Shown here piece by piece: positions 1 to 64,000 of a stretch of 64,000 nucleotides of DNA (positions are counted from its first letter, which is position 1; every line of letters begins with the position of its first letter). A program made the position numbers and the translations under genes. Location of the stretch: positions 3,326,160 through 3,390,159 of the forward strand of contig FJOG01000002.1 in the NCBI GenBank assembly GCA_900073065.1, given 5' to 3'. The stretch is from Phialocephala subalpina. Taxonomy: Eukaryota; Ascomycota; Leotiomycetes; Helotiales; Mollisiaceae. A model generated the notes under the pieces. It saw nothing but the letters and a program-made list of their open reading frames with translations, was not told where the DNA came from and made no database searches.

Positions 1-1291
1 TATCATGACTGCCCCCATGCATTGAGTCCAATTCATCAACGGTGCGTGGGCCTTGTACAACGTTCTCCTCATCCAACAGTGAAATCTGCTTGTTGATGAG
101 CTTATCATCCACATGTTCAACACTCAATAACCTCTCGAATGTGTTTTCCTTGTCGAGAAGGTCGAGAACAAGGCGTTCAAAAGGATTCTGGCGCATGGTT
201 GCATCCATTTGCTACGAACGATTAGTCAAGATACACTTTCCTTTGCAAGTGCAATTTACATCTTGTATCGCCCTCATTAGCTGCAAATGAGCCATACTAA
301 TATTAGCTTGGGCGACATCGTCGTTAGACATAGGGGTGTTTGCAACCTGCGCAGCTTGAGCCATTGCCACGACTGGCCCAATGGGCACTTTGGTTGTATC
401 GAACATTTGCTGTAGCGCACCATCAATGATGGACCTTGATCTTTTGATCCAATCTAAATCCCATCTGTGAGGATCGGTTCTCTTATGCGGAAATTCTACC
501 GGATCGAGCTCCTGAGTATTTTGATGCTCCAGTTCTAGCAGCGATCTGCTAATACAGTACAAGTCGACGAAATGACCAAATCGTTCGAACAAGAAAAGGT
601 TGGGCGAATTCGGGTCAGTATCGAGTTGGGTCAAACCTGGGAAGTGCAAACATCTTATGAGAAGTCTTCTGAATTGCCAATCCCAATGGATATCGGGACT
701 TCGCGTGGGGTTAGCCGGTGGCCCTCCAACATTCCACCCCGTGAAGGCTGGAAGTGCAGCCAGAGGAGGTTGCCTGTGGTCAAGAAATCGGTCCAATCTC
801 TTTAACGAGTTAGCTCCATACCCTAGAGAACATATAGAGTTAGTAACGGTCTGTTCAAGATTGCTTGCAAGAGTCGAAGATCGTATGATTAGAATCAACG
901 GCGGTTCCATTCGAGAGCGGAGGTAATGGCAGTGGATGATCTTACAATAAGACAGCAACTTCTCGACATTTTGCCGGCCCTGGTCGTTCACAGCCAGATT
1001 CCCAAGATATTGTTCAAGGGCGGCAATAAACGTTGCATCCGCGTTTCTGACATATCCATCTGGGTGGGTGTGCATGCGGTCGACAAGTATTTTTGAACCT
1101 GCTTTTAAGTTTATGTCGGCCAGAGGTAATATATAATTATCATTGACATCGTTGAAGGCGTCATCTAGCCTTGATACATTGGGGTCGCGAGACCGAGGAT
1201 CGGCATGAAGTTGTACTGTGAGCTGGTCGAGGCTGTTGAGCAAGTCTCCGTGTCGAGTCGAGAATACTGTTGGCCGCCATGGAGCCGCCAT
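1..1291 (-). CDS. Unknown conserved-looking protein, 3' end cut by window edge
   Basis: I do not recognise the family. Exon 1 runs 1291-260 and exon 2 runs 211 to beyond the left edge. They are joined across a 48-bp intron (212-259) with GTAAAT donor, a TGACTAAT branch site and a TAG acceptor. The frame is kept (phase 0) and stays open to base 1, which is the main reason to believe the gene. The start at 1291 is the first ATG of the frame (product begins MAAPWRP); the open frame goes further upstream without an ATG. The product has no signal peptide or membrane segment. It has several Trp/Leu-rich stretches (IHWDWQFRRLLIRCLHFPGL) suggesting a folded helical core, and an acidic, Lys/Asp-rich exon 2. 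The start region overlaps an opposite-strand reading frame listed separately. Confidence 0.7.
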
Positions 1292-1606
1292 TTGAACCGA
1301 TTTTCGACGAGCTAATATTCGAATATTCGTGCGAAACCGGGGAATCAATCGATACTACTCGTCTATCGAACCTCAAGATAGACCTCTCCTAAGTATGGGA
1401 CAAAGAAATCTCGAGGTTCCGAATCCGGTGCTGTTGACGTTGAAAGCATTGCGCCGGATTGGGACGACGAAGCGATCGCGACCGAACAATTGCATTCGGA
1501 ATTGGCGACTCCCGTTTGGAGACCAGAAAAGCAGGCATGGCAGAACTTGAGGTCGAAATTGAGGAACATGATGAAATGCGAAGTCATGTTGCGTGTACTA
1601 CGCTGA
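1279..1606 (+). other. Opposite-strand reading frame with a frame break (possible gene remnant)
   Basis: From the ATG at 1279 a 37-codon frame ends at TAA 1390-1392. From about 1382 the next frame is open to TGA 1604-1606. The second part reads like protein: acidic then amphipathic, with AVDVESIAPDWDDEAIATEQ followed by a Trp/Arg/Lys-rich tail. Joining the two needs a one-base shift, and no intron of usable length fits. It lies head-to-head over the start of the minus-strand gene. It could be a decayed gene or a chance open frame; function unknown. Confidence 0.25.
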
Positions 1607-4600
1607 AGAGGGTCGCATTATGATGCGGGAATAGTTGAGATGAAGAGGAGAGGAATGTTGTTTTGAGTTGCGGAAAACCAAACTTTGGGCAAAGAATGAA
1701 GGACAGGAACGAGCGAGCGAACGCAAAAGTCAGGGGATTGGTGGTTGAGCTCAATCGTGCTGGCTCTTTCCTCTCCTGCTTATATCCAATCGAGTACATG
1801 AAAATCTCGAGAACATTAACAAAGGCTACAATCCAATCAAGCGACACAAATATCTCGGCCGCTCGATAGCCGCTCAGCAAAGCAGTCGTGATAGCGTACC
1901 GGTATCGCTACTGCAGTAATTGCAGAGCAGGATGACTATCCTCCGGCAACGCTCTGATGGGAAGTGCAGACTATACCGTGTCCGACACGACCGCCCAACT
2001 AGAGCGGAGTGGATCCTCATTTTCTCGAATTCGACCTGTAAACAAGTGTGCACTTCCGACAGCTGTTGAATTGGTGATAGTTTTGCCAGAAAATCTTACC
2101 TACCTGTCCATCCTGAACGCTGTCCTCTGCTCCCGACTCTTGAGGTGCATCCATACTTGTGGACTGCCTCAACACCGCAGATAACAAACAAAATATCCAA
2201 GCAAGCCAAGGAGATCTGAATATCTTCTCAAGGAGCACATGTCCGCCCTGCGATACTTGACTCAGAATCTTCTGTCCATCAACTCACATCTCTCTGTTCT
2301 CACTTTCGCCTTTCGGCCTCTTCCGAAAAGTTTCTTAGCCACACCGTAGCACGAAACCTTCAAATGGCATGACAACTTGACCACAACCTAATCTCTGTGC
2401 CACGTTGCCAATTGCCAAGTGAAAACTTCACGGAAATAATCAACATGAAAGAGAAATCTCGCAAAAGAGTCTCGAGGTCAACTCGCAACAAGACTCCAGA
2501 AGAAAAAAAAATACCTTCACATCACGAGTCAGAATTCTATGATTAGATGTTTCAGCCCGGGAATGAGGATTGGGGTCGGTGTCGGTCGCTTGGGCTCCGG
2601 ATCTTCAGGGATTGTGGGCGAGCAAAGGCATGGGAAAAGGGGTCATTGCCCTATTAGGCATATAGGGTCGAGCTTGATATCTGAAAATGGATTAGAGTGA
2701 AGGTCCCTTTTTGATATTCGGATTGGTGTCGGGAGCTTGATCTTCGGTTCTTGGCGGAAGTTTGTGCGAAAGAACATAGTGTTTGTTTGGAGGGCTTGGT
2801 AGTATGATAGACGTACTCGGCATTGCTTGTGCGTTTGTAGTGTACGGACCTGAAAACATCTGAGAATAGGATCAGATATTGAGTTCGTACCCGCGACGGG
2901 AGCGTGGGCGTTGAGAGAGCTTCGAAAGGAGACAGAAACGTGGAATGTCAAGTCTGAAAACAGCTTAGACCAACCCCCAAACAAATCAGTCCTTGCCCTG
3001 GTCGCGGGACATTTCCTTCTAGAAGCTTTGTGGTCAAGCGAGAATCACTGTGGCGTTTTTCATTTCCATGATTTCCAAGCGCTCTTTGCCATCCCACGCC
3101 GCCAGTGCCGGATGCTTCACACTTCAGCCATTAGTTTGAAGAGACAACTAAACGTTAATTGTAAGCCGCAATTGCATGACCTGACCGTGGAAGCAGGAGA
3201 GCAGCAAAAGCAATGTCGTGTACAGCGGTAATTCACGCTTTTCAATGCATACGCATCAGATGATGATTGTGCTTGCTATCTCTCGCATCTCTCCGCTCGC
3301 TGCACGCACGCTCAAGCCATCCTTCAAGCCATCCTCACCGTTGGACGTGGGATGGGCTTGCCTGCAAGACATTTTTGTTGAGAGTGACATTAGAGTCTCC
3401 CACTGTTCCACACCGCCATGAGCAGACCATGTGTCACTGTGACTCTCGGACTTCCGTGGTTGCGTCTCTGCCCTGTGCTCTGCTCAAGGATAGGTGAGTA
3501 GGAAGGCAATTCCGGAGTTACAGGCCTTTCTCCAGAAAAGAGGAGAACTCGCTCTTCGGCTCCTGGTACGTACCCAAGACTTCGAAATAAGGATTCTCGG
3601 CCACGAGATCGCCTGGCGCATCTTTTCATGTAAAGATGTCTCCACTGATATATGGGCCTGCATAATCTTTCTCCATTATCAGATCTCACAATGCTTTCGT
3701 ACTGCATGTAAGCACGAGGCTACTGAATCGTGTTCGGGGATCGCTCCACATGTAGGTTTGAGAGGTCCACGTTACTCGAGTAGCTGGGCGCGGCTGCGAT
3801 TCAGCAGGAAGATGGATATCGAAATTTCAAATTTGCCCACACAAACGCTTGTGTGACAACACGGTTGCAGTTGCGGGTGTGAGACATACTCGGTACCGTC
3901 CAAGAAATCTCGCCTCGTCAGCCGCCGGATAGCCGTAGTTTGATCTCCCGGATTGTGACACTTGGAAGCTGTGGTACCCTGAACATGTCCAGGTGATCAA
4001 TATTGCTGGCGTGTCGGAGCCGCACAGAGCATCTCGAGCATGGGAAAGGCATCCCGTATTGCTAATAGATACCGTAAATTGCTGCCTGCCTGTCTTGTCA
4101 CTCTGGTGGTGGTACCTGGTGTTCAGCGTTTGACTGGTGGTGGGAGCATGTCGTCCGACGACACACCGCCTCGTACTTCTCATGTCGTTGCAGCTGCTGG
4201 CGTGCTAATCTTGCAACCCCCACGGTGGTGTCGTCGTTTCGAGCCCTAAAGCAGGCTCTAAAAGACCCTAAGGTGTGAACCCTGAAGCATTGATAGACGC
4301 TATTCTCCGGAACCGGCATCCTGGACCCAGCGTGCCAATTGTGGCGACTGGCTGGGAGTTGACTTGAGCTGGAAGCGTATTTGGTGGGTTGTAGTGGGTT
4401 AATGCGTGCAAGGAAGAGCGAGGAATGTGGATAAACAGTGGACTTGGAGAAGGCGAATTGTGGCTGACCACCGCGTCGCTTCCCCCAAAAATGTAACTGA
4501 AATGCACTGTGCACGTCCCTTGGGCGGCCTCTGCAGGCAAGAGGCTAGGCAAGAGCTACCGTGCAGCTACCCTGGCACCACCTGCCCACCTAGCCCACCT

Positions 4601-5425
4601 TCGACCGCTGCTCTGTAATCTGGGCTCTAGAACCTGGTCAGATACAGGGTAGCGGCGTTATCAGACCCTCAGTCAAATTTTCTAGAAAACCTGACCTCCC
4701 TCGACCTCTTGCCCCCCATATTCATTCCACTTTCTGTCCCCCTTCCAAAGAAACACCTCATATCACAGTTCGGAATTGCTTCAGCTTCCCCTTCTGCCAC
4801 TTCTCCACCGGTCTTGTGTTCTACGTATCTCTCAGGAACGAACGGCGTTTGTTTTTAGAAAAGCTTGCTTCTTCAGGTTCGCACTTGCTCTCCTCGTGAC
4901 GGATACGAAACGGTGTCCTATTACCAAGCCACATTGCCTGACAACTCGAATTGCAGATATAATAGAGCCGCTCCGCCAGAGAAAAGTACTTGAAATACAG
5001 CTTCATAGACATACTTCTTTGTTTCCTCGCATCTAGACTTGCGATTGTTTTAGATATCCGAGATTAATAGGAAAACCAAGAGCTGGGAATCCTGCGTTTC
5101 ATACATCGATACACCGTCGCCCTTTCATATACTTATACCCAGTCTTGTTTCCTTCAAGCACTTGCAAAAGCGTTTCTCTTTGGCAACATTTGAGATACCC
5201 CTCCTGCAACAACTTTGTTGCATTCAGGTTAGTCAAGCACGTCTGGAGACGAAATGAAATTTGTGCTGACATTGGCTGTGCAGAAAAGAATTTCCTCTTC
5301 ACCGAACACAAAGGTCTCGGGAATAATTTCCATCCGAACATAAAAGCGAGCTGCGGAACATATACGTTGCACACGTGAATTAGATTTTTGGTGGGACGTT
5401 CTTTCGAATTTCGAACCGCACAGTA
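1607..5425. other. Intergenic stretch, no supported gene
   Basis: Only short overlapping open frames on both strands, none with a believable start, splice signals or family motif. About 4670-5425 is pyrimidine-rich on the plus strand and is probably promoter and leader of the SDR gene downstream. Confidence 0.5.
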
Positions 5426-5432
5426 TAAAATC
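5426..5432 (+). promoter_or_regulatory. TATA-like box before the SDR gene
   Basis: TATAAAA lies 150 bp before the ATG at 5583. It is followed by a C/T-rich stretch that looks like a fungal transcription start region and leader. Position and sequence only. Confidence 0.45.
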
Positions 5433-5582
5433 TCGTCGACCTCGCCTCATCTCCAAAACTTTCTCCAACAAACAACTTCTTTCGATCCACGAATAATTCT
5501 TCTTCTGCACAAAGAAGAACTCTCATACACCTTCAGTCCCTTCTACAACCTTTAATTACAACCCGCAAATACCATCTTCACG

Positions 5583-6962
5583 ATGTTCTCGCGACAAGTC
5601 GTTCGTGCCGCACGCGCTTCTCGCGTTGCAGCCCCTTCCTTCGCAAAGGTCCCCCGCGCCTCCTTCACAGCTGGTGCCCGCCTTCGTGAGCCTGTCCCAG
5701 AGAACGTCGCCGCCAGTGAGGTCAGCGCTGCTACCTACACTGACGGTCACATTGAGCGAACCACCATCAAGGTTGACCAAACTCCCGAGAACAATGGCCC
5801 GCTCTCCAAGAGCCTCTACTCCCAGCTCCCCCGCACCATGCAGTCCATGACTTTGATGAACAAGGTTGTTGTTGTTACTGGGTAAGCACTCCTGATCTTC
5901 TCGCATGCGCTTGTAGTCTGCGAGCGAGTCGTTATAGCTTCCCCTTAATCCGCCGCGTATACACAGGGCTCAAATGCAAAAGCTAACTTTTCGATCTAGC
6001 GGTGCTCGAGGACTTGGCTACAACATGGCCCAAGCCTGCGCTGAGGCTGGTGCGAAGGCCCTCATTATCATGGACGCCAACCCAGCAACCGGTGAGGAGG
6101 CCGTTGCTGAGCTCCACAAGTTGACTGGTGACTCGGTCCCGGTCGCTTTCTACAACGTCGACGTCCGTGATGAAAATGCCATCAACGAGAGCATCAACGC
6201 TATTGTTGAGGCCTACGGTGTTCCCGATGTCTTGATCAACTCTGCCGGCATTGCTGAGTAAGTTATTCCTCTGCCAACGCGAAAATAACGCGTTTTCCCC
6301 TGTGACAAAACCAATGCTAATATACGTCTTTTACAGTTCTAACATGCCTGCCGAGTCGTACGATACCAAGAAATTCGCTCGATTGATCGATATCAACTTG
6401 AACGGCTCCTTCCTCATGGCACAAGCTGTTGGCAAGCATATGATCTCCGCTAACAAGCCCGGATCAATCATCTTCATTGCTTCCATGTCTGGCAGCATTG
6501 TCAACTACCCACAAGAGCAATCCTGCTACAACGCCTCGAAGGCTGGTGTTATTCAACTCGGAAAGTCCTTGGCCGCTGAGTGGGCTAAGTACAACATTCG
6601 TGTCAACTGCATCTCACCAGGTAAGAATCTCTTTCTCGCTTCTCCCTTCCCCTGCATTTAGCCTGGATCCATTTCTCTCGCCAATCTCCAAACCCTTTCG
6701 GGTCCGAGATTGACCCACTACCAAACCATCATCACCCCATTTCCACCAGCCACTAACCCAGCTACCAGGTTACATGGACACTGCTCTCAACAACGTCCCC
6801 GCCCTCGACGCTCAGAAGAAGATCTGGCGCTCGCTCACCCCACAAAACCGCCTCGGTGCCGTTGAGGACCTTAACGGTCTCGCCGTCCTCCTTGCCTCTG
6901 ACGCCTCTGCGTTCATGACTGGCTCCAACGTCATCATTGACGGCGGCTATACTCTTTACTGA
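5583..6962 (+). CDS. Short-chain dehydrogenase, D-arabinitol 2-dehydrogenase-like, probably mitochondrial
   Basis: Four exons (5583-5881, 6000-6257, 6337-6620, 6769-6961 plus the last stop base) give 344 residues. Each junction restores an SDR motif. The NAD(P)-binding TGGARGLG is rebuilt across intron 1 near residue 98. INSAG follows near 180. The catalytic Ser237, Tyr250 and Lys254 sit in the YNASK context, with the IDGGYTLY end typical of the family. About 95 residues precede the Rossmann fold; they are rich in Arg, Ser and Ala with no early acidic residues, which looks like a mitochondrial targeting peptide. The ISPGYMDTAL segment and overall pattern resemble fungal D-arabinitol/sorbose-type polyol dehydrogenases, which interconvert a polyol and a ketose with NAD(P). 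The exact substrate cannot be read from sequence. Introns are 118, 79 and 148 bp, with clear CTAAC/CTAAT branch sites. Confidence 0.92.
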
Positions 6963-7574
6963 AGGATATTGAGGTGGGTATCCCTGGCGAGGGATTTTTG
7001 GGGTGTATATAGTTCTCTGGCGGCTTTGTCAATTTTCTGCGAACACAAAAACCCCCATCACGCAATCAAAAAATATTGGAGGAAGGCCATGTTGGGCAGG
7101 AACACGAAAGGGGAGGGAGAGATGGGAGTGGTGGCTTTCAAGTGGGGGAATGGCATAGATTTCTTTGCTTTTACAGCGTTTCCTACAGTTGAGACCTGGC
7201 TTGCGGGAGTTTTTAGACGGTTGCTTCTTATAGAGGTAATAAAATGGCGGATCAGATTCTGCATAAGTACCTTTATGAACCTTGACTTTCAACTATTGTG
7301 ATCCTCTTGAACTCCTTCAGCCTTCGACATACCCTCCTTTCCCCAAAGGCCAATGCCGACAGAGCCTTCCCACTATTCAGCCTTGCAACCATTTCCAGCC
7401 TCGCAGACTTTACGATGTTAAATCAATCTTTTTATCAACTTGCCTCGGCAGTAGCTAGTCATCTTCCCAATTGAACATAGTCCTGGGTCCAGGTCCCGTA
7501 ATCACCCGACTCGCCCACGATCTTGTCTCCACAGTCTGGAACTCCACCCTTGTCCAAAGATCTCCACCTCCCGA
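6963..7574. other. 3' region of SDR gene and spacer
   Basis: Probable 3' untranslated region and terminator, then C/T-rich spacer. No supported gene. Confidence 0.5.
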
Positions 7575-8670
7575 GTTTTTTGGACATCATGAACTCCTTC
7601 TCAGCTTCGCCTTCACGTTCTCATTGATTTGTCCACCTTCTTCCATCTTTCAATCTCCTATAAGAAACCGCCCACGCTCTTCCAACTCTCCAGCATCTGC
7701 GAAGCCCAATTGAGTCGCAGTACCAACCAACAAGGACATTGAGAACCCATGCCGAGCACGAGAGTGTTGTTCCTCTCTTGTGAGACAACTCCAAGAAAGA
7801 GTTTTGAATGCAAGATTCTCGGAATAGATACCACTAATTGTCAGATTCTTTGGGGTAGAAAATGAGGGTATGTTGTTAATAAGTGATACGGCTGTCGAGA
7901 AGAGCAGGAAGGCAAGACCGGTCATTTTGTGGCTCTTCGCTGATGTTCTTGGTTCAGATATGGTCTTCACTGGTGCTGTCCGCTGAGCATGAAAGGAGAG
8001 CTTGATGCAAGGTATGTCCTTACTGCTAATACTCACTCACTGCTATCAACCATATTGCCCATCTCGTCCATTCTAAGCCACCTCTTCACCGATGTTGTTC
8101 ACTCTCCCTTTCCACAGCCTCGTGAACTTCCTTATTCCATGAAACATGGCTCATCAACTCTCGTCCCGCTCCTATAAGACACCCACGACACTCTTCAGCT
8201 CTACTACACAGTCTAGCCAACGTTGCAACCAATCTCCCAGGCCGAGAAGAGAAGGACAATTCAGACAGTGAGCATGAAGCACTCCCTCTTGTCTTTGACG
8301 GTCGCATGAAGATTTCTGTGAGCGTGTCTAAGGTGGAGATGGTGGAAGGAGGAGGCTGGATTTGTTGTCTGAGGTGATGTGATGTGGCTGTCAAGAATGT
8401 AGGGGAGGCAAGACGAGTAGTATTTGGGATCTTCGCTGATGTTTGAGAGTGAGTTGTGTTCTCCGCTGATGATGATGTTTGTTGATCTTTAAATCAAGGA
8501 CTGATAAAGCTCTGATCTTGTTGACAGTGACTAGCTACTGCTGTCCAGCCCACCGGTCTTCTCGTCTCTGCCATGTTTGCCCTCTCTGATTGTGGTAGCA
8601 CAGCTTGATGCAGAGTTTGAACCATTATTAGCCCTCTCGTCCATTCTCTCCTACCTCTCCACTGATGCTG
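7575..8670. repeat. Diverged tandem duplication, unit about 500-570 bp
   Basis: Copy A (about 7575-8095) and copy B (about 8095-8670) share anchors in the same order. CTCCTATAAGA lies at 7655 and 8169. GGCTGTCRAGAA..GGCAAGA lies at 7889 and 8386. CTTCGCTGATGTT lies at 7934 and 8431. CTTGATGCARRGT lies at 8001 and 8604. CTCGTCCATTCT lies near 8062 and 8636. The offset grows from about 500 to 600 bp, showing indels. Short minus-strand open frames in both copies align weakly (hydrophobic TGLAFLLFSTA against TRLASPTFLTA), so an old duplicated small gene is possible. No intact gene is visible. Confidence 0.55.
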
Positions 8671-10060
8671 GATCTCAGCAAGACAGAGCTTTCCAATTCA
8701 ACGTCTTAATCTGCCGAACTACAGCAATAAGAGTCCAGCATCCCGACGAGCAACAACCCACGTGGCTTGAAGTCTCCGAGATTGTAGTATTTGTCTTCCT
8801 CTTCCAAACTTCTCCTCCAGGTCTTTTATAGTCATCCTACGGTGACTAATAGACTCGCAAAGGTATTCTTTTGAAGGAAAGAAAGTGATGTTTAAGCATA
8901 GATTGCTGTCTGCAAAGTCGGAACATTTATCAGCGCTTGTACCGGCTACGTATGGTGTTCTGGATGTCAGACTTTGGCAAGCAGTCTTCAATAACTTGTC
9001 CATGAAATGATGATACCACGGATTCTGCATCGCTGCCTAGGTAGTCTGGCCTACGCTCAGCCTCTTTGCTGATGAAATGTAATGGAACACCTCTCAGACC
9101 TTGGCAAAGGCATGGATGCATCTGCAGACAGCTGAGCAACTTGTGGCCTAGATGAATATATCAAATAAGCTATAAAATCCTTAAATGTCCTCGCCTCAAG
9201 GGATATTCTGCCGAGTTTCCGCAAAAGAAAGGAGCAAACATACCAAAAACCAGTACCCACAGCTTGACTCAACAGCAGTACCAAGCACACAAGTCACGTC
9301 GCTATCAAAGAAGCAAACTTGAAAGGCGAATGAATCAATTGACCCTCTACCTTAAGATAGCTCCAGCATCTGAACCACGACGCCCACACCATCCTGCCAT
9401 CAATGCCTCCGACGTCCCGTCTTCCCGGCAATTGACAGCATCGCATAGAACCCCCGCCATCCAGCACCTTCAGCGCTCCGCTTAATTCCTCCCCAACAGC
9501 GTCCGTACTGTACGACCATGTGTCCATCATCTATCCATCCCCAGATGCAGTAAAGTCCAGCATTCAGCTCATCCCCAAATGCAATTCCTCCAGTTTCTCG
9601 TCATTCATTTCATCCCCAATAATAGTCCATCATATCCATCCATCAAATGAATTCGTTGTTGTGATACCCATACACATAATCCAACCCAAATCTGACATCG
9701 CTAATCCAGTAAAAGCCTTCGAAGTCGAGTAACAGTTTTGTCGAAAATATGGCCCGCCAGTTTCTCATCTCATCTCGCTGTACAATTGAGAAAGAGGCCA
9801 GCCTGGAGAGAAGAATTGCCATCAAAGCCAGAGCCGAGAAACGCCATGCCAATGTTGAGCAAACAAGGGCCCCTCCTAAACGCCAATGCTTTCTTTCTTT
9901 CATAACGATTTGTGTAGTGTGTGCTTTTTGATTGAGCGAGCCGCCCAGAAACATGGAAACAGTGAACAGTGCTCCAAAAGACAAGGAGAGGTGCGTGGCG
10001 TATGGCGGACAGTGGTGGTGTTGTAGTTTTATACGAAACTCTTACAAGGGATAGGGCCTT
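8671..10060. other. Spacer with only weak minus-strand open frames
   Basis: The minus-strand frame 9984-9643 has a hydrophobic stretch (ALALMAILLSRLASFSI). The frame 9290-9057 also starts hydrophobic. Neither has a convincing start, splice pattern or family match, so I leave both unannotated. The 3' end of the PAK gene's transcript probably lies just below 10061. Confidence 0.4.
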
Positions 10061-12740
10061 TCATGCAGACATCTTGCTTGCTTTCTCCTGTGCACGCGCT
10101 GATCGAGCAGAACGGACAAGAGGGGATAAGCTGGCAAGATCGGCGCACTTCTTCATGAAATCGTGCTGGAAAGTTGTTAGTTGATAGGTCCCTCATTGTG
10201 GAGTCGACGACTTACTCTTAGGAGATCATGTGCACTAGCTCTCTTCTCAGGATCAACCTTTAAGGCAAAGGATAAGAAGTCTTGGAAGACAGCTGACAGA
10301 TTTTGAGGCTCCTTGACAGTAGGTGTACCGTTGGTCGCAATGAGATACAATGCTCGCAGTGGTGATTCTGTCAGATATGGTGGCTCTCCTTCAATCATCT
10401 CAATTGCCATGATGCCCAGCGACCAGATATCAACCTTGCGGCCATACTCCTTGCGAGTGACGACCTCAGGTGCCATCCAGTAAGGTGTGCCAACCATAGT
10501 CGATCGCTTACTCTGGTGCTCATTGATTTGTGCGCAGAAACCGAAATCAGCTACGTGACAGTTAGATCATTTCCTCTAAATCAGTTGTGAAAACACGTAG
10601 AGAACACGTACTCAGCTTGATATTGCCGTCATTGGAAAGCAAGATGTTGTCCGACTTGATATCTCGATGAATAACGCCCTTAGAGTGAAGATGTTGCAAA
10701 CCCATAAGAGTCTCGCGGCAAACAGCAGCAATTTGTCCCTCAGTCATAATATTGAAGGTCACAACGTCTGTAAGACTACCACCCTCCATGTACTCCATAA
10801 TAACCCACAACTCTCCCTGGATCAAGAAACTGTCGATGAAATTGACAATGTTTGGATGTCGGCTGTCCTTCATGACAATGATCTCGTTGATGATCAACTC
10901 CTTCTTTGGTTGCTGCTCGAGATTCATTTGCTTGATCGCGACCAAACTAAAATTGTCCTTCTTGTGGCCTGTGAAAACACCACCAGACGCACCTTGACCA
11001 ATCTTGACTAAATCTTCGTAGATCTCTCGAGGATCGCCTTTACTGCAAATCTGGGTAAGTCGAGCTACGATATCGGTATTAGGAGCTTGTTGTCGTTGAC
11101 GTGGACGAGCACGAGCTTGATCTTGCGGTCGAACACGCATTTGTTGACTAGGGTGAGAAATTCCATTATCCATTTCGACGTTTTGACCAGTAGGACCATT
11201 CTGCTGACGCTTGCTCGGAGCACGACTGATGTTCTGCAATTGGCCTTGTTGCTGCTGCTGCATTTGCTGCTGATACACGACCTGTGGCGAAGCGACTTGG
11301 ACCGGGGAAGGTGCGTAAGGTGAAGACACGCCGTTAACTCGTGAGTTGGAACGTGATCGGTGTTCTTCCGGAAGCATTGCAGAGGTGTCTTGAGCAGGAG
11401 GGACGTAGGCTAGCGCTGGAAGATCCTCACTCTGGCGTGGCATACCAATGCCCGAGTCTTTGGGTGGAGGTGGTGCTGCCCGAGTGGGATATGCGACTGG
11501 AGGTCTCGGCGCCGGACGTGTGGGAACCATACCGTTCATATCCTTCGACTGCAGTATCTGAGGACTTTGTCCGGGACGTGGAACTGGTGGCGGCGAACGG
11601 GGATTTTCAAAGCTCGTCTCGTGGTTCGCAGGAAATCTTGGACTCGCTGGTGGACTTGACAGTGCTGAGTAGTTCTGTGCGTTCAGAAGCCCGGGAGAGA
11701 GAGGTCCTGGTGTTGACGTGCCGATTCTCAAGTCTGGGACTCGTGCTTGCGGAATCTTCTCCCATATCTCCTCATCTCCTTTCTCTGCATTCATCTGATA
11801 GAAGTCTACTACGTTCTTCAGCACACCTTGGTCTGCCTCTGCTTGTTCCTTCTTCGAAACCCCCGCCTGTTCTAATATACGCGCCCATTCTTGGGGTAGT
11901 CCCTAAATCCGTCAGCAAACGCGCTCCTCTTCAATTCCACTCCAAACTTACTGTGAATTGCCCGGTCTGGTTATCATAGCCTACATGTGTAACGTGTACT
12001 GGATTCTCCGGAGCAGAGATCTTTGGGGTTCGAGGCGATCCGAGCATGTTGCTCATGAGTCCTGATAGTCCAGACTTCTTCCTAATCATTCCCGTCTTTG
12101 GATCCTTCGTCTCATCGGAGAATCGCTTCGCAGACGATTGACCATCGCTCGTACGAGCCTTCGACTTCTCATTCATCTTGTCGCCGGATGAAAAGCTCGC
12201 AGATTGCCTCAGAGGCGGGCTCATCATTTGTAGATTGGGCGTTGTATGTGCGAGAGGGGGCGGAGGCGGCCGTCGCAGCGAGTTCTGGTATCCAGATAAT
12301 TGGTTCAGGATACCAGATCCATCAAACGGTGCTCCGATAAACTCTTGCGAAGTCTTGTCGGAGAGGGTGTGACGCGTTGTGTGGGATTGAGGATTGTATG
12401 ACACCCCACCTTGACCTGGACCCGAGGAGTTGAACTCGGAGCTGCCCAGTATGGGAGACGGCGCAGATATCTGACGATCTAGCGAAGAGCTGGAGGAGTT
12501 GTATGCGATGGAGCCAGGAGAGGTAGTCTGTCGGGTGTGAGTGTATTGTTGCTGCGATTGAGGATGCTGAGGCGCCGAGGGTGAGCGTTGCAGATTGGTG
12601 GTGCTGTTTTGACTCCGCAAAGATTGTTGACGTTCGCTGCGACCATCCGTCGACAAGTTGCTGAAGCTCGCCGCAAGACTGGGAGGGGGACGTTTGGTGA
12701 GTCTTTTCGTGTGCTTGGGGTTTGATTTGGGTTCCTCCAT
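10061..12740 (-). CDS. ste20: p21-activated Ser/Thr kinase, Ste20 class (CRIB + kinase)
   Basis: Four exons (12740-11952, 11902-10612, 10550-10216, 10165-10061) with introns of 49, 61 and 50 bp give 839 residues. Residues 1-240 are disordered, Ser/Gln/Pro-rich, with basic LTKRPPP near the start. A CRIB motif binding Cdc42/Rac spans about 241-285 ([20 protein letters not shown], then GLPQEW across intron 1). A long low-complexity linker contains a Gln run. The kinase domain covers about 558-815: GQGASGGV loop, VAIK lysine, HRDIKSDN catalytic loop, DFG rebuilt across intron 2, [12 protein letters not shown] activation segment. In yeasts and moulds such kinases act below Cdc42 in polarity, mating and invasive growth. 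No PH domain is present, so this fits the Ste20/PakA class better than Cla4. The start at 12740 is the first ATG in frame. Confidence 0.93.
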
Positions 12741-13727
12741 TGAATTTGACGTGACGGGATCGCACTCAGACCTTCGTTTGGGGTGATGGTAAGGTGTGTG
12801 TTTCCAGACGCATGTGCCCAATCACGCCGCCCGCTTTCGTCCCGCAGGCTTCTGTGTTATCAACCGATGTCCTTGGCCCATTCGATGGCGGCAAAATAGA
12901 GCAGAGCAGAGCAGAAGCAGTGAGATATTCGTGAGGGAAGCTTGCGCAGAGACAAGGTCTCGCAGACGCAGCGCAGGTCGGGGGAGGATGTATGTATTGC
13001 GCTGGTGCAGAGCGCAGCTAACCTTACGTCGGCAGCACGACAGAGGATGCCAGAGCACCGTAGCTAGCTAGCTAGAAGGAGATGATATCAAGCCTGGCCA
13101 ACAGCGGACCGGGTAGAAGAGGAAGTCAAACGGTGAAGAAGGGTATCTTAGGAGATGATGTCGAGGATCAAGGGTATATTCGTAGGTATCCTGCTGGAGG
13201 TGGATTTTTTTTGTCACAGGGAGACTTGCTACTCGTCGTCCACAGCTCTTTCCTTGCTGCGCATGGAGCTGGCAAGCACGATCGTATTGGCTGGACCTCG
13301 CTCTTTTATCGAAAGGTCAATCTTGTCCACAATCGTCAAAGTTCCCATTTCCTGGTCCTGGCTTCTTTCTTGTTGACCTCGCGGCTAATCCATCAGAGCA
13401 TATCAGAGCATCTTGCGCACCCGTTTACATTCTGATTACTTTTGCTGCCAAAGCACAGCATCAATTGACTCTGGGAGCTTGGGCATGGCTCGGTGGCCCA
13501 AGAGCAGATTGAAATGAGACCAGCAAGATATCTCGTCTGCACCGCCCTGGATGAGGTAGATGGCCGTCGCAAGTCTGCACCTGAGCTGGCGAGTTACACG
13601 ATACCAACCCGCCCTGACGACTAATGATGCGCAGGAGCCTGGCAGTTTGCAGATGGGCTGCATACTGATACGAGTACAACCGTTGTAGTGCCATTATATG
13701 TCTTTCAAGTCAAGATGCACAGCCCTT
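12741..13727. other. Promoter side of the PAK gene and spacer
   Basis: Contains a short TAGC repeat near 13060 (TAGCTAGCTAGCTAG) and no supported gene. Confidence 0.4.
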
Positions 13728-14354
13728 CTAATCACTACTTGTTGGCAAAGTATTACTGATGCACGTCTGCCAGCGCTTCTCCAATAGCATTCCAACAAGT
13801 ACTGTTACCGAATCCCTACGACAACTTGCTGCATGAGGGGATATTATTCCAAGGTCTGCTGCATGCCTCCACCCATTTAGACATTTTCCCTGCTCGACCG
13901 GCTTGTAATCCTTGATTCCATTCTGGATCTGGAAGCCCTCGCTGGCATCTAGGATTCGACGCATTCGTGTGCCCTGTTCCTTCAAGACCAGATGCGGGAT
14001 TAATACGGGTTCCAACAGCAAATTGATGGGTGAGGATGGGCATCTAAGTATCACTTCTCGGATCCTTCTGAACGTGGGCTTGCTCCACGGCATGAAGAAC
14101 GGCTGAAGATTTACGGTACCTACATTGGGACACAACATTCCGAATGCACCTTGACATCGACTCGAAAATTCGAAGTCACGCAGTGACACTAAATTCCTCG
14201 TTCCGCGCCCATTATTATCGAGTCTTGCAGCAAGTCGGGACTGGTGCCGGATTTCGTCTGAAGGTTCTTCAGCCACCAATTGACACGTTACTGATTCGCA
14301 GACAGCCCTACTAGTAACAACGGCGGTCTGTAACCCAGCTGCAGGGACAGACAC
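13728..14354 (-). pseudogene. Possible coding fragment without start (208 codons open)
   Basis: An unusually long open frame for this region begins with a GTG, not an ATG. Its middle reads like real protein: FFMPWSKPTFRRIREVILR, then SSPINLLLEPVLIPHLVLKE and MRRILDASEGFQIQNG, with helix-like spacing. I find no matching flanking exons, so it may be an exon of a gene I cannot assemble, a remnant, or a chance frame. No family recognised. Confidence 0.3.
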
Positions 14355-15197
14355 ATTATCGTCCTTTCGAACTCTACTTTTTCAGCCAAAAGTCATGGTG
14401 TTCATGAAACAACCTTTCTCTTCACTAAGCACTTCCTTGGTTAATAAACTTCAGAAATAGATCCCTGCGCCGGTTTCGATTGACGCCACTATCCGCACTG
14501 TTCTTCTCCCCGGAACAACTCGTTGAGCCTACAGCGATGACCCATGCGGCACGATTGTACAAACGTTTCTTTTTTTTTCATAGCCAAAAATTCCGTGCCC
14601 TGTTACCGACTGCCGGATGACTGTGCAGCAGATTTGACTGTGGAAGTCTCATGACCCGAGTCGGTACTCGATGATGTCCTTTGACGAAAATGAGGGCTGA
14701 AGTCGGCAATTGAAAGTCGGGACCTCATTATCGGCAGGCCGAACCACAGAGGTATATGCCGTGGTTGTAACTGTTTTTGTTGCTGTCACTAGATGTTCCG
14801 AGCAAGGTCTCTTCAACATACTTCTACCGTGTTACCTATGATTTAAACGTTCTTATATCTATCTAGTTGTCACATCAGTTCACGGATAAATGTGTATTTA
14901 TATGTTCAAGACATTGATCATCTCTGTTTTTGCTTCATATCCGTGTACTTCAAGATATAGGTTAGACACTCCCGTCAACCATGAACGGACACCCCATTGC
15001 TTTCCAATACTTTCGACTGCACCATCATAAGCCACCTAAACACTAGAATGCTCTCTTTAGTTCGCTCAATCACAAAGAAACCCTTGGAGTCCAGGACTGG
15101 ATCTTAGGGATCCTGTCCTACACCCAGTTACGTGCTAGAGTAAATCATCAACAATGGAGGTCCATCGTCCCGAAGAAGTCCAGACAATCACCAACTT
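14355..15197. other. Intergenic, nothing supported
   Basis: No open frame with a usable start, and no clear repeat. Confidence 0.4.
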
Positions 15198-15475
15198 TTG
15201 TTGCACATCTCAGTCTTTCAGCAAACCTTTAGCTTGTTGGCAACTCCGATCTGGCTTAGTTTCAGCATTGTAGTGAATCTCGGCTGTGGTTTTATTGATA
15301 GAGGTAATATTCCAGAATTTGAGGGACAATCCTCAAGTTTCGTTGCACATCTCAATCCCCTGATTCTGGCACCAGCTACCCCGTTTTGCTTCTTCTTCGG
15401 GTGAGTGCCTGGACAAGTTTGTACGAGTTTTCTTGGGATAACGATAGGTTTTGTTGCACGTCTGGTCGCAGTTTG
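15198..15475 (+). repeat. Three spaced copies of the GTTGCACATCT repeat
   Basis: Copies start at about 15198 (TTGTTGCACATCTCAGTC), 15341 (CGTTGCACATCTCAATC) and 15451 (TTGTTGCACGTCTGGTCGC). All are on the plus strand and are 143 and 110 bp apart. The same core occurs at 30.7, 30.9, 32.8 and 33.8 kb. The flanks between copies are only loosely alike, so this is either an old tandem array or a conserved short site. Confidence 0.6.
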
Positions 15476-16384
15476 TACCTTCAAGCCTGAGCTGGGGTTT
15501 GATGTCTCACGGGCCTTCCACGACAACTGTAATAATGGCGGTCTTTTGTTCAGGCAAGGGATGCCTTTTGGTGGAGTTTAGATCCTTGACCTTCAAGGCT
15601 TCAAGGCTTAAATGAATGGAATTTTTGAAAGATGGTCGGATCTCGGCCACGGTTGACTTGTGGACGGGTCTTTGAAAAAGTGAGTGAAGGTGGGCAAGTG
15701 GTTCAGTTGACTTAAATTTCGCTGTTATTCTTCGGTAGCACTCACTGCCATTTTTGCGAATATACATTGCGCATCGCCCCCATCCTAGAATCTAGGACTG
15801 TGATGGTCTTCTATGGGAGGCTTGGCGTCGAGATTGTTGTGGCGGGGAGATGGAGGGAAACTTTGCTGGGCTGGAGGATGGGAAACTAGAACACCCTGCT
15901 GGCCTTGTGGTACGGGGTCCGATATTTTGTGAGCTTATTGCGAATACCGTCATTGGCATGGAAGGAGATCTGAGAGAAAGGGTCAGTGATGAATTGGGGT
16001 CTGTTATATATGGTCAATTCTTCAAAGATAGGCGCACATATTTAAAAAGTCATACATAAATATGTAAATAGATTGTAGACAAATAGACAAATGGACAAAT
16101 AAATACTATCTGAGAGACTGTTCAAAGGTCAATCGAAATTGTGAACAAATATACAGGTGACATGTAGTCTCGCGCTGGAAGAGTCCGTCTTGCTGAGAAA
16201 ATTGAGGTGACTGCTTTAAAAGATGATACTTCGTAGTGGCCATCTTGAGTCAAGATACCAGACTTTCGAAGTTCAATCCACCGATCTGCTTTCCAGTGAT
16301 CGGGACTTGAGACTCTTACGTATGAGCAGGCTGCGCAGCCGTGTCGTTCAACCGCAGCCTCGTCTTAATTAACCAAATAATAAA
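15476..16384. other. Intergenic, nothing supported
   Basis: Contains a small A-rich repeat near 16078-16105 (GACAAATAGACAAATGGACAAATAAA, three units read at 8-9 bp spacing). No gene. Confidence 0.4.
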
Positions 16385-16385
16385 G

Positions 16386-16394
16386 TATATAAAA
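16386..16394 (+). promoter_or_regulatory. TATA-like box before the KH-protein gene
   Basis: TATATAAAA is followed by a long C/T-rich leader up to the ATG at 17013. Confidence 0.4.
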
Positions 16395-16837
16395 GAGCTC
16401 TCATACCAAACACCAGACTATCTTTCATTCTACAACCTTTTCCTTCCTCAATCTCTCTCCATTCACAATTTTCCCCATCCCTAGCACGTGTGGTAGTGGA
16501 GTTGATGCCTGAGGCTACAAGACGTCTGCGCGAGGCTCAAAACGGGCTTGACGGCTCCACCAAACTTTTGGTACAAGCTCCTTGACAGATTCCAATTGAA
16601 CTTCACCACCCAATTCACCATCTCTACTCGGAACCGTTCGTCGGCTTCCTACATAATCCCGTTATCTTGCATCTATCCTCAGTCACTCTTTGCACTCTGA
16701 TATTCCTGCCCTTTATGCAACTCTTTAGGGTTTAGGAGCAGTGCTGTTAATATTCGTCTTCGTGTCCTCAAAAACGTCACCTTGCGTCCCGGACTAATTG
16801 GGCTTCGCAATTCGTTCTTCTATTCTCTGCAATCTAG

Positions 16838-16912
16838 GTATGTATTTCCATCATCTTCCTATCTTTCCAAAATTAGTCTGCGAGCCAATTCTAACAGTCC
16901 GATCGCATACAG
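16838..16912 (+). other. Probable 5'-UTR intron of the KH-protein gene
   Basis: GTATGT donor at 16838, TTCTAACAG branch-like sequence at about 16889, and CAG acceptor ending at 16912 (or 16897). This would remove 75 bp from the leader. Splice signals only. Confidence 0.45.
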
Positions 16913-17012
16913 TTGCCATTGATTTTGGGTGCCCTTGCACGCAATCCTCAACTCCTTGCACCCATAATTACACTCTACGAACCAGAGAACCTTCGCACGA
17001 CTCCACAACACC

Positions 17013-20000
17013 ATGGCTTCTGCTACATCTGCGGCGCAAAATGGCGTCAATGGCACAGATTCTGGGGCTGCTCCGGCGCATGCCCCACACAATCCTACTG
17101 TCGAGGAGGTCCCAGACGAGTCCGATTTAAACGGCAAGCCGCACCCTCAAAGCGAGAAGACTATCCTCGAGTCACTGGATGATGCCTCTGCTGCTCCTAC
17201 ATGGGCTGCCACACCATCAGCTAAAGCAGCGGGAAAGCGAAAGGAAGAGCCGTCAGCCAAGGACAAGCGGCCCGTCATTGATACCCAGTCTTCTGACTTA
17301 TTCCCTGGACTGGGAGGACCCAAGCCTGCTGCAGCAACGACCTTCAACACGTCTTGGGGTAAGAAGGTTGCGCCGGTCAATGGAAGATCCAATGGTACAC
17401 CCACCACTGGAGCTTCGACCCCAACATCCGATGGGCCTACACCACCATCGGCCAAAGCTGCACCACATTCACTGGCAAGCCAGATTTCACCACCTTTGCT
17501 CGTCTTGCAGAAGCATGAAGTCCTTCCACGAACCCAGATGAAGAAGCCATTGCCAGACATCATGAAGGACATCAACAAGAAGTTAAGAACAAACTTGACG
17601 ATGACCCAAGGAGCTGGTGGGGTGTTCGAATTTAGAGAAACCAGCAACCAAAAGGAAGCATTGAAGAAGCAGGCCATCCGAGACTTGGGGCAACAAATTG
17701 GAGTCAAGGTTAGATTATCACATTATTCTTTGAAGATTTTGCTAATAATTGTAGACATCAATCAAGGTTGCTATCCCACGCTCTGCTAGAGCTCATGTTA
17801 TTGGAAAGGGCGGGTCGATGATCAAATCGTTACAAGAATCCACCGGAGCACGTATACAAATGCCAAAGATGGACGATTCCGAGCCCACTGACGAAGACGA
17901 CGACATCGATATTGTTATTGAAGGCAATCCCATGGCTGTTCTTTTAGCCAAGAAGGCCGTCGAGAACATTGCCAACGAGCGAACTGCGAATGTCAGCACC
18001 AAGCTACGAACCATACCTGCCGAATTTTACCCCTTCATTGCACAGTCGACAAGCGACTTGGAAGGTTTGCATAATGTTCGAATTGAGATGCCCCCCGACC
18101 ACGCATGGTTACCTCAGACGCCAACGGCGGTTGAAGGTCAAGCTCCTGTTTTTGTACCAGCAGGCGGCGACAACCATATCAGTCTGAGTGGTGACCGTCT
18201 TGCTGTTCAAGCAGCCCGTGCTGAAATCGAACAATTGGCTCAACGACTCCGACAAGAGTTAGCCATGCGCCAGTTCTCTCTCTCTCGCGGTCAGCGTGAC
18301 TTCGTGGTTGGCAGGCACGGCCTGACTCCTCAGGAATTTTTGGCCCAAACCCAATGTGCCCTCATCATCCCTCCTAATGCGACTACAGACGATGTGAGCA
18401 TTATTGGACCAGCTGCTCAACTAGAAGCTGCAATCAATTTTGCCGACGAAAAGGCTGGTGCCGTCAGTAACTCGTCCTTTGGATTCATGTTGCCCTCGAC
18501 CATTGCTTCAAACTTCGCTCAATATCTCAGAGAGCGTCAAGAGATTGAAAGAATGGAGAAACTCTATGGAGCCCATATCGTATCATCGATCGACGAAGAT
18601 GGTCAAATAGAGTATGAAATCTTGTCACAAAATGGCAAGAAGAATAATGATGCCACTCGAGAGATCAAAGCAATCTTCAAGGCGCATCCTCGGGATCGAT
18701 TGGCTCCTCTGGACATCGATCCCTTCTTCCATGCGCACCTTAGACGGACTATCCTCCCCGAGGTCAGACAGCAGCATGGTGTCCACATCGTCATCCCGGA
18801 TGGATCGGCAGCTGGTGCACCTGTCCTACTTGTCTTCGAGGGACCAGAAAGTACTGAGTCTGGCTACAAGGTTCCCCAAGCGGTGCCATCTGCTCGGGAA
18901 AAGGCTGCCTTCAAGCAAGGACTGGAGGATGCCCGTGCTCGCATCTTGGATATCATTAGCAAGCAGGCCGCGATTATTAGTACTACTATTGACGTCCCTA
19001 AGATTCACCACGAAAAGCTAAGGAAATTCATCAAAGATGAGCAGCAAAAGCGTGCCGAGGATGATATCCCCGTCCGAGTCAGTGCTGCTGGTACTTTAGT
19101 CACTCTTCGTGGACCTGCCCCCGCTGTCGAGTCCCTCGCTGCTAAGGTTAATGCCTTCGTGGAGAATGCTATTGCCGACGAGAAGGAACGCGGCTTCGTC
19201 TTGCCTGCCTTTGATTTCCCTCAGAAGCATGCGAACCAACTTATCGGCAAGGGTGGTAGTCACATTCGTGAGCTCCGAGACAAATTTGATGTCGACATCA
19301 ATGTCAAGGACGGTCAGGTCGAACTCAAGGGACCGAAGGCAAAGTGTGAAGCTGCCAAAAGCCATATCTTGTCTCTTGGAAGGCAATGGGCTGATGAAGC
19401 CACTTACACTCTCAAAGTCGAACCCAAGTACCATAGCGAGCTGATCGGCGCCCAAGGTGCTTTGATCAACCGATTACAGACAAAGTATAGAGTCCAGATC
19501 CATTTCCCTAGATCGGCTAAGCCTGTCAGAGACGATCAGTCCAGCGCCGATGCTGCAAGTGTGAAGGGAGGTCGACGCGACCAAGCACCCGATGAGGTCG
19601 TAATCAGAGGACCAAAGAAGGGTGCGGATGAGGCTAGAGAAGAAATTCTCTCTTATCTGCAATACCTCAAGGACAATTCACATGAGGAGAAGATTTCTGT
19701 CCAAGCAAGTCAAATCCCATCTTTGATCGGGCAAGGAGGAAGTGGCATGGATGAAATCCGACAAGTCAGTGGCGCGAGAGTTGATATCCCCAAGGCAGCC
19801 AGAGATCAGGACCCCGCCACTCGTGTCGAGATCTTGATCAAGGGTACCAAGGCCCAGGCTATTCAAGCAAAGAAGATGATCGAGGAGAAGAGAGCCATCT
19901 ACGACTCGACCGTGGTGAAGTCCGTCGAGGTTGACAAGAAGCACCACAGAGCGTTGATCGGTGCAGGAGGTCAGTCACATATCGCTATCATCATTTTTCA

Positions 20001-21043
20001 ATTGCTAATACTTTCTAGGTTCTGCTCTTCGGGACATTGTTGTTAACGCGGGAGGTTCTGATGACAAGCGAGAGCTTGCCAAGACCGTCCAATTCCCCAA
20101 GGCTGATGCTGATGGCAATACCATTAAGGTCACCGGCAAGGAAGATCTCGTTGATAAGATCATTGCATCAATCCAACAGATCGTCATCGACCGTGACAAC
20201 CAAACCACTGAGACCATCGACGTACCCACAGACAAGCACCGTTCGCTGATCGGCCGTGGCGGAGAGACCAAGAAGGAACTTGAGGCCAAATTCAAGGTCT
20301 CAATCGATATTCCCAGACAAGGCAGTGAAGACTCTGCTATTAAGATTACCGGTCTAGCAAAGGACGTGGGGGCAGCCAAGTCACACATCCAAGAGCTCAC
20401 GAAGGAACAAGCTGGAGAGACTATCCAGGTTCCCCGGAAAGTTCATCACTCCGTCTCAGACAACGGTCAATTTTTCAGAAAGCTCCGCAACGATCATCAG
20501 GTCACAGTTGATCACGCCGGATCAAAGCTTCCGCCGAAGCCCTCTGCTTCGGAACCCGCATGGTCCAACGTCACCGACCTACCTTTGATCACCGATGAGG
20601 ACACCTCTGATGCATATGCCTTCAGAACCGCCAGCCTCTCCGGCATCAGCGACGACGGCGAAATCCCATGGGTCCTCAGAGGCTCACCCGAAAGCATCGC
20701 AAAGGCCAAGGCCACCTTAGCCGCAGCCATCGAGCAAGCCCTCAAGAACGACACTCTCGGCCACCTCACTCTTCCCGACCCATCTACATACCGATACGTG
20801 ATCGGCCAAGGAGGAAGCAAGGTGAACAGCATCCGCAAGGCAACCGGCTGCAAGATCACTGTTCCACGAGACCAAGCAGCAGGTCAGCCTATCGAGATTA
20901 TCGGTAGCTATGATGGAGTCGAGAAGGCGAGACAGCTTATTCTTAAGGCTGTCAAGGAAGGCATCGCCAATGGCGGAAACCGTGGCACGAATGGTAGATT
21001 TGGAGGTGCTGCTAATGGAAATGGGAATGGGAACTGGGACTAA
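17013..21043 (+). CDS. SCP160: Multi-KH-domain RNA-binding protein (Scp160/vigilin)
   Basis: Three exons (17013-17708, 17755-19969, 20019-21043) with introns of 46 and 49 bp give 1311 residues. The first about 150 residues are disordered. The rest is a chain of KH modules. Canonical GxxG loops seen in order are VIGKGGSMIKSL, LIGKGGSHIREL, LIGAQGALINRL, LIGQGGSGMDEI, LIGAGGSALRDI (split by intron 2), LIGRGGETKKEL and VIGQGGSKVNSI. Between them lie degenerate modules with broken loops, such as VVGRHG. The tail is Gly/Asn-rich. Length and KH layout match the Scp160/vigilin family, which binds mRNA, associates with ribosomes and the ER, and affects translation and ploidy in yeast. The start is the first ATG in frame after a probable leader intron. 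Confidence 0.93.
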
Positions 21044-22085
21044 TCCCTCTTACCCTTTCTAAGATGCAAAAAGTAGATAGGTACAGTTGAGAGGGGATGT
21101 GGATACAGAAAAGAGATGCGAGATTTCCTTACTATTCTTCATGCGGGTGCAGAGCGTGGTTAAGCTGTGACTTTGTGATTCTTCTTTGGGTTCACAGTTC
21201 ATATGATGCATTTGCGTGGGTTGTATTAAAAGCTTGTGTGCGTGACGATGGGAGAGAGAATAGTGGTGATGTCGCAGTGTCTCTCTCTGTGCATTAAGTT
21301 TCTCTTTTTTGCTTGCTACGAAAATTAGTTGGTAGCTAGATAGCTATCTGACGACCCTCTCCATAGTGCAGAATGAAGATCGTGTTGGGTAGTACGCTTG
21401 TTCGGTTACTCGTCTTCGCTTCGTGAGATGTGTGAGAGTGATGATGTCTACTTCCATGCTCAATGCAATTTCATTAGGGATAATCGAATGCTGATCGGAA
21501 GTGTGCGAGTGACTTGTTTGTTCTGATTGGAGCGTTCTGGAAGGTAGGGCGAATCGAGTCAAGCATCGGTTCAGGGAACGCATGAGACTACAACGTAGGT
21601 TTCAAATGTCCGACATCAGCTGGTTTTCCAAGTTTCCTCCTGTACGGTACACAAAGCCAGAGGGTTTATAGACAACACTGGAAAAAGCAAATGGAAAGTG
21701 CTGGCAGGGATAAAGTTTCATAAGAAATTGGCTTGAATTCGGATGAATCTTGTTGAGTGCAAGGTAACCTCTTGCCCCTGGTCGCTCTTATGATACATTG
21801 CAGCGCATTTGCAACCTCAGCAGGAGAATCCAGATATTAGCCTATCCAGCCACCTTGCCATTCAACGCCGCGAACCAGAACCAAGTCAAGAGCTTACAGA
21901 GGACAGAGGTAGAAATCGAGAATCGAGGAGCGAAAAGGAAGCGTCTGTGTGTATCGCATCTGAATTCAAAAGGCTGGCGAATCGAGAAAGAGGTGGAGTA
22001 CATGCTCCGATTCTTCATTATCAAGCGTGCAACTTGAAGTTGAGTATAATTCTGAATGTGGTGCTTTGCAGTAGAAATTGTTTAA
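21044..22085. other. Convergent spacer between SCP160 and HP1
   Basis: 3' untranslated regions of both genes and spacer. The small open frames here look like chance. Confidence 0.5.
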
Positions 22086-23107
22086 TTATTCCTCCGGGTC
22101 GTTCCTTTTGAAAACCCTGCAATTGGGTTAGTCGTGTCAACGAAGGTCGATAATATTCAAACACTCACAGGTGTTTCTCATAGAACTGCAACATCTTTTG
22201 TGGGCACCGCTTGTAAACCTGGGCGAGGGGGTGCTGCGACTTCTGTCCAGTCTTCCAGGTGATATAAACAATCGGCTTGCCATCAGTTCCTTCGCATGCA
22301 TCGATGCCTTCTACTACTTCCTCCCAATTGCCTGATGGTGGTGTGAAGCCTTTGTCGCTAGCTGGGGGTGTAGTATCAAGTGGATGGCTCTTCGACTTTC
22401 GTCCTTTCTTCGCACCGTTCGTAGGAGTGTCAACGCCGCTACTAGCTCGACCACGCTTCTTGCTTTTCTTGGCTGCTTCCTCGGCCATCTTCTCTTCATG
22501 TTGAGCGAAGATTTGCTCTTTGCCACCGACTGACGCGAGGTATTCGTTTAGGATCTTCGACGCAGTCTCTCTATGTAATTAGTTAGCCAAGTAATACTAG
22601 CCAGAATGGAGGCAGGTACAACAAGTTCTCTTCAGGTTCCCAGGTTCGGTCGGACTTCTTGTCATATCCCTCCCACTTAACCTCGAACTTGAGCTCGCCG
22701 GTCTATAGTCCGTTTAGCACGCGTTTCTCTCCATTATTCGTCAGGTTCGCTCACGGCCTTGTCAACGAGGTGATTGGTGATCTTCTCTACCACGTATCTA
22801 ACCAAGAACTTGTTAGCCAAGCTCCATCTCGGTATCCAAACACGTACTCATCCTCTCCAACTTGATCATCTTCGTCCTCTTCCTCTCCCTTATCAGATTC
22901 GACCATCAGGGACTCCTCCTCTGCTGGCTCGGGTTCCTCAACCTCTGTCTTGGCCTTTCCTTTCTTCTCTGCCTTTACCTTCACCTCTTGCTGCACCTTG
23001 ACTGGTTCGGGGGCAGATTCGACCCCGCTGCCAAAGTCGGAGACTTCTTCGTCGGAGATTTCTGTACGCGATGAGCCAATGCCAAAGAATGAAGCTATGC
23101 CCTCCAT
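22086..23107 (-). CDS. Heterochromatin protein 1 (chromo + chromo-shadow domains)
   Basis: Five exons (23107-22848, 22797-22755, 22702-22620, 22570-22169, 22116-22086) with introns of 49-52 bp give 272 residues. An acidic N-terminal region precedes a chromodomain at about 86-135: EYVVEKITNHLVDKA, then FEVKWEGYDKKSDRTWEPEE, with the aromatic-cage Tyr/Trp residues. A basic hinge (KKSKKRGR) leads to a chromo-shadow domain at about 195-262 (IVYITWKTGQKSQHPLAQVY). A tiny last exon adds VFKRNDPEE, a typical fungal HP1 end. HP1 reads H3K9 methylation and dimerises through the shadow domain to build heterochromatin. An alternative start adds a 10-nt exon at 23187-23178, spliced over 62 bp to 23115 and in frame with ATG 23107. 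The gene is divergent from the F-box gene. Confidence 0.93.
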
Positions 23108-23187
23108 TATCTCGGCTGCAGAGCTTCAGCGACGTAGAGCCCTGGAAACACAAGGAATGCGCGATGTTGCAACTTACGAGGAGGCAT

Positions 23188-23597
23188 CTTAGGTTTGAAG
23201 TAGAGTGTACTTAAGGTGGCTGGTATGGAAGCAAGAAGTGCGCCAACGGTAATTGAGAGAGGTAAACGGTCCTTCGCAGGTACCAAAATTGCAATTGTGA
23301 GATCGCAAGATCGATATGCACGAATGAACACGTCTATTTGTGTTGATTAGAAGTGGGAGACGGGATGGGAAGTGGTGGAGGTATTTGTAAAAGACCGCGC
23401 GACTGTTGATGATGGCGCTGCCTCGCTGGGCAACACGGTTTGCTTATGTAAGTTGGAGCTAGCCAGGCACACGTGATACATTCCTCTCAACTTCATCCTT
23501 CAGGCGGCAGCTTGTCTTTGTCTCTGCGTATTATCTTTCCTCGTCATAAGCTCTATCTACACGTTTCTTAAGCTTCAATTTGATATTTTCACCAGAA
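23188..23597. promoter_or_regulatory. Shared divergent promoter region (HP1 / F-box gene)
   Basis: About 400-490 bp between two divergent starts, with C/T-rich leaders on both sides. No specific site is claimed. Confidence 0.4.
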
Positions 23598-25357
23598 ATG
23601 GCTTCAGCTAGCGCTCATGCAGCAGAGTGTGTGCCTCTTTCGAAACTCTCCATGGACGTCTTTGCAATCATTGCAGGATTCCTCGAGACATCAGACATTC
23701 AGTCTGCAAGGCTAGCTGGAAGAGACCTGCATATGTTCTTAAGTCCATATCTCTTTCGCGCTATCACTTTCGCTCCCCATCTGGAAACCCTCGACCGTCT
23801 CGACAAGATCTCCCAACACTCTGTCCTCTCGTTCAATACTAGGATACTACGATTTGATACTTCGATTTCCAGATTGCCAAACTTGAAGCATGACCTTGAC
23901 GAATTGGAGTGAGTTGATTTTAATTGCTCTGCCACTCCATTGATGTCAATCTTCTTTGCAATGCTTGTTTCCAGAGCCCGAACAATTGCTACCAAAAGAC
24001 ATGTATTCCTACATCAACAGCAAGTTGACTGGAGACTGGGTCTTGCTTACCACACCTTCATGTCCGACATGGGCACAGAATTTCCTGCAGTACAAATAGG
24101 GCATTCCACTGGATCTTTGTTAAATTTCTTTCTAGATTTCGACGGCACTACGCCTGGCACACTCGGACATTGACAATGCCAAATGTTCGTCTTCGACCCT
24201 GCTTTTCGTTGGACTGTGTTGAAACCCTGGAAGAATATGCTTCGTATGTTCTCGACCAAGATACCATTCTAAAGCAGCTAGAGCACCATCTCAGCCAAGT
24301 CATTGCAGCTTTCCCCAAATTATCTACGATTATCATCTGCAACACCCATATGCATAGTTCTGAGAGGTTCATGTCGGTGCTACAAAGGAATTCTATCTCG
24401 CGGAAATGGGTTCGCAAAAACCAGTTCATGGCCTTACTTCGAGCCATAGCGGACACGCCGAGCTGCAATATAACCAGGATCACCGTTGAGGGGCATTGGA
24501 TTGAGAAAGCATTCAGATTTTTGAATAATGGTAATTTCGGAGACGATCACGAGACCCTAGGTTCGATCCAGTACTGTCTCGGTCCTGCTTTCATGACTGC
24601 CTCGTACCCGAAGGAGAAGATACCCTTCATGCATGGCTCTTCATTCAGTTTGAATGCACAAGAGCTTTTAACAGCCAAGTCCATATTCAGCAACCTCACT
24701 CAGCTCAAACTTGGCATTTTCACTGCTGTCCCACTTGAGGAATTCTACATGGATCCGGCAGATGTCGCCAAAACATACTGGGCTGAATTTCCCAAAGTGT
24801 TGCAATCTCTCACCAAAGTCGTTGATCTTTCCCTCGATATGAAAATTCACAGAGCGGTAGACCAACAGCACAGTTGTGACTACTACCACGACGATATAGC
24901 TGAACTCTTTGAGAACCGATCCATCACATTTCCATATCTCAAGCGGCTCAAACTATCTCAATTTCGGAGTCGTGGCTCAAGTGTCAACGCTTTTCTTGAG
25001 AGACACCCAAACATCGTAGACCTCACTCTGAACTTTATCATCCAGATCAAGACTGAGTACAATCCTTGGGACGACAGATGGGCCGTGTGGACCCCTGACC
25101 CGCAATGGATCCAGTGTGTTGAAACTATGAATGCACTTAAGCTACACCGACTTGATCTCCGCGGCATCGAAGGTTTTGGGTGTGATTATTCTCGGTATGG
25201 GAGTGAGAATGAGAACTTGACGTTAGCAAGAATTCATGATTATGTTCTCCATGGCTATGGAGACAACCCTTTACCAACGCGCTTACCCCTCAAGGAGAAC
25301 GGATTGAGTTGGGATCGCGAATTTTGGTACACTGACGATGAGTGCATGAGCTCATAG
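23598..25357 (+). CDS. F-box protein with a probable one-base frame break
   Basis: Exon 1 is 23598-23908, exon 2 is 23975-24089, exon 3 is 24136-25357; introns are 66 and 46 bp. An F-box lies near residues 13-55 (VPLSKLSMDVFAIIAGFLET, then ARLAGRDLHMFLSPYLFRAI). The C-terminal part is leucine-rich-like, with DLSLDMKI and LKRLKLSQFRS segments. F-box proteins recruit substrates to SCF ubiquitin ligases. Exons 1 and 2 are in frame and exon 3 starts in frame (ISTALRLAHSD), but the long downstream frame (TMPNVRLRPCFSL) is one base off, and exon 3 is 3n+1 long. Either one base is extra near 24150-24172, by mutation or assembly error, or a weak GTCCGA donor at about 24062 is used, which would keep the frame. 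The first ATG is at 23598; the frame opens slightly earlier without one. Confidence 0.7.
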
Positions 25358-25389
25358 ATTGATGCGTCTAGGAGAGATAGACTTCTAGA

Positions 25390-25773
25390 ATGGGACGACG
25401 TATGAACTTACCACATTTGAGTAGTCAGTTGGTTAAGATATATATTTTAAAATCATCACGATCTCAGAACTTCTTAGATCCCAAGACATTCTTCGCCTGG
25501 ACAGATTGTTTGGCCAAGACGCCGTCGCCCAATTCGCTTCTTTTAAAAGAGCTCTCTAGAACACTGAATTATGGTGCAGCATCTATGAAAATGGGCTTGG
25601 AGAAGATGGAGAAGCAGGAACAAAGACGAGGGATAAGTAAAGAGGAGAGTGAGAATCGTACTAGATGGGCGTTTACTACTGGGACTCTGATTTTCTTCTC
25701 GCTCCAGGGGATGGCATTGTATGGGTTGACGAGATTGTTTGGGGGGAAGAAGGATGAGAGCGGGAAGTTGTAG
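25390..25773 (+). CDS. Small membrane protein, paralogue of the next gene
   Basis: 127 residues, intronless, starting only 32 bp after the F-box stop. A charged amphipathic stretch (MEKQEQRRGISKEESENR) is followed by one hydrophobic segment (TGTLIFFSLQGMALYGLTRL) and a short Lys/Gly-rich tail. It aligns along most of its length with the protein at 26407: DPK/DPR, KEL../IKV.., EQ..GMSEEES/GISKEES, LFGG/LWGG. Unlike that protein it lacks a clear targeting peptide, so its N-terminus may have been lost or rebuilt. Family unknown. Confidence 0.65.
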   Translation: MGRRMNLPHLSSQLVKIYILKSSRSQNFLDPKTFFAWTDCLAKTPSPNSLLLKELSRTLNYGAASMKMGLEKMEKQEQRRGISKEESENRTRWAFTTGTLIFFSLQGMALYGLTRLFGGKKDESGKL

Positions 25774-26406
25774 CATAGAGTGCTTGCCTTTTTGAGCATG
25801 ACAAGATTGGATGAAGCCTACGAGTCAAGAGTCGAAGTTTTGAAAACTTTCAAGCATTGGGCTGAGACCTTTTGCAGTTCTGGCCCAGGGGTGGACGGAC
25901 ATCGAATGGGATTGGACAGGACAGAGGTCTTACATGTGCTTGGTGACTCGCAACTTAATGACTTAGGGTGGAATGAAAACATTACTTATAGGAGTAGAGT
26001 TTGTGTGATCTAGCCAGCATGCTGCTTCTCCTCTCTATTCTAGCTGAAAAAGATGGCATTCTAGGACTTGGCCATAGATTGCCATCTTCCAAACATTAGT
26101 TCCAAAATAACTACGAGACATGATTCTAAAACTTGCAAGAAGTGACATACTTAGCTACCGTTTATAGAGCAGATGGAAGTTCTGTAAAAAGTTGTTCTCA
26201 TTAAGTTGTCAGTTCACCCCTGCATTCTCCGGCGGTATGATTGGTCGAGCAGTCGTAGCGAAAACGGTCACCAACATCTCGTCTCGAGTATCTTAAACCT
26301 CTCTTCTCTTGTGCCTACTCAAACTTCACAACTTCGATTCGAAAGGATGTGAGATCATTCCCTTCAGAACTTCTGAAAATATACATCGAACGCATATCAA
26401 TTCACG
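25774..26406. other. Spacer between the paralogues
   Basis: 3' region of the first copy and promoter/leader of the second. No other gene supported. Confidence 0.4.
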
Positions 26407-26970
26407 ATGTGGTCATCAATGGCACGCCTCACTCTCGCCCGGCGAGCTGTCCTGCCTCGTCACGCGACACGATCAATATCACGACCCCTCACGCTCACGC
26501 AATGCCACTACTACAGAGTCCAACAGACAAGGGCATTTTCCCAAACACCAAAGCCCCAATGGTTCATAGATCCCAGGAAGATCATCAGCTTCGGCGAGCG
26601 CCTAGGTGAACAGCCAATGACTCAATACTCACCTCCCGTGAGGCACCTTCTCATCAAAGTTATCGAGGGTACGCAGAGAATGAAGAAAGTGGTCGAGGAT
26701 GTGGAGCGGGATGAGCAGGAAAATGGGATGTCGGAAGAGGAAAGTGCAGAGAGCACTGCGAATGCCTTCACTCTTCTTGTTATGATTATTATCCTAGGGA
26801 ACATCACATTCATCCAGGGGCTGAGACGGTGGTTGTGGGGAGGGGAGAGTGAGAGTGAGGGATTGGATGGGAGTCTGACAAGTCCGAAATCCGATCAGGA
26901 TGGAATAGAATCTGATATACAAGGCGGTTGGGATAGAGTTAGGGCCTTTAGTAGTGGGGCGGTGGAGTGA
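26407..26970 (+). CDS. Small single-pass membrane protein, probably mitochondrial
   Basis: 187 residues, intronless. The first about 45 residues are rich in Arg, Ser, Thr and Leu without acidic residues, and RAFSQTPKP follows; this looks like a mitochondrial targeting and cleavage region. Residues about 75-115 form a charged helix with VVEDVERDEQENGMSEEESA. A hydrophobic segment follows at about 120-138 (AFTLLVMIIILGNITFIQGL), then an acidic Ser-rich tail. Function unknown. It is the better-preserved member of the tandem pair. Confidence 0.75.
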   Translation: MWSSMARLTLARRAVLPRHATRSISRPLTLTQCHYYRVQQTRAFSQTPKPQWFIDPRKIISFGERLGEQPMTQYSPPVRHLLIKVIEGTQRMKKVVEDVERDEQENGMSEEESAESTANAFTLLVMIIILGNITFIQGLRRWLWGGESESEGLDGSLTSPKSDQDGIESDIQGGWDRVRAFSSGAVE

Positions 26971-27930
26971 GAATTCGCGGCGACGATGGACATTGAGCGC
27001 AGATCAGATGGTATGACTTCGTACCAGATGCTGGCTTGGGTACGGAAACTGTTTGGAGCATTGTTTTGGCTGATCGATGCCTTGGCTTGAAGCACGAAAC
27101 TCGCAGGATTATCAGGAGTGAGGACGACAATCGAGTACACACCTTAAACGAAAAGTTACCTCTTGAACTACCATGCTTCTGTCATATCTCTCACACTTCG
27201 ACCAGTTCTCTTTCAATCTCGACCGTGTCAGTTTCCAAGACCGAGAGGCATTCATACCCTTCTTTCTCGACGGTCGTCCTAGATTTGAATATGGCCGTGG
27301 TATCAAGAAAGCCTTCAGGACTCGGGACAGGCGATTCGAGACGGTGAAAGCAACGGGAGTTCGAAAGGAAATTGTGGTTCTTTTGGAAGCTTTTTATTGC
27401 GTTATCGGGCCACAAATCAACAATGTTCAAACCCTGATCGCATCTTAGCCTCAAGACACCCTTCCAGAAACTTCATGTGTTTGCCTCTCTTGATATAACG
27501 CAGCTTCCCTTTCTAGTCATTGAACAATGTCTTCAGATCATAGCTCTACATTCAGCACCTCGCATGGGAATGAAACACAACCAATCAATGGCCATCATTA
27601 CCCCTGAATATTCACTGGGAATGACTTGACGGATATTTATCCGAAAGCACGGCGCAATATATTGCCCGAAGAGTACGTACGGCTCCAGAACCGGGATCAG
27701 ATCTGGCCTTTAAAACCGAGCTTTACGAAGGATAGCACACATTAACATCAATTTTTGCTTTCCATTGCTGTCTAGTAAGATTTTAGTGCCCCTGTCATCT
27801 TTGCTGACATCTTGGCGTTGAGGGAACTCAAATCTACATATAAAATTCACCTTGTCTTATCTCTCTCGTTCTCATCATAATTCTCTTTACCCCTTCGGTC
27901 TTGGATTTTTCTCGTTTGAATCTGCACGAT
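26971..27930. other. Spacer upstream of the FAD monooxygenase
   Basis: No supported gene. The last about 200 bp before 27931 contain a C/T-rich leader. Confidence 0.4.
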
Positions 27931-29448
27931 ATGGCGCGCAACTTCAGAGCCATAATCGTTGGTGGCTCCGTAGCAGGACTGACATTGGCCCACATGTTCG
28001 AGCAAGCGAACATCGATTATGTACTCCTCGAAGCACGCGATATCATCTCTCCTCAACTTGGGGCATCGATTGTAATCATGCCAAATGGTGCAAGGATATT
28101 AGATCAGATGGGATTGTATGAGGAATTAAAGAATACAATCATGACACCGATGGCCAAATCTTTTATCCGGAGGTCAGACGGGAGGTTGGTCACGAGCAAT
28201 GAGTGGCCAAAGCTTGTTGAGGACAGGTGAGCCTTTCGAGATCCTATCTGAGAATAGATGTTGACAAGAGGACAGGTTGGGATATATCTGTGGTATTTGC
28301 GAACGAATGCAATTTCTGAGGTCGATGTACGGCCAGCTAAAGGACAAGTCGAAGGTCCGGTTGAGCAAGAAAGTTAGCTCTATCCAGCATAACGAGGATT
28401 CCGTCACTGTCAAATGCCAGGATGGGACTGAGTTCACAGGTGATATTGTGATTGGAGCAGATGGTATTCATAGTCGGACCAGAAAAGAGATGCAACGATA
28501 TGCGAAGGAGACGGGTCCTCCAGGTCTCATGGATGAGGACGAATCACGTAGATTCAGGCTCTCTTATCACTTGAACTTCAAACTAACCATTTCCCAGGCA
28601 TAACAGCAGAATACAATTGCTTCTTCGGTATTGCCCAAAACATGCCCTCTCTCGTTCCCGGCGACGGCCACACCTCAACGGACGTCGACCACTCCAGTCT
28701 CCTCTTCGTCGGCCATCACGGCCTCCCCCAGTTCTTCTTCTTCTCCAAAATGCCACAAAAATACATCGGCGCCTCCAACATACCTCGCTTCACCAAATCC
28801 CAGTTGCAAGACCAAATCGAAGAGTTCAAAGATTTTAAAGTCACCGAAGAAGTGACGCTTGGAGATCTGATGCAGAATACGAAAAGTTTGAGTTATTTTG
28901 CGTTGGAGGAGGCGAATCATGAGCATTGGAATTTTGGGAGGGTGGTTTGTTTGGGGGATGCGATTCATAAGATGACGCCGAATTTGGGGCAGGGTGGGAA
29001 TCAGGCGATTGAGAGTGCGGCGGTGTTGACGAATGTTTTGCTTGATTTGCTTAAATCGAAGGATGGGAGTGAGAAAGTGCCGATTCCGGAGCTACAAGCA
29101 ACGTTGCTCCAGTACCAAAATATTCGACAAAAGCGTGCAAAGAAATTTGTAGACTTGTCGGGAATGTTAACGAGGACTGATGCGCTGGCTACCCTGAGAC
29201 ATGTGTTGAGATTCTTGTATTCAGAACCATTGAGTGGAGAAATTTTGGCAGGTGAGTTGGCAGGCGGTGAAGTAAATGCAGTATAGACTAATGAGAAAAC
29301 AGATATTCAGACTGAAATGTACCATACAGCGCCATCTCTCAATTTCCTGCCTTTGCCAGATAGGACCAAAGACAATCAGCTGTGGATCGAAGGGACGAAG
29401 AGAGCGAAAGCCAGAAAGGATGTCCCCTTCCCGCGGTCGAGATTGTAG
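27931..29448 (+). CDS. FAD-dependent monooxygenase, PaxM/salicylate-hydroxylase-like
   Basis: Four exons (27931-28226, 28276-28547, 28598-29251, 29303-29448) with introns of 49-51 bp give 455 residues. The FAD-binding start is IIVGGSVAGLTLAHMFEQA, then LLEAR and ASIVIMPNGARILDQMGLY. The middle motif VIGADGIHSRTR and the C-terminal CLGDAIHKMTPNLGQGGNQA complete the flavoprotein hydroxylase fingerprint. The pattern is close to fungal meroterpenoid/indole-diterpene oxidases of the PaxM type, which epoxidise or hydroxylate a lipophilic substrate with NAD(P)H. No prenyltransferase, terpene cyclase or synthase lies in the window, so the pathway is unknown. Exon 4 is added over a GTGAGT/ACAG intron; without it the frame would stop at 29286. 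It converges on the rhamnogalacturonase gene, with 239 bp between stops. Confidence 0.9.
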
Positions 29449-29687
29449 GTTAGTCTCCGAGGACTCCCATCTCAGAACATAGGGGAAACCCAAGATGTCC
29501 CTGCCAAGATAATATGTAAATATACTAGACATGCATAGTGCAACATCATCAAAGACACTAGATATATACAGCTCATACAAATCCATACTTACAGAAGAAG
29601 ATATATGCTCCACTTGCTGCTTCTCAAGTCCCCTTCCTCCTTATATCCAGAAATGGTTCCACAAATTTGTCAGCCGATCCTTTCATC

Positions 29688-31864
29688 TTAACCACCAAGC
29701 AACTTGCTCGCGGGTGTAGCACCAGGAAAAAAAGTCGTTGGAATGGGTGGGATCGGGATGCTTGACGTCAAAGCAAACCCGGCTGTGAGATCATTCGGCA
29801 TCTTGGGATCGGATGCATACCCGGATCTGTTTTCATCAATATTGAGCACCAGTCGCCACTAACTCAAGGCAATCTGGAGAGTTAGGAGAACCCACGGCGC
29901 AGTATTAATCGTGGACGTGACGACCGCATACCCCGAACCACTTCCAGCTTTCAAACACGCACCGCTTCCATACGCATTCTGACCTACTCACTCATCAGCA
30001 CTTTCACTCCCTCATTATCCTCACCCTTTCCAACCAGAACACTCACATTTCCAAACAACACTACTCCCACTCTCAGTCCAAACACTAAACCCCTCAACCA
30101 CAATCCCCGTACACGGAACTTTATCCGGACACAACACCTGCACCGGGCCCCTCTGCACCCCATTCGAGCAAGTCCCCCTCCAATCCCTGAACGTGATATC
30201 CTGGTACAGGACCCCATATCCAGTAGCTACTTTCTGACTAGACCAATCGGCGTTTAGGTCGAGGGTGTAGGCGTTTGAATGACCGAGGAAGGATTCGAAG
30301 GTGCAGTTTTTGACGGATCCGGAACCGCCGCGGGATTTGAGCATGTACATTTGGTTGGAGTTCTGGGTATAGATGTTGCGGTAGTGGATGTTGGATATCG
30401 CTCGGAATTTGTTAGTATGTTGAAAAGTGAGAAAGAAGATCTGGATATACCAGTATCTGAGCCTAAGCTGCCCATTGCGCAGCCTCCAGACCAGTTGCAG
30501 TAGATGTTCTCGATGAGCATGTTACTCGCTGGACTCTGTTTGCTCTGTTAGCGTTGTGTCCTTCTCTCTACTCCTTTCTATGAACTTCTTTGTTTCTTCG
30601 AAAATTGTGCAGCAAAAGTCCTTTTCGTCCCAATGTCAAGACATTCACTTGCTGCATAACAAAGACCTGAGCCAATACGAAGCCAGAGCGGATCACTAAA
30701 ATGTCCGCAGACGCTCCGCTCCGACCGAGATGTGCAACGAAACTCAATCGATGTCCCAGTTGCAGGGAGGACTTTCAAGCCATTACACTTGTGTATCCAC
30801 TGAGGAGCTAGGCAAGAATGAGAAAGGCTTACGGCCCTGGAGTGCCCGCAGATCGTCCGCTCCAACTGAGATGTGCAACGAAACTCGTCAATGCCCTACT
30901 CTGTGGCAGGACTTCGAGCTCCCTCCACGTAATACAATACTTCAACCGCTAAGTCTTCACTCTTTACCCTTCTTCTCGCAAAGCAAAAAGAGAAAGAAAA
31001 GATCACGTACCTTAACAGTAACACACTCATCCCTATTCGTAACCTCCACATCATGGACATGAATGTTACTCCCCCAAATATCAATCCCATCCAATCCACC
31101 TTCATTTCCACCTCTAATAATCATATTATACACCTCTCCGTCCGAACAAGTATCCATAATGAGATGGAACGCTCCGGCATCGACGAGAGCTAAATCGTGG
31201 ATGGAGAAATCGGTGACTTTGGTTAGGCGGATGAGGCGGGGGCCGTAGTTGCCAGCTGGTTGAAAGTTAGATTTGGGGAAGGGAAGGGAAGAGGAAGGAG
31301 GGGAAGAGGAAGGAGGGAGAGTACCGGCGTGAAATGTGTATCCGTATCCCTGCATGGCGCCTTTGGAGGTGCTGCTGTAGAATTCGAAATCACTCGTGCT
31401 TGAAACGGAAATCATGTGTCCTCCTCCTGTTCTGAGCCACAAAATTTCATCAGCTATTCCTCTCCATCTCAGTCAACAGCGAGGGGAGAATGAACTCACC
31501 CCACCCGATAGATGATCCCATCAAGCTGCAAAGCCCAGCTCTTACCTCCACTCAAAGCAGCCCAAGTACTCATTCCATAATCTCCGGGTGGGATATATAC
31601 TATTCTCATCAGCACTTTGTCTTGAATGCCTCATGCTAGGAGCTCACCTGTTCCTCCGTTCTTGCAAGCAGCAAAGGCAGAAGCGATCGGTGGTCCGATA
31701 TCAGACGTCTTACTCGCCACGCCACCATAGTCGAGCACATTGCAAACTTTTGATCTCTTCGAGGTCCTGCTTGTTGTTGGACCGACTGAGCCTGAGAGCT
31801 GTGCTGAGATGGGAGGAAGGAGTGTGAAGACAGCGGTGGCGAGTGAGTGGATGAGTATCTTCAT
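29688..31864 (-). CDS. Secreted rhamnogalacturonase (GH28)
   Basis: Eight exons (31864-31648, 31599-31500, 31431-31325, 31255-31011, 30535-30451, 30400-30047, 29983-29896, 29826-29688) give 444 residues. A signal peptide ([21 protein letters not shown]) precedes [15 protein letters not shown], a start typical of fungal rhamnogalacturonases. The right-handed beta-helix core has [20 protein letters not shown], the NRDECVTVK catalytic region, and [19 protein letters not shown]. The protein ends in a Pro-rich [17 protein letters not shown]28 rhamnogalacturonases cut the alternating GalA-Rha backbone of pectin outside the cell. Six introns are 48-69 bp, but the one at 30536-31010 is 475 bp and carries repeat sequence (listed separately). 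The intron at 31256-31324 is an almost pure pyrimidine tract on the coding strand. Confidence 0.93.
30536..31010 (-). repeat. 475-bp intron of the rhamnogalacturonase with a duplicated repeat
   Basis: Donor GTACGT ends exon 4 and the acceptor AAACAG opens exon 5, placed by restoring the family sequence TVK-SPASNM. Inside lie two copies of a block of about 60-70 bp (about 30705-30770 and 30845-30912). They share GCAGA..GTCCGCTCC, GAGATGTGCAACGAAACTC and GGCAGGACTT-like ends. The reverse complement holds the GTTGCACATCTC core also found at 15.2, 32.8 and 33.8 kb. The other introns of this gene are 48-69 bp. Confidence 0.75.
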
Positions 31865-32439
31865 ATCAAACACAAGAATAAACTGCTGGTCAAGAGTAGG
31901 CGAAGAGTAATGCAGAAGGGAAGGTAGGCTTGACAATCGAAGTCGGGTCGAGACTTATCTTCTAACTCAAGTGAAAAGTTAACACAGGCTGGACTGAAGT
32001 CGTGACTCTCGGAAGAGATGTCGTGGAGATGCAAGCATGTTTCGTCGGCGCCAATATCAGATCCGGTTCCTTTAACCATATTAGCTGACGATATGATTCT
32101 TCCCCCATCAATACAATATGGACGACGAATCGGTACATATCCTTTTATTAAGCTGCCATTTCCTGTTGCGGCATTGGAGCTGTAGACCCGATACCGAGCA
32201 ACACCCCGCATTTCCCCAGAGGGACCTTCGGGACGGGCTTGATGATATGAGCTTAATTGCACGTCGTCTCATGTAGAGTCACATCATATGCATCTCTCTC
32301 TCTCTTCGGGTAGCGACTCCTGCATTCCACGTAGACGGCAGAGCAGATTGGACACTTGTCCCGCCGGCTCTTGACCACAATATATTACCCTGCCTCATCC
32401 GGATCATTACCCCAGATTCTGTGCTAGATTCGGTAAGTC
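31865..32439. other. Promoter side of the rhamnogalacturonase gene
   Basis: Upstream region; no supported gene. Specific sites not claimed. Confidence 0.4.
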
Positions 32440-32462
32440 ACCGCCCGAAACAAACATTAAGG

Positions 32463-32651
32463 TCAAAAGATATTTGAATTGGCCAATCGTACTTGGTCCA
32501 GCCTCCCCGACTTCCCCACATTGTAGGAATGGGCCAGGGAGAGTTGGCTGTGAATGCGCGAGACCACAACATCCAAGGTAACATATGAGACAGCCAGAGA
32601 CAGAAGAGCAACAATAGTGATTCCAATCAGAAACAGCACCGCAGGAGGCAT
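32463..32651 (-). CDS. Possible small signal-anchor protein
   Basis: 62 codons from an ATG near 32651. One strong hydrophobic segment directly after the start (MPPAVLFLIGITIVALLSLA) is followed by a soluble tail. It could be a small secreted or membrane protein, or a chance frame. No family recognised and no introns needed. Confidence 0.25.
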   Translation of the reverse strand: MPPAVLFLIGITIVALLSLAVSYVTLDVVVSRIHSQLSLAHSYNVGKSGRLDQVRLANSNIF

Positions 32652-32756
32652 AGGCAGTCGTAGTTTATATAAGCAAAACAAGCATCGAAAGAAGGAAGTC
32701 AGATTCGAATGCCTCCTCGATCGGCGTGTCCTCAGGTGCTATTGCACGTGCCTCAA

Positions 32757-32778
32757 AGCTTTTGTTGCACATCGCAGA
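32757..32778 (+). repeat. GTTGCACATC repeat copy
   Basis: TTTTGTTGCACATCGCAGAA matches the dispersed core, with TCTC changed to TCGC. Confidence 0.5.
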
Positions 32779-34212
32779 ATCTGCATTTTGGACGGGGGTT
32801 GAGCTTCAGACGGTCTTTGTCATGGGACAGTTTTCGGTTTTGGATGGTGTTGGATGATCGCAAATTTTGGACGGTTCCTTGCTCTGATTTGGTCTCGAAG
32901 CGAGTTTTGCTGCTTCCACGCCCCTTCGATTCTGATCAGCCACCTCATGCCTTGACAAAAGGATGGGATTCAGAACGTGGAGAAATCTATAAAAAGGAAG
33001 GCTTTTAATGTTCTGTATCTGGAGATAATGGGCCATTAGGTGAAAAAGAGGGTTGAGGTTGTAGTGATGAGAAGCACACAACATAAAATTGTAGTCATAC
33101 ACCTACTGACTCGTCTGTGGAAAGATACAATCACACACCCCCTGACGCCGTTCCTCCTCTGTGACGAAGAACTTTCCGCCACAACCCACTCTTTCCTTTC
33201 CCAAATAGACTCATCCTCATTTAACCTTCCATCTCATAATAAAGTGTACTAGAACTCATCTCTTCGTTGTCTTACTAACTTCCAAAATCACAGAAATAAG
33301 CTCAAAGTACCTTCCATTATAAAATAAAATAAAAACACTCCCCAGACATCAATCTATCACTTCAAACATTTAACATCACTCTTTCCCTACACTACCCTCA
33401 CAATGGACTCGAACAAACCATCTTCACACCTCGTCCCAATAGCTTGAAGTCCCATCCCCAAATCACTCCTCCACCCACAAATCCATCCGACGACCCTATG
33501 AGGACGACGACGATATGTAATATTCGCCATCCAGGAACAAGAATAACAAGAACATCCGGAGGATACTACCATTAAAAGAAGAAGTGCTTTGAAACACCCA
33601 TATGCCCTCTCCAAGACTGAGTCCAAATACACAAAAAAATATATATATTATGCAAATCTAGAAAATTCATCTGCTGTACATCGCAGGGAAGGGAGCCCTT
33701 ATATATGAATCCCTCTCTGAAAGGGATTCTGATGAATGAGTCACATAAGAAGGTTTTCGCTCGGTCCCAGATTTTCTCTGCGGCCACCATCCCAGAACAA
33801 GTGTAGAGATGGAACGATAAGAATTGTTGCACATCGCGAAACGATTTTCCGAGACTCGGTTCGATTTGATACGTTGCGGTTTTCTCTTGCTCCTTGCGCC
33901 TTGCGCCTTGCGAGCACAAAATCGAAAGGCAGGGATGAAGAAAGAGAAAGGAGGGGGAGGGGGGGGAGATAGACTTGCATCATCTTTTGACAGCCGTGGC
34001 TAAAATCTCACTTCTTCGTACTTCGTTATGATCTGTTCAAAATCAGCGTTCGTCTACAGCGTCTTTGTAGCCGATCGAAATCTAGAAGCATCTCTAAGTC
34101 TACTCTAATTCTAATTCTACTTCTACCTTCTCTTTATATCTATGACTGGGTACTCTACTCCATCCTATGCTTTCTCCTCTATCTATATCTTCATTTCTAT
34201 TTCTATACGCAT
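32779..34212. other. Intergenic stretch
   Basis: No supported gene apart from the repeat copy at 33823. It contains a short GCGCCTTGCGCCTTGCG repeat near 33896 and an A-rich tract near 33635. The 3' region of the histidine-phosphatase gene lies just below 34213. Confidence 0.4.
33823..33842 (+). repeat. GTTGCACATC repeat copy
   Basis: ATTGTTGCACATCGCGAAAC matches the dispersed core and shares the TCGC variant with the copy at 32757. Confidence 0.5.
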
Positions 34213-35046
34213 CTATAGCTTCGCACTCTCCTCCCCCACACTCCCATGCCCCTGACTCTGATACCCCGCCTCCCCCCACTCCCTCTCAGCACTATCCCTC
34301 AACCTTCTCTGCTCATCTTCTGACAGCGGCTTTTCGGTTCCCAGTCGTCTTATTCTCGAGTCGGTGGTTTCTTTCAAGCTGGCTCGCTCGTCCGCCAGAG
34401 TAGAATCGATGTATTCGTACGATCGGAATTCCGTGTTGGCCCATCCAGTACCCGTGAATTTGTCGTTGCCCTCCCAATCTTCCGTGAAGTAGTGTAAAAA
34501 TCCGCCATGTGTTGTAACTACGATATGGGCTTCTCCTTCTCCTGGATTGTTGTTTATCCACTCTTGTCCTAATTCACGGAGGATTTTCCGAGCTTCAAGA
34601 GCCCGTGCCTCAATCGCAGAAGAAGCCGGACTCCATTTCCCCCTCTTGCTGTTCCACCCGTCTTCTACTCGATGTAGATCCACTGTTCCTCTGTATTTCC
34701 CCTCCCCAAACTCTTCTGCAAGTTTTGAAGGATCGGAGCCTGTGTCGCAGGGTAAATCACTCGTCTCCTGTAATTCCGGCAAAGCGAGGATTTTGAATTG
34801 TTCGTATTCATCACTCGGAGGATGGATCAGGGTTGGGAATGAGAGGAGGGTTGTGTAGATTGTTCTCCGCAGAGGAGAAGCGACGAGATGGGTGATGACT
34901 GGTGTATGTGGGAAGTCGACTGCTAGATGGCGGCATTGTCCTTCGCCTAAAGGTGTCAAGGAAGGATCGGGGAGTTTGTGATTCTCGAGGTTGAGGTTGT
35001 GGAAGCCTTGGGCGTGGCGGATGCAGTGGATTGTTATTTTGGCCAT
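34213..35046 (-). CDS. Histidine phosphatase (phosphoglycerate-mutase-like)
   Basis: 277 residues, intronless, starting at an ATG with no better alternative. The RHG-type start is IRHAQGFHN, with Arg10 and the phospho-accepting His11. The second Arg pair is in ASPLRRT (60-61). Glu in LPELQE (about 91-94) is the likely acid, and the second catalytic His180 is in VVTTHGGFLHYF. All core residues of the branch-2-like histidine phosphatase superfamily are present. Fungal relatives are small cytosolic phosphatases of unclear substrate. The last 60 residues are charged, with Gly/Ser at the end, and are not part of the fold. Confidence 0.9.
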   Translation of the reverse strand: MAKITIHCIRHAQGFHNLNLENHKLPDPSLTPLGEGQCRHLAVDFPHTPVITHLVASPLRRTIYTTLLSFPTLIHPPSDEYEQFKILALPELQETSDLPCDTGSDPSKLAEEFGEGKYRGTVDLHRVEDGWNSKRGKWSPASSAIEARALEARKILRELGQEWINNNPGEGEAHIVVTTHGGFLHYFTEDWEGNDKFTGTGWANTEFRSYEYIDSTLADERASLKETTDSRIRRLGTEKPLSEDEQRRLRDSAEREWGEAGYQSQGHGSVGEESAKL

Positions 35047-36478
35047 CTTTGTCGTTCTTCGAAATATCTCGCGTTGGATTGCTGTCTTGTGTTGGCAGAT
35101 GTGTTCGTTCGAGATGTCGTTCGAAATCTCCAGAGATGCAGTGCTCGATGGTGGGGTAGTGGGGTCGATTTTCGATGACGCTGTTCCGCGCGAATCTATC
35201 TGTCCACGGTAACAAAACTCTCTAAAAAGAAAGAACTTAAGAAATCTATCTACCTCTATAATCTATATTCTATGAGAAGAAGTAGGACAGAACAAGTAAA
35301 CTGTACGACTTCGTACTTGTACGTAGACATGACTCTTACTCTTACTCTGGTTCCGTAATCGCATTACAGACGCTGATCATGTCGCACGAGCGAAAGCTAG
35401 AATTTTCTTTTGGGACCGGGCCGATGACAAGCACCTAATGGAGAACGCCAATGACGTTTAAGAAGTGGGAGGCGTGGGGAGAATTTGTGGATTTCATGGA
35501 AGGTTCGCCGATATCTGGTCTTTTGTTGGGGAAGTACTCGAGATGGATGAGGGAACGTGTGACGAGGTTGATGTTCTCGTGAGAAGTGAGGGGTCGAGAA
35601 CCGCATCGCGACTCATGCGTTGCTCACCTGATCACTGCCGTGGTCTTGGGGTATGCTGTGAGTGTTAACAGAGATGACTATCGCTGCGAAATGCTGGTAG
35701 TTGGCTCGAATGTTGGGTGTCTGATTTTGAGATGCGTTTGAAGGAGGAATGGTAACAGAAGAGCAGTTTGGGATGGAGGTAGAATGTCAGTCCGCTAGCA
35801 AGTATCTCAAGACGAAAAGGGTAATCACGTCACGAGGTACACTTTAGGAAGGAAATACACCGAAGCAACTCCATAGGAGCAAGTACAGAGTTTGGGAATT
35901 CGGTTTCTATTCAAAGGGTATATGGCTGGCTCTACTCTGCCTACTCGCTCTGTACAATCAACTTTCCTCCTGTTGTTCCACCCCTCTCTTCCCCTCCCTT
36001 CGGCTCTGCATCTCCATCTCTCATCTCTGCTCTCATCCATTCAAAGTCTCCCACCTCAGAAACCCACCACAACAGTAAACAAAAAAGTCCCAATATTTGG
36101 GAGGAAAACGCCCCTAAACTCCAACCCACGCCGAGCCTTCTCGCGCACACAATTGACTCTCCTTAGTCAACGGGGCGAGATAGGCTATGAATATTGGAAA
36201 GAACAACGCCGGCAATGAAAAAGAACTCCTCCATCTATGTTTACTCGTGATCCGGTTTTCGATGATGTTATGTACTCGTACACCGTCGCATATGTAATGT
36301 CTCGAAAGGCGTGCAATGACATGCACAAACGATCCCATTCGTGAGGATCAGGTTCTAAAATATCTGTGGGTTGAATCGAAGCGTGATGGTTGTGTTTTGT
36401 CGTAATTATGTATGTACTTTGCTGTCCTGTTGGTCCTCGGCGCTGGTGGATGTGGGTTTCTCTGCTGGTGATCCTCGT
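35047..36478. other. Intergenic between the phosphatase and the glycosyltransferase
   Basis: No supported gene. Contains leaders, C/T-rich tracts and small chance open frames. Confidence 0.4.
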
Positions 36479-38369
36479 TCACGGATACTCCCAGCTAATT
36501 TCGTACTCCGGTATGCTGGGGCCGTCCCATTTCTCGCCGTATGGATTCAGGCGACCATGAGAGAAGAAGCCGTCTTGTGCTCGTTGGATAACGTTCAGCC
36601 AGGAAGAGGGTTCTGGGTTCTTGAGCCACTATGAAGATGTTAGTAATTATTTTTCAGGACTCAAATTGTGGACATACCTGATTATGAACATGATAAGTCC
36701 ACGCACCACGGAAGAAGTTTTCCATGGTGCGATTCGTTGGCGGGTAATTATCCTGTTCAATCTTGTACTCTGTTTTTGCCAAAACATCACGGTCGAAGGT
36801 GACAGTTTCGGTGCTGACATCGGTGGTCTTGGCCACAGCTCGCTCTTCCACAGCAGAAATCTCTTCTCTCTTGTCCTTGATCTCCCAGAAGTGTCCTCGG
36901 CCCTTGGATTCGGAAGCCAGCTTCAATGGCTCACCATCGTAGCTCTCCCATTCGTCCTTCAATGGGAATGCGTTCTTTCCCTTGAAAACTTGTCCATAGT
37001 CGTGAACGCAGGGAACTGTGCAGCGACCAAGTCGATCCCAATTGAATTCGGTCCAGATAGGGTCAAAGGCTGCTGTCTCCAGCATATGGAATTCCTTGTT
37101 TCGGTGATCCTTGACAGACATCACACCAATAACTCTCGGGTGGAAGTTGAGGCCCATTCGGACACCACCTCGAAGCAAGTATGAAGAAAGCGAGGAGTTG
37201 GCAGACAAAGACATAATAGCGGTGTTATAGTCTCCCGGACTCGGGTGGCCACCCCATCTCTCAGCAAATCCGTGCTCGTCTCCAATCAACAAGGGTCGCA
37301 TGTCTCGAAGCATAATAACGTCCATGTCGAAATATGCACCTCCGTATAGGTGGAGAACGACAAACCGCACAGCATCTGATACTGCGACTGGCAGAAACGT
37401 CATTTGTTTCTCAGTCAGAACCAACCATTCCTGGTCATTCGCATCTCGAATCAATCCATCTGCCACCAGTGTTTCGTTCTTCGAGTTCCGTTTTCCTGGC
37501 GTCTTGTAGTAACCCACTCCATCTGTATTGTCTCCTTTCGGTAGAGGGATTCGAGAGGGGAATTTCCAGGTTTTCATGACGATGTCGCCGCGCTCGACGA
37601 ACGGGAGAAATTTCTTGAACAGAGGGTCGTAGTTCAGCATTTTGTCCACAGCCTTTGGGTCTCGGTCCCCATCCAGCCATAGCCATAATTGTACGCAAGG
37701 GATGTTCTGTGTGTAGAAATGACTCTTGATGAACAATTCGACTCGCCATGTTGCAGGTCCGGTCCAGTAAACGTGGTATGGCACAATAGGGCCATTGCAT
37801 TGTCCCTTCGACTCTTTCGAGGCAGGCTTGTATGATGGGTACTCGTCGAGTGTGTTGTCTGCTCCATCAGAATTGAGGTACTCTGCGCGACTCGGGGGTT
37901 GTTCGCTGGCTCGTTCGCCCCGTGGAGGTGTGTAGAAATACTCCTTCTCGCCCTCGTCCATATATTTCAGGCAATCGTATACATATGGCATCTTCTCAAT
38001 GTTCTCGTAGGACCCTCGGCATTCCTCCACCAACTTCGTCAGGTTCGCTATCGTGTCGGCGTTGGGTCTCTTTCCCAGGTAGTCATCTTTGGGAACAACC
38101 AGACTTTCAGGCCTGTTGAACCAATTGGCAGATGGATTGATCTTCTTGACCTTCAATTTCGGCGAGGGTAGTTTGATGCCTTGTCCAACGCTGTCTGAAG
38201 CGGACCCTGAGTGTGTTGACGGGGTGTTGTGGTAGAGGTCCCTAGGATTTGGTATCGACCCCTTTTGAATAACCAATACTCCAAGATATAGAAGCCCATA
38301 GAGTGCCGCTGCCACAAAGACGCTCTGCAAAACGCCGCAAAAACTCCTTGCGAAGCTTTTCTTCGCCAT
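36479..38369 (-). CDS. Golgi-type glycosyltransferase with DXD motif
   Basis: Two exons (38369-36678 and 36628-36479) joined over a 49-bp intron give 613 residues. A short basic tail (MAKKSFARSF) and one hydrophobic segment at about 14-35 (VFVAAALYGLLYLGVLVI) make a type II signal anchor, so the bulk faces the Golgi lumen. The region LYGGAYFDMDVIMLRDMRPL (DMD at about 348-350) is the sugar-nucleotide/metal site of the GT32-like DXD glycosyltransferases, preceded by YHVYWTGPATWRVELF. The last exon adds WLKNPEPSSWLNVIQRA and a Trp-rich end. Family members add mannose, galactose or GlcNAc in glycoprotein or glycolipid synthesis; which one cannot be told. Start: first ATG in frame. Confidence 0.88.
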
Positions 38370-40518
38370 GATGTTGGTCAAGGCTTGGTAGCCGCGTCAA
38401 GCCCCTCTGAAGTGCTAATTCGGTCGAGCGAAAATGCAGAAAGCTGTCGTGAAAAGGTTATCGTTGTGCCAGCGCCATCAAACAATGGTATTATATTCGT
38501 CGTCTCCTGTGGTGGGAGGCTGCGTTTCTTCAGAAGGATTGTGTACCTTGCCTATCAATTCTGCGTTAGTTTGATCGCCGGGTACACGTAAATATCCACA
38601 GCCTCGATTGCGGCAGACTTACGGCAAAATGAGCTCAAACCAATTAAGGCAGGCAGCTCTATGAATTAAAGGGCGGTGGTCATAGAGAGAAAAGAAATAC
38701 GGGCGCAATGGTAGAGGAGGGGACGAAAAGAAGAAGTAGAAGTTGGAGAAGATGGAGGGAGCGCGGTGGTTTTGGCTGAAAGGGATCAGAGGATCTCGAA
38801 ATGAGAACGGGTCCGGGCCAGCCCCCGTTTCTGGCAGGATGCGGGTCGAGGGCTGAAGCGACACCACCAGGGGGAACGTGGGAGTGGGATAAGAAATGAG
38901 ATATTCAAGGTTTAAAAAATTGGAATCCGAGATTTGGATGAAATAGGAATGATATGTTATATGGATTTGGTTGTTGGTGGTATAATCAGAGAGAAATATC
39001 TTTGATCGCACGTCAGAGTCTTGTCTTGTGCAATTGTTGCGACTTGCGAGTCGTTGCCTCTTGGGCGCAGTCTCAGTGTGTAGCCGAAGACATTCTTGGT
39101 GGCTTGGACTTGGTTCTGGACGCTCTCTTCTGGGCATGCTCTGCGCGATAAAAATCGGTCGCACGGATAAATCTGCCCTCCTGTTTCTTGATATTGTCTT
39201 ATCTTACTGGTTGGCTTCATCTGCAGTCCTTCATCAACTGACGGGAGGCACAGTAAGGGGAGACGAAGCCAGCATGAGGGGCAAGGGCAACAGGGCTGGA
39301 ATGCGGAAGCCTGAAAGGCCAAGGGACCACAGAGCTGGATCTCTCCAAAACCTGGCACCTTCGTATACCATGCTAACCTAGGAAGGCATAGAGTCGGAAT
39401 GCCATGCTGGTTCGCGTGTTCTCTCGTTGTTCTCTGTCCAATCTTGAGGCTATCTCCAGACTCCAGACGCATACAGTAAACCTGTTTGTGGGATAGACTG
39501 CGGCCAGTAGGGTCATTAGCAGAATTAGGGGTGCAAAGCCCATCTGTGGAGCCGTGTCAAACTGGGTTGGGTTTGCACTGCCCAGTCTGCGGTCTGCAGT
39601 TTGCAGTCTGCAGTCTGCAGCTGTACGTCCCGTAAAGTCACGGTGATAGGGAGCATCGGATTCGCTACGTCGCACGTCGCCCCTTTTCCAGAAATACGCC
39701 TTACTGTACGTAGGGTACCGTACACCTGCAAACCTTAAGATGCCAAGAGCTTTTCCATACGGAGAGTAATAAGCAGCTGCATAGGGACTTTCCGCATCGG
39801 GCCTATTTGAAGAAGCCGATAATCTTGTTCGTTTATCGTATCTCTCGCTGCCGCCTTTTCTCGCAAGTTGCAACTCTCTTCGACAACGCGTGGCCCACGC
39901 TCCCGTATCACCGTACTCGACTGCCATACACCAATCAGCAGTGACTGTCAGCGCTCAGTTTCATTCAGCGAGGAAGCCATTGGAGGCTTGAAATTCGGCG
40001 CTCAAAGAGTTGCAGGACCCTTGGCACATGCATCGGGGTCGGACCAAACCGAATTGCTGTGCGCGTCCACTCATCCTCAATCAAAAACCTTCCGTATCAA
40101 CATCACCAATAACGGCTGTCGGGATACCACCGAGGCGGCTGACGACGTGGGAGTGAAGATGTCTTGGACGCATTTTGATTCATGAATCATGTTTCGGATG
40201 CAGTGGGGCTTTCGAGGGCTGCGAGGTCACAGATGCAGGATCACGTCTTTTCACATCAAACGATCTGCATTCTCTTCGGCACGTGATGATGGAATCGAGA
40301 GGCTGAAGATCGCTTGTGGCTCTTCTGGATCTATCACTGTAGAGTAGGTCATGTTCTCTATCTCTTCCGAGCTTCTATCCCACATATTGTGAACCCAAAG
40401 AGGTAGACAAAGCTTAATATCACGTGTAACCCCCTTTTTGGCGAGGCTCAAGGAAGCATTAGAAAAGCTCTTGAGCTTGGAGCATCCGCCAATTGTGCTT
40501 AATTTTACTTACTACCAT
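38370..40518. other. Long intergenic region
   Basis: Long but unconvincing minus-strand open frames (39164-38619 and 39927-39373) have odd composition and no family motifs. A heptamer array lies at about 39582-39622. Confidence 0.45.
39582..39622. repeat. Short tandem array of about 7-bp units (TCTGCAG/TCTGCGG)
   Basis: AGTCTGCGGTCTGCAGTTTG continues as GCAGTCTGCAGTCTGCAGCT: about five imperfect copies of a 7-8 bp unit with PstI-like CTGCAG palindromes. Confidence 0.75.
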
Positions 40519-42426
40519 ATGAGTAACTTGGCAGTGAGGCTAACCTCATCTAGTCTCTACAACACCCAAGCTCTTTCCAATCCCTCCACCCCTCTCGTCC
40601 TCTACCTTCCACCTACAGGCTCACATCTTCGAGATCAACATCCCCAAATTCCCTCATGTCTCTTCCAACCCGACATCACACTTGCACGGGTGAACTACCG
40701 TTGGAACATCCCCGAACCAGTCTCCATTCCCGGCGCCTCTCCTTCGCCAGAGCCCCTCAGCTCTCACCCTTCCTTCGCAAGACATCCATTTCCAACGCCA
40801 CTTCACGACATATTTCACACCTACAACTACCTTGTTGATTCTGTCCTTCCTCGGTATGCACCACCGCCATCTCCTCCACCGAGCACTTCAACGCGAAGAC
40901 CGTACTCTGCACCTCCAGCTTTCCCTCGCCTGAGGACAATTCAACGTCCTATCATCCTCTATGGATCATTCCTCAGCGGACCTATCGCTACCTCCATTGC
41001 CTTGACAGAATCTCGCAATTCGCCTTCTAGTCCGGTGAAGCTTGCTGGACTCATTGTCAAGAATGGCATCTTCGATTTCTCTCCACTGGCTCTCACGCTC
41101 CCAAAGTCGGCCAATCCTGATGAATCTCCCGAGCAAGAAGGCTTAAACACATCGAATCCAGATGAACCCATCTACAAGAGACCAGAACCAGGACATGGGC
41201 CATGGGATCGAGGTTGGACTCATCAGCTCCTAGATGCCCTCAAGACGAAGCTCTTCGCCAAAGCAGAATCAACATTCGATTCCTTCGCCTCTCCCGTATT
41301 CTTCTTCCGCACATCCGGTGCTCATGTACCTAAGCTCTGGCCTGGAGAGGAAGCAGAAAAGGCAACAGCTACAGCGTCAGAAGAAGATGTCTGGATAGAT
41401 GGATTTGAAGGCTTCGATGAACACGGTCAACCGATCTTTTCATCGAAGGCCAGCGCTTCTCAATTGAAGCAAACTCCAGAAGAAGACGATACGTGGGACC
41501 ATGGCTTTGAAGGGTTTGATGAACATGGGGATCCGATCTTTTCATCCACTTCCAGCTTTCTGTCCACACCTACTTCTTCACGCCCCTCTTCTGCCTCACC
41601 ATCGAGCTCAACTCCAACCTCAAATTCCAATTCAGACACAACTGTGACTGGGAACGAAGCCTCATCTAGCCCTCCACTACGAATCAAAAGATACGGATAC
41701 GCCAGCAAAGCACCCCCAACCTCACCCGCATCCTCATCCACATCCCCATCCTCAACGCTGTCTCGCTCATTCTCCACCACCGCCTTCTTCTCCTCATCCT
41801 CTCCAACCTCTCCCTCACCCTCGAACGAAGACCCCGCAAGCACCGCACCTGAAATAAAAGTCAAACGATATTACCAAAAACCTTCGCCGACAGGCAAAGT
41901 GACCACAGAGCTCGACCTCGACCCCCCACCCAGAAAATCACACCTCAAATTCCCACCCACGAATTCCGACCTCGTCATACCACCCACTTTATTTCTATAC
42001 ACCTCTCCTCCCTCTCCCTCCCCTCACTCATCCTCTTCTTCCAACACCTCGAAACGCTCCCAAGCCTCCAAGCAAGCATCGAAAAGCGCCAAGAAGAGCA
42101 AGACTCTGGATGGATTCTATGACGACGTAAAACAAGAATTAGGGTTGGGAGGAATGAATCCAAAATCGCAAGCTATGGAGATGCGAGGATTAATGACGCG
42201 AAGTATCGTCCTCCACGAATTCAACCACAAGGAAGGTCGCATCTGGGATGAAGACTCCGGCCACCCCCGAGAAGTGGCAGAATCCAGAGTCAGGCTTGCG
42301 GAAGTTGGGCCTGGAGGAGATGTGCGGGGCTTTGGAGGCGATTATCACACGGAAAGAGAGACGTGGGAGAATGGCGATGAGGAGAGGTTGGTGGAGGATT
42401 GGCTTGATGAGATTCTTGGTCGGTAG
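40519..42426 (+). CDS. Unknown protein with a possible alpha/beta-hydrolase-like front part
   Basis: 635 residues, intronless; the start at ATG 40519 is the first in frame. Residues 1-220 look folded: PLVLYLPPTG, ITLARVNYRWNIP, IILYGSFLSGPIATSIALTE and KLAGLIVKNGIFDF recall the strand-turn layout of alpha/beta hydrolases. However, the usual GxSxG elbow is replaced by YGSFLSG, so activity is doubtful. Two copies of an acidic block follow (VWIDGFEGFDEHGQPIFSS and TWDHGFEGFDEHGDPIFSS). A long Ser/Pro/Thr-rich linker then leads to a charged, conserved-looking end (ETWENGDEERLVEDWLDEIL). I infer a fungal-specific protein of unknown role. Confidence 0.75.
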   Translation: MSNLAVRLTSSSLYNTQALSNPSTPLVLYLPPTGSHLRDQHPQIPSCLFQPDITLARVNYRWNIPEPVSIPGASPSPEPLSSHPSFARHPFPTPLHDIFHTYNYLVDSVLPRYAPPPSPPPSTSTRRPYSAPPAFPRLRTIQRPIILYGSFLSGPIATSIALTESRNSPSSPVKLAGLIVKNGIFDFSPLALTLPKSANPDESPEQEGLNTSNPDEPIYKRPEPGHGPWDRGWTHQLLDALKTKLFAKAESTFDSFASPVFFFRTSGAHVPKLWPGEEAEKATATASEEDVWIDGFEGFDEHGQPIFSSKASASQLKQTPEEDDTWDHGFEGFDEHGDPIFSSTSSFLSTPTSSRPSSASPSSSTPTSNSNSDTTVTGNEASSSPPLRIKRYGYASKAPPTSPASSSTSPSSTLSRSFSTTAFFSSSSPTSPSPSNEDPASTAPEIKVKRYYQKPSPTGKVTTELDLDPPPRKSHLKFPPTNSDLVIPPTLFLYTSPPSPSPHSSSSSNTSKRSQASKQASKSAKKSKTLDGFYDDVKQELGLGGMNPKSQAMEMRGLMTRSIVLHEFNHKEGRIWDEDSGHPREVAESRVRLAEVGPGGDVRGFGGDYHTERETWENGDEERLVEDWLDEILGR

Positions 42427-44163
42427 AGTGGAAGGATCTCTCAAACAACACGATATCGAAGTGCTCCCTAGTTAGGAAAAGAGGATACCGACTCATCAGA
42501 AGTAGGTAGCGAAGCAGTCGATCGATGATGCTTTGGTTGAGATGGCATCGGGGTTGACAGATGCAAGATAGTACGCAAACGACCCTGAATTCCAGGGACA
42601 TTTCATCCGAGCGCAATCCACAGTAGGACAAATGGACTGCAGATGTAAGATAAAAACAACTGTACAAATACCCTGTAACAAAATCCCAACAATCAACTCA
42701 AAGCATACACTTTCTCCAAGATGCAAGATAAGTGATACCTAATAGGTCCCCCCCCCTTTCTGTCTGGATCGAACCACAACATTTCTCCAAAGCAAGATCC
42801 TATTAGTAAATGAGGGTGTGCAAAATTCCACCATTCCCCACGCAATTTCTTCCCATCCTCTCACTCCCATTCTTCAAATCTTAAAAAAAATTCGGCGACA
42901 ATATCTCACCATAGCTGATCTTCAACCCCCTCCTCCCTCCTCCTTCACACTTCCCCACTTCCCCAGGTACTGTACGATACCTCAAACTATTTCCCGAATG
43001 CTTTTGGAAAATATGCCAAAGATAGGGATATACCTTTCCCATTCTAATTAATTCCGAGAAGTCCACGATACTGATCTCCTGAGAATTTGAGCGGAGATCT
43101 CGAGTTTTGGAACCAGGGATGAAGGTGACGGGAGTGGCTAGAACGAGTGCGCAAAATTTGGAGATGGGAATGAGGGGTTGCGAGCTTGTGGTTTGGAGAT
43201 GATGAGATGAGGATGTACCAAAGAGTTGGAGGGAGACATTCATCAGTTCAAGATTGAGGAATAGCCAACATCCCACCATCCTCGAGCATGTCCAAACATT
43301 CCCATTTCCTTCATTTCCCCCGTATTCCTAAGTCGCGTTTCAAGGTGTCAAGACATCACCTCAAGTCTTCAAGCGTAACTCATTACCTTCATGATCCGAA
43401 CTGGGGAGTGTCTTTACCGTCTTATTCTATTAGAAGTGGGTTTCTCTACTATACGTGTTAGTATAACATATCCAGCCTTCTTTTGGAACTCAACCACTAA
43501 CGGAATCAGTAGAGCTAAACGAGCTTGGAATTCACGGCAGTGGAGATGCTACTCAAACTCGGCAAGACGCAGACGCTCATCTTCAAACCCAGACAAATTT
43601 GATTCGAGAAAAGAGCGACAACTGGACGTCCTAATTGCGGTAGGACGTTACAACAAGTTTTAGATGGGAATAATATAAAGTAAAAGGTGGAGGGAAGTAA
43701 CTTGATGTTGAGTAGACACGTCCACGATATGCTATCACCATAAGAAGCACGCATTCACATCATCGAAGAATCATTATCGTAAATCAATTGTAATGCATTC
43801 CGTCCCATAGCATTAAGTAACCTCCGAAGCATCAAGCTCAGAAGTAATGATCATAAAGATCAGTGGTATCATCAGAAAGCCATAGCGGCGATAGGGTATC
43901 TCAGCAACCGCCAAAGAAACCACGATGAACCAATTTGTAATGTGTAAACCCAGCCCATCAAACCAAGGAAAGAAGAAGAACTCAAACTGCCGTTGCGTAA
44001 TTCTTCATCGCAAGACAAAGGCTCAGAGTATTCCACCAAATCATGAGCGTCATCATATCTATCCACCCTTCAAGAAACCAATCCGAACTCGACCTGAACC
44101 GCCAAACAATGCATGTGCTGTGATATCAATCCTCGTAATGAAAACAATCCGGACAGCTCTGTA
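42427..44163. other. Intergenic region
   Basis: A minus-strand frame from ATG 43279 to 42881 (begins MVGCWLFLNLELMN) is the best candidate but has no family features; I do not call it. Nothing else supported. Confidence 0.4.
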
Positions 44164-45657
44164 TCAATGACCAAGCATCAATGCTTGTCGGCGCGCGAGA
44201 CGTGAGGCATCTGCGGCTCTGAAACGTGCAACCCATTCAACTCTCGCGCGGGGAGCAAGGTTTAGATGTTCACCTGTTCGGCGCCAATTGAAGGTCTCGG
44301 TGTCCTGACCAGCAAACCATTTCAAATTGTCGATACCATAGAAGTGGGCGTCGACACCGTCGATGACAGCCACTCTGACCTTAGGAACAGGAGGAGATTT
44401 CCCCCACTTGCCCCAACGGAAGACCCAGTAGAACTCTAAAGCTTCCTCGACCTTTCGTAGGATTCTCTTGTCTTGGTTGTATGGCTCATCCTCCTTTGAA
44501 TTACCGGCGACGAGTTCGAATGACTTGAGGCGGAAACAGCTGGAGACAGATTGACCAATTTGCTCCGCATTCGTGTAGGCATCGCGAAGTGGAAGAGCGA
44601 GGCGAACAATGCGACGGAAGTCACGCTTGAGCATCAATTTGAAGATGGGTGCGATTTGATGGGATCCCTCGGTATTGATGAACAAGCGGTCTCTCTCGTA
44701 ATTGAACAAGACCTTGGCGGAGTCGTAATTTGTGCCAAAGGTAAGCTCATAGTGACCGATAGCGAAGGATCGCGACTCCTGGTTGACGAGGAGGATTGCA
44801 GGTTCGGGAGAGACAGCTTCGAATCCGTCGCCAATTTGATAAACGACGTCTTCGCCAATATTGCGACTACACTTGATAATGCAGTTGTTGGTCGTATCTC
44901 GTAGTACAAGATCCCAGATCTTGTTGCGAAGCTCTCCGGGAAGGTAAGAGAAATAGTGAAATTCGTCTCCCTTTTTCGAGTCCCCGACGCCGTAGGCAAG
45001 TAGTTGAGGAGTGATTTGGCCGGTGACAATGTACGGAGTGAGGAACTTACTTTGGGTGGTAAGACGAAGCTTGCCAACAGCCCAGGCGCGATAAGACGTA
45101 GTAGGATCCCAGTCGTGAGCTAAGGTAGCAGAGGAGGCCAAGCTCGAGGCTGAAGATGCTGTGCTCGAGACAGTTGAGTTCGAGGCCGAACGCAGGCTGA
45201 ACGTCGTAGAGGATGGCGATGATGGTGGTGCAGGTTTTGCCTTGACGACAAGGAGAGGTAGCTGGGCAGTAGGCTTGAGAGCAATGTCCGTCTTGGCTGG
45301 GGTGTTTGCGGAGGCAGCAGGCGTGGGTGCAGACTTTGGCTTGGGCGAAGACTTGGTCTTGAATGCTGGCTTTGCGGCGACAGTAGGCCTGGCACCCTTT
45401 GAAGCAGCCTGGGCCCATGAGAGCTGCGGATTGTTGACATCGGTCTTGGCGGGAGCGTCTTGCTTCGGCTGATGAATGGTGACTACACCCGAGAAGGCGG
45501 TCTGCTGCTTCTGGACGTGGCGGTACTTGCAGTCTTCCCCAAACTTGCAGAGACCGTGGTCGCGAAATTGGTGGCAGATTCCGGGCTTCTTCTTGCTGTT
45601 GCGAGAAGGCTTGCCACTTTGCTTGCTGCCATTCGAGATTTGAGTGCTTGAATTCAT
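44164..45657 (-). CDS. CCCH zinc-finger protein with a 2EXR-type domain
   Basis: 497 residues, intronless. The frame is open upstream without a stop, but ATG 45657 is the first Met with a sensible start. One CCCH finger (C28-x8-C37-x5-C43-x3-H47, CHQFRDHGLCKFGEDCKYRH) suggests RNA binding. An Ala/Pro/Ser-rich linker follows. From about residue 230 comes a domain beginning FHYFSYLPGELRNKIWDLVL, with AILLVNQESRSFAI and VLFNYERDRLFIN further on. This is the 2EXR domain, very common in plant-associated and soil Leotiomycetes and Sordariomycetes and of unknown function. The combination of an RNA-type finger and 2EXR is uncommon. Confidence 0.85.
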   Translation of the reverse strand: MNSSTQISNGSKQSGKPSRNSKKKPGICHQFRDHGLCKFGEDCKYRHVQKQQTAFSGVVTIHQPKQDAPAKTDVNNPQLSWAQAASKGARPTVAAKPAFKTKSSPKPKSAPTPAASANTPAKTDIALKPTAQLPLLVVKAKPAPPSSPSSTTFSLRSASNSTVSSTASSASSLASSATLAHDWDPTTSYRAWAVGKLRLTTQSKFLTPYIVTGQITPQLLAYGVGDSKKGDEFHYFSYLPGELRNKIWDLVLRDTTNNCIIKCSRNIGEDVVYQIGDGFEAVSPEPAILLVNQESRSFAIGHYELTFGTNYDSAKVLFNYERDRLFINTEGSHQIAPIFKLMLKRDFRRIVRLALPLRDAYTNAEQIGQSVSSCFRLKSFELVAGNSKEDEPYNQDKRILRKVEEALEFYWVFRWGKWGKSPPVPKVRVAVIDGVDAHFYGIDNLKWFAGQDTETFNWRRTGEHLNLAPRARVEWVARFRAADASRLARRQALMLGH

Positions 45658-45829
45658 GCTGGGCAAGAGTGAAGAGTGTAATTGAGGTGATGTGGTACGA
45701 TGTAGGCAGGGAAGTAATTTGTTGTATGAAGGAAGGAGCGAAGAGGTGGAAGAAGGGAAGAGGTCGAGATTATATATCACGAAAAAATTTGAGCGCTCTC
45801 GCTTGGCTTCAACAACCACAATAGGAAGC

Positions 45830-45919
45830 CTTCACAATGCTAAGTGAACGTCAGACTAGTGGATTCTCACAAAGCGAAGTGAAAATCACACTAGTGAGTC
45901 TTCACAATGCTAAGCGGTG
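45830..45919. repeat. Tandem repeat of about 35 bp, 2.5 copies
   Basis: Units start at 45830, 45866 and 45900. Each opens CTTCACAATGCTAAG or CTCACAAAGCGAAG, and the first two contain AGACTAGTGG or ACACTAGTGAG. Located just upstream of the CCCH gene's start, in its promoter. Confidence 0.75.
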
Positions 45920-45949
45920 TTTGCGTCGGTTGCTTCGTTCGTCAGGGGA

Positions 45950-46248
45950 CAATGTACCAAGATGCTAGGTGTAATGTATTGGCATCGTGAAATGAAGAGC
46001 CCCGAGGCGTACCCATTCTGATCTGGACTGACAAATTCGATCTCGTTACAATGTACCAAGATTCTGGGTACAAAGTATTGGATTGAAGTAAAAAACATCG
46101 AAACAGCAACAATTCTGATTTGGACCAGCAAGTCGAACGCATCACAATGTACCAAGGCCTCGAGTACAATGAATTGGCATTATTCAGTGAAGAGTCTCGA
46201 GATAGCGACTACTCTGTTCTGGACTGACAAATCGGGACTCATGACATC
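45950..46248. repeat. Tandem repeat, three units of about 96-99 bp
   Basis: Units start at 45950, 46049 and 46145, each with CAATGTACCAAG. Each has GTATTGG or GAATTGG about 25 bp later and CTGG(A/C)CTGACAAATCG or close variants near the end. Units differ at many positions, so the array is old. The minus-strand reading of two units gives the same protein-like phrase (ILVHC), which explains the open frame at 46155-45910 without a real gene. Confidence 0.8.
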
Positions 46249-47681
46249 TGCATGAACTTCTGATCCAGGTAATCTCATCATCAGCAACAACCAATAATCT
46301 CAAGGCAATATTGCCATCCGTTACAAGGAAGCATCTGGAGGCAGTATCCATTGTAGTCCAGCTCCAGATCAGCAAATTGAGCGACAAAGTGATAGGACGA
46401 TGCGCCATTGTCCCGACGCTGTAGGAACACTGGAAGTTGTGGCTGAACATTGAGTAGCCTCCGTTGGAAGCGCATGGATGCACTCTCGATGCCCTGGATA
46501 TTATGTCCTTCGGTTCAAGCATTGATTATTATACCTGTATTTGTGGTACTTTGTCTAGTTGTGTCCATTTTTCAAGACATCACGAGTCTAGGCTGCCAAC
46601 ATGTGCTGATTATCCACAGCGCTTTTCGAAGCAGTCTTGGGGAAGAAAGTATCATATCAGGGACCAGCTTCTTCGAATCCATCAGGATGCTATCAAGAAT
46701 CGACAGCATCGAGCTAGCGGCTATGATCTGAACGAAGGATTGCGAGCTTCTTATGCCTATTTGTTTCTTGAACAAATTCGAAATCATATGCACCATAATA
46801 CGAGCTACCAACCTCGAGCTCGCGAGGGCAGCATCTCAGATCAGCGTTCTCATTCTCCCAGCTTTTCGTGGACATTGTCATAGGATATACTAAATTGAGA
46901 TACCACATCCAGCAAAGCGTCATCATATTGGCACGTCCTTGCCTAAGTAAGGTAGGCCAAGAAAGTCTAGGCAAGGCTGGGAGACTGGAAATGCCGTCTT
47001 GGATAGAGGATCTCAGGAGAGCAGCCAGAAGATCAAGGACCGACAACTGGAGGCTCAATATATCGGTATGATTCCTGAGGTGTCTCGAGCTTAAATAGAC
47101 CCTCGGAAGCATTATGCTCGCATCTCGAAGGATTGTTTTCTTGAAAGCGAACGCTGGGATCCTCAAGTGTACCCCGTCAGTCAGAATGCTTCATGCCATT
47201 CACGAAGTCATGAGCATCACAGTGTGAAGTCACAGCTCCGATGATGGATCTAGAGATGTTGATCCATGAGTTTTGAAGTGAATTCTGAGATAGACGCACC
47301 CTCCTGGGAGACCAAGAAGTCAAGGTCCATAGATAGATGACGATAAATGGCAGATAAATAGTAGTTAAATGCAAGGTAATTGGCAAATAAATGGCAGGAA
47401 AATTGCAAAATCAAGGCATGCAAATTCAAATAAGCGATCCTGTATTAAATATGACGACTTGGAGAACCCAAAGTTTTTATAAACGACTCTTTGCATAGCG
47501 GAAGCATCTTTAATTCAGTTTCTCGTTTGCACTATTAGTATCAAACGTCAATCATCAAGCATCATGTGCCAAGTGTCAAACACCAAGCATCAAAAGCTAC
47601 ACAGCGGTGAGCCGTGGATGGCGAAACCGACAATTTTTAAATTCTATGGCTGTCTATTTAATACAATAGTACACAATGCTC
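46249..47681. other. Gene-poor stretch with fragmentary open frames
   Basis: No supported gene. It contains A-rich minor repeats (GGCAGATAAATAG, GGCAAATAAATGG near 47355-47395) and a CAAGCATCA repeat near 47553-47592. Confidence 0.4.
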
Positions 47682-49547
47682 CTAGAATTCGTTCTCATCG
47701 CTTCCTGCTATGATGACATTATTGACCTTCAACACCATACGACATAACTGAGTAGCCAGCATCAGCTGCTGTCTCTTCCCAATCAACGGATCAATGACAA
47801 ACGCGTCCCTCATGTCGTTGCTGCCAGTCTGCATGCAGTCAACACCTAATCTTGAATTCCTCTCCGTGACCTGTCTGCTCTTGATACTGGCAAGAGTCTC
47901 GATTGGTGATAAGCCGGAGTTCTCTGCAAGTGCCATGGGGACAGCGTCAAGCGCATCTGCGAATGCTCGCATGGCGTATTGCTCCAGGCCAGGAGACTTG
48001 ACGGCAGCATCTTCCACGGCGAGGGAGCATGCGATCTCGGCAGCACCTCCACCATATACAACACGGTTATCTCTGACGAGGTTTCGGACAACGCAAAGGG
48101 CATCGTGGAGGGATCTCTTCGCCTCGTCGATGATCTAGGGAGCAAGGTTAGCTCTTTCTTGGCATATAGTGTGAAGATATTCTTACCATCTTGTTGCTTC
48201 CTCGCACAAAGACTGTGACTGCTCTGGTGTTGGCGCACTCCTCGATGACAAGCATCTTCTCCCGAGTTGTGCCAAACTCCATTTCTCGTACGATACCAGC
48301 CTTTCCAAGCTTCTCGGCCGACAAGTCCTCGAATCTTGGTACTATTCTTCCGTTTGTAGCAATGGCGATCAGCTCGATTTCTGGTCCTCCAACCCATCTG
48401 ACCGCAGGGAGCTTATTCTGCAGTAACAAGTGATTTGCCTCATCATCGAAGCCCCACTGGCAGATAACAAGATTTGCACCGGTATCCTTGATTTGCTGGA
48501 TCATCTCAGCGAACTTGTCCTTCTCGTACGTCTGCAACTTTTTGAATTCCTCCACACTTGTAATGTCCAACTTGTGCTTCGTCTTTGGCTTTGGGGGCTC
48601 GAATGCGCATGTTAGAATCGCAATCTTGGCATCGCGGACTTCGGAAGGCATTTGAGGGTGGGAGAAATCTTTGTCGACAATGACACCTTGTACCAGCAGA
48701 GAATCCTCGAGTGATCCGCCAACCTTACCGTCAACCTTGATCAAGTCGAAATCCACATCCTTGCGCTCAAGATCTGCCACGGACATAATAGCATCGACAG
48801 CAATATTGGCAAACTGGTCGTGTGCCTTGGAGACAATCTTGCTTCCTAAACTCGTTCTCGCCACCTTGACCAAGTTTGTTTTGTCCGTCTTTGTGAACTC
48901 AATGGTATCCGCAATCTTGTCCAACTCTGCAACTGCAATATCACAAGCCTGGTCGTACCCATCTGCTATTCTGATCGGATGAATTCCCTTGTCAATAAGC
49001 TCTGCTGCCTGCTCTAATAAAGCTCCTGCCAGAACGACTACACCGGTTGTACCATCGCCAATTTCGTCGTCCTGTGATTTCGAGAGCTCAACCAGAAGCT
49101 TTGCTACATGGTTCTGGATTTCCATCTGTCCCAAAATCGTAGCGCCATCATTCGTAACGGTGATATCGCCATCAGGAGAAATGAGGATTTTGTCGAGACC
49201 TCGTGGGCCGAGGGAAGTCTTGACAATATTGGCTACTGTTCTCGCGGCGATGATATGTGACTTGACGGCATCGGTACCATGCTGTCTCTTCTTCTTTCCT
49301 TGACTTGGGCATATTAGAGAATATTTATAAGAAGGATCAGATGTTCTTACTCTCGAACAACAATGAACGGTCTGCCTTGCTCATCCTTAACGACGGAGGC
49401 TAGGAAGCCAAGTTAGCATCTGTAGATAACTAAAGTATTTGCGAGTGTCGTCTACCTTGTGACATATCAATATCTATAAGTAAAAAGTTAGCAAGAGCTC
49501 TGGATTCCATACGCTTCCAATTTGAGGTGCAACGTACTCATGGCCAT
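47682..49547 (-). CDS. CCT5: T-complex protein 1 subunit epsilon (CCT5)
   Basis: Five exons (49547-49538, 49473-49456, 49399-49351, 49303-48187, 48134-47682) give 548 residues. Two micro-exons of 10 and 18 nt encode the start and are supported by branch sites and by the restored N-terminus [20 protein letters not shown]. Group II chaperonin hallmarks are [20 protein letters not shown], the ATP motif GDGTTGVVV and the epsilon-specific [14 protein letters not shown]. The end of the equatorial domain has [10 protein letters not shown] and GVDCM. CCT5 is one of eight subunits of the cytosolic ring chaperonin that folds actin and tubulin. Introns are 47-64 bp. The gene is divergent from the sugar transporter. 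Confidence 0.95.
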
Positions 49548-50181
49548 GTTGGCTGTGAATACAGTCTTTGAAGACTGTAGCAACTATCCGGTGAGGTTCA
49601 GGAGGTATGGAAACGAGTTTGAAAAGGGTTCCGCAGTTCGTCACAGCTGCTTTCTCAAGGCAACGCGTTTCAATGTCTCAAGTCGCGTTGATCAAGCTCT
49701 GAAAGTTTTTGTAAGGTGTCAAGGCACCAACGAGGCATCCATGCGTTAGTGCATTTAGCACGTGATACCCCCTTCAACAGAGGCGACTTTTTGAGGCGCT
49801 CCATCCTTGCTCATCAATCGCAGTCTGCCCCAGATGTCCCAAGTATGGCTGAACATTAGTTGCATGGCCAAGTCGGCAAACCTTCTCTGAATGCCAGAGC
49901 CATCTCATGTATCCTTCTTTGATTTTCAGCTTCCTCTTCTTGACTCAAGCCATTTGACGCAAGCTTATTCCCGTCACCAAGAATGCGGGTTGTGGGGTAA
50001 GAAGATCCTCGCTCTAGTTCTCCAAGTGAGGAGAGATGGGCACCGTCAATGCAGGTTGACATGCCGCCGTCGGTAGTATATCACTCTCCTTTGCCATTGC
50101 GGTAATGATGGGATTTCTTCAGTCAACCAGATCCTTCGTGACTTTGTCTTACCACTCAAATCTATTCCCATTGCCACAATC
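49548..50181. promoter_or_regulatory. Divergent promoter region (CCT5 / sugar transporter)
   Basis: About 630 bp between two divergent start codons; no specific element claimed. Confidence 0.4.
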
Positions 50182-52075
50182 ATGGGTTTTCTACCAGAAA
50201 TCAGAGGCAGATCCCTCTACGCGCTCATGAAGTTCATTTGCGGATGTTCATTCATGATGTACGGTGTACGTCTGCTCTGTCCCCCCACTTTTCCTTTCTA
50301 ACCAGCTGCAGTATGATGCTGGTGTCCTTGGAGGCGTTTTACTTCACAAGCCATTCTTGGATGCCATTGGAAACCCAACAGGCGTCTACATTATTCCTAT
50401 GATATCAGCTTCCTACAGTCTAGCAGCATGTGTGACTTCCTTCTTCGTCGCTTTCGTGGCCTTCAAGATTGGCAGAAGAGGTACCATCATACTTGGATGT
50501 GTCGTCGCTGTCATCGGGAGTGTGATTCAAAGTAGTTCTTACAGCGTTGCACAACTCATTGTTGGGAGAATATGCACTGTAAGTTCCAGGATCCTTTGGA
50601 AATCTCGAGGTGCTAACATCAATTCTAGGGCTTCGCAATTGGCTGCATCTCGAGTGCTGCTCCTACGTATTTAGCAGAGACGGGTATTGAGATCGGTGAT
50701 CGAGGGCCTGCCAATGCTCTGAACGCAATTATGCTCATATCTGGAGGTATGCCTATCTCCCCTACCGGATACAATACAATAACTGACATTTACATTGTCT
50801 AGTTCCTCTTGCGTAAGCTCAATCTCCACATTAGACCTCACGTCTTGCCTAACCCACTTTGCAAGGTATTGGATAGATTATGGCTTCACCAAGATGCAAA
50901 ATCAACGTATGCCATCCTTCGCGCTGTGCACCAATCCACCTATCTGACAGCGAAACAGCCTCTTGGCGTATTCCTATTGTCTTCCAATGTGTCTTCGCCA
51001 TCATCTCCGGCGTCTGCATGTGGTTCTTGCCAGACACGCCTCGATGGTACTATGCTCGCAACCGCCTCGAAGAAGGCGACGCTATCCTCGCTCGACTCAA
51101 CGACCTTCCCATCTACTCACCCGAAGTCCAGCAGACACGACAAGAAATCATGCTCGCCATCGAGGCCGAACTCGAAGCCACTGCCAGTTTACAATGGAAA
51201 CAATTCTTGACGATGGGAATCATTGACCGCACACCGATGAAGATTGTGAGGAGGTTGTGTATATGTTTCTGGCTACCCATGATTAGGGAGTGGATGGGAA
51301 GTTCCCTGATGGCATACTACAGTAAGATTCCCAACCTATCTCAGCACTCTGAAAGCCTGCTGACATAGATATGTAGGTTCCGTTATTTTGTCAGGCATTG
51401 GTGCTCGCCCCTCACTTGTCTCCCTCCTCTCCGGAATACTCAATATCTTCTTCGCACTCGGCTGCGTCCCGCTGTACTTTACAATTGAACGATTCGGCAG
51501 ACGCTCTGTCCTCCTCTACGGTGCCATCGCCATGACGATTCTTATCACGATCTTCACAATTCTCGTTGCGGTCCCTCCTACCCCTTCCATCCAGTGGGCC
51601 TCCATCGGCGTGATCTTTATATTCCTGTTTGTGTTTGGGTACGCATGGCAAGGTTGTGTGTGGCTGTACTGTAGCGAGATCGCACCTTTAGAGTACAGGC
51701 ATATTGGTGGAGCGGCAACGGCCACGGGAGAGTGGCTGATGACCTTCTTGACGGTCTTTGCCGGGCCCATTGGACTTACCAACGTCGGGTGGAAGTTCTG
51801 GATCTGGGTCGTTAGTGGAAATCTTGTTGCTGTTATCTTCGTGTAAGTCTCATCATCCTTGCATCGCATCCCTTCATTGCCCGAGGGATGCTGACGCGTA
51901 TAGTTTCTTCCTTTGCCCAGAGACTGGCGGCAAAACACTGGAGCAAGTAGACTTCCTGTTCACGAACCACAAGCTTGCATTTAAGAATGTGGATGCCCCT
52001 GACATGGAAGGACATTATCCTGGAAATGAGATTGAAGAGAAAGACAAGAAGGTGGAGGTTGAGCATGTGAATTGA
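50182..52075 (+). CDS. MFS sugar transporter
   Basis: Eight exons (50182-50265, 50312-50578, 50629-50746, 50803-50812, 50866-50906, 50959-51321, 51377-51842, 51904-52075) give 506 residues. Exon 4 is only 10 nt and exon 5 only 41 nt; both are needed to restore ISGVPLAYWIDYG in helix 4-5. Family marks are YDAGVLGG in helix 1, GRRGTIILGC after helix 2-3, FLPDTPRWYYARNR before the central loop, FGRRSVLLYG in the second half, and CPETGGKTLEQVDFLF at the end. Twelve membrane segments are expected. It moves a hexose, pentose or disaccharide by proton symport across the plasma membrane; substrate unknown. The acidic tail after PETGGKTLEQ is cytosolic. Confidence 0.9.
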
Positions 52076-52384
52076 ACCATATGAAAATGGAGACTATGGT
52101 GCAAGGATGAAAGTAATCTTTACAACAAGTTTGAAGATACACGAGGGGTCCTTGAGGGAGAGATAAGAAAGAGTAGACGATCCAATAGATCTCTGGAGAG
52201 GTTGCCAAGGCCTCGCTTCCACTTTCAGGGGTAGCGAGCCAGTTCAAGCATTGCCTCAAGATAAAACATTAGATCACACATGTAGAACATATCTGTCTAC
52301 CCTCTCCTCCTCATATTCCGTCACCAACCCAAATCATAACCCAAAACCTTCCCACCCTCCCTATACGTCCCATTAATTGGGTTC

Positions 52385-53374
52385 TCAATCCCCCCCGGTC
52401 GTCGTGATACACAACCTGTTCCCAAGTTCCACACCCCCCTCCCTCGCAACAGCCAAACTCGTCGGATTAACCACAACACTACTATTCAACCCACCCAACA
52501 CATGTTCAGGCGCCCCACCCTCCAACGGAACTCTAAAAATCTGATTCACCGTCCCAGCAGCTAGATACGCATACCCCGTCTCTGGATCAAGGGTGAAATC
52601 ATCCGCTGTGATATTCGTCGCCAAAGTTTCGATCGCACTAGTATTCCTCAACGTATCAAGAGAGACCAGAACGCGGTGGAATGTGCTTTTGGCTTGATTG
52701 TCGAAATATACCCACGCCGTATCCTCTTCTTCATAGGGTAGGACTCTCACACCATTAATACCCAGCGCGAATCCCGGTCCCGGATTCTCAAGTTCGGGAC
52801 CTTGTAGCAAGATTGAATAGATGCCGGTGTTTACGTTGATGATCCAGAGATAACCATTCACAGAATCAGCTGCTACTATCAACCCCTTCTCCGCCGAAAG
52901 GGTTGAAAGTCCATTCAGCAACCCTGATTCCTTGATCAAAACCACCTCGAAGATCTTCACCCCGGTGTTGGTTTCGTAGCTGTATGAAGAGAGATCGACG
53001 GTCCAAATCGAGAAAGTACCGTTTCCAATCGATAAAGGTGAGAGCGAGAAATTCCCAGCGATTAAATGGAAATTGTCAGGTGTGGTTTCCGTGATGCCGA
53101 AGACGGCTAAGGACGGGAAGGAGTGGATTAACGTTGCAGAGGAATTGGGACGAGGGTCCATGATGTAGAGATCTGGGGACGTGATGAGGTCGACAAGGAT
53201 TTGACCGTTGGAGCGGACGGCGATGTTTTCTACCCAGGTTGGGTTGGGGAATTCGTAGATAGTGTATAGATTAGGGAGGTTTGTGCCATGGTTGCTGGAA
53301 TGGGTTTGAGGGAGTGTGAGGGCGGAGATGAGGCTGAAGAGAGATACCAGCGCCGACAGAGATCCTGTACGCAT
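52385..53374 (-). CDS. Secreted beta-propeller (SMP-30/gluconolactonase-like) with an early stop
   Basis: 329 residues, intronless as read. ATG 53374 gives a good signal peptide (MRTGSLSALVSLFSLISALT); an upstream in-frame ATG at 53476 gives none, so I prefer the inner one. Repeated blade-like segments (VENIAVRSNGQILVDLITSP, then GLIVAADSVNGYLWIINVNT, then FTLDPETGYAYLAAG) indicate a six-bladed propeller, with several N-glycosylation sites. At the end, ITTTGG runs into a G7 homopolymer (plus-strand C7 at 52390-52396) and stops. One base fewer would continue the frame to a stop at 52321 with about 20 more residues typical of the family's end. So either a sequencing error or a recent truncation. 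It converges on the transporter gene. Confidence 0.82.
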   Translation of the reverse strand: MRTGSLSALVSLFSLISALTLPQTHSSNHGTNLPNLYTIYEFPNPTWVENIAVRSNGQILVDLITSPDLYIMDPRPNSSATLIHSFPSLAVFGITETTPDNFHLIAGNFSLSPLSIGNGTFSIWTVDLSSYSYETNTGVKIFEVVLIKESGLLNGLSTLSAEKGLIVAADSVNGYLWIINVNTGIYSILLQGPELENPGPGFALGINGVRVLPYEEEDTAWVYFDNQAKSTFHRVLVSLDTLRNTSAIETLATNITADDFTLDPETGYAYLAAGTVNQIFRVPLEGGAPEHVLGGLNSSVVVNPTSLAVAREGGVELGNRLCITTTGGD

Positions 53375-54693
53375 TATGTCTGAGGCTTTTGCCAAAGCCC
53401 TTGAATGTCCGCAAAGGGCTAGATCAATGAGAAAGAAGTAACACGTACAGTGAAAATGCTGTTGCTGAAAAGTCATAAAAATCTCCTGGCATATTTATAT
53501 GATAATTATCGAGTAGGGCTGACATGACGTAAAATTGCAGAATTGATCTTGTTGGTCGAACCATGAAGGATTGGGTGTCGTAGGGACCTGTTCGAGTGAC
53601 TCTAATGGTGTAGATCCCCGCCATGTGGGGTGGGATCGCTGAAGTGAGCACTAAACTTCCCAAAGCACTAGAACTTGACAATCAAATCTCGGACAAGGTT
53701 ATTTATGAAGCGTTGACGGCTGTGCCTTACAGCTGAACGCAGTCACTGAAGAATTGGCTTCAAGCCGGAGGCTTGTGGCGTCCGGGCGTCCCCGCAAGTC
53801 GTCCCGAATACAAGGGTCGAGACTCGACCAATTACATCGCTTTGGGGATTTGAAAGGTTGAATTAAAGTTGATATACTATTCTGCAAACGGTTCTCGAAA
53901 CGATACCCCGAATACAGTAAGAGTACCGCAATAATTGCGGTGCCAATCCCCAAATCGTTGCAGACCGCAGCTCAAAATTTCCTTGAGCTGAGGTAAGATC
54001 TGACTACAACGGAGTAGAGTCCTTGCCATCCCATCGAAATTGTGAAGAAAGTATATTGTAACTCTGAAATTGAAGGATGTACCAGAACTGCAGTGGCAAT
54101 GGATGATTTTGTGCTCGCTGCAATTGCAAATTGAGCTCTAGCTTGGGAAAATTTCAACTGGCTGTCGGACGATTGGGAGCATAAAGTGCTAATAATATTT
54201 TGGCAAGAATGCCCCTGCCATCTGCTGTCCCAAATGTATCAGTGCTGTCAGCACTCCGGGAAAGACAGTGCCGAAAAGTGACTCGGTCGAGAGACCGAAT
54301 ATAGGACCCGAACAAGACCCGATCGAGGGGCAATGGGACAAAAATCATGCGTCCGCATGGGGTTTGTCCATTTTGTACGAGAGCAATGAACTCAATTGAA
54401 AGATCTCCTCGTTATAGAGGAGGATTGATCAAATTCTCCGAAATCTCGTCATGCTGCAGGGTCATCAATTGATACTCTCCATTGTTCATAGATGCTCAAA
54501 GTCAAAATTATGAACAGGATCACACCACCATAACGGCCTTATGCGTGAGTCCAAGAGTCAAACGAAGATAAACAGACACTGTCATCCTTTTTTATCAAAA
54601 TATTTCTCTTCATCAACTCCACAGCAGATTGCGAAGTCCTGATCCACCACTTCAAATCTTCCTCAGTATCATTGCATCAATATTAGCCTCAAG
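53375..54693. other. Intergenic region and promoter of the small secreted frame
   Basis: No supported gene. The last about 110 bp before 54694 (CTTTTTTATCAAAATATTTC, then a C/A/T-rich leader) look like a fungal promoter and leader. Confidence 0.4.
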
Positions 54694-54858
54694 ATGCGTT
54701 TCGAGCTCTCCTCTATCATCCTAGCTCTCGGCCTTATAATCACTGCACAATACTGCCTCTAGTGCCGTGAAAGCACTTCACTGTGTGAGAGGCAGTGTAC
54801 TGGTTGCGAGTACTACTCCTACATCGAAGCATACTTATACTGCTGCACCGTTGATTAA
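54694..54858 (+). pseudogene. Small secreted cysteine-rich protein frame with an in-frame TAG
   Basis: ATG at 54694 after an adenine-rich Kozak-like CAAG. The first 19 codons form a clear signal peptide (Phe/Leu/Ile/Ala-rich, ending near codon 19). A TAG at 54760-54762 (codon 23) interrupts the frame. It then stays open to TAA 54856-54858, and this part is rich in Cys (seven after the stop, one before) and Tyr, with a CxxC and a CC pair near the end. That is the layout of a small secreted effector-like or antimicrobial-like fungal protein. No intron fits around the TAG. It may be a dead allele, a sequencing error or a stop read through. Function unknown; too short to be sure. Confidence 0.5.
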
Positions 54859-56831
54859 ACCCTCCTTGAGGTACCTATGAAACATCCACTTTCGTTAGTG
54901 GTCTGAAAACTACTGACATTTCGTACAAGAGAAGTTCCAAAATCTACGACACGAGAGGTGGGGTTTCAAGAACAAGACATGACATCTGATGGAATACACT
55001 CGTAAGGAGCGTGATGATTATAGTAAGAAGATGGATGGCAGAATTGAAAGTCCATATTGGAGAGGAGACTTTGCTCTTGTATGAAAGCGAACAGCTTATC
55101 ACTCCATTTGAACCAAGGTGATTGAAACGAATGTCATGTTGGCCAGGCCCCTTGTCTACTGTTCTTTATGCTTGATAAAATACTCAGAATTCTTGAAGGC
55201 AGACAATATGAGCGTAAGTGCTTGGCATGAAGAGTAGAAGTGCTTGTGAAAGTGGGCAAGCTGACAAAATGTTTAACCCCACTACCCCACCTCGAGGTAG
55301 AGTTATCAAACCTCGCTTGGTGCTTCTCAAGAATTTCCAACAGGTGAAGCATCCAGAAATGCGAACTCCGAACAGTTGAGCTTTCCCCTCCATCATATTA
55401 TTGCGCTGGTAGAGAGACGATATTGAAGACTCGGTTCAGCAGGAGGAAGACTCAAAGGTGGAGCTCCCGAATGCGGTTAGGTAGTCTCGCCCTCGGTTCA
55501 AGCCGTTGGCTGGACCTTGCCTCTTAAATCCTTCCTTCGCCACTTCATTTATTTTCCCAAGCTTCACAATTACCCAATACGACGGCATACGACACTTCCC
55601 TGTCGATACTGCCGCATTTGCAGAAATGCAGACACCCAAGATGATTCCATTTGCGATTTCCTATTCCATCAAGCGACGTCCTTGAGCGCAATCTCTCTTC
55701 TCAATCGGCAAGCCCAAGACAGCATACGAGGGATCTCGATCGGTCGAGCGAACAGAAGCTAGCGGCTCTTCTGACCTTCGAGAACGTCGCACAAGTAGTC
55801 TTGGGATGACCCGACGCAATCTACGTCGAGCCAATGGATCATGCAGTCTCACCGTCTCACCGTCTTCCCTCTTTCATTCAGGCGAACGCCCAGTTGGATG
55901 GTGATTGGTCAATGTCACGACGTGCAGTCCAACTTCCTGCATGCGACTACACGTGATTGTCGAAGATTTGTGATCACCAATGAGCAGACTCGAGGTTGCC
56001 TCTCGTCTCTCCGGCCATTCTCTGTCTCTAACGAATCCAACAACTGTGTTCATGCGCGGCCCTCTTAGGTTTCTCCCTACATCCTCCTGAACAGGATCCG
56101 ATTGCAGGGTCTCCTCGTTCGATCTGATTGTGGCAATCTTGCAATCTTGCATCCTTTTATCCAGGCCAAAGCTGGACTCTGGGCATGTTCTTGCCGAGGC
56201 TCTGCGTCCCAACGAAGAGGAAAGCGGGCAAGCAACGATGTTAATGTTCAGTCAGCGCAGACGAGGCCGAGAGTGCGCACTCCATTCCGGGATCAAAATC
56301 CAACCAAGAACGTACGGATTCCTTTGGGCGGGTTCTTCGTTCCGTGTCAAATATGGACGACAGCCCCCAATTGTTGCGCATGACTTCCAGTGAAGCTGAT
56401 CATCGAGAAGAGTTAAAAGACTCTCCTCAATTTAAATTTGTGAGGGGTTCAGCAACCGACGAGGTCTTATTTGTGGAAACCTCTTGTAGAAAGTACGCAG
56501 GATGAATTATACCAGAGCTGACCCCTGGTCCCAAATATCGCATGGCACATCATACAGGGATGTGGGATGGAGATGCTGCCCGAAAATCCGGGGGGTGGTC
56601 AAAGACTTAAGCCTCTTCAAGCATGACAGCTTGCTCTTCCGTGTAGCAAGTCACTGATGGCTGCACCACTGTGATTTACGACAGGGTCCAGAGTTGGGTG
56701 CATGCCACATAAAGGTACCGAAGGCCCTGCGCGATGGGGTTCTCCCGAGCGGTCCCGTATCTTGAACGATATCAATCGATTGGCAAGTCCAATCTTCATT
56801 CGAAGGCTTTTTTGATCCTGCGTCGCCCGCC
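54859..56831. other. Long intergenic region
   Basis: Many short overlapping frames, none supported. The 3' part is probably the promoter of the second transporter. Confidence 0.4.
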
Positions 56832-58731
56832 ATGAATCGCCTGGATCTGCCAGAGCTGGACAAGTACGAGGATGAACATTACATGGTCGAAAACATCGGA
56901 CCACACAGTCTGGATCTGGTACGAGCAGAGAGATATGTCCCCTTGCCGATTACTAACGTTGTGATTTAGCAAAAACATGCGGAGGTCGAAGTCAAGATCA
57001 TTCGGGGAAATGAGGCATTCAATGAGGCGATGATAAGGGAGCCACCGCGGCCATGGACTTTATCGACAATGCAATTATATGCAGCATGTTTCATTGGATT
57101 CTTCTGCGCGACGATGAACGGATACGATGGATCTTTAATCAATAACCTGCTGGCTGATAAATCATTCCTCGAGTACTACCATGGAGAGAACGCTGGGATT
57201 TGGGCTGGAATTGTGACTTCGATGTACCAAATCGGTGGAGTGGTTTCGCTACCCTTCGTTGGACCTGCCGCAGATACATTTGGAAGACGGTTTGGAATGT
57301 GGATAGGATGCGCGCTGATCATCATCGGGACAGTCATCCAGGGAGTTGCAAGCCAAGCTGAAGGTGTGAAGCAATTCATGGGAGGTCGATTCTTGCTAGG
57401 TTTCGGAGTCAATATCGCCGCGGCAGCGGGACCGATGTATGTCGTCGAAGTCTCCCATCCTGCTTACCGCGGTATCGTAACGGCTATCTTCAATACCTTC
57501 TGGTTCACTGGATCGATCATTGCTAGTGGTGTCGCGCGAGGAGGTGCTAGTCTGCCTGGAAACGCTTCTTGGAGACTCATCATTTGGATCCAGCTCATGT
57601 TTGCTTGCATTATCTTCGGCGCTGCATACTTCCTTCCTGAGTCTCCAAGATGGCTCTACGTGAACAACAAGCAAGAAGCATCCAAGGCTATGCTCACCAA
57701 ATTCCACGGCGAGGGAAACCCAGACAGCGAGTGGGTGAAGCTTCAGTTGAACGAATATGAGGAATTGCTTGAAATGGACGGAGCGGATAAGCGTTGGTGG
57801 GATTACAGAGCGCTATTCAAGACCAAGTCAACTCGCTACAGACTTTTCTGTAACGTTGCTGTCGTGGTCTTCGGTCAATGGGCAGGGAATGGTATGCATA
57901 TTCCCATTTGCTCTTTATCGCTAACCACTTTATAGCTGTGCTCTCCTACTTTATGAGCAAAGTCCTCGACACGATTGGTATCACCAGTGAAATTGGCCAA
58001 GCAAACGTCATCCTGATAAACAACTGTCAACAATTCTGCTGGGCTCTCCTAGGTGCCAACCTCGTCGATAGAATCGGTCGACGACCACTCCTCCTCTTCT
58101 CCAACGCAGGCTGCTGCATCGTATGGCTCGCCATGACTGTTTCCGCTGCTGCATACCAGAGATCTATCCCAGGCGTGACAAGTGACAACCCCAAGGGAAC
58201 CGGTGTTGGTACCGATAATGCTGCTGGGACTGTGTGCCTGGTGTTCATTTTCATCTTTGGAGCTGTGTATTCGGTAGGCTTTACGCCATTGCAAGCTCTT
58301 TATCCTGTTGAGGTGCTGTCGTTCGAGATGAGAGCTAAAGGCATGGGCTTTGCCGGTTTTGCTACTGCCGCTGGTGAGTTTCACTCCATTCCCCGCGTAG
58401 GTATAAACACTGACTTGAATACAGCTCAAATGCTCAATCAATTCGCATGGCCAGTCTCTATGGATAAGATCGGTTGGAAAACATACATTATATTCACAGT
58501 ATGGTGTGGCGTTCAAACAATAGTGATATACTTCTTCATTCCCGAGACGAAGAACAGAACGGTATGTTTCCTCCCTTCTTCCAATTACAAGCTCGCTCAT
58601 GTTGTCTCGCGTCTTAGCTCGAAGAATTGGATGAGATTTTCAACTCGCCGAACCCAGTACGGGCCTCGGTTGCGAAGAAGAGATTGGGTTTCGACGCCTA
58701 TGGAGAGGTCGTCAATATCCAGGAGATATGA
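56832..58731 (+). CDS. MFS sugar transporter, lactose-permease-like
   Basis: Five exons (56832-56918, 56970-57891, 57936-58373, 58425-58561, 58618-58731) with introns of 44-56 bp give 565 residues. Residues 1-70 are a charged cytosolic lead. Then come helix 1 with FFCATMNGYDGSLINNL, DTFGRRFGMWIGC, and YFLPESPRWLYVNNKQEA before the central loop. The second half has VDRIGRRPLLLFSNAGC, GFTPLQALYPVEVLSFEMRA and YFFIPETKNRT-LEELDEIFN (restored across the last intron). This is the fungal lactose/hexose permease branch; twelve membrane segments, proton-coupled uptake. It is one of two sugar porters near the secreted-protein genes, consistent with growth on plant sugars (inference). Confidence 0.9.
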
Positions 58732-60584
58732 TCGCCTGCCTCACTTTAAACCATATTTCTCTTCCACTCCATCAAAATTACCATCACATGAAAATCGCTA
58801 CTTAATACCCTCTCGTGCCGATCCTCACATACAACAACCATCGAATACGACGATCATCAAATACTCATTGTCTGTCCCGAGAAGACAGAGATACCGCGGC
58901 TTGGCCGAGGCCGAGGAAGGAAGAAAGCAACAACGAAGAAAATGAAGATACCCCAGATGACCTCGGTGTCAGGTCAGGTTCTGCGAGGAAACAACACCAG
59001 GAGAAAGGAAAGGAAGGCAGAAAAGCATGCGGAAGGAAATCAATCAGCAGCATGATCTCTTGAATGCATTTTTTCGCAGCGAGGAGCGAGCGGGAGCAGG
59101 CGGCGTCTCTTGACGGATCGTGTAGGCGTCGGCGCTAGCGCTATGGGAGCAAGTGCTTAGGTTGAAATGGTACTTTTGTCCATAGGCTGCGGTCACAATG
59201 ACAGAATCGATCTTACCAATTTTGTGTCCATGACATCACATAGTGCTCAGTGAAACACACAATGTTGATCACATATCGCCGGTTCTCTCCAGCGTCCACA
59301 AGTGTTGAGACGTACACTCGCTCCTCGAGATTTACGTCAGAGATCGAGAGCTCAATCTTTCTGATGGGCTCCGGAGTCCCACAACGGCCAACTCTCATAC
59401 TGTCCGCGCCCCTTCCCAGTCTGTCTTAGCACGAGACCTTGCACTCCAACCGGGAAGGAATGTTCTCCATGACTGTGCTTTTCGAAAGGAAGTGGGGCTG
59501 TATGCTGGGCAATTCTGGCAACACAGTGTCCCGGTAGACGAGTCAAGGAACAGCTCAGGAGTACAATTGCCGACGGTAGCACTGTGAAGATCTCCAGCGT
59601 CCTCGCACTATGAACCGTAGAATTTGCAAGAGAGCAGGCCCCAGAGCCCTACCACAAAAGCAGCATCCTACACCGGGCACAGCTTGGAGGTATTGGGACT
59701 GAAGTTTTCCAATGGCACCTGGAAGAGGACTGTGTATTGACGAGATCATGGTCAACGCTTAGCGGCGAACTCCTCGATCCTCGCTACTTCCTCTTTCGAT
59801 GGCCTCGATGTTCATGCTCTTCAATCTCGCAAAGTGTCGGAATCTCGTTTGGCAATCACTGCGTGATATTTAGAGTCGATTTAAACCCCTTTTATCAAAC
59901 TTGATTTGTAACACCCACCTCCATTTCCAACGTTGTTGTTTACCATATGCATCAACAATGAAAAGTAGAATGCGTAGATCTGTTGCTCTTGGTGATTTTG
60001 TCAAGAGTTGGATGCTCAGGTTCTACCGGAAGATTGGCGAACCGGATTCGAGATTCTAGCATCACATAATGCCAGGGAAACAAATCCATTGAGCGATGAA
60101 GACTGTGACAGAGCGACCGCAAGACAGGGGAGAATCTTATTTTGAAGTATGATATTGTCGCTCGTGTAATAGGGCTGGAGCGGGGCACGGGAGCCCATCG
60201 TTCCTGCATCTTCGAGCGACCATAAAACAGCTGATATCAAGCAAATGATTGGGTCGAGATTCATCTCATCGCTGTGGCGTTCCTTCAGGCATGAACTCCT
60301 GTAGGATAGGAGAAAATCACCACGCTCTGGGGTGCAAGTGGTTGCACTGAGAGCGACGAGATCCTTGTCAGAGCGACGGAGGGGCATTTCTCGTCAGCTT
60401 CTACTGGTTCCTGACCCCTACATCGACCTCACCGCCCACGACTTTGGGCTTTGTGGCTGAGAGAGGTGTGAAAGCACAAGTGAAAGCATCGAATTGTTAA
60501 ATCCTCGATATCCAACAGCAATTAGTTGAGATCCGTATAAATTTTTACGGTTTCCGTCGTGAGTTCTCTAAACTTTCACTTTCA
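58732..60584. other. Intergenic region
   Basis: 3' region of the transporter, then spacer with unconvincing frames (for example the minus-strand 60387-60016). The promoter of the Zn2Cys6 gene is in the last few hundred bases. Confidence 0.4.
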
Positions 60585-63406
60585 ATGGCTCACACAATGG
60601 CGGACGAAAATGGTATGTTCTCCATGATGTCTGCGACTTTGACTAAGCTATCCGCCGAGAATGACCAGCGCGAGCTCGAGACTAGCTACCTTCAAAGCCT
60701 GGACTTCCTTGATCCTTCGGCCCTGGAGAAATGGCTTCCGAGAGAGGCGGAGACTGAAACTTTTTGCAGTCAGCCCTTTCAGCTCCCCACTACGCCCCTA
60801 CCTTGGCAGATTTCTGGCCTTAGTTTTGATTCTTCTGATGCAAATGCCATTGCTCGTTTGATCGACACAAGTTTACATGGCGTGAGTTGCCAGCGGATCT
60901 TGTCCAAACCCCCATAAACGGTAGGCTGATCTAGTATCATTAGGATCCATCGTATTGCTCGCCTTCACGAGACCCTCTCAGACTCGCGCCGCCACTACTG
61001 AGCTATGTGCTTGGAACGAAGAAGGAACTTCGCGAGCGTACTCCAACGATACCTCAAGGGAGTCCCGAGAAGCCGAGACAACGACCCCTTTTTCAGTACT
61101 GGACAAGAGACCCATACTACAGTGGGCCGCAGGCAGCTCAGTCGGTTTCTGCAAGCAGCGACAACATACTTGAGTTTACGCTACCTTTAGAGCGTCTCCA
61201 TGATGAAAGCTACATTCAGCAAAGTACTATCCCGACATATAATCCAGTGCTAGCGATAGAGGCGCATTGAATTCTCTCGTTGGCGAGCACTGAATATCCC
61301 GAGACTGGGAACAGTGTTACTTCCTCGGTCTGCGACCGGGCTTCCACTCTGACATCTCTCCATGGCAAGATACAACGCAATCCTCACCCCTGTGTTGAAT
61401 GTTGCTTTGCTCGTGTCAAGGTAAGTAATTACACCAAAATAAACAAATATATGTTGAATTGGTGCAGTGCGATAGTCTCCCAGGACAGCCATGTACGCGC
61501 TGCACGAAGCTTTTGTTCGAGGCTCGAACGAAACCTGCACCAATGCTTGGCACAAGCATGAAAGAATCCCGCTCTTTCATCCTTCGGGTCGTATTTTTTG
61601 ATATGAGTAAGTAAAATGCGCGTGAAACGGCGGCCATGTTCTGACATGATGCAGAAGCCACACAGGGGCTGCTTTCCGCGCTTAGAGACGAAGCAGGAAA
61701 GCTCAGTAATCTGCACCATGGAACCACCTTAGAGAGTCTTTTCACAGACCCGATAGTGTGCCACATGGCAAGCTCAACAGCCCCATCCCATCATGGATGG
61801 ACTACTGGTGTCAAAGTAGTCATCAAGCATTTGGCGACTACTCGAAATGCTCAATCCGATGCAGCCTTGGCCAAAGTGGAGTTCCCAGAGCCTGGGCTGG
61901 ATGTGTGCCAACTGGATGAATTCATTGACCTGACGCATCGTATGAAAAGACTTGAAAATGTGGGACAATACGAGGTACGTTGACTACTTTACATTCGAAA
62001 ATTTGATCTAACAAGGAACAGCAAGGGATTGTCAGTGCAGCTCTCAAGATAGCCGATTACCTTGGCATCTTGTTCAATTGGAATGCGAACACCGTTTGCT
62101 TTCAGCAGGGTTCTCGCGGATGCACTCGAGCTGAAGCAAAGAACATTGTGCTGGAGACAGCATACGCAATCGCTCACAGGATTCAGGACCTAATGAAGAA
62201 GATGGTGTTCGAAGTCAACAAATCCGTGACAGACCGTCAGGACCCGAAGCACGACCCAGCAACGATCTCTTGCGCACTCTGGATCATTTATTCGTCGCTG
62301 AACAAATTTCAGAGATTGGCTTGGGATGCCAAGAGCCTTCAAAACTTGGTGAGTCGCAGTACCAGTCCATTAACATTAAGACAAATTTAAATTTGATATC
62401 AAATAGAAAAAATTTCTCAATGGTTTACACGAGCGCGCCGGAGGTGCCATAACCTCAATTGAGCATTACAGAAGAGAGGTCGCGTTCAGGGTATGCTGTA
62501 AAAAGAGCGCAAATCTCCAAGCGTACAAAAATTTGGTTGTAGCCAAGAAAGTACCAAGGGCTGCCACCGCTTTCACCTACGAGCGTTTCCGGCCAGTGTC
62601 ATACATGCTTGGATTGATGCCCACATTGTAAGATAGAATGTCTTCTTGCTTATCTGCACCAGTCATCTAACCAGAGAGCTAGTTCGCACGAGCAATCATA
62701 CACGGATGTCCTCGAGGATAGCGTTGCCGACAACGACTACTTGTACGACGACTTTATTCTGTACTCCGAAAGACAGTCTCGAATAATTGGAACGCCCTCA
62801 AGGCTTACGCCTGAAAATCTACAGAGGTTTGACCAAGGGAGGGCTGCGGTAGAGTATACTGATCCACTCACTTCCACCGCACCAACGACGGCGTCCGTCT
62901 GCAGCGAGCATCAAACTGAAATGAGACCATCACCATCTCCTGCCAGAAATTCCAGCAGCCACAACACAGGATCGAGTTTCGACAACGATATTCGAAACGT
63001 CAGCGGCAAGGCCTACGCAGATACCGGTGCTACTCTCGTGGGTAAGATCTACCCTGGCCGGATCACTCTGCCTCTGTCGGAGGAAGGACGAGAACTAGTC
63101 TGTGACGACCCGGATATGCACGATGACTGGTTTGGAATTTGCGAACCTGTCGGACCTTCTTTGGAGCAAGAGATAGCCTTATTGATAGCGAAAGTTGCGA
63201 GGAAACGGGAGTTCATTATCTCACAATTGTCGGATGATGGGTTGCAACGAAAGAAAAAGCGGCAGCACCATCGGCGACAGCAGGAACACGGTGGTGCACT
63301 TGCACGATGCGATGTCAAAAAATCAAGTCCTGGCTCGGAAAAGCCGCCGAAGAGAATTCGAAAAGCAGGAACAGTAGAATCCAATCGCAAGAATAACCAC
63401 AGCTGA
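60585..63406 (+). CDS. Zn2Cys6-like transcription factor lacking the sixth cysteine
   Basis: Eight exons (60585-60881, 60944-61246, 61304-61420, 61468-61606, 61655-61974, 62022-62348, 62407-62627, 62677-63406) give 817 residues. The binuclear cluster is rebuilt across intron 3: C230-x2-C233-x6-C240-x7-C248-x2-C251 (NPHPCVECCFARVK, CDSLPGQPCTRC). The sixth Cys expected 6-9 residues on is absent in this frame. Intron 2 (61247-61303, GTGCTA donor, GAG acceptor) is weak; it removes an in-frame TGA at 61268. The cluster sits unusually far inside the protein. Beyond it lie an alpha-helical regulatory region and, near 766, a basic nuclear-type stretch (RKKKRQHHRRQQ). Such factors switch on catabolic or secondary-metabolite genes; targets unknown. 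Confidence 0.75.
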
Positions 63407-63838
63407 AACAAAAACGGATCTCAAGAGAGTCATGGAATCTCTTCCGGAAGAGTACAGGGCGCTTGCCAGCTTGCATCATCCTCTTCTTATAGGCCAAGCC
63501 AGTGCAGCAAACCATCAACAAAATTCGTCATTCATTCAGAAAGCGGCAAGCATTGTAACTTATTATCGTATTCAACTCCTGTCGCCTACTCCCCAGCCTG
63601 CAAAATTTTGTATGATACAATCGACGCCCATTAATAAATAGCTCATAATGTCCAGCCAGCCGAAGGACAAGCAGAGCCCCTACATGCAACGCAATGCATA
63701 TTATACAGCGAAGGTTTGGTTGTCCGTGACTCGTATCATCGTCACCTCTCAAAAAGGTACGTATCTTACACTTCCCCAATAGAATCATGCGCCTGCTTCA
63801 CTTTCATTTAAAACCGTCTCTACCCCCTTCTTCTGCTG
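63407..63838. other. Spacer between the Zn2Cys6 gene and the edge gene
   Basis: Presumably 3' regions of two converging genes; no other gene supported. Confidence 0.4.
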
Positions 63839-64000
63839 TTAATCTCCCTGCTTAGATGGATAGTTGAAATCCTGTTGTTGCATTTCTAGACGCTGTTGTT
63901 GGCGTTCCCGTTCAGCGGCTTGGATTTGTTGGTATAGGTCGTATGGATGAACTCGTTTTTGCTGATTTAGATTTGTGTGCCGGGTTTCGTTCCTTGCGAT
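63839..64000 (-). CDS. Gln/Arg-rich protein, C-terminal end only
   Basis: The minus frame is open from the right edge to TAA at 63839-63841: 53 codons with no stop. Product fragment: NLNQQKRVHPYDLYQQIQAA, then ERERQQQRLEMQQQDFN and a short tail. This is a hydrophilic, helical, Gln-rich end such as ends many fungal RNA- or chromatin-associated proteins. Too short to name. Confidence 0.5.
   Translation of the reverse strand: MARNETRHTNLNQQKRVHPYDLYQQIQAAERERQQQRLEMQQQDFNYPSKQGD

Follow-up and report, generated by a model that had tools for sequence, protein, structure and literature searches.

A family of short repeats in a relative of Mollisia, with a seventeen-base core and a palindrome as putative protein-recognition sites

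Closest described systems

The systems that come closest to the repeat family considered here are the MITEs and fold-back elements of fungi, the dispersed minisatellites with a common core, the recognition boxes of satellite DNA and the dimer sites of fungal regulators. A minisatellite family exists in Phialocephala, CENP-B binds a box of 17 bp in the satellite monomers of mammals, and the Zn2Cys6 proteins use inverted half-sites with a fixed gap, e.g. CGG-N11-CCG. The present family is built on a core of 17 bases, TTTYGTTGCACRTCKCA, with T-type and G-type (non-T) copies, and includes a palindrome, CAATGTCC-N11-GGACATTG. It is like the MITEs in being short, non-coding and dispersed, with a subset that forms an imperfect palindrome of ~105 bp having diverged homologues, while it is unlike them in that the G-type copies have only ~20 bases in common, that no parent transposon was found in DDE_1, the one family searched, and that head-to-tail clusters predominate among the places listed. 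With dispersed minisatellites it shares the tandem units, the one conserved core and the locus-specific remainder, and it differs from them in having units of ~60-190 bp, in the large divergence of 10 of 17 adjacent pairs and in the fixed-phase palindrome of the T-type. The palindrome resembles the Zn2Cys6 homodimer sites in its inverted half-sites, its fixed 11-base gap and its nearly free gap letters, whereas the half-site CAATGTCC is longer and different in sequence.

The core is also like the CENP-B box in being 17 bp long and in lying in units of similar length (up to ~190 bp), and it has 11 of 17 positions in common with the box; the sequence given in PMC7644632, CTTCGTTGGAAACGGGA, fits the box used for this comparison. 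We nevertheless consider it very improbable that a CENP-B-related protein of the pogo type binds the core. Of 5000 shuffled cores, just 21 for the T-type and 13 for the G-type reached the agreement at 11 positions, and the genome contains 63 DDE_1 matches, but the comparison was picked after the motif had been seen, the copies are dispersed with no single centromere-like block among the places listed, and, by hand count, the T-type and the G-type each agree with the box at only 5 of its 9 defining bases, TTCGNNNNANNCGGG (pattern from PMC7644632), the CGGG part having none of its bases in the T-type and one in the G-type. The likeness to the RFX X-box is no better than that of shuffled cores, 2774 and 1019 of 5000 of which reached it. 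In the open-access PMC literature on the motif, the palindrome letters, fungal minisatellites and repeats, the CENP-B box and the X-box, the family is absent from the titles among the matches listed, and so is the minisatellite family of Phialocephala.

Copies in the window and in the genome

In the window, i.e., the whole stretch of 64 kb that was analysed, the word GTTGCACRTCK has exactly seven matches, five on the plus strand (15200, 15342, 15453, 32764 and 33826) and two on the minus strand (30728 and 30869), whereas 100 dinucleotide-preserving shuffles contain 0.11 on average and never more than 1; with one mismatch, 13 matches are present versus 3.8 expected. A sequence-only reading of the same DNA had listed seven copies of GTTGCAC(A/G)TC(T/G), all of which were recovered at the places it gave, and had held that such an 11-base word should be nearly absent by chance in 64 kb, as the shuffles bear out. 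The sub-groups that it placed ~110-145 bp apart have measured copy-to-copy spacings of 142, 111 and 141 bp, and the flanks that it saw lengthening the match in some copies extend it to 33 nt at 85% identity in the 15.2/15.3 kb pair and to 44 nt at 86% identity in the 30.7/30.9 kb pair. Its phrase "seven copies in 19 kb" is right as a count for the window and understates the extent, because the word family is genome-wide: by the genome-wide count which it had proposed as a check against the chance level, the word occurs 658 times in the 68 Mb genome versus 81 times for the word read backward, well above that level.

The cluster at 15.2-15.5 kb on the plus strand consists of two T-type units, each a palindrome-like part with a core, at 15164..15214 (TTTTGTTGCACATCTCA, core 15196-15212, score 35.9 in the position-weight scan) and at 15306..15356 (TTTCGTTGCACATCTCA, core 15338-15354, score 47.4), and of a third core, TTTTGTTGCACGTCTGG, at 15449..15465, which is a word match missed by the scan. 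The scan was trained without the window rows, and the top score in 40 Markov-resampled windows was 13.2. Two more T-type units lie on the minus strand within one intron, 30536..31010, of 475 nt, or 466 nt if the acceptor is 30545, so that the intronic position claimed before for the 30.7/30.9 kb pair holds with either acceptor. The intron was defined from its donor and acceptor and from the joined exons, which match rhamnogalacturonase A (1rmg_A) with E 2.3e-92 and without a gap at the junction, and both copies sit in its sense strand. The first unit, 30724..30774 (core 30726-30742), reads AAGTCC...GGGACATCG and then the core TTTCGTTGCACATCTCG, with a scan score of 48.2; the second, 30865..30915 (core 30867-30883), located 141 bp away, scores 8.0, below the resampled maximum, its upstream part being out of register with the model as judged by eye. 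The remaining window copies are in intergenic spacers. The exact G-type core TTTTGTTGCACATCGCA at 32760..32776 on the plus strand (C47:3358919-3358935) lies upstream of the rhamnogalacturonase gene, in the spacer that precedes its start codon (31864), and a weak G-type core, AATTGTTGCACATCGCG, a word match at 33822..33838 on the plus strand, is in the spacer before the minus-strand open frame 34213-35262. The latter, with a weak flank (AATT before and CG after), is the least secure of the seven copies, and single weak copies of this kind may be due to chance.

Genome-wide, the TTTTGTTGCACATCGCA version of the 17-base unit is found within two mismatches at 488 places, as compared with 3 for the backward control and 18 for an arbitrary 17-mer searched with the same tolerance. 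A background share is present, as indicated by the 81 backward occurrences and by 15 of 107 copies that score 2 or less out of 6 on flank agreement, but the controls (the shuffles, the backward words, the arbitrary 17-mer and the control for the palindrome given below) fall so far under the counts that chance or composition is refuted as an explanation of the whole family, and we give this reading almost no weight. The core family is one of several hundred copies, mostly outside predicted coding sequence. None of 66 cores falls in predicted coding sequence, a weak result because the predictor was trained on the window and calls just 13% of the control loci coding (4% of the core loci); TTTY cores lie in stop-free frames of more than 150 codons in 8 of 43 cases, versus 35% for random positions in other loci. 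A coding origin of the core was rejected on these two counts, and repeat-induced point mutation or AT-rich islands were rejected because 69 core loci are about the same as 118 control stretches in base composition, which is ordinary, and in dinucleotide ratios. Note also that a viral collection gave a raw count of 4 exact matches to the 17-mer.

Fixed phase, clusters and flanks

The palindrome CAATGTCC-N11-GGACATTG occurs at 188 sites within one mismatch, with 0 for the control, and its spacer is exactly 11 in 81 of the 100 rows listed, or in 73 of 90 without mirror duplicates, where 8-13 was allowed. Its inverted half-sites, constant spacing and unconstrained gap are those of a dimer site. 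Another reading, which we consider very unlikely, is that both parts work at the RNA level, the palindrome as a hairpin in transcripts and the core as a signal recognised in intronic or untranslated RNA. The outer half-sites are indeed complementary, and the two intronic copies of the window are in the sense strand, but the other window copies are in spacers, no Rfam family was found in 12 loci other than the window (17842 bases), and no compensatory change is present at the five inner pairs of the gap in 72 distinct sequences. Since the gap letters show no paired changes, protein half-sites are favoured over a stem, and the RNA hairpin was rejected.

At the loci selected by the core, 15 of 31 T-type copies have the right half of the palindrome at one fixed position, as compared with a mean of 1.7 and a maximum of 4 at control offsets, whereas beside G-type cores the right half is found in 5 of 70, with no excess over the control offsets (mean 3.0, maximum 7). 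These counts replace our prior ones of 25/47 and 10/77, which were inflated because loci chosen for the composite had been mixed in. Moreover, 11 of 80 strong cores have GGACA precisely at -18. In the other direction, of 20 loci retrieved chiefly for their palindromes, just 2 (L101 and L109, the latter also picked for a composite) show a core next to an exact palindrome; in L112 the palindrome next to the core has one mismatch.

Among the 100 places listed, 27 of the 85 neighbour pairs on one contig lie within 500 bp of each other, with 0.41 expected, and 24 of the 27 are on one strand. These close pairs give the family the tandem repetition of a unit at many loci that characterises dispersed minisatellites, and the flanks of adjacent copies are more alike than those of 99% of random pairs in 7 of 17 cases and without significant similarity in the other 10. 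An ungapped comparison of array flanks, in which 1 pair passed, was set aside because the hits under its null were far too numerous, a control locus with long stretches of N being the probable source. Between different loci the flanks are at the level of random DNA (pair score 34.2 versus 34.0). In 55 G-type copies the majority frequency is 0.331 in the flanks versus 0.322 in random rows and 0.928 in the core, the conservation of which is partly built into the sample because the loci were found through the core itself, and nothing is detectably common beyond ~20 bases. If the G-type had decayed uniformly from one ancestor, the number of original copies would have to be in the millions to hundreds of millions, at retentions of 0.3-0.4.

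Proposed recognition sites and the mobile-element reading

We propose, with about an even chance of being right, that the family is an old short repeat of a Mollisia relative in which the core and, in one of the types, the dimer palindrome are putative protein-recognition sites, the clusters having arisen by tandem duplication. The 17-base core would most likely be bound by a sequence-specific nuclear protein, and the palindrome, which often stands alone, is of homodimer form in its mirror-image half-sites, its fixed gap and its nearly free gap letters. Beside about half of the T-type cores it is placed at one fixed distance, and so two proteins, or two domains of one protein, may be bound side by side. 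At least a part of the clusters would come from tandem duplication of units of ~60-190 bp, and some T-type copies may have been dispersed as a short MITE-like palindrome of ~105 bp, while at other places the remainder of the unit would have decayed with the core retained. The candidate roles of the bound site are in transcription, in chromatin organisation or as a transposase's own site.

A bolder version, which we put forward only as a speculation and think unlikely in its full form, is that the ~500 core and ~190 palindromic dimer sites, in fixed phase in the T-type, would make up a two-part DNA address in Mollisia-like fungi, not described before and kept by selection in drifting DNA, for a putative factor with a genome-wide role in ordering chromatin or gene expression; this factor may be a domesticated transposase, and the palindromic copies would then be relics of the element from which it came. 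Recognition sites that outlast their drifted surroundings usually come from binding experiments; here two of them, with a fixed spacing in one type, were read from the letters alone in a fungus that is not a model organism. Should a host protein bind the core or the palindrome, a new general factor of DNA binding would be indicated; should a transposase bind, the sites would be an example of short elements that seed regulatory sites and enlarge introns.

By contrast, the family may be a functionless selfish repeat, i.e., an old MITE-like palindromic element with tandem derivatives, several subfamilies of which would have the core in common because transposition required it; this is a possible explanation, though one that we hold to be rather doubtful. 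It accords with the palindromic copy L126, which has five other places 74-81% identical over ~90-120 bp of the palindromic part and two further places that match the left tandem part, and with the ordinary composition of the core loci. In six palindromic arms, moreover, the core is kept at 0.90 versus 0.94 for the segment just outside, as under neutral decay, a comparison in which the outer segment is favoured because the better-matching arm was chosen for each element. When three palindromic copies were folded as DNA, two gave long hairpins (z -5.5 and -2.7), but the third, with z 0.8, was no better than shuffles. The likeness of the G-type copies over only ~20 bases, amid flanks at different loci equal to random DNA, also argues against this explanation, and among the DDE_1 matches no parent transposon was found, none being within 5 kb of the 100 core places listed and the nearest 6.9 kb away (by eye, DDE_1 family only).

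The proposal of recognition sites is itself weakened by the G-type cores with no linked palindrome, by the 10 adjacent pairs with unlike flanks, by the scarcity of cores at the palindrome loci, by the cores and palindromes in open frames, by the neutral-like decay of the six arms and by the choice of the loci through the core. It does not exclude an element as the source of the sites. The sequence-only reading had offered the remnant of a short non-autonomous element, a binding site or a small-RNA locus. The first is supported because the palindromic version of ~105 bp has diverged homologues at five other places, and the second because the core stands amid random-like flanks and the palindrome has the fixed-gap dimer form; these two are mutually compatible. 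On the side of the third, no support emerged for a structured RNA, with no Rfam match in 12 loci and no compensatory pairing in the inner palindrome.

Finally, we note that a core is present on each side of the central palindrome in six loci, with an ungapped symmetric match of 19-21 of 45 in L126, L038, L128 and L130, of 9 in L117 and of 8 in L129, that many other copies are single-armed, and that in L106 two palindromes lie inside one open frame of 399 codons.

Genomic copies of the core

The sequence-only reading had reported seven copies of GTTGCAC(A/G)TC(T/G) in the window, and all seven are present at the positions claimed, with a mean of 0.11 in 100 shuffles of the window. Since one-mismatch matches number 13 versus 3.8 expected, the window signal comes mostly from exact copies. 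In the whole genome (68.1 Mb, 119 contigs; Mollisia scopiformis is the nearest named relative for one of its proteins, at 87% identity, and the organism is accordingly assumed to be a helotialean fungus of its group), the 11-mer GTTGCACRTCK occurs 658 times (323 and 335 by strand), as against 81 times for the backward word. The places read were 100 listed of the 658 (contigs C3-C34), whose surroundings form 69 loci (L009-L077), together with the window copies and loci picked for the palindrome or the composite unit.

In 107 copies from the fetched loci and the window, conservation beyond the 11-mer spans −4 to +12 and fades after that, which defines a 17-base core, TTTYGTTGCACRTCKCA. One version of it, TTTTGTTGCACATCGCA, has 488 genomic places at up to two mismatches, versus 3 for its backward form and 18 for an arbitrary 17-mer. 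Among 125 copies in the fetched loci, taken at up to two mismatches with the degenerate positions free, two types are present: position 15 is G in 76 (G-type), T in 47 (T-type) and another letter in 2, with position 4 being T in 70 of the former and C in 28 of the latter. With the CENP-B box, 11 of the 17 core positions are shared, but just 5 of the 9 defining bases given in PMC7644632 are found; a CENP-B-box-like site is a very improbable identity for the core.

It is noted that three copies (L029, L030, L050) have AAAAAGGGC in common at a fixed place directly 3' of the core, which suggests a further subfamily. At two loci (L062 and L069) an untypical GTTGCACATCT stands between flanks that closely resemble each other from locus to locus; this is probably a separate repeat containing the word by chance.

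A palindrome as second module

Near strong cores, AATGTCC and GGACATT are enriched, fixed at about −36 and −18 from GTTGCAC, and jointly they form the palindrome CAATGTCC-N11-GGACATTG. Searched by itself, AATGTCC-N8..13-GGACATTG gives 113 matches and the control none; with spacers of 8-13 allowed, the spacer is exactly 11 in 81 of the 100 matches listed, or in 73 of 90 once mirror duplicates are removed. At up to one mismatch the palindrome has 188 sites genome-wide, the control having 0, and by itself it constitutes a family of repeats (e.g., L093-L112, L115, L119). Locus L119 has four palindromes within 610 bp, one of variant form. A 399-codon open frame for an acidic protein runs through two palindromes at L106:979-1085, 81 bp from each other, and would include both in the translation.

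When loci were selected by the core only, 15 of 31 T-type copies had the right half at its fixed position (control offsets gave a mean of 1.7 and at most 4), versus 5 of 70 other copies (mean 3.0, at most 7), and the link is therefore a T-type property. Of 20 loci fetched primarily for palindromes, just 2 have a core next to an exact palindrome, so the palindrome frequently occurs on its own. Across 72 distinct sequences, letters in the gap show a mild mirror-image preference, and compensatory pairing is absent; the palindrome therefore resembles two protein half-sites rather than an RNA stem. We regard the motif as most unlikely to be an RNA element.

Clustering, copying and possible constraint

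On the account judged most likely, the core and the palindrome would be binding sites of one or two nuclear proteins, tandem duplication would account at least partly for the growth of clusters, and some units would have moved as a short palindromic element. Among the 100 listed places, 27 of 85 same-contig neighbour pairs are less than 500 bp apart versus 0.41 expected (58-192 bp in 22 and the same strand in 24 of the 27), with little excess at 0.5-10 kb (11 pairs versus 7.4). Flank likeness is found in 7 of 17 adjacent pairs tested, most clearly at L072 (170 bp) and L068 (187 bp), and fails in the other 10.

Some T-type copies have an outward-pointing core on either side of the palindrome, and in the arms of such palindromic copies the common sequence continues for tens of bases. 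The palindromic part of L126 (about 90-120 bases) has five other places 74-81% identical, and its left tandem part two more matching places; four short stretches were fetched as well. Folded as DNA, two of three palindromic copies give long hairpins (z −5.5 and −2.7) and the third does not (z 0.8). In six arms, core retention is 0.90, no higher than the 0.94 of the adjoining outer segment; taking the better-matching arm per element favours the latter. Plain copying of a short element with even decay is enough for this subset, which weakens any strong case for selection across the whole family.

That the family as a whole is a functionless short element is doubtful. Flanks at different loci are as unlike as random DNA (score 34.2 versus 34.0), and in 55 G-type copies the majority frequency is 0.331 in flank columns versus 0.322 in random rows, with 0.928 in the core. 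Under a single ancestor and uniform decay, and with a sample selected by the core itself, at least 8.5 million ancestral copies would be required to leave 488 at a retention of 0.4 or below, and 0.4 million at 0.5. This estimate is the main argument for constraint.

Units in the window

A position-weight scan of the window, with the window rows excluded from training, gives composite units (a palindrome-like part plus a T-type core) at 15164-15214, 15306-15356 and 30724-30774, each scoring above all 40 resampled windows; the unit at 30865-30915 scores just 8.0, under their maximum of 13.2. By eye, the intron that holds the 30.7 and 30.9 kb copies may include a third unit, now decayed, at 30604-30651 (minus strand), with AATGTCTTGACATTGGGAC...CTTTTGCTGCACA; the scan did not report it.

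For the cores in general, gene context was taken from a weak coding predictor. The intron holding the 30.7 and 30.9 kb copies is 466 or 475 nt long; the mean for Phialocephala subalpina is 80.2 nt, according to PMC5148876. The joined exons of the host gene align with rhamnogalacturonase A over 201 residues, ungapped at the junction. Upstream of the start codon (31864) of this rhamnogalacturonase-like gene is the 32.76 kb copy.
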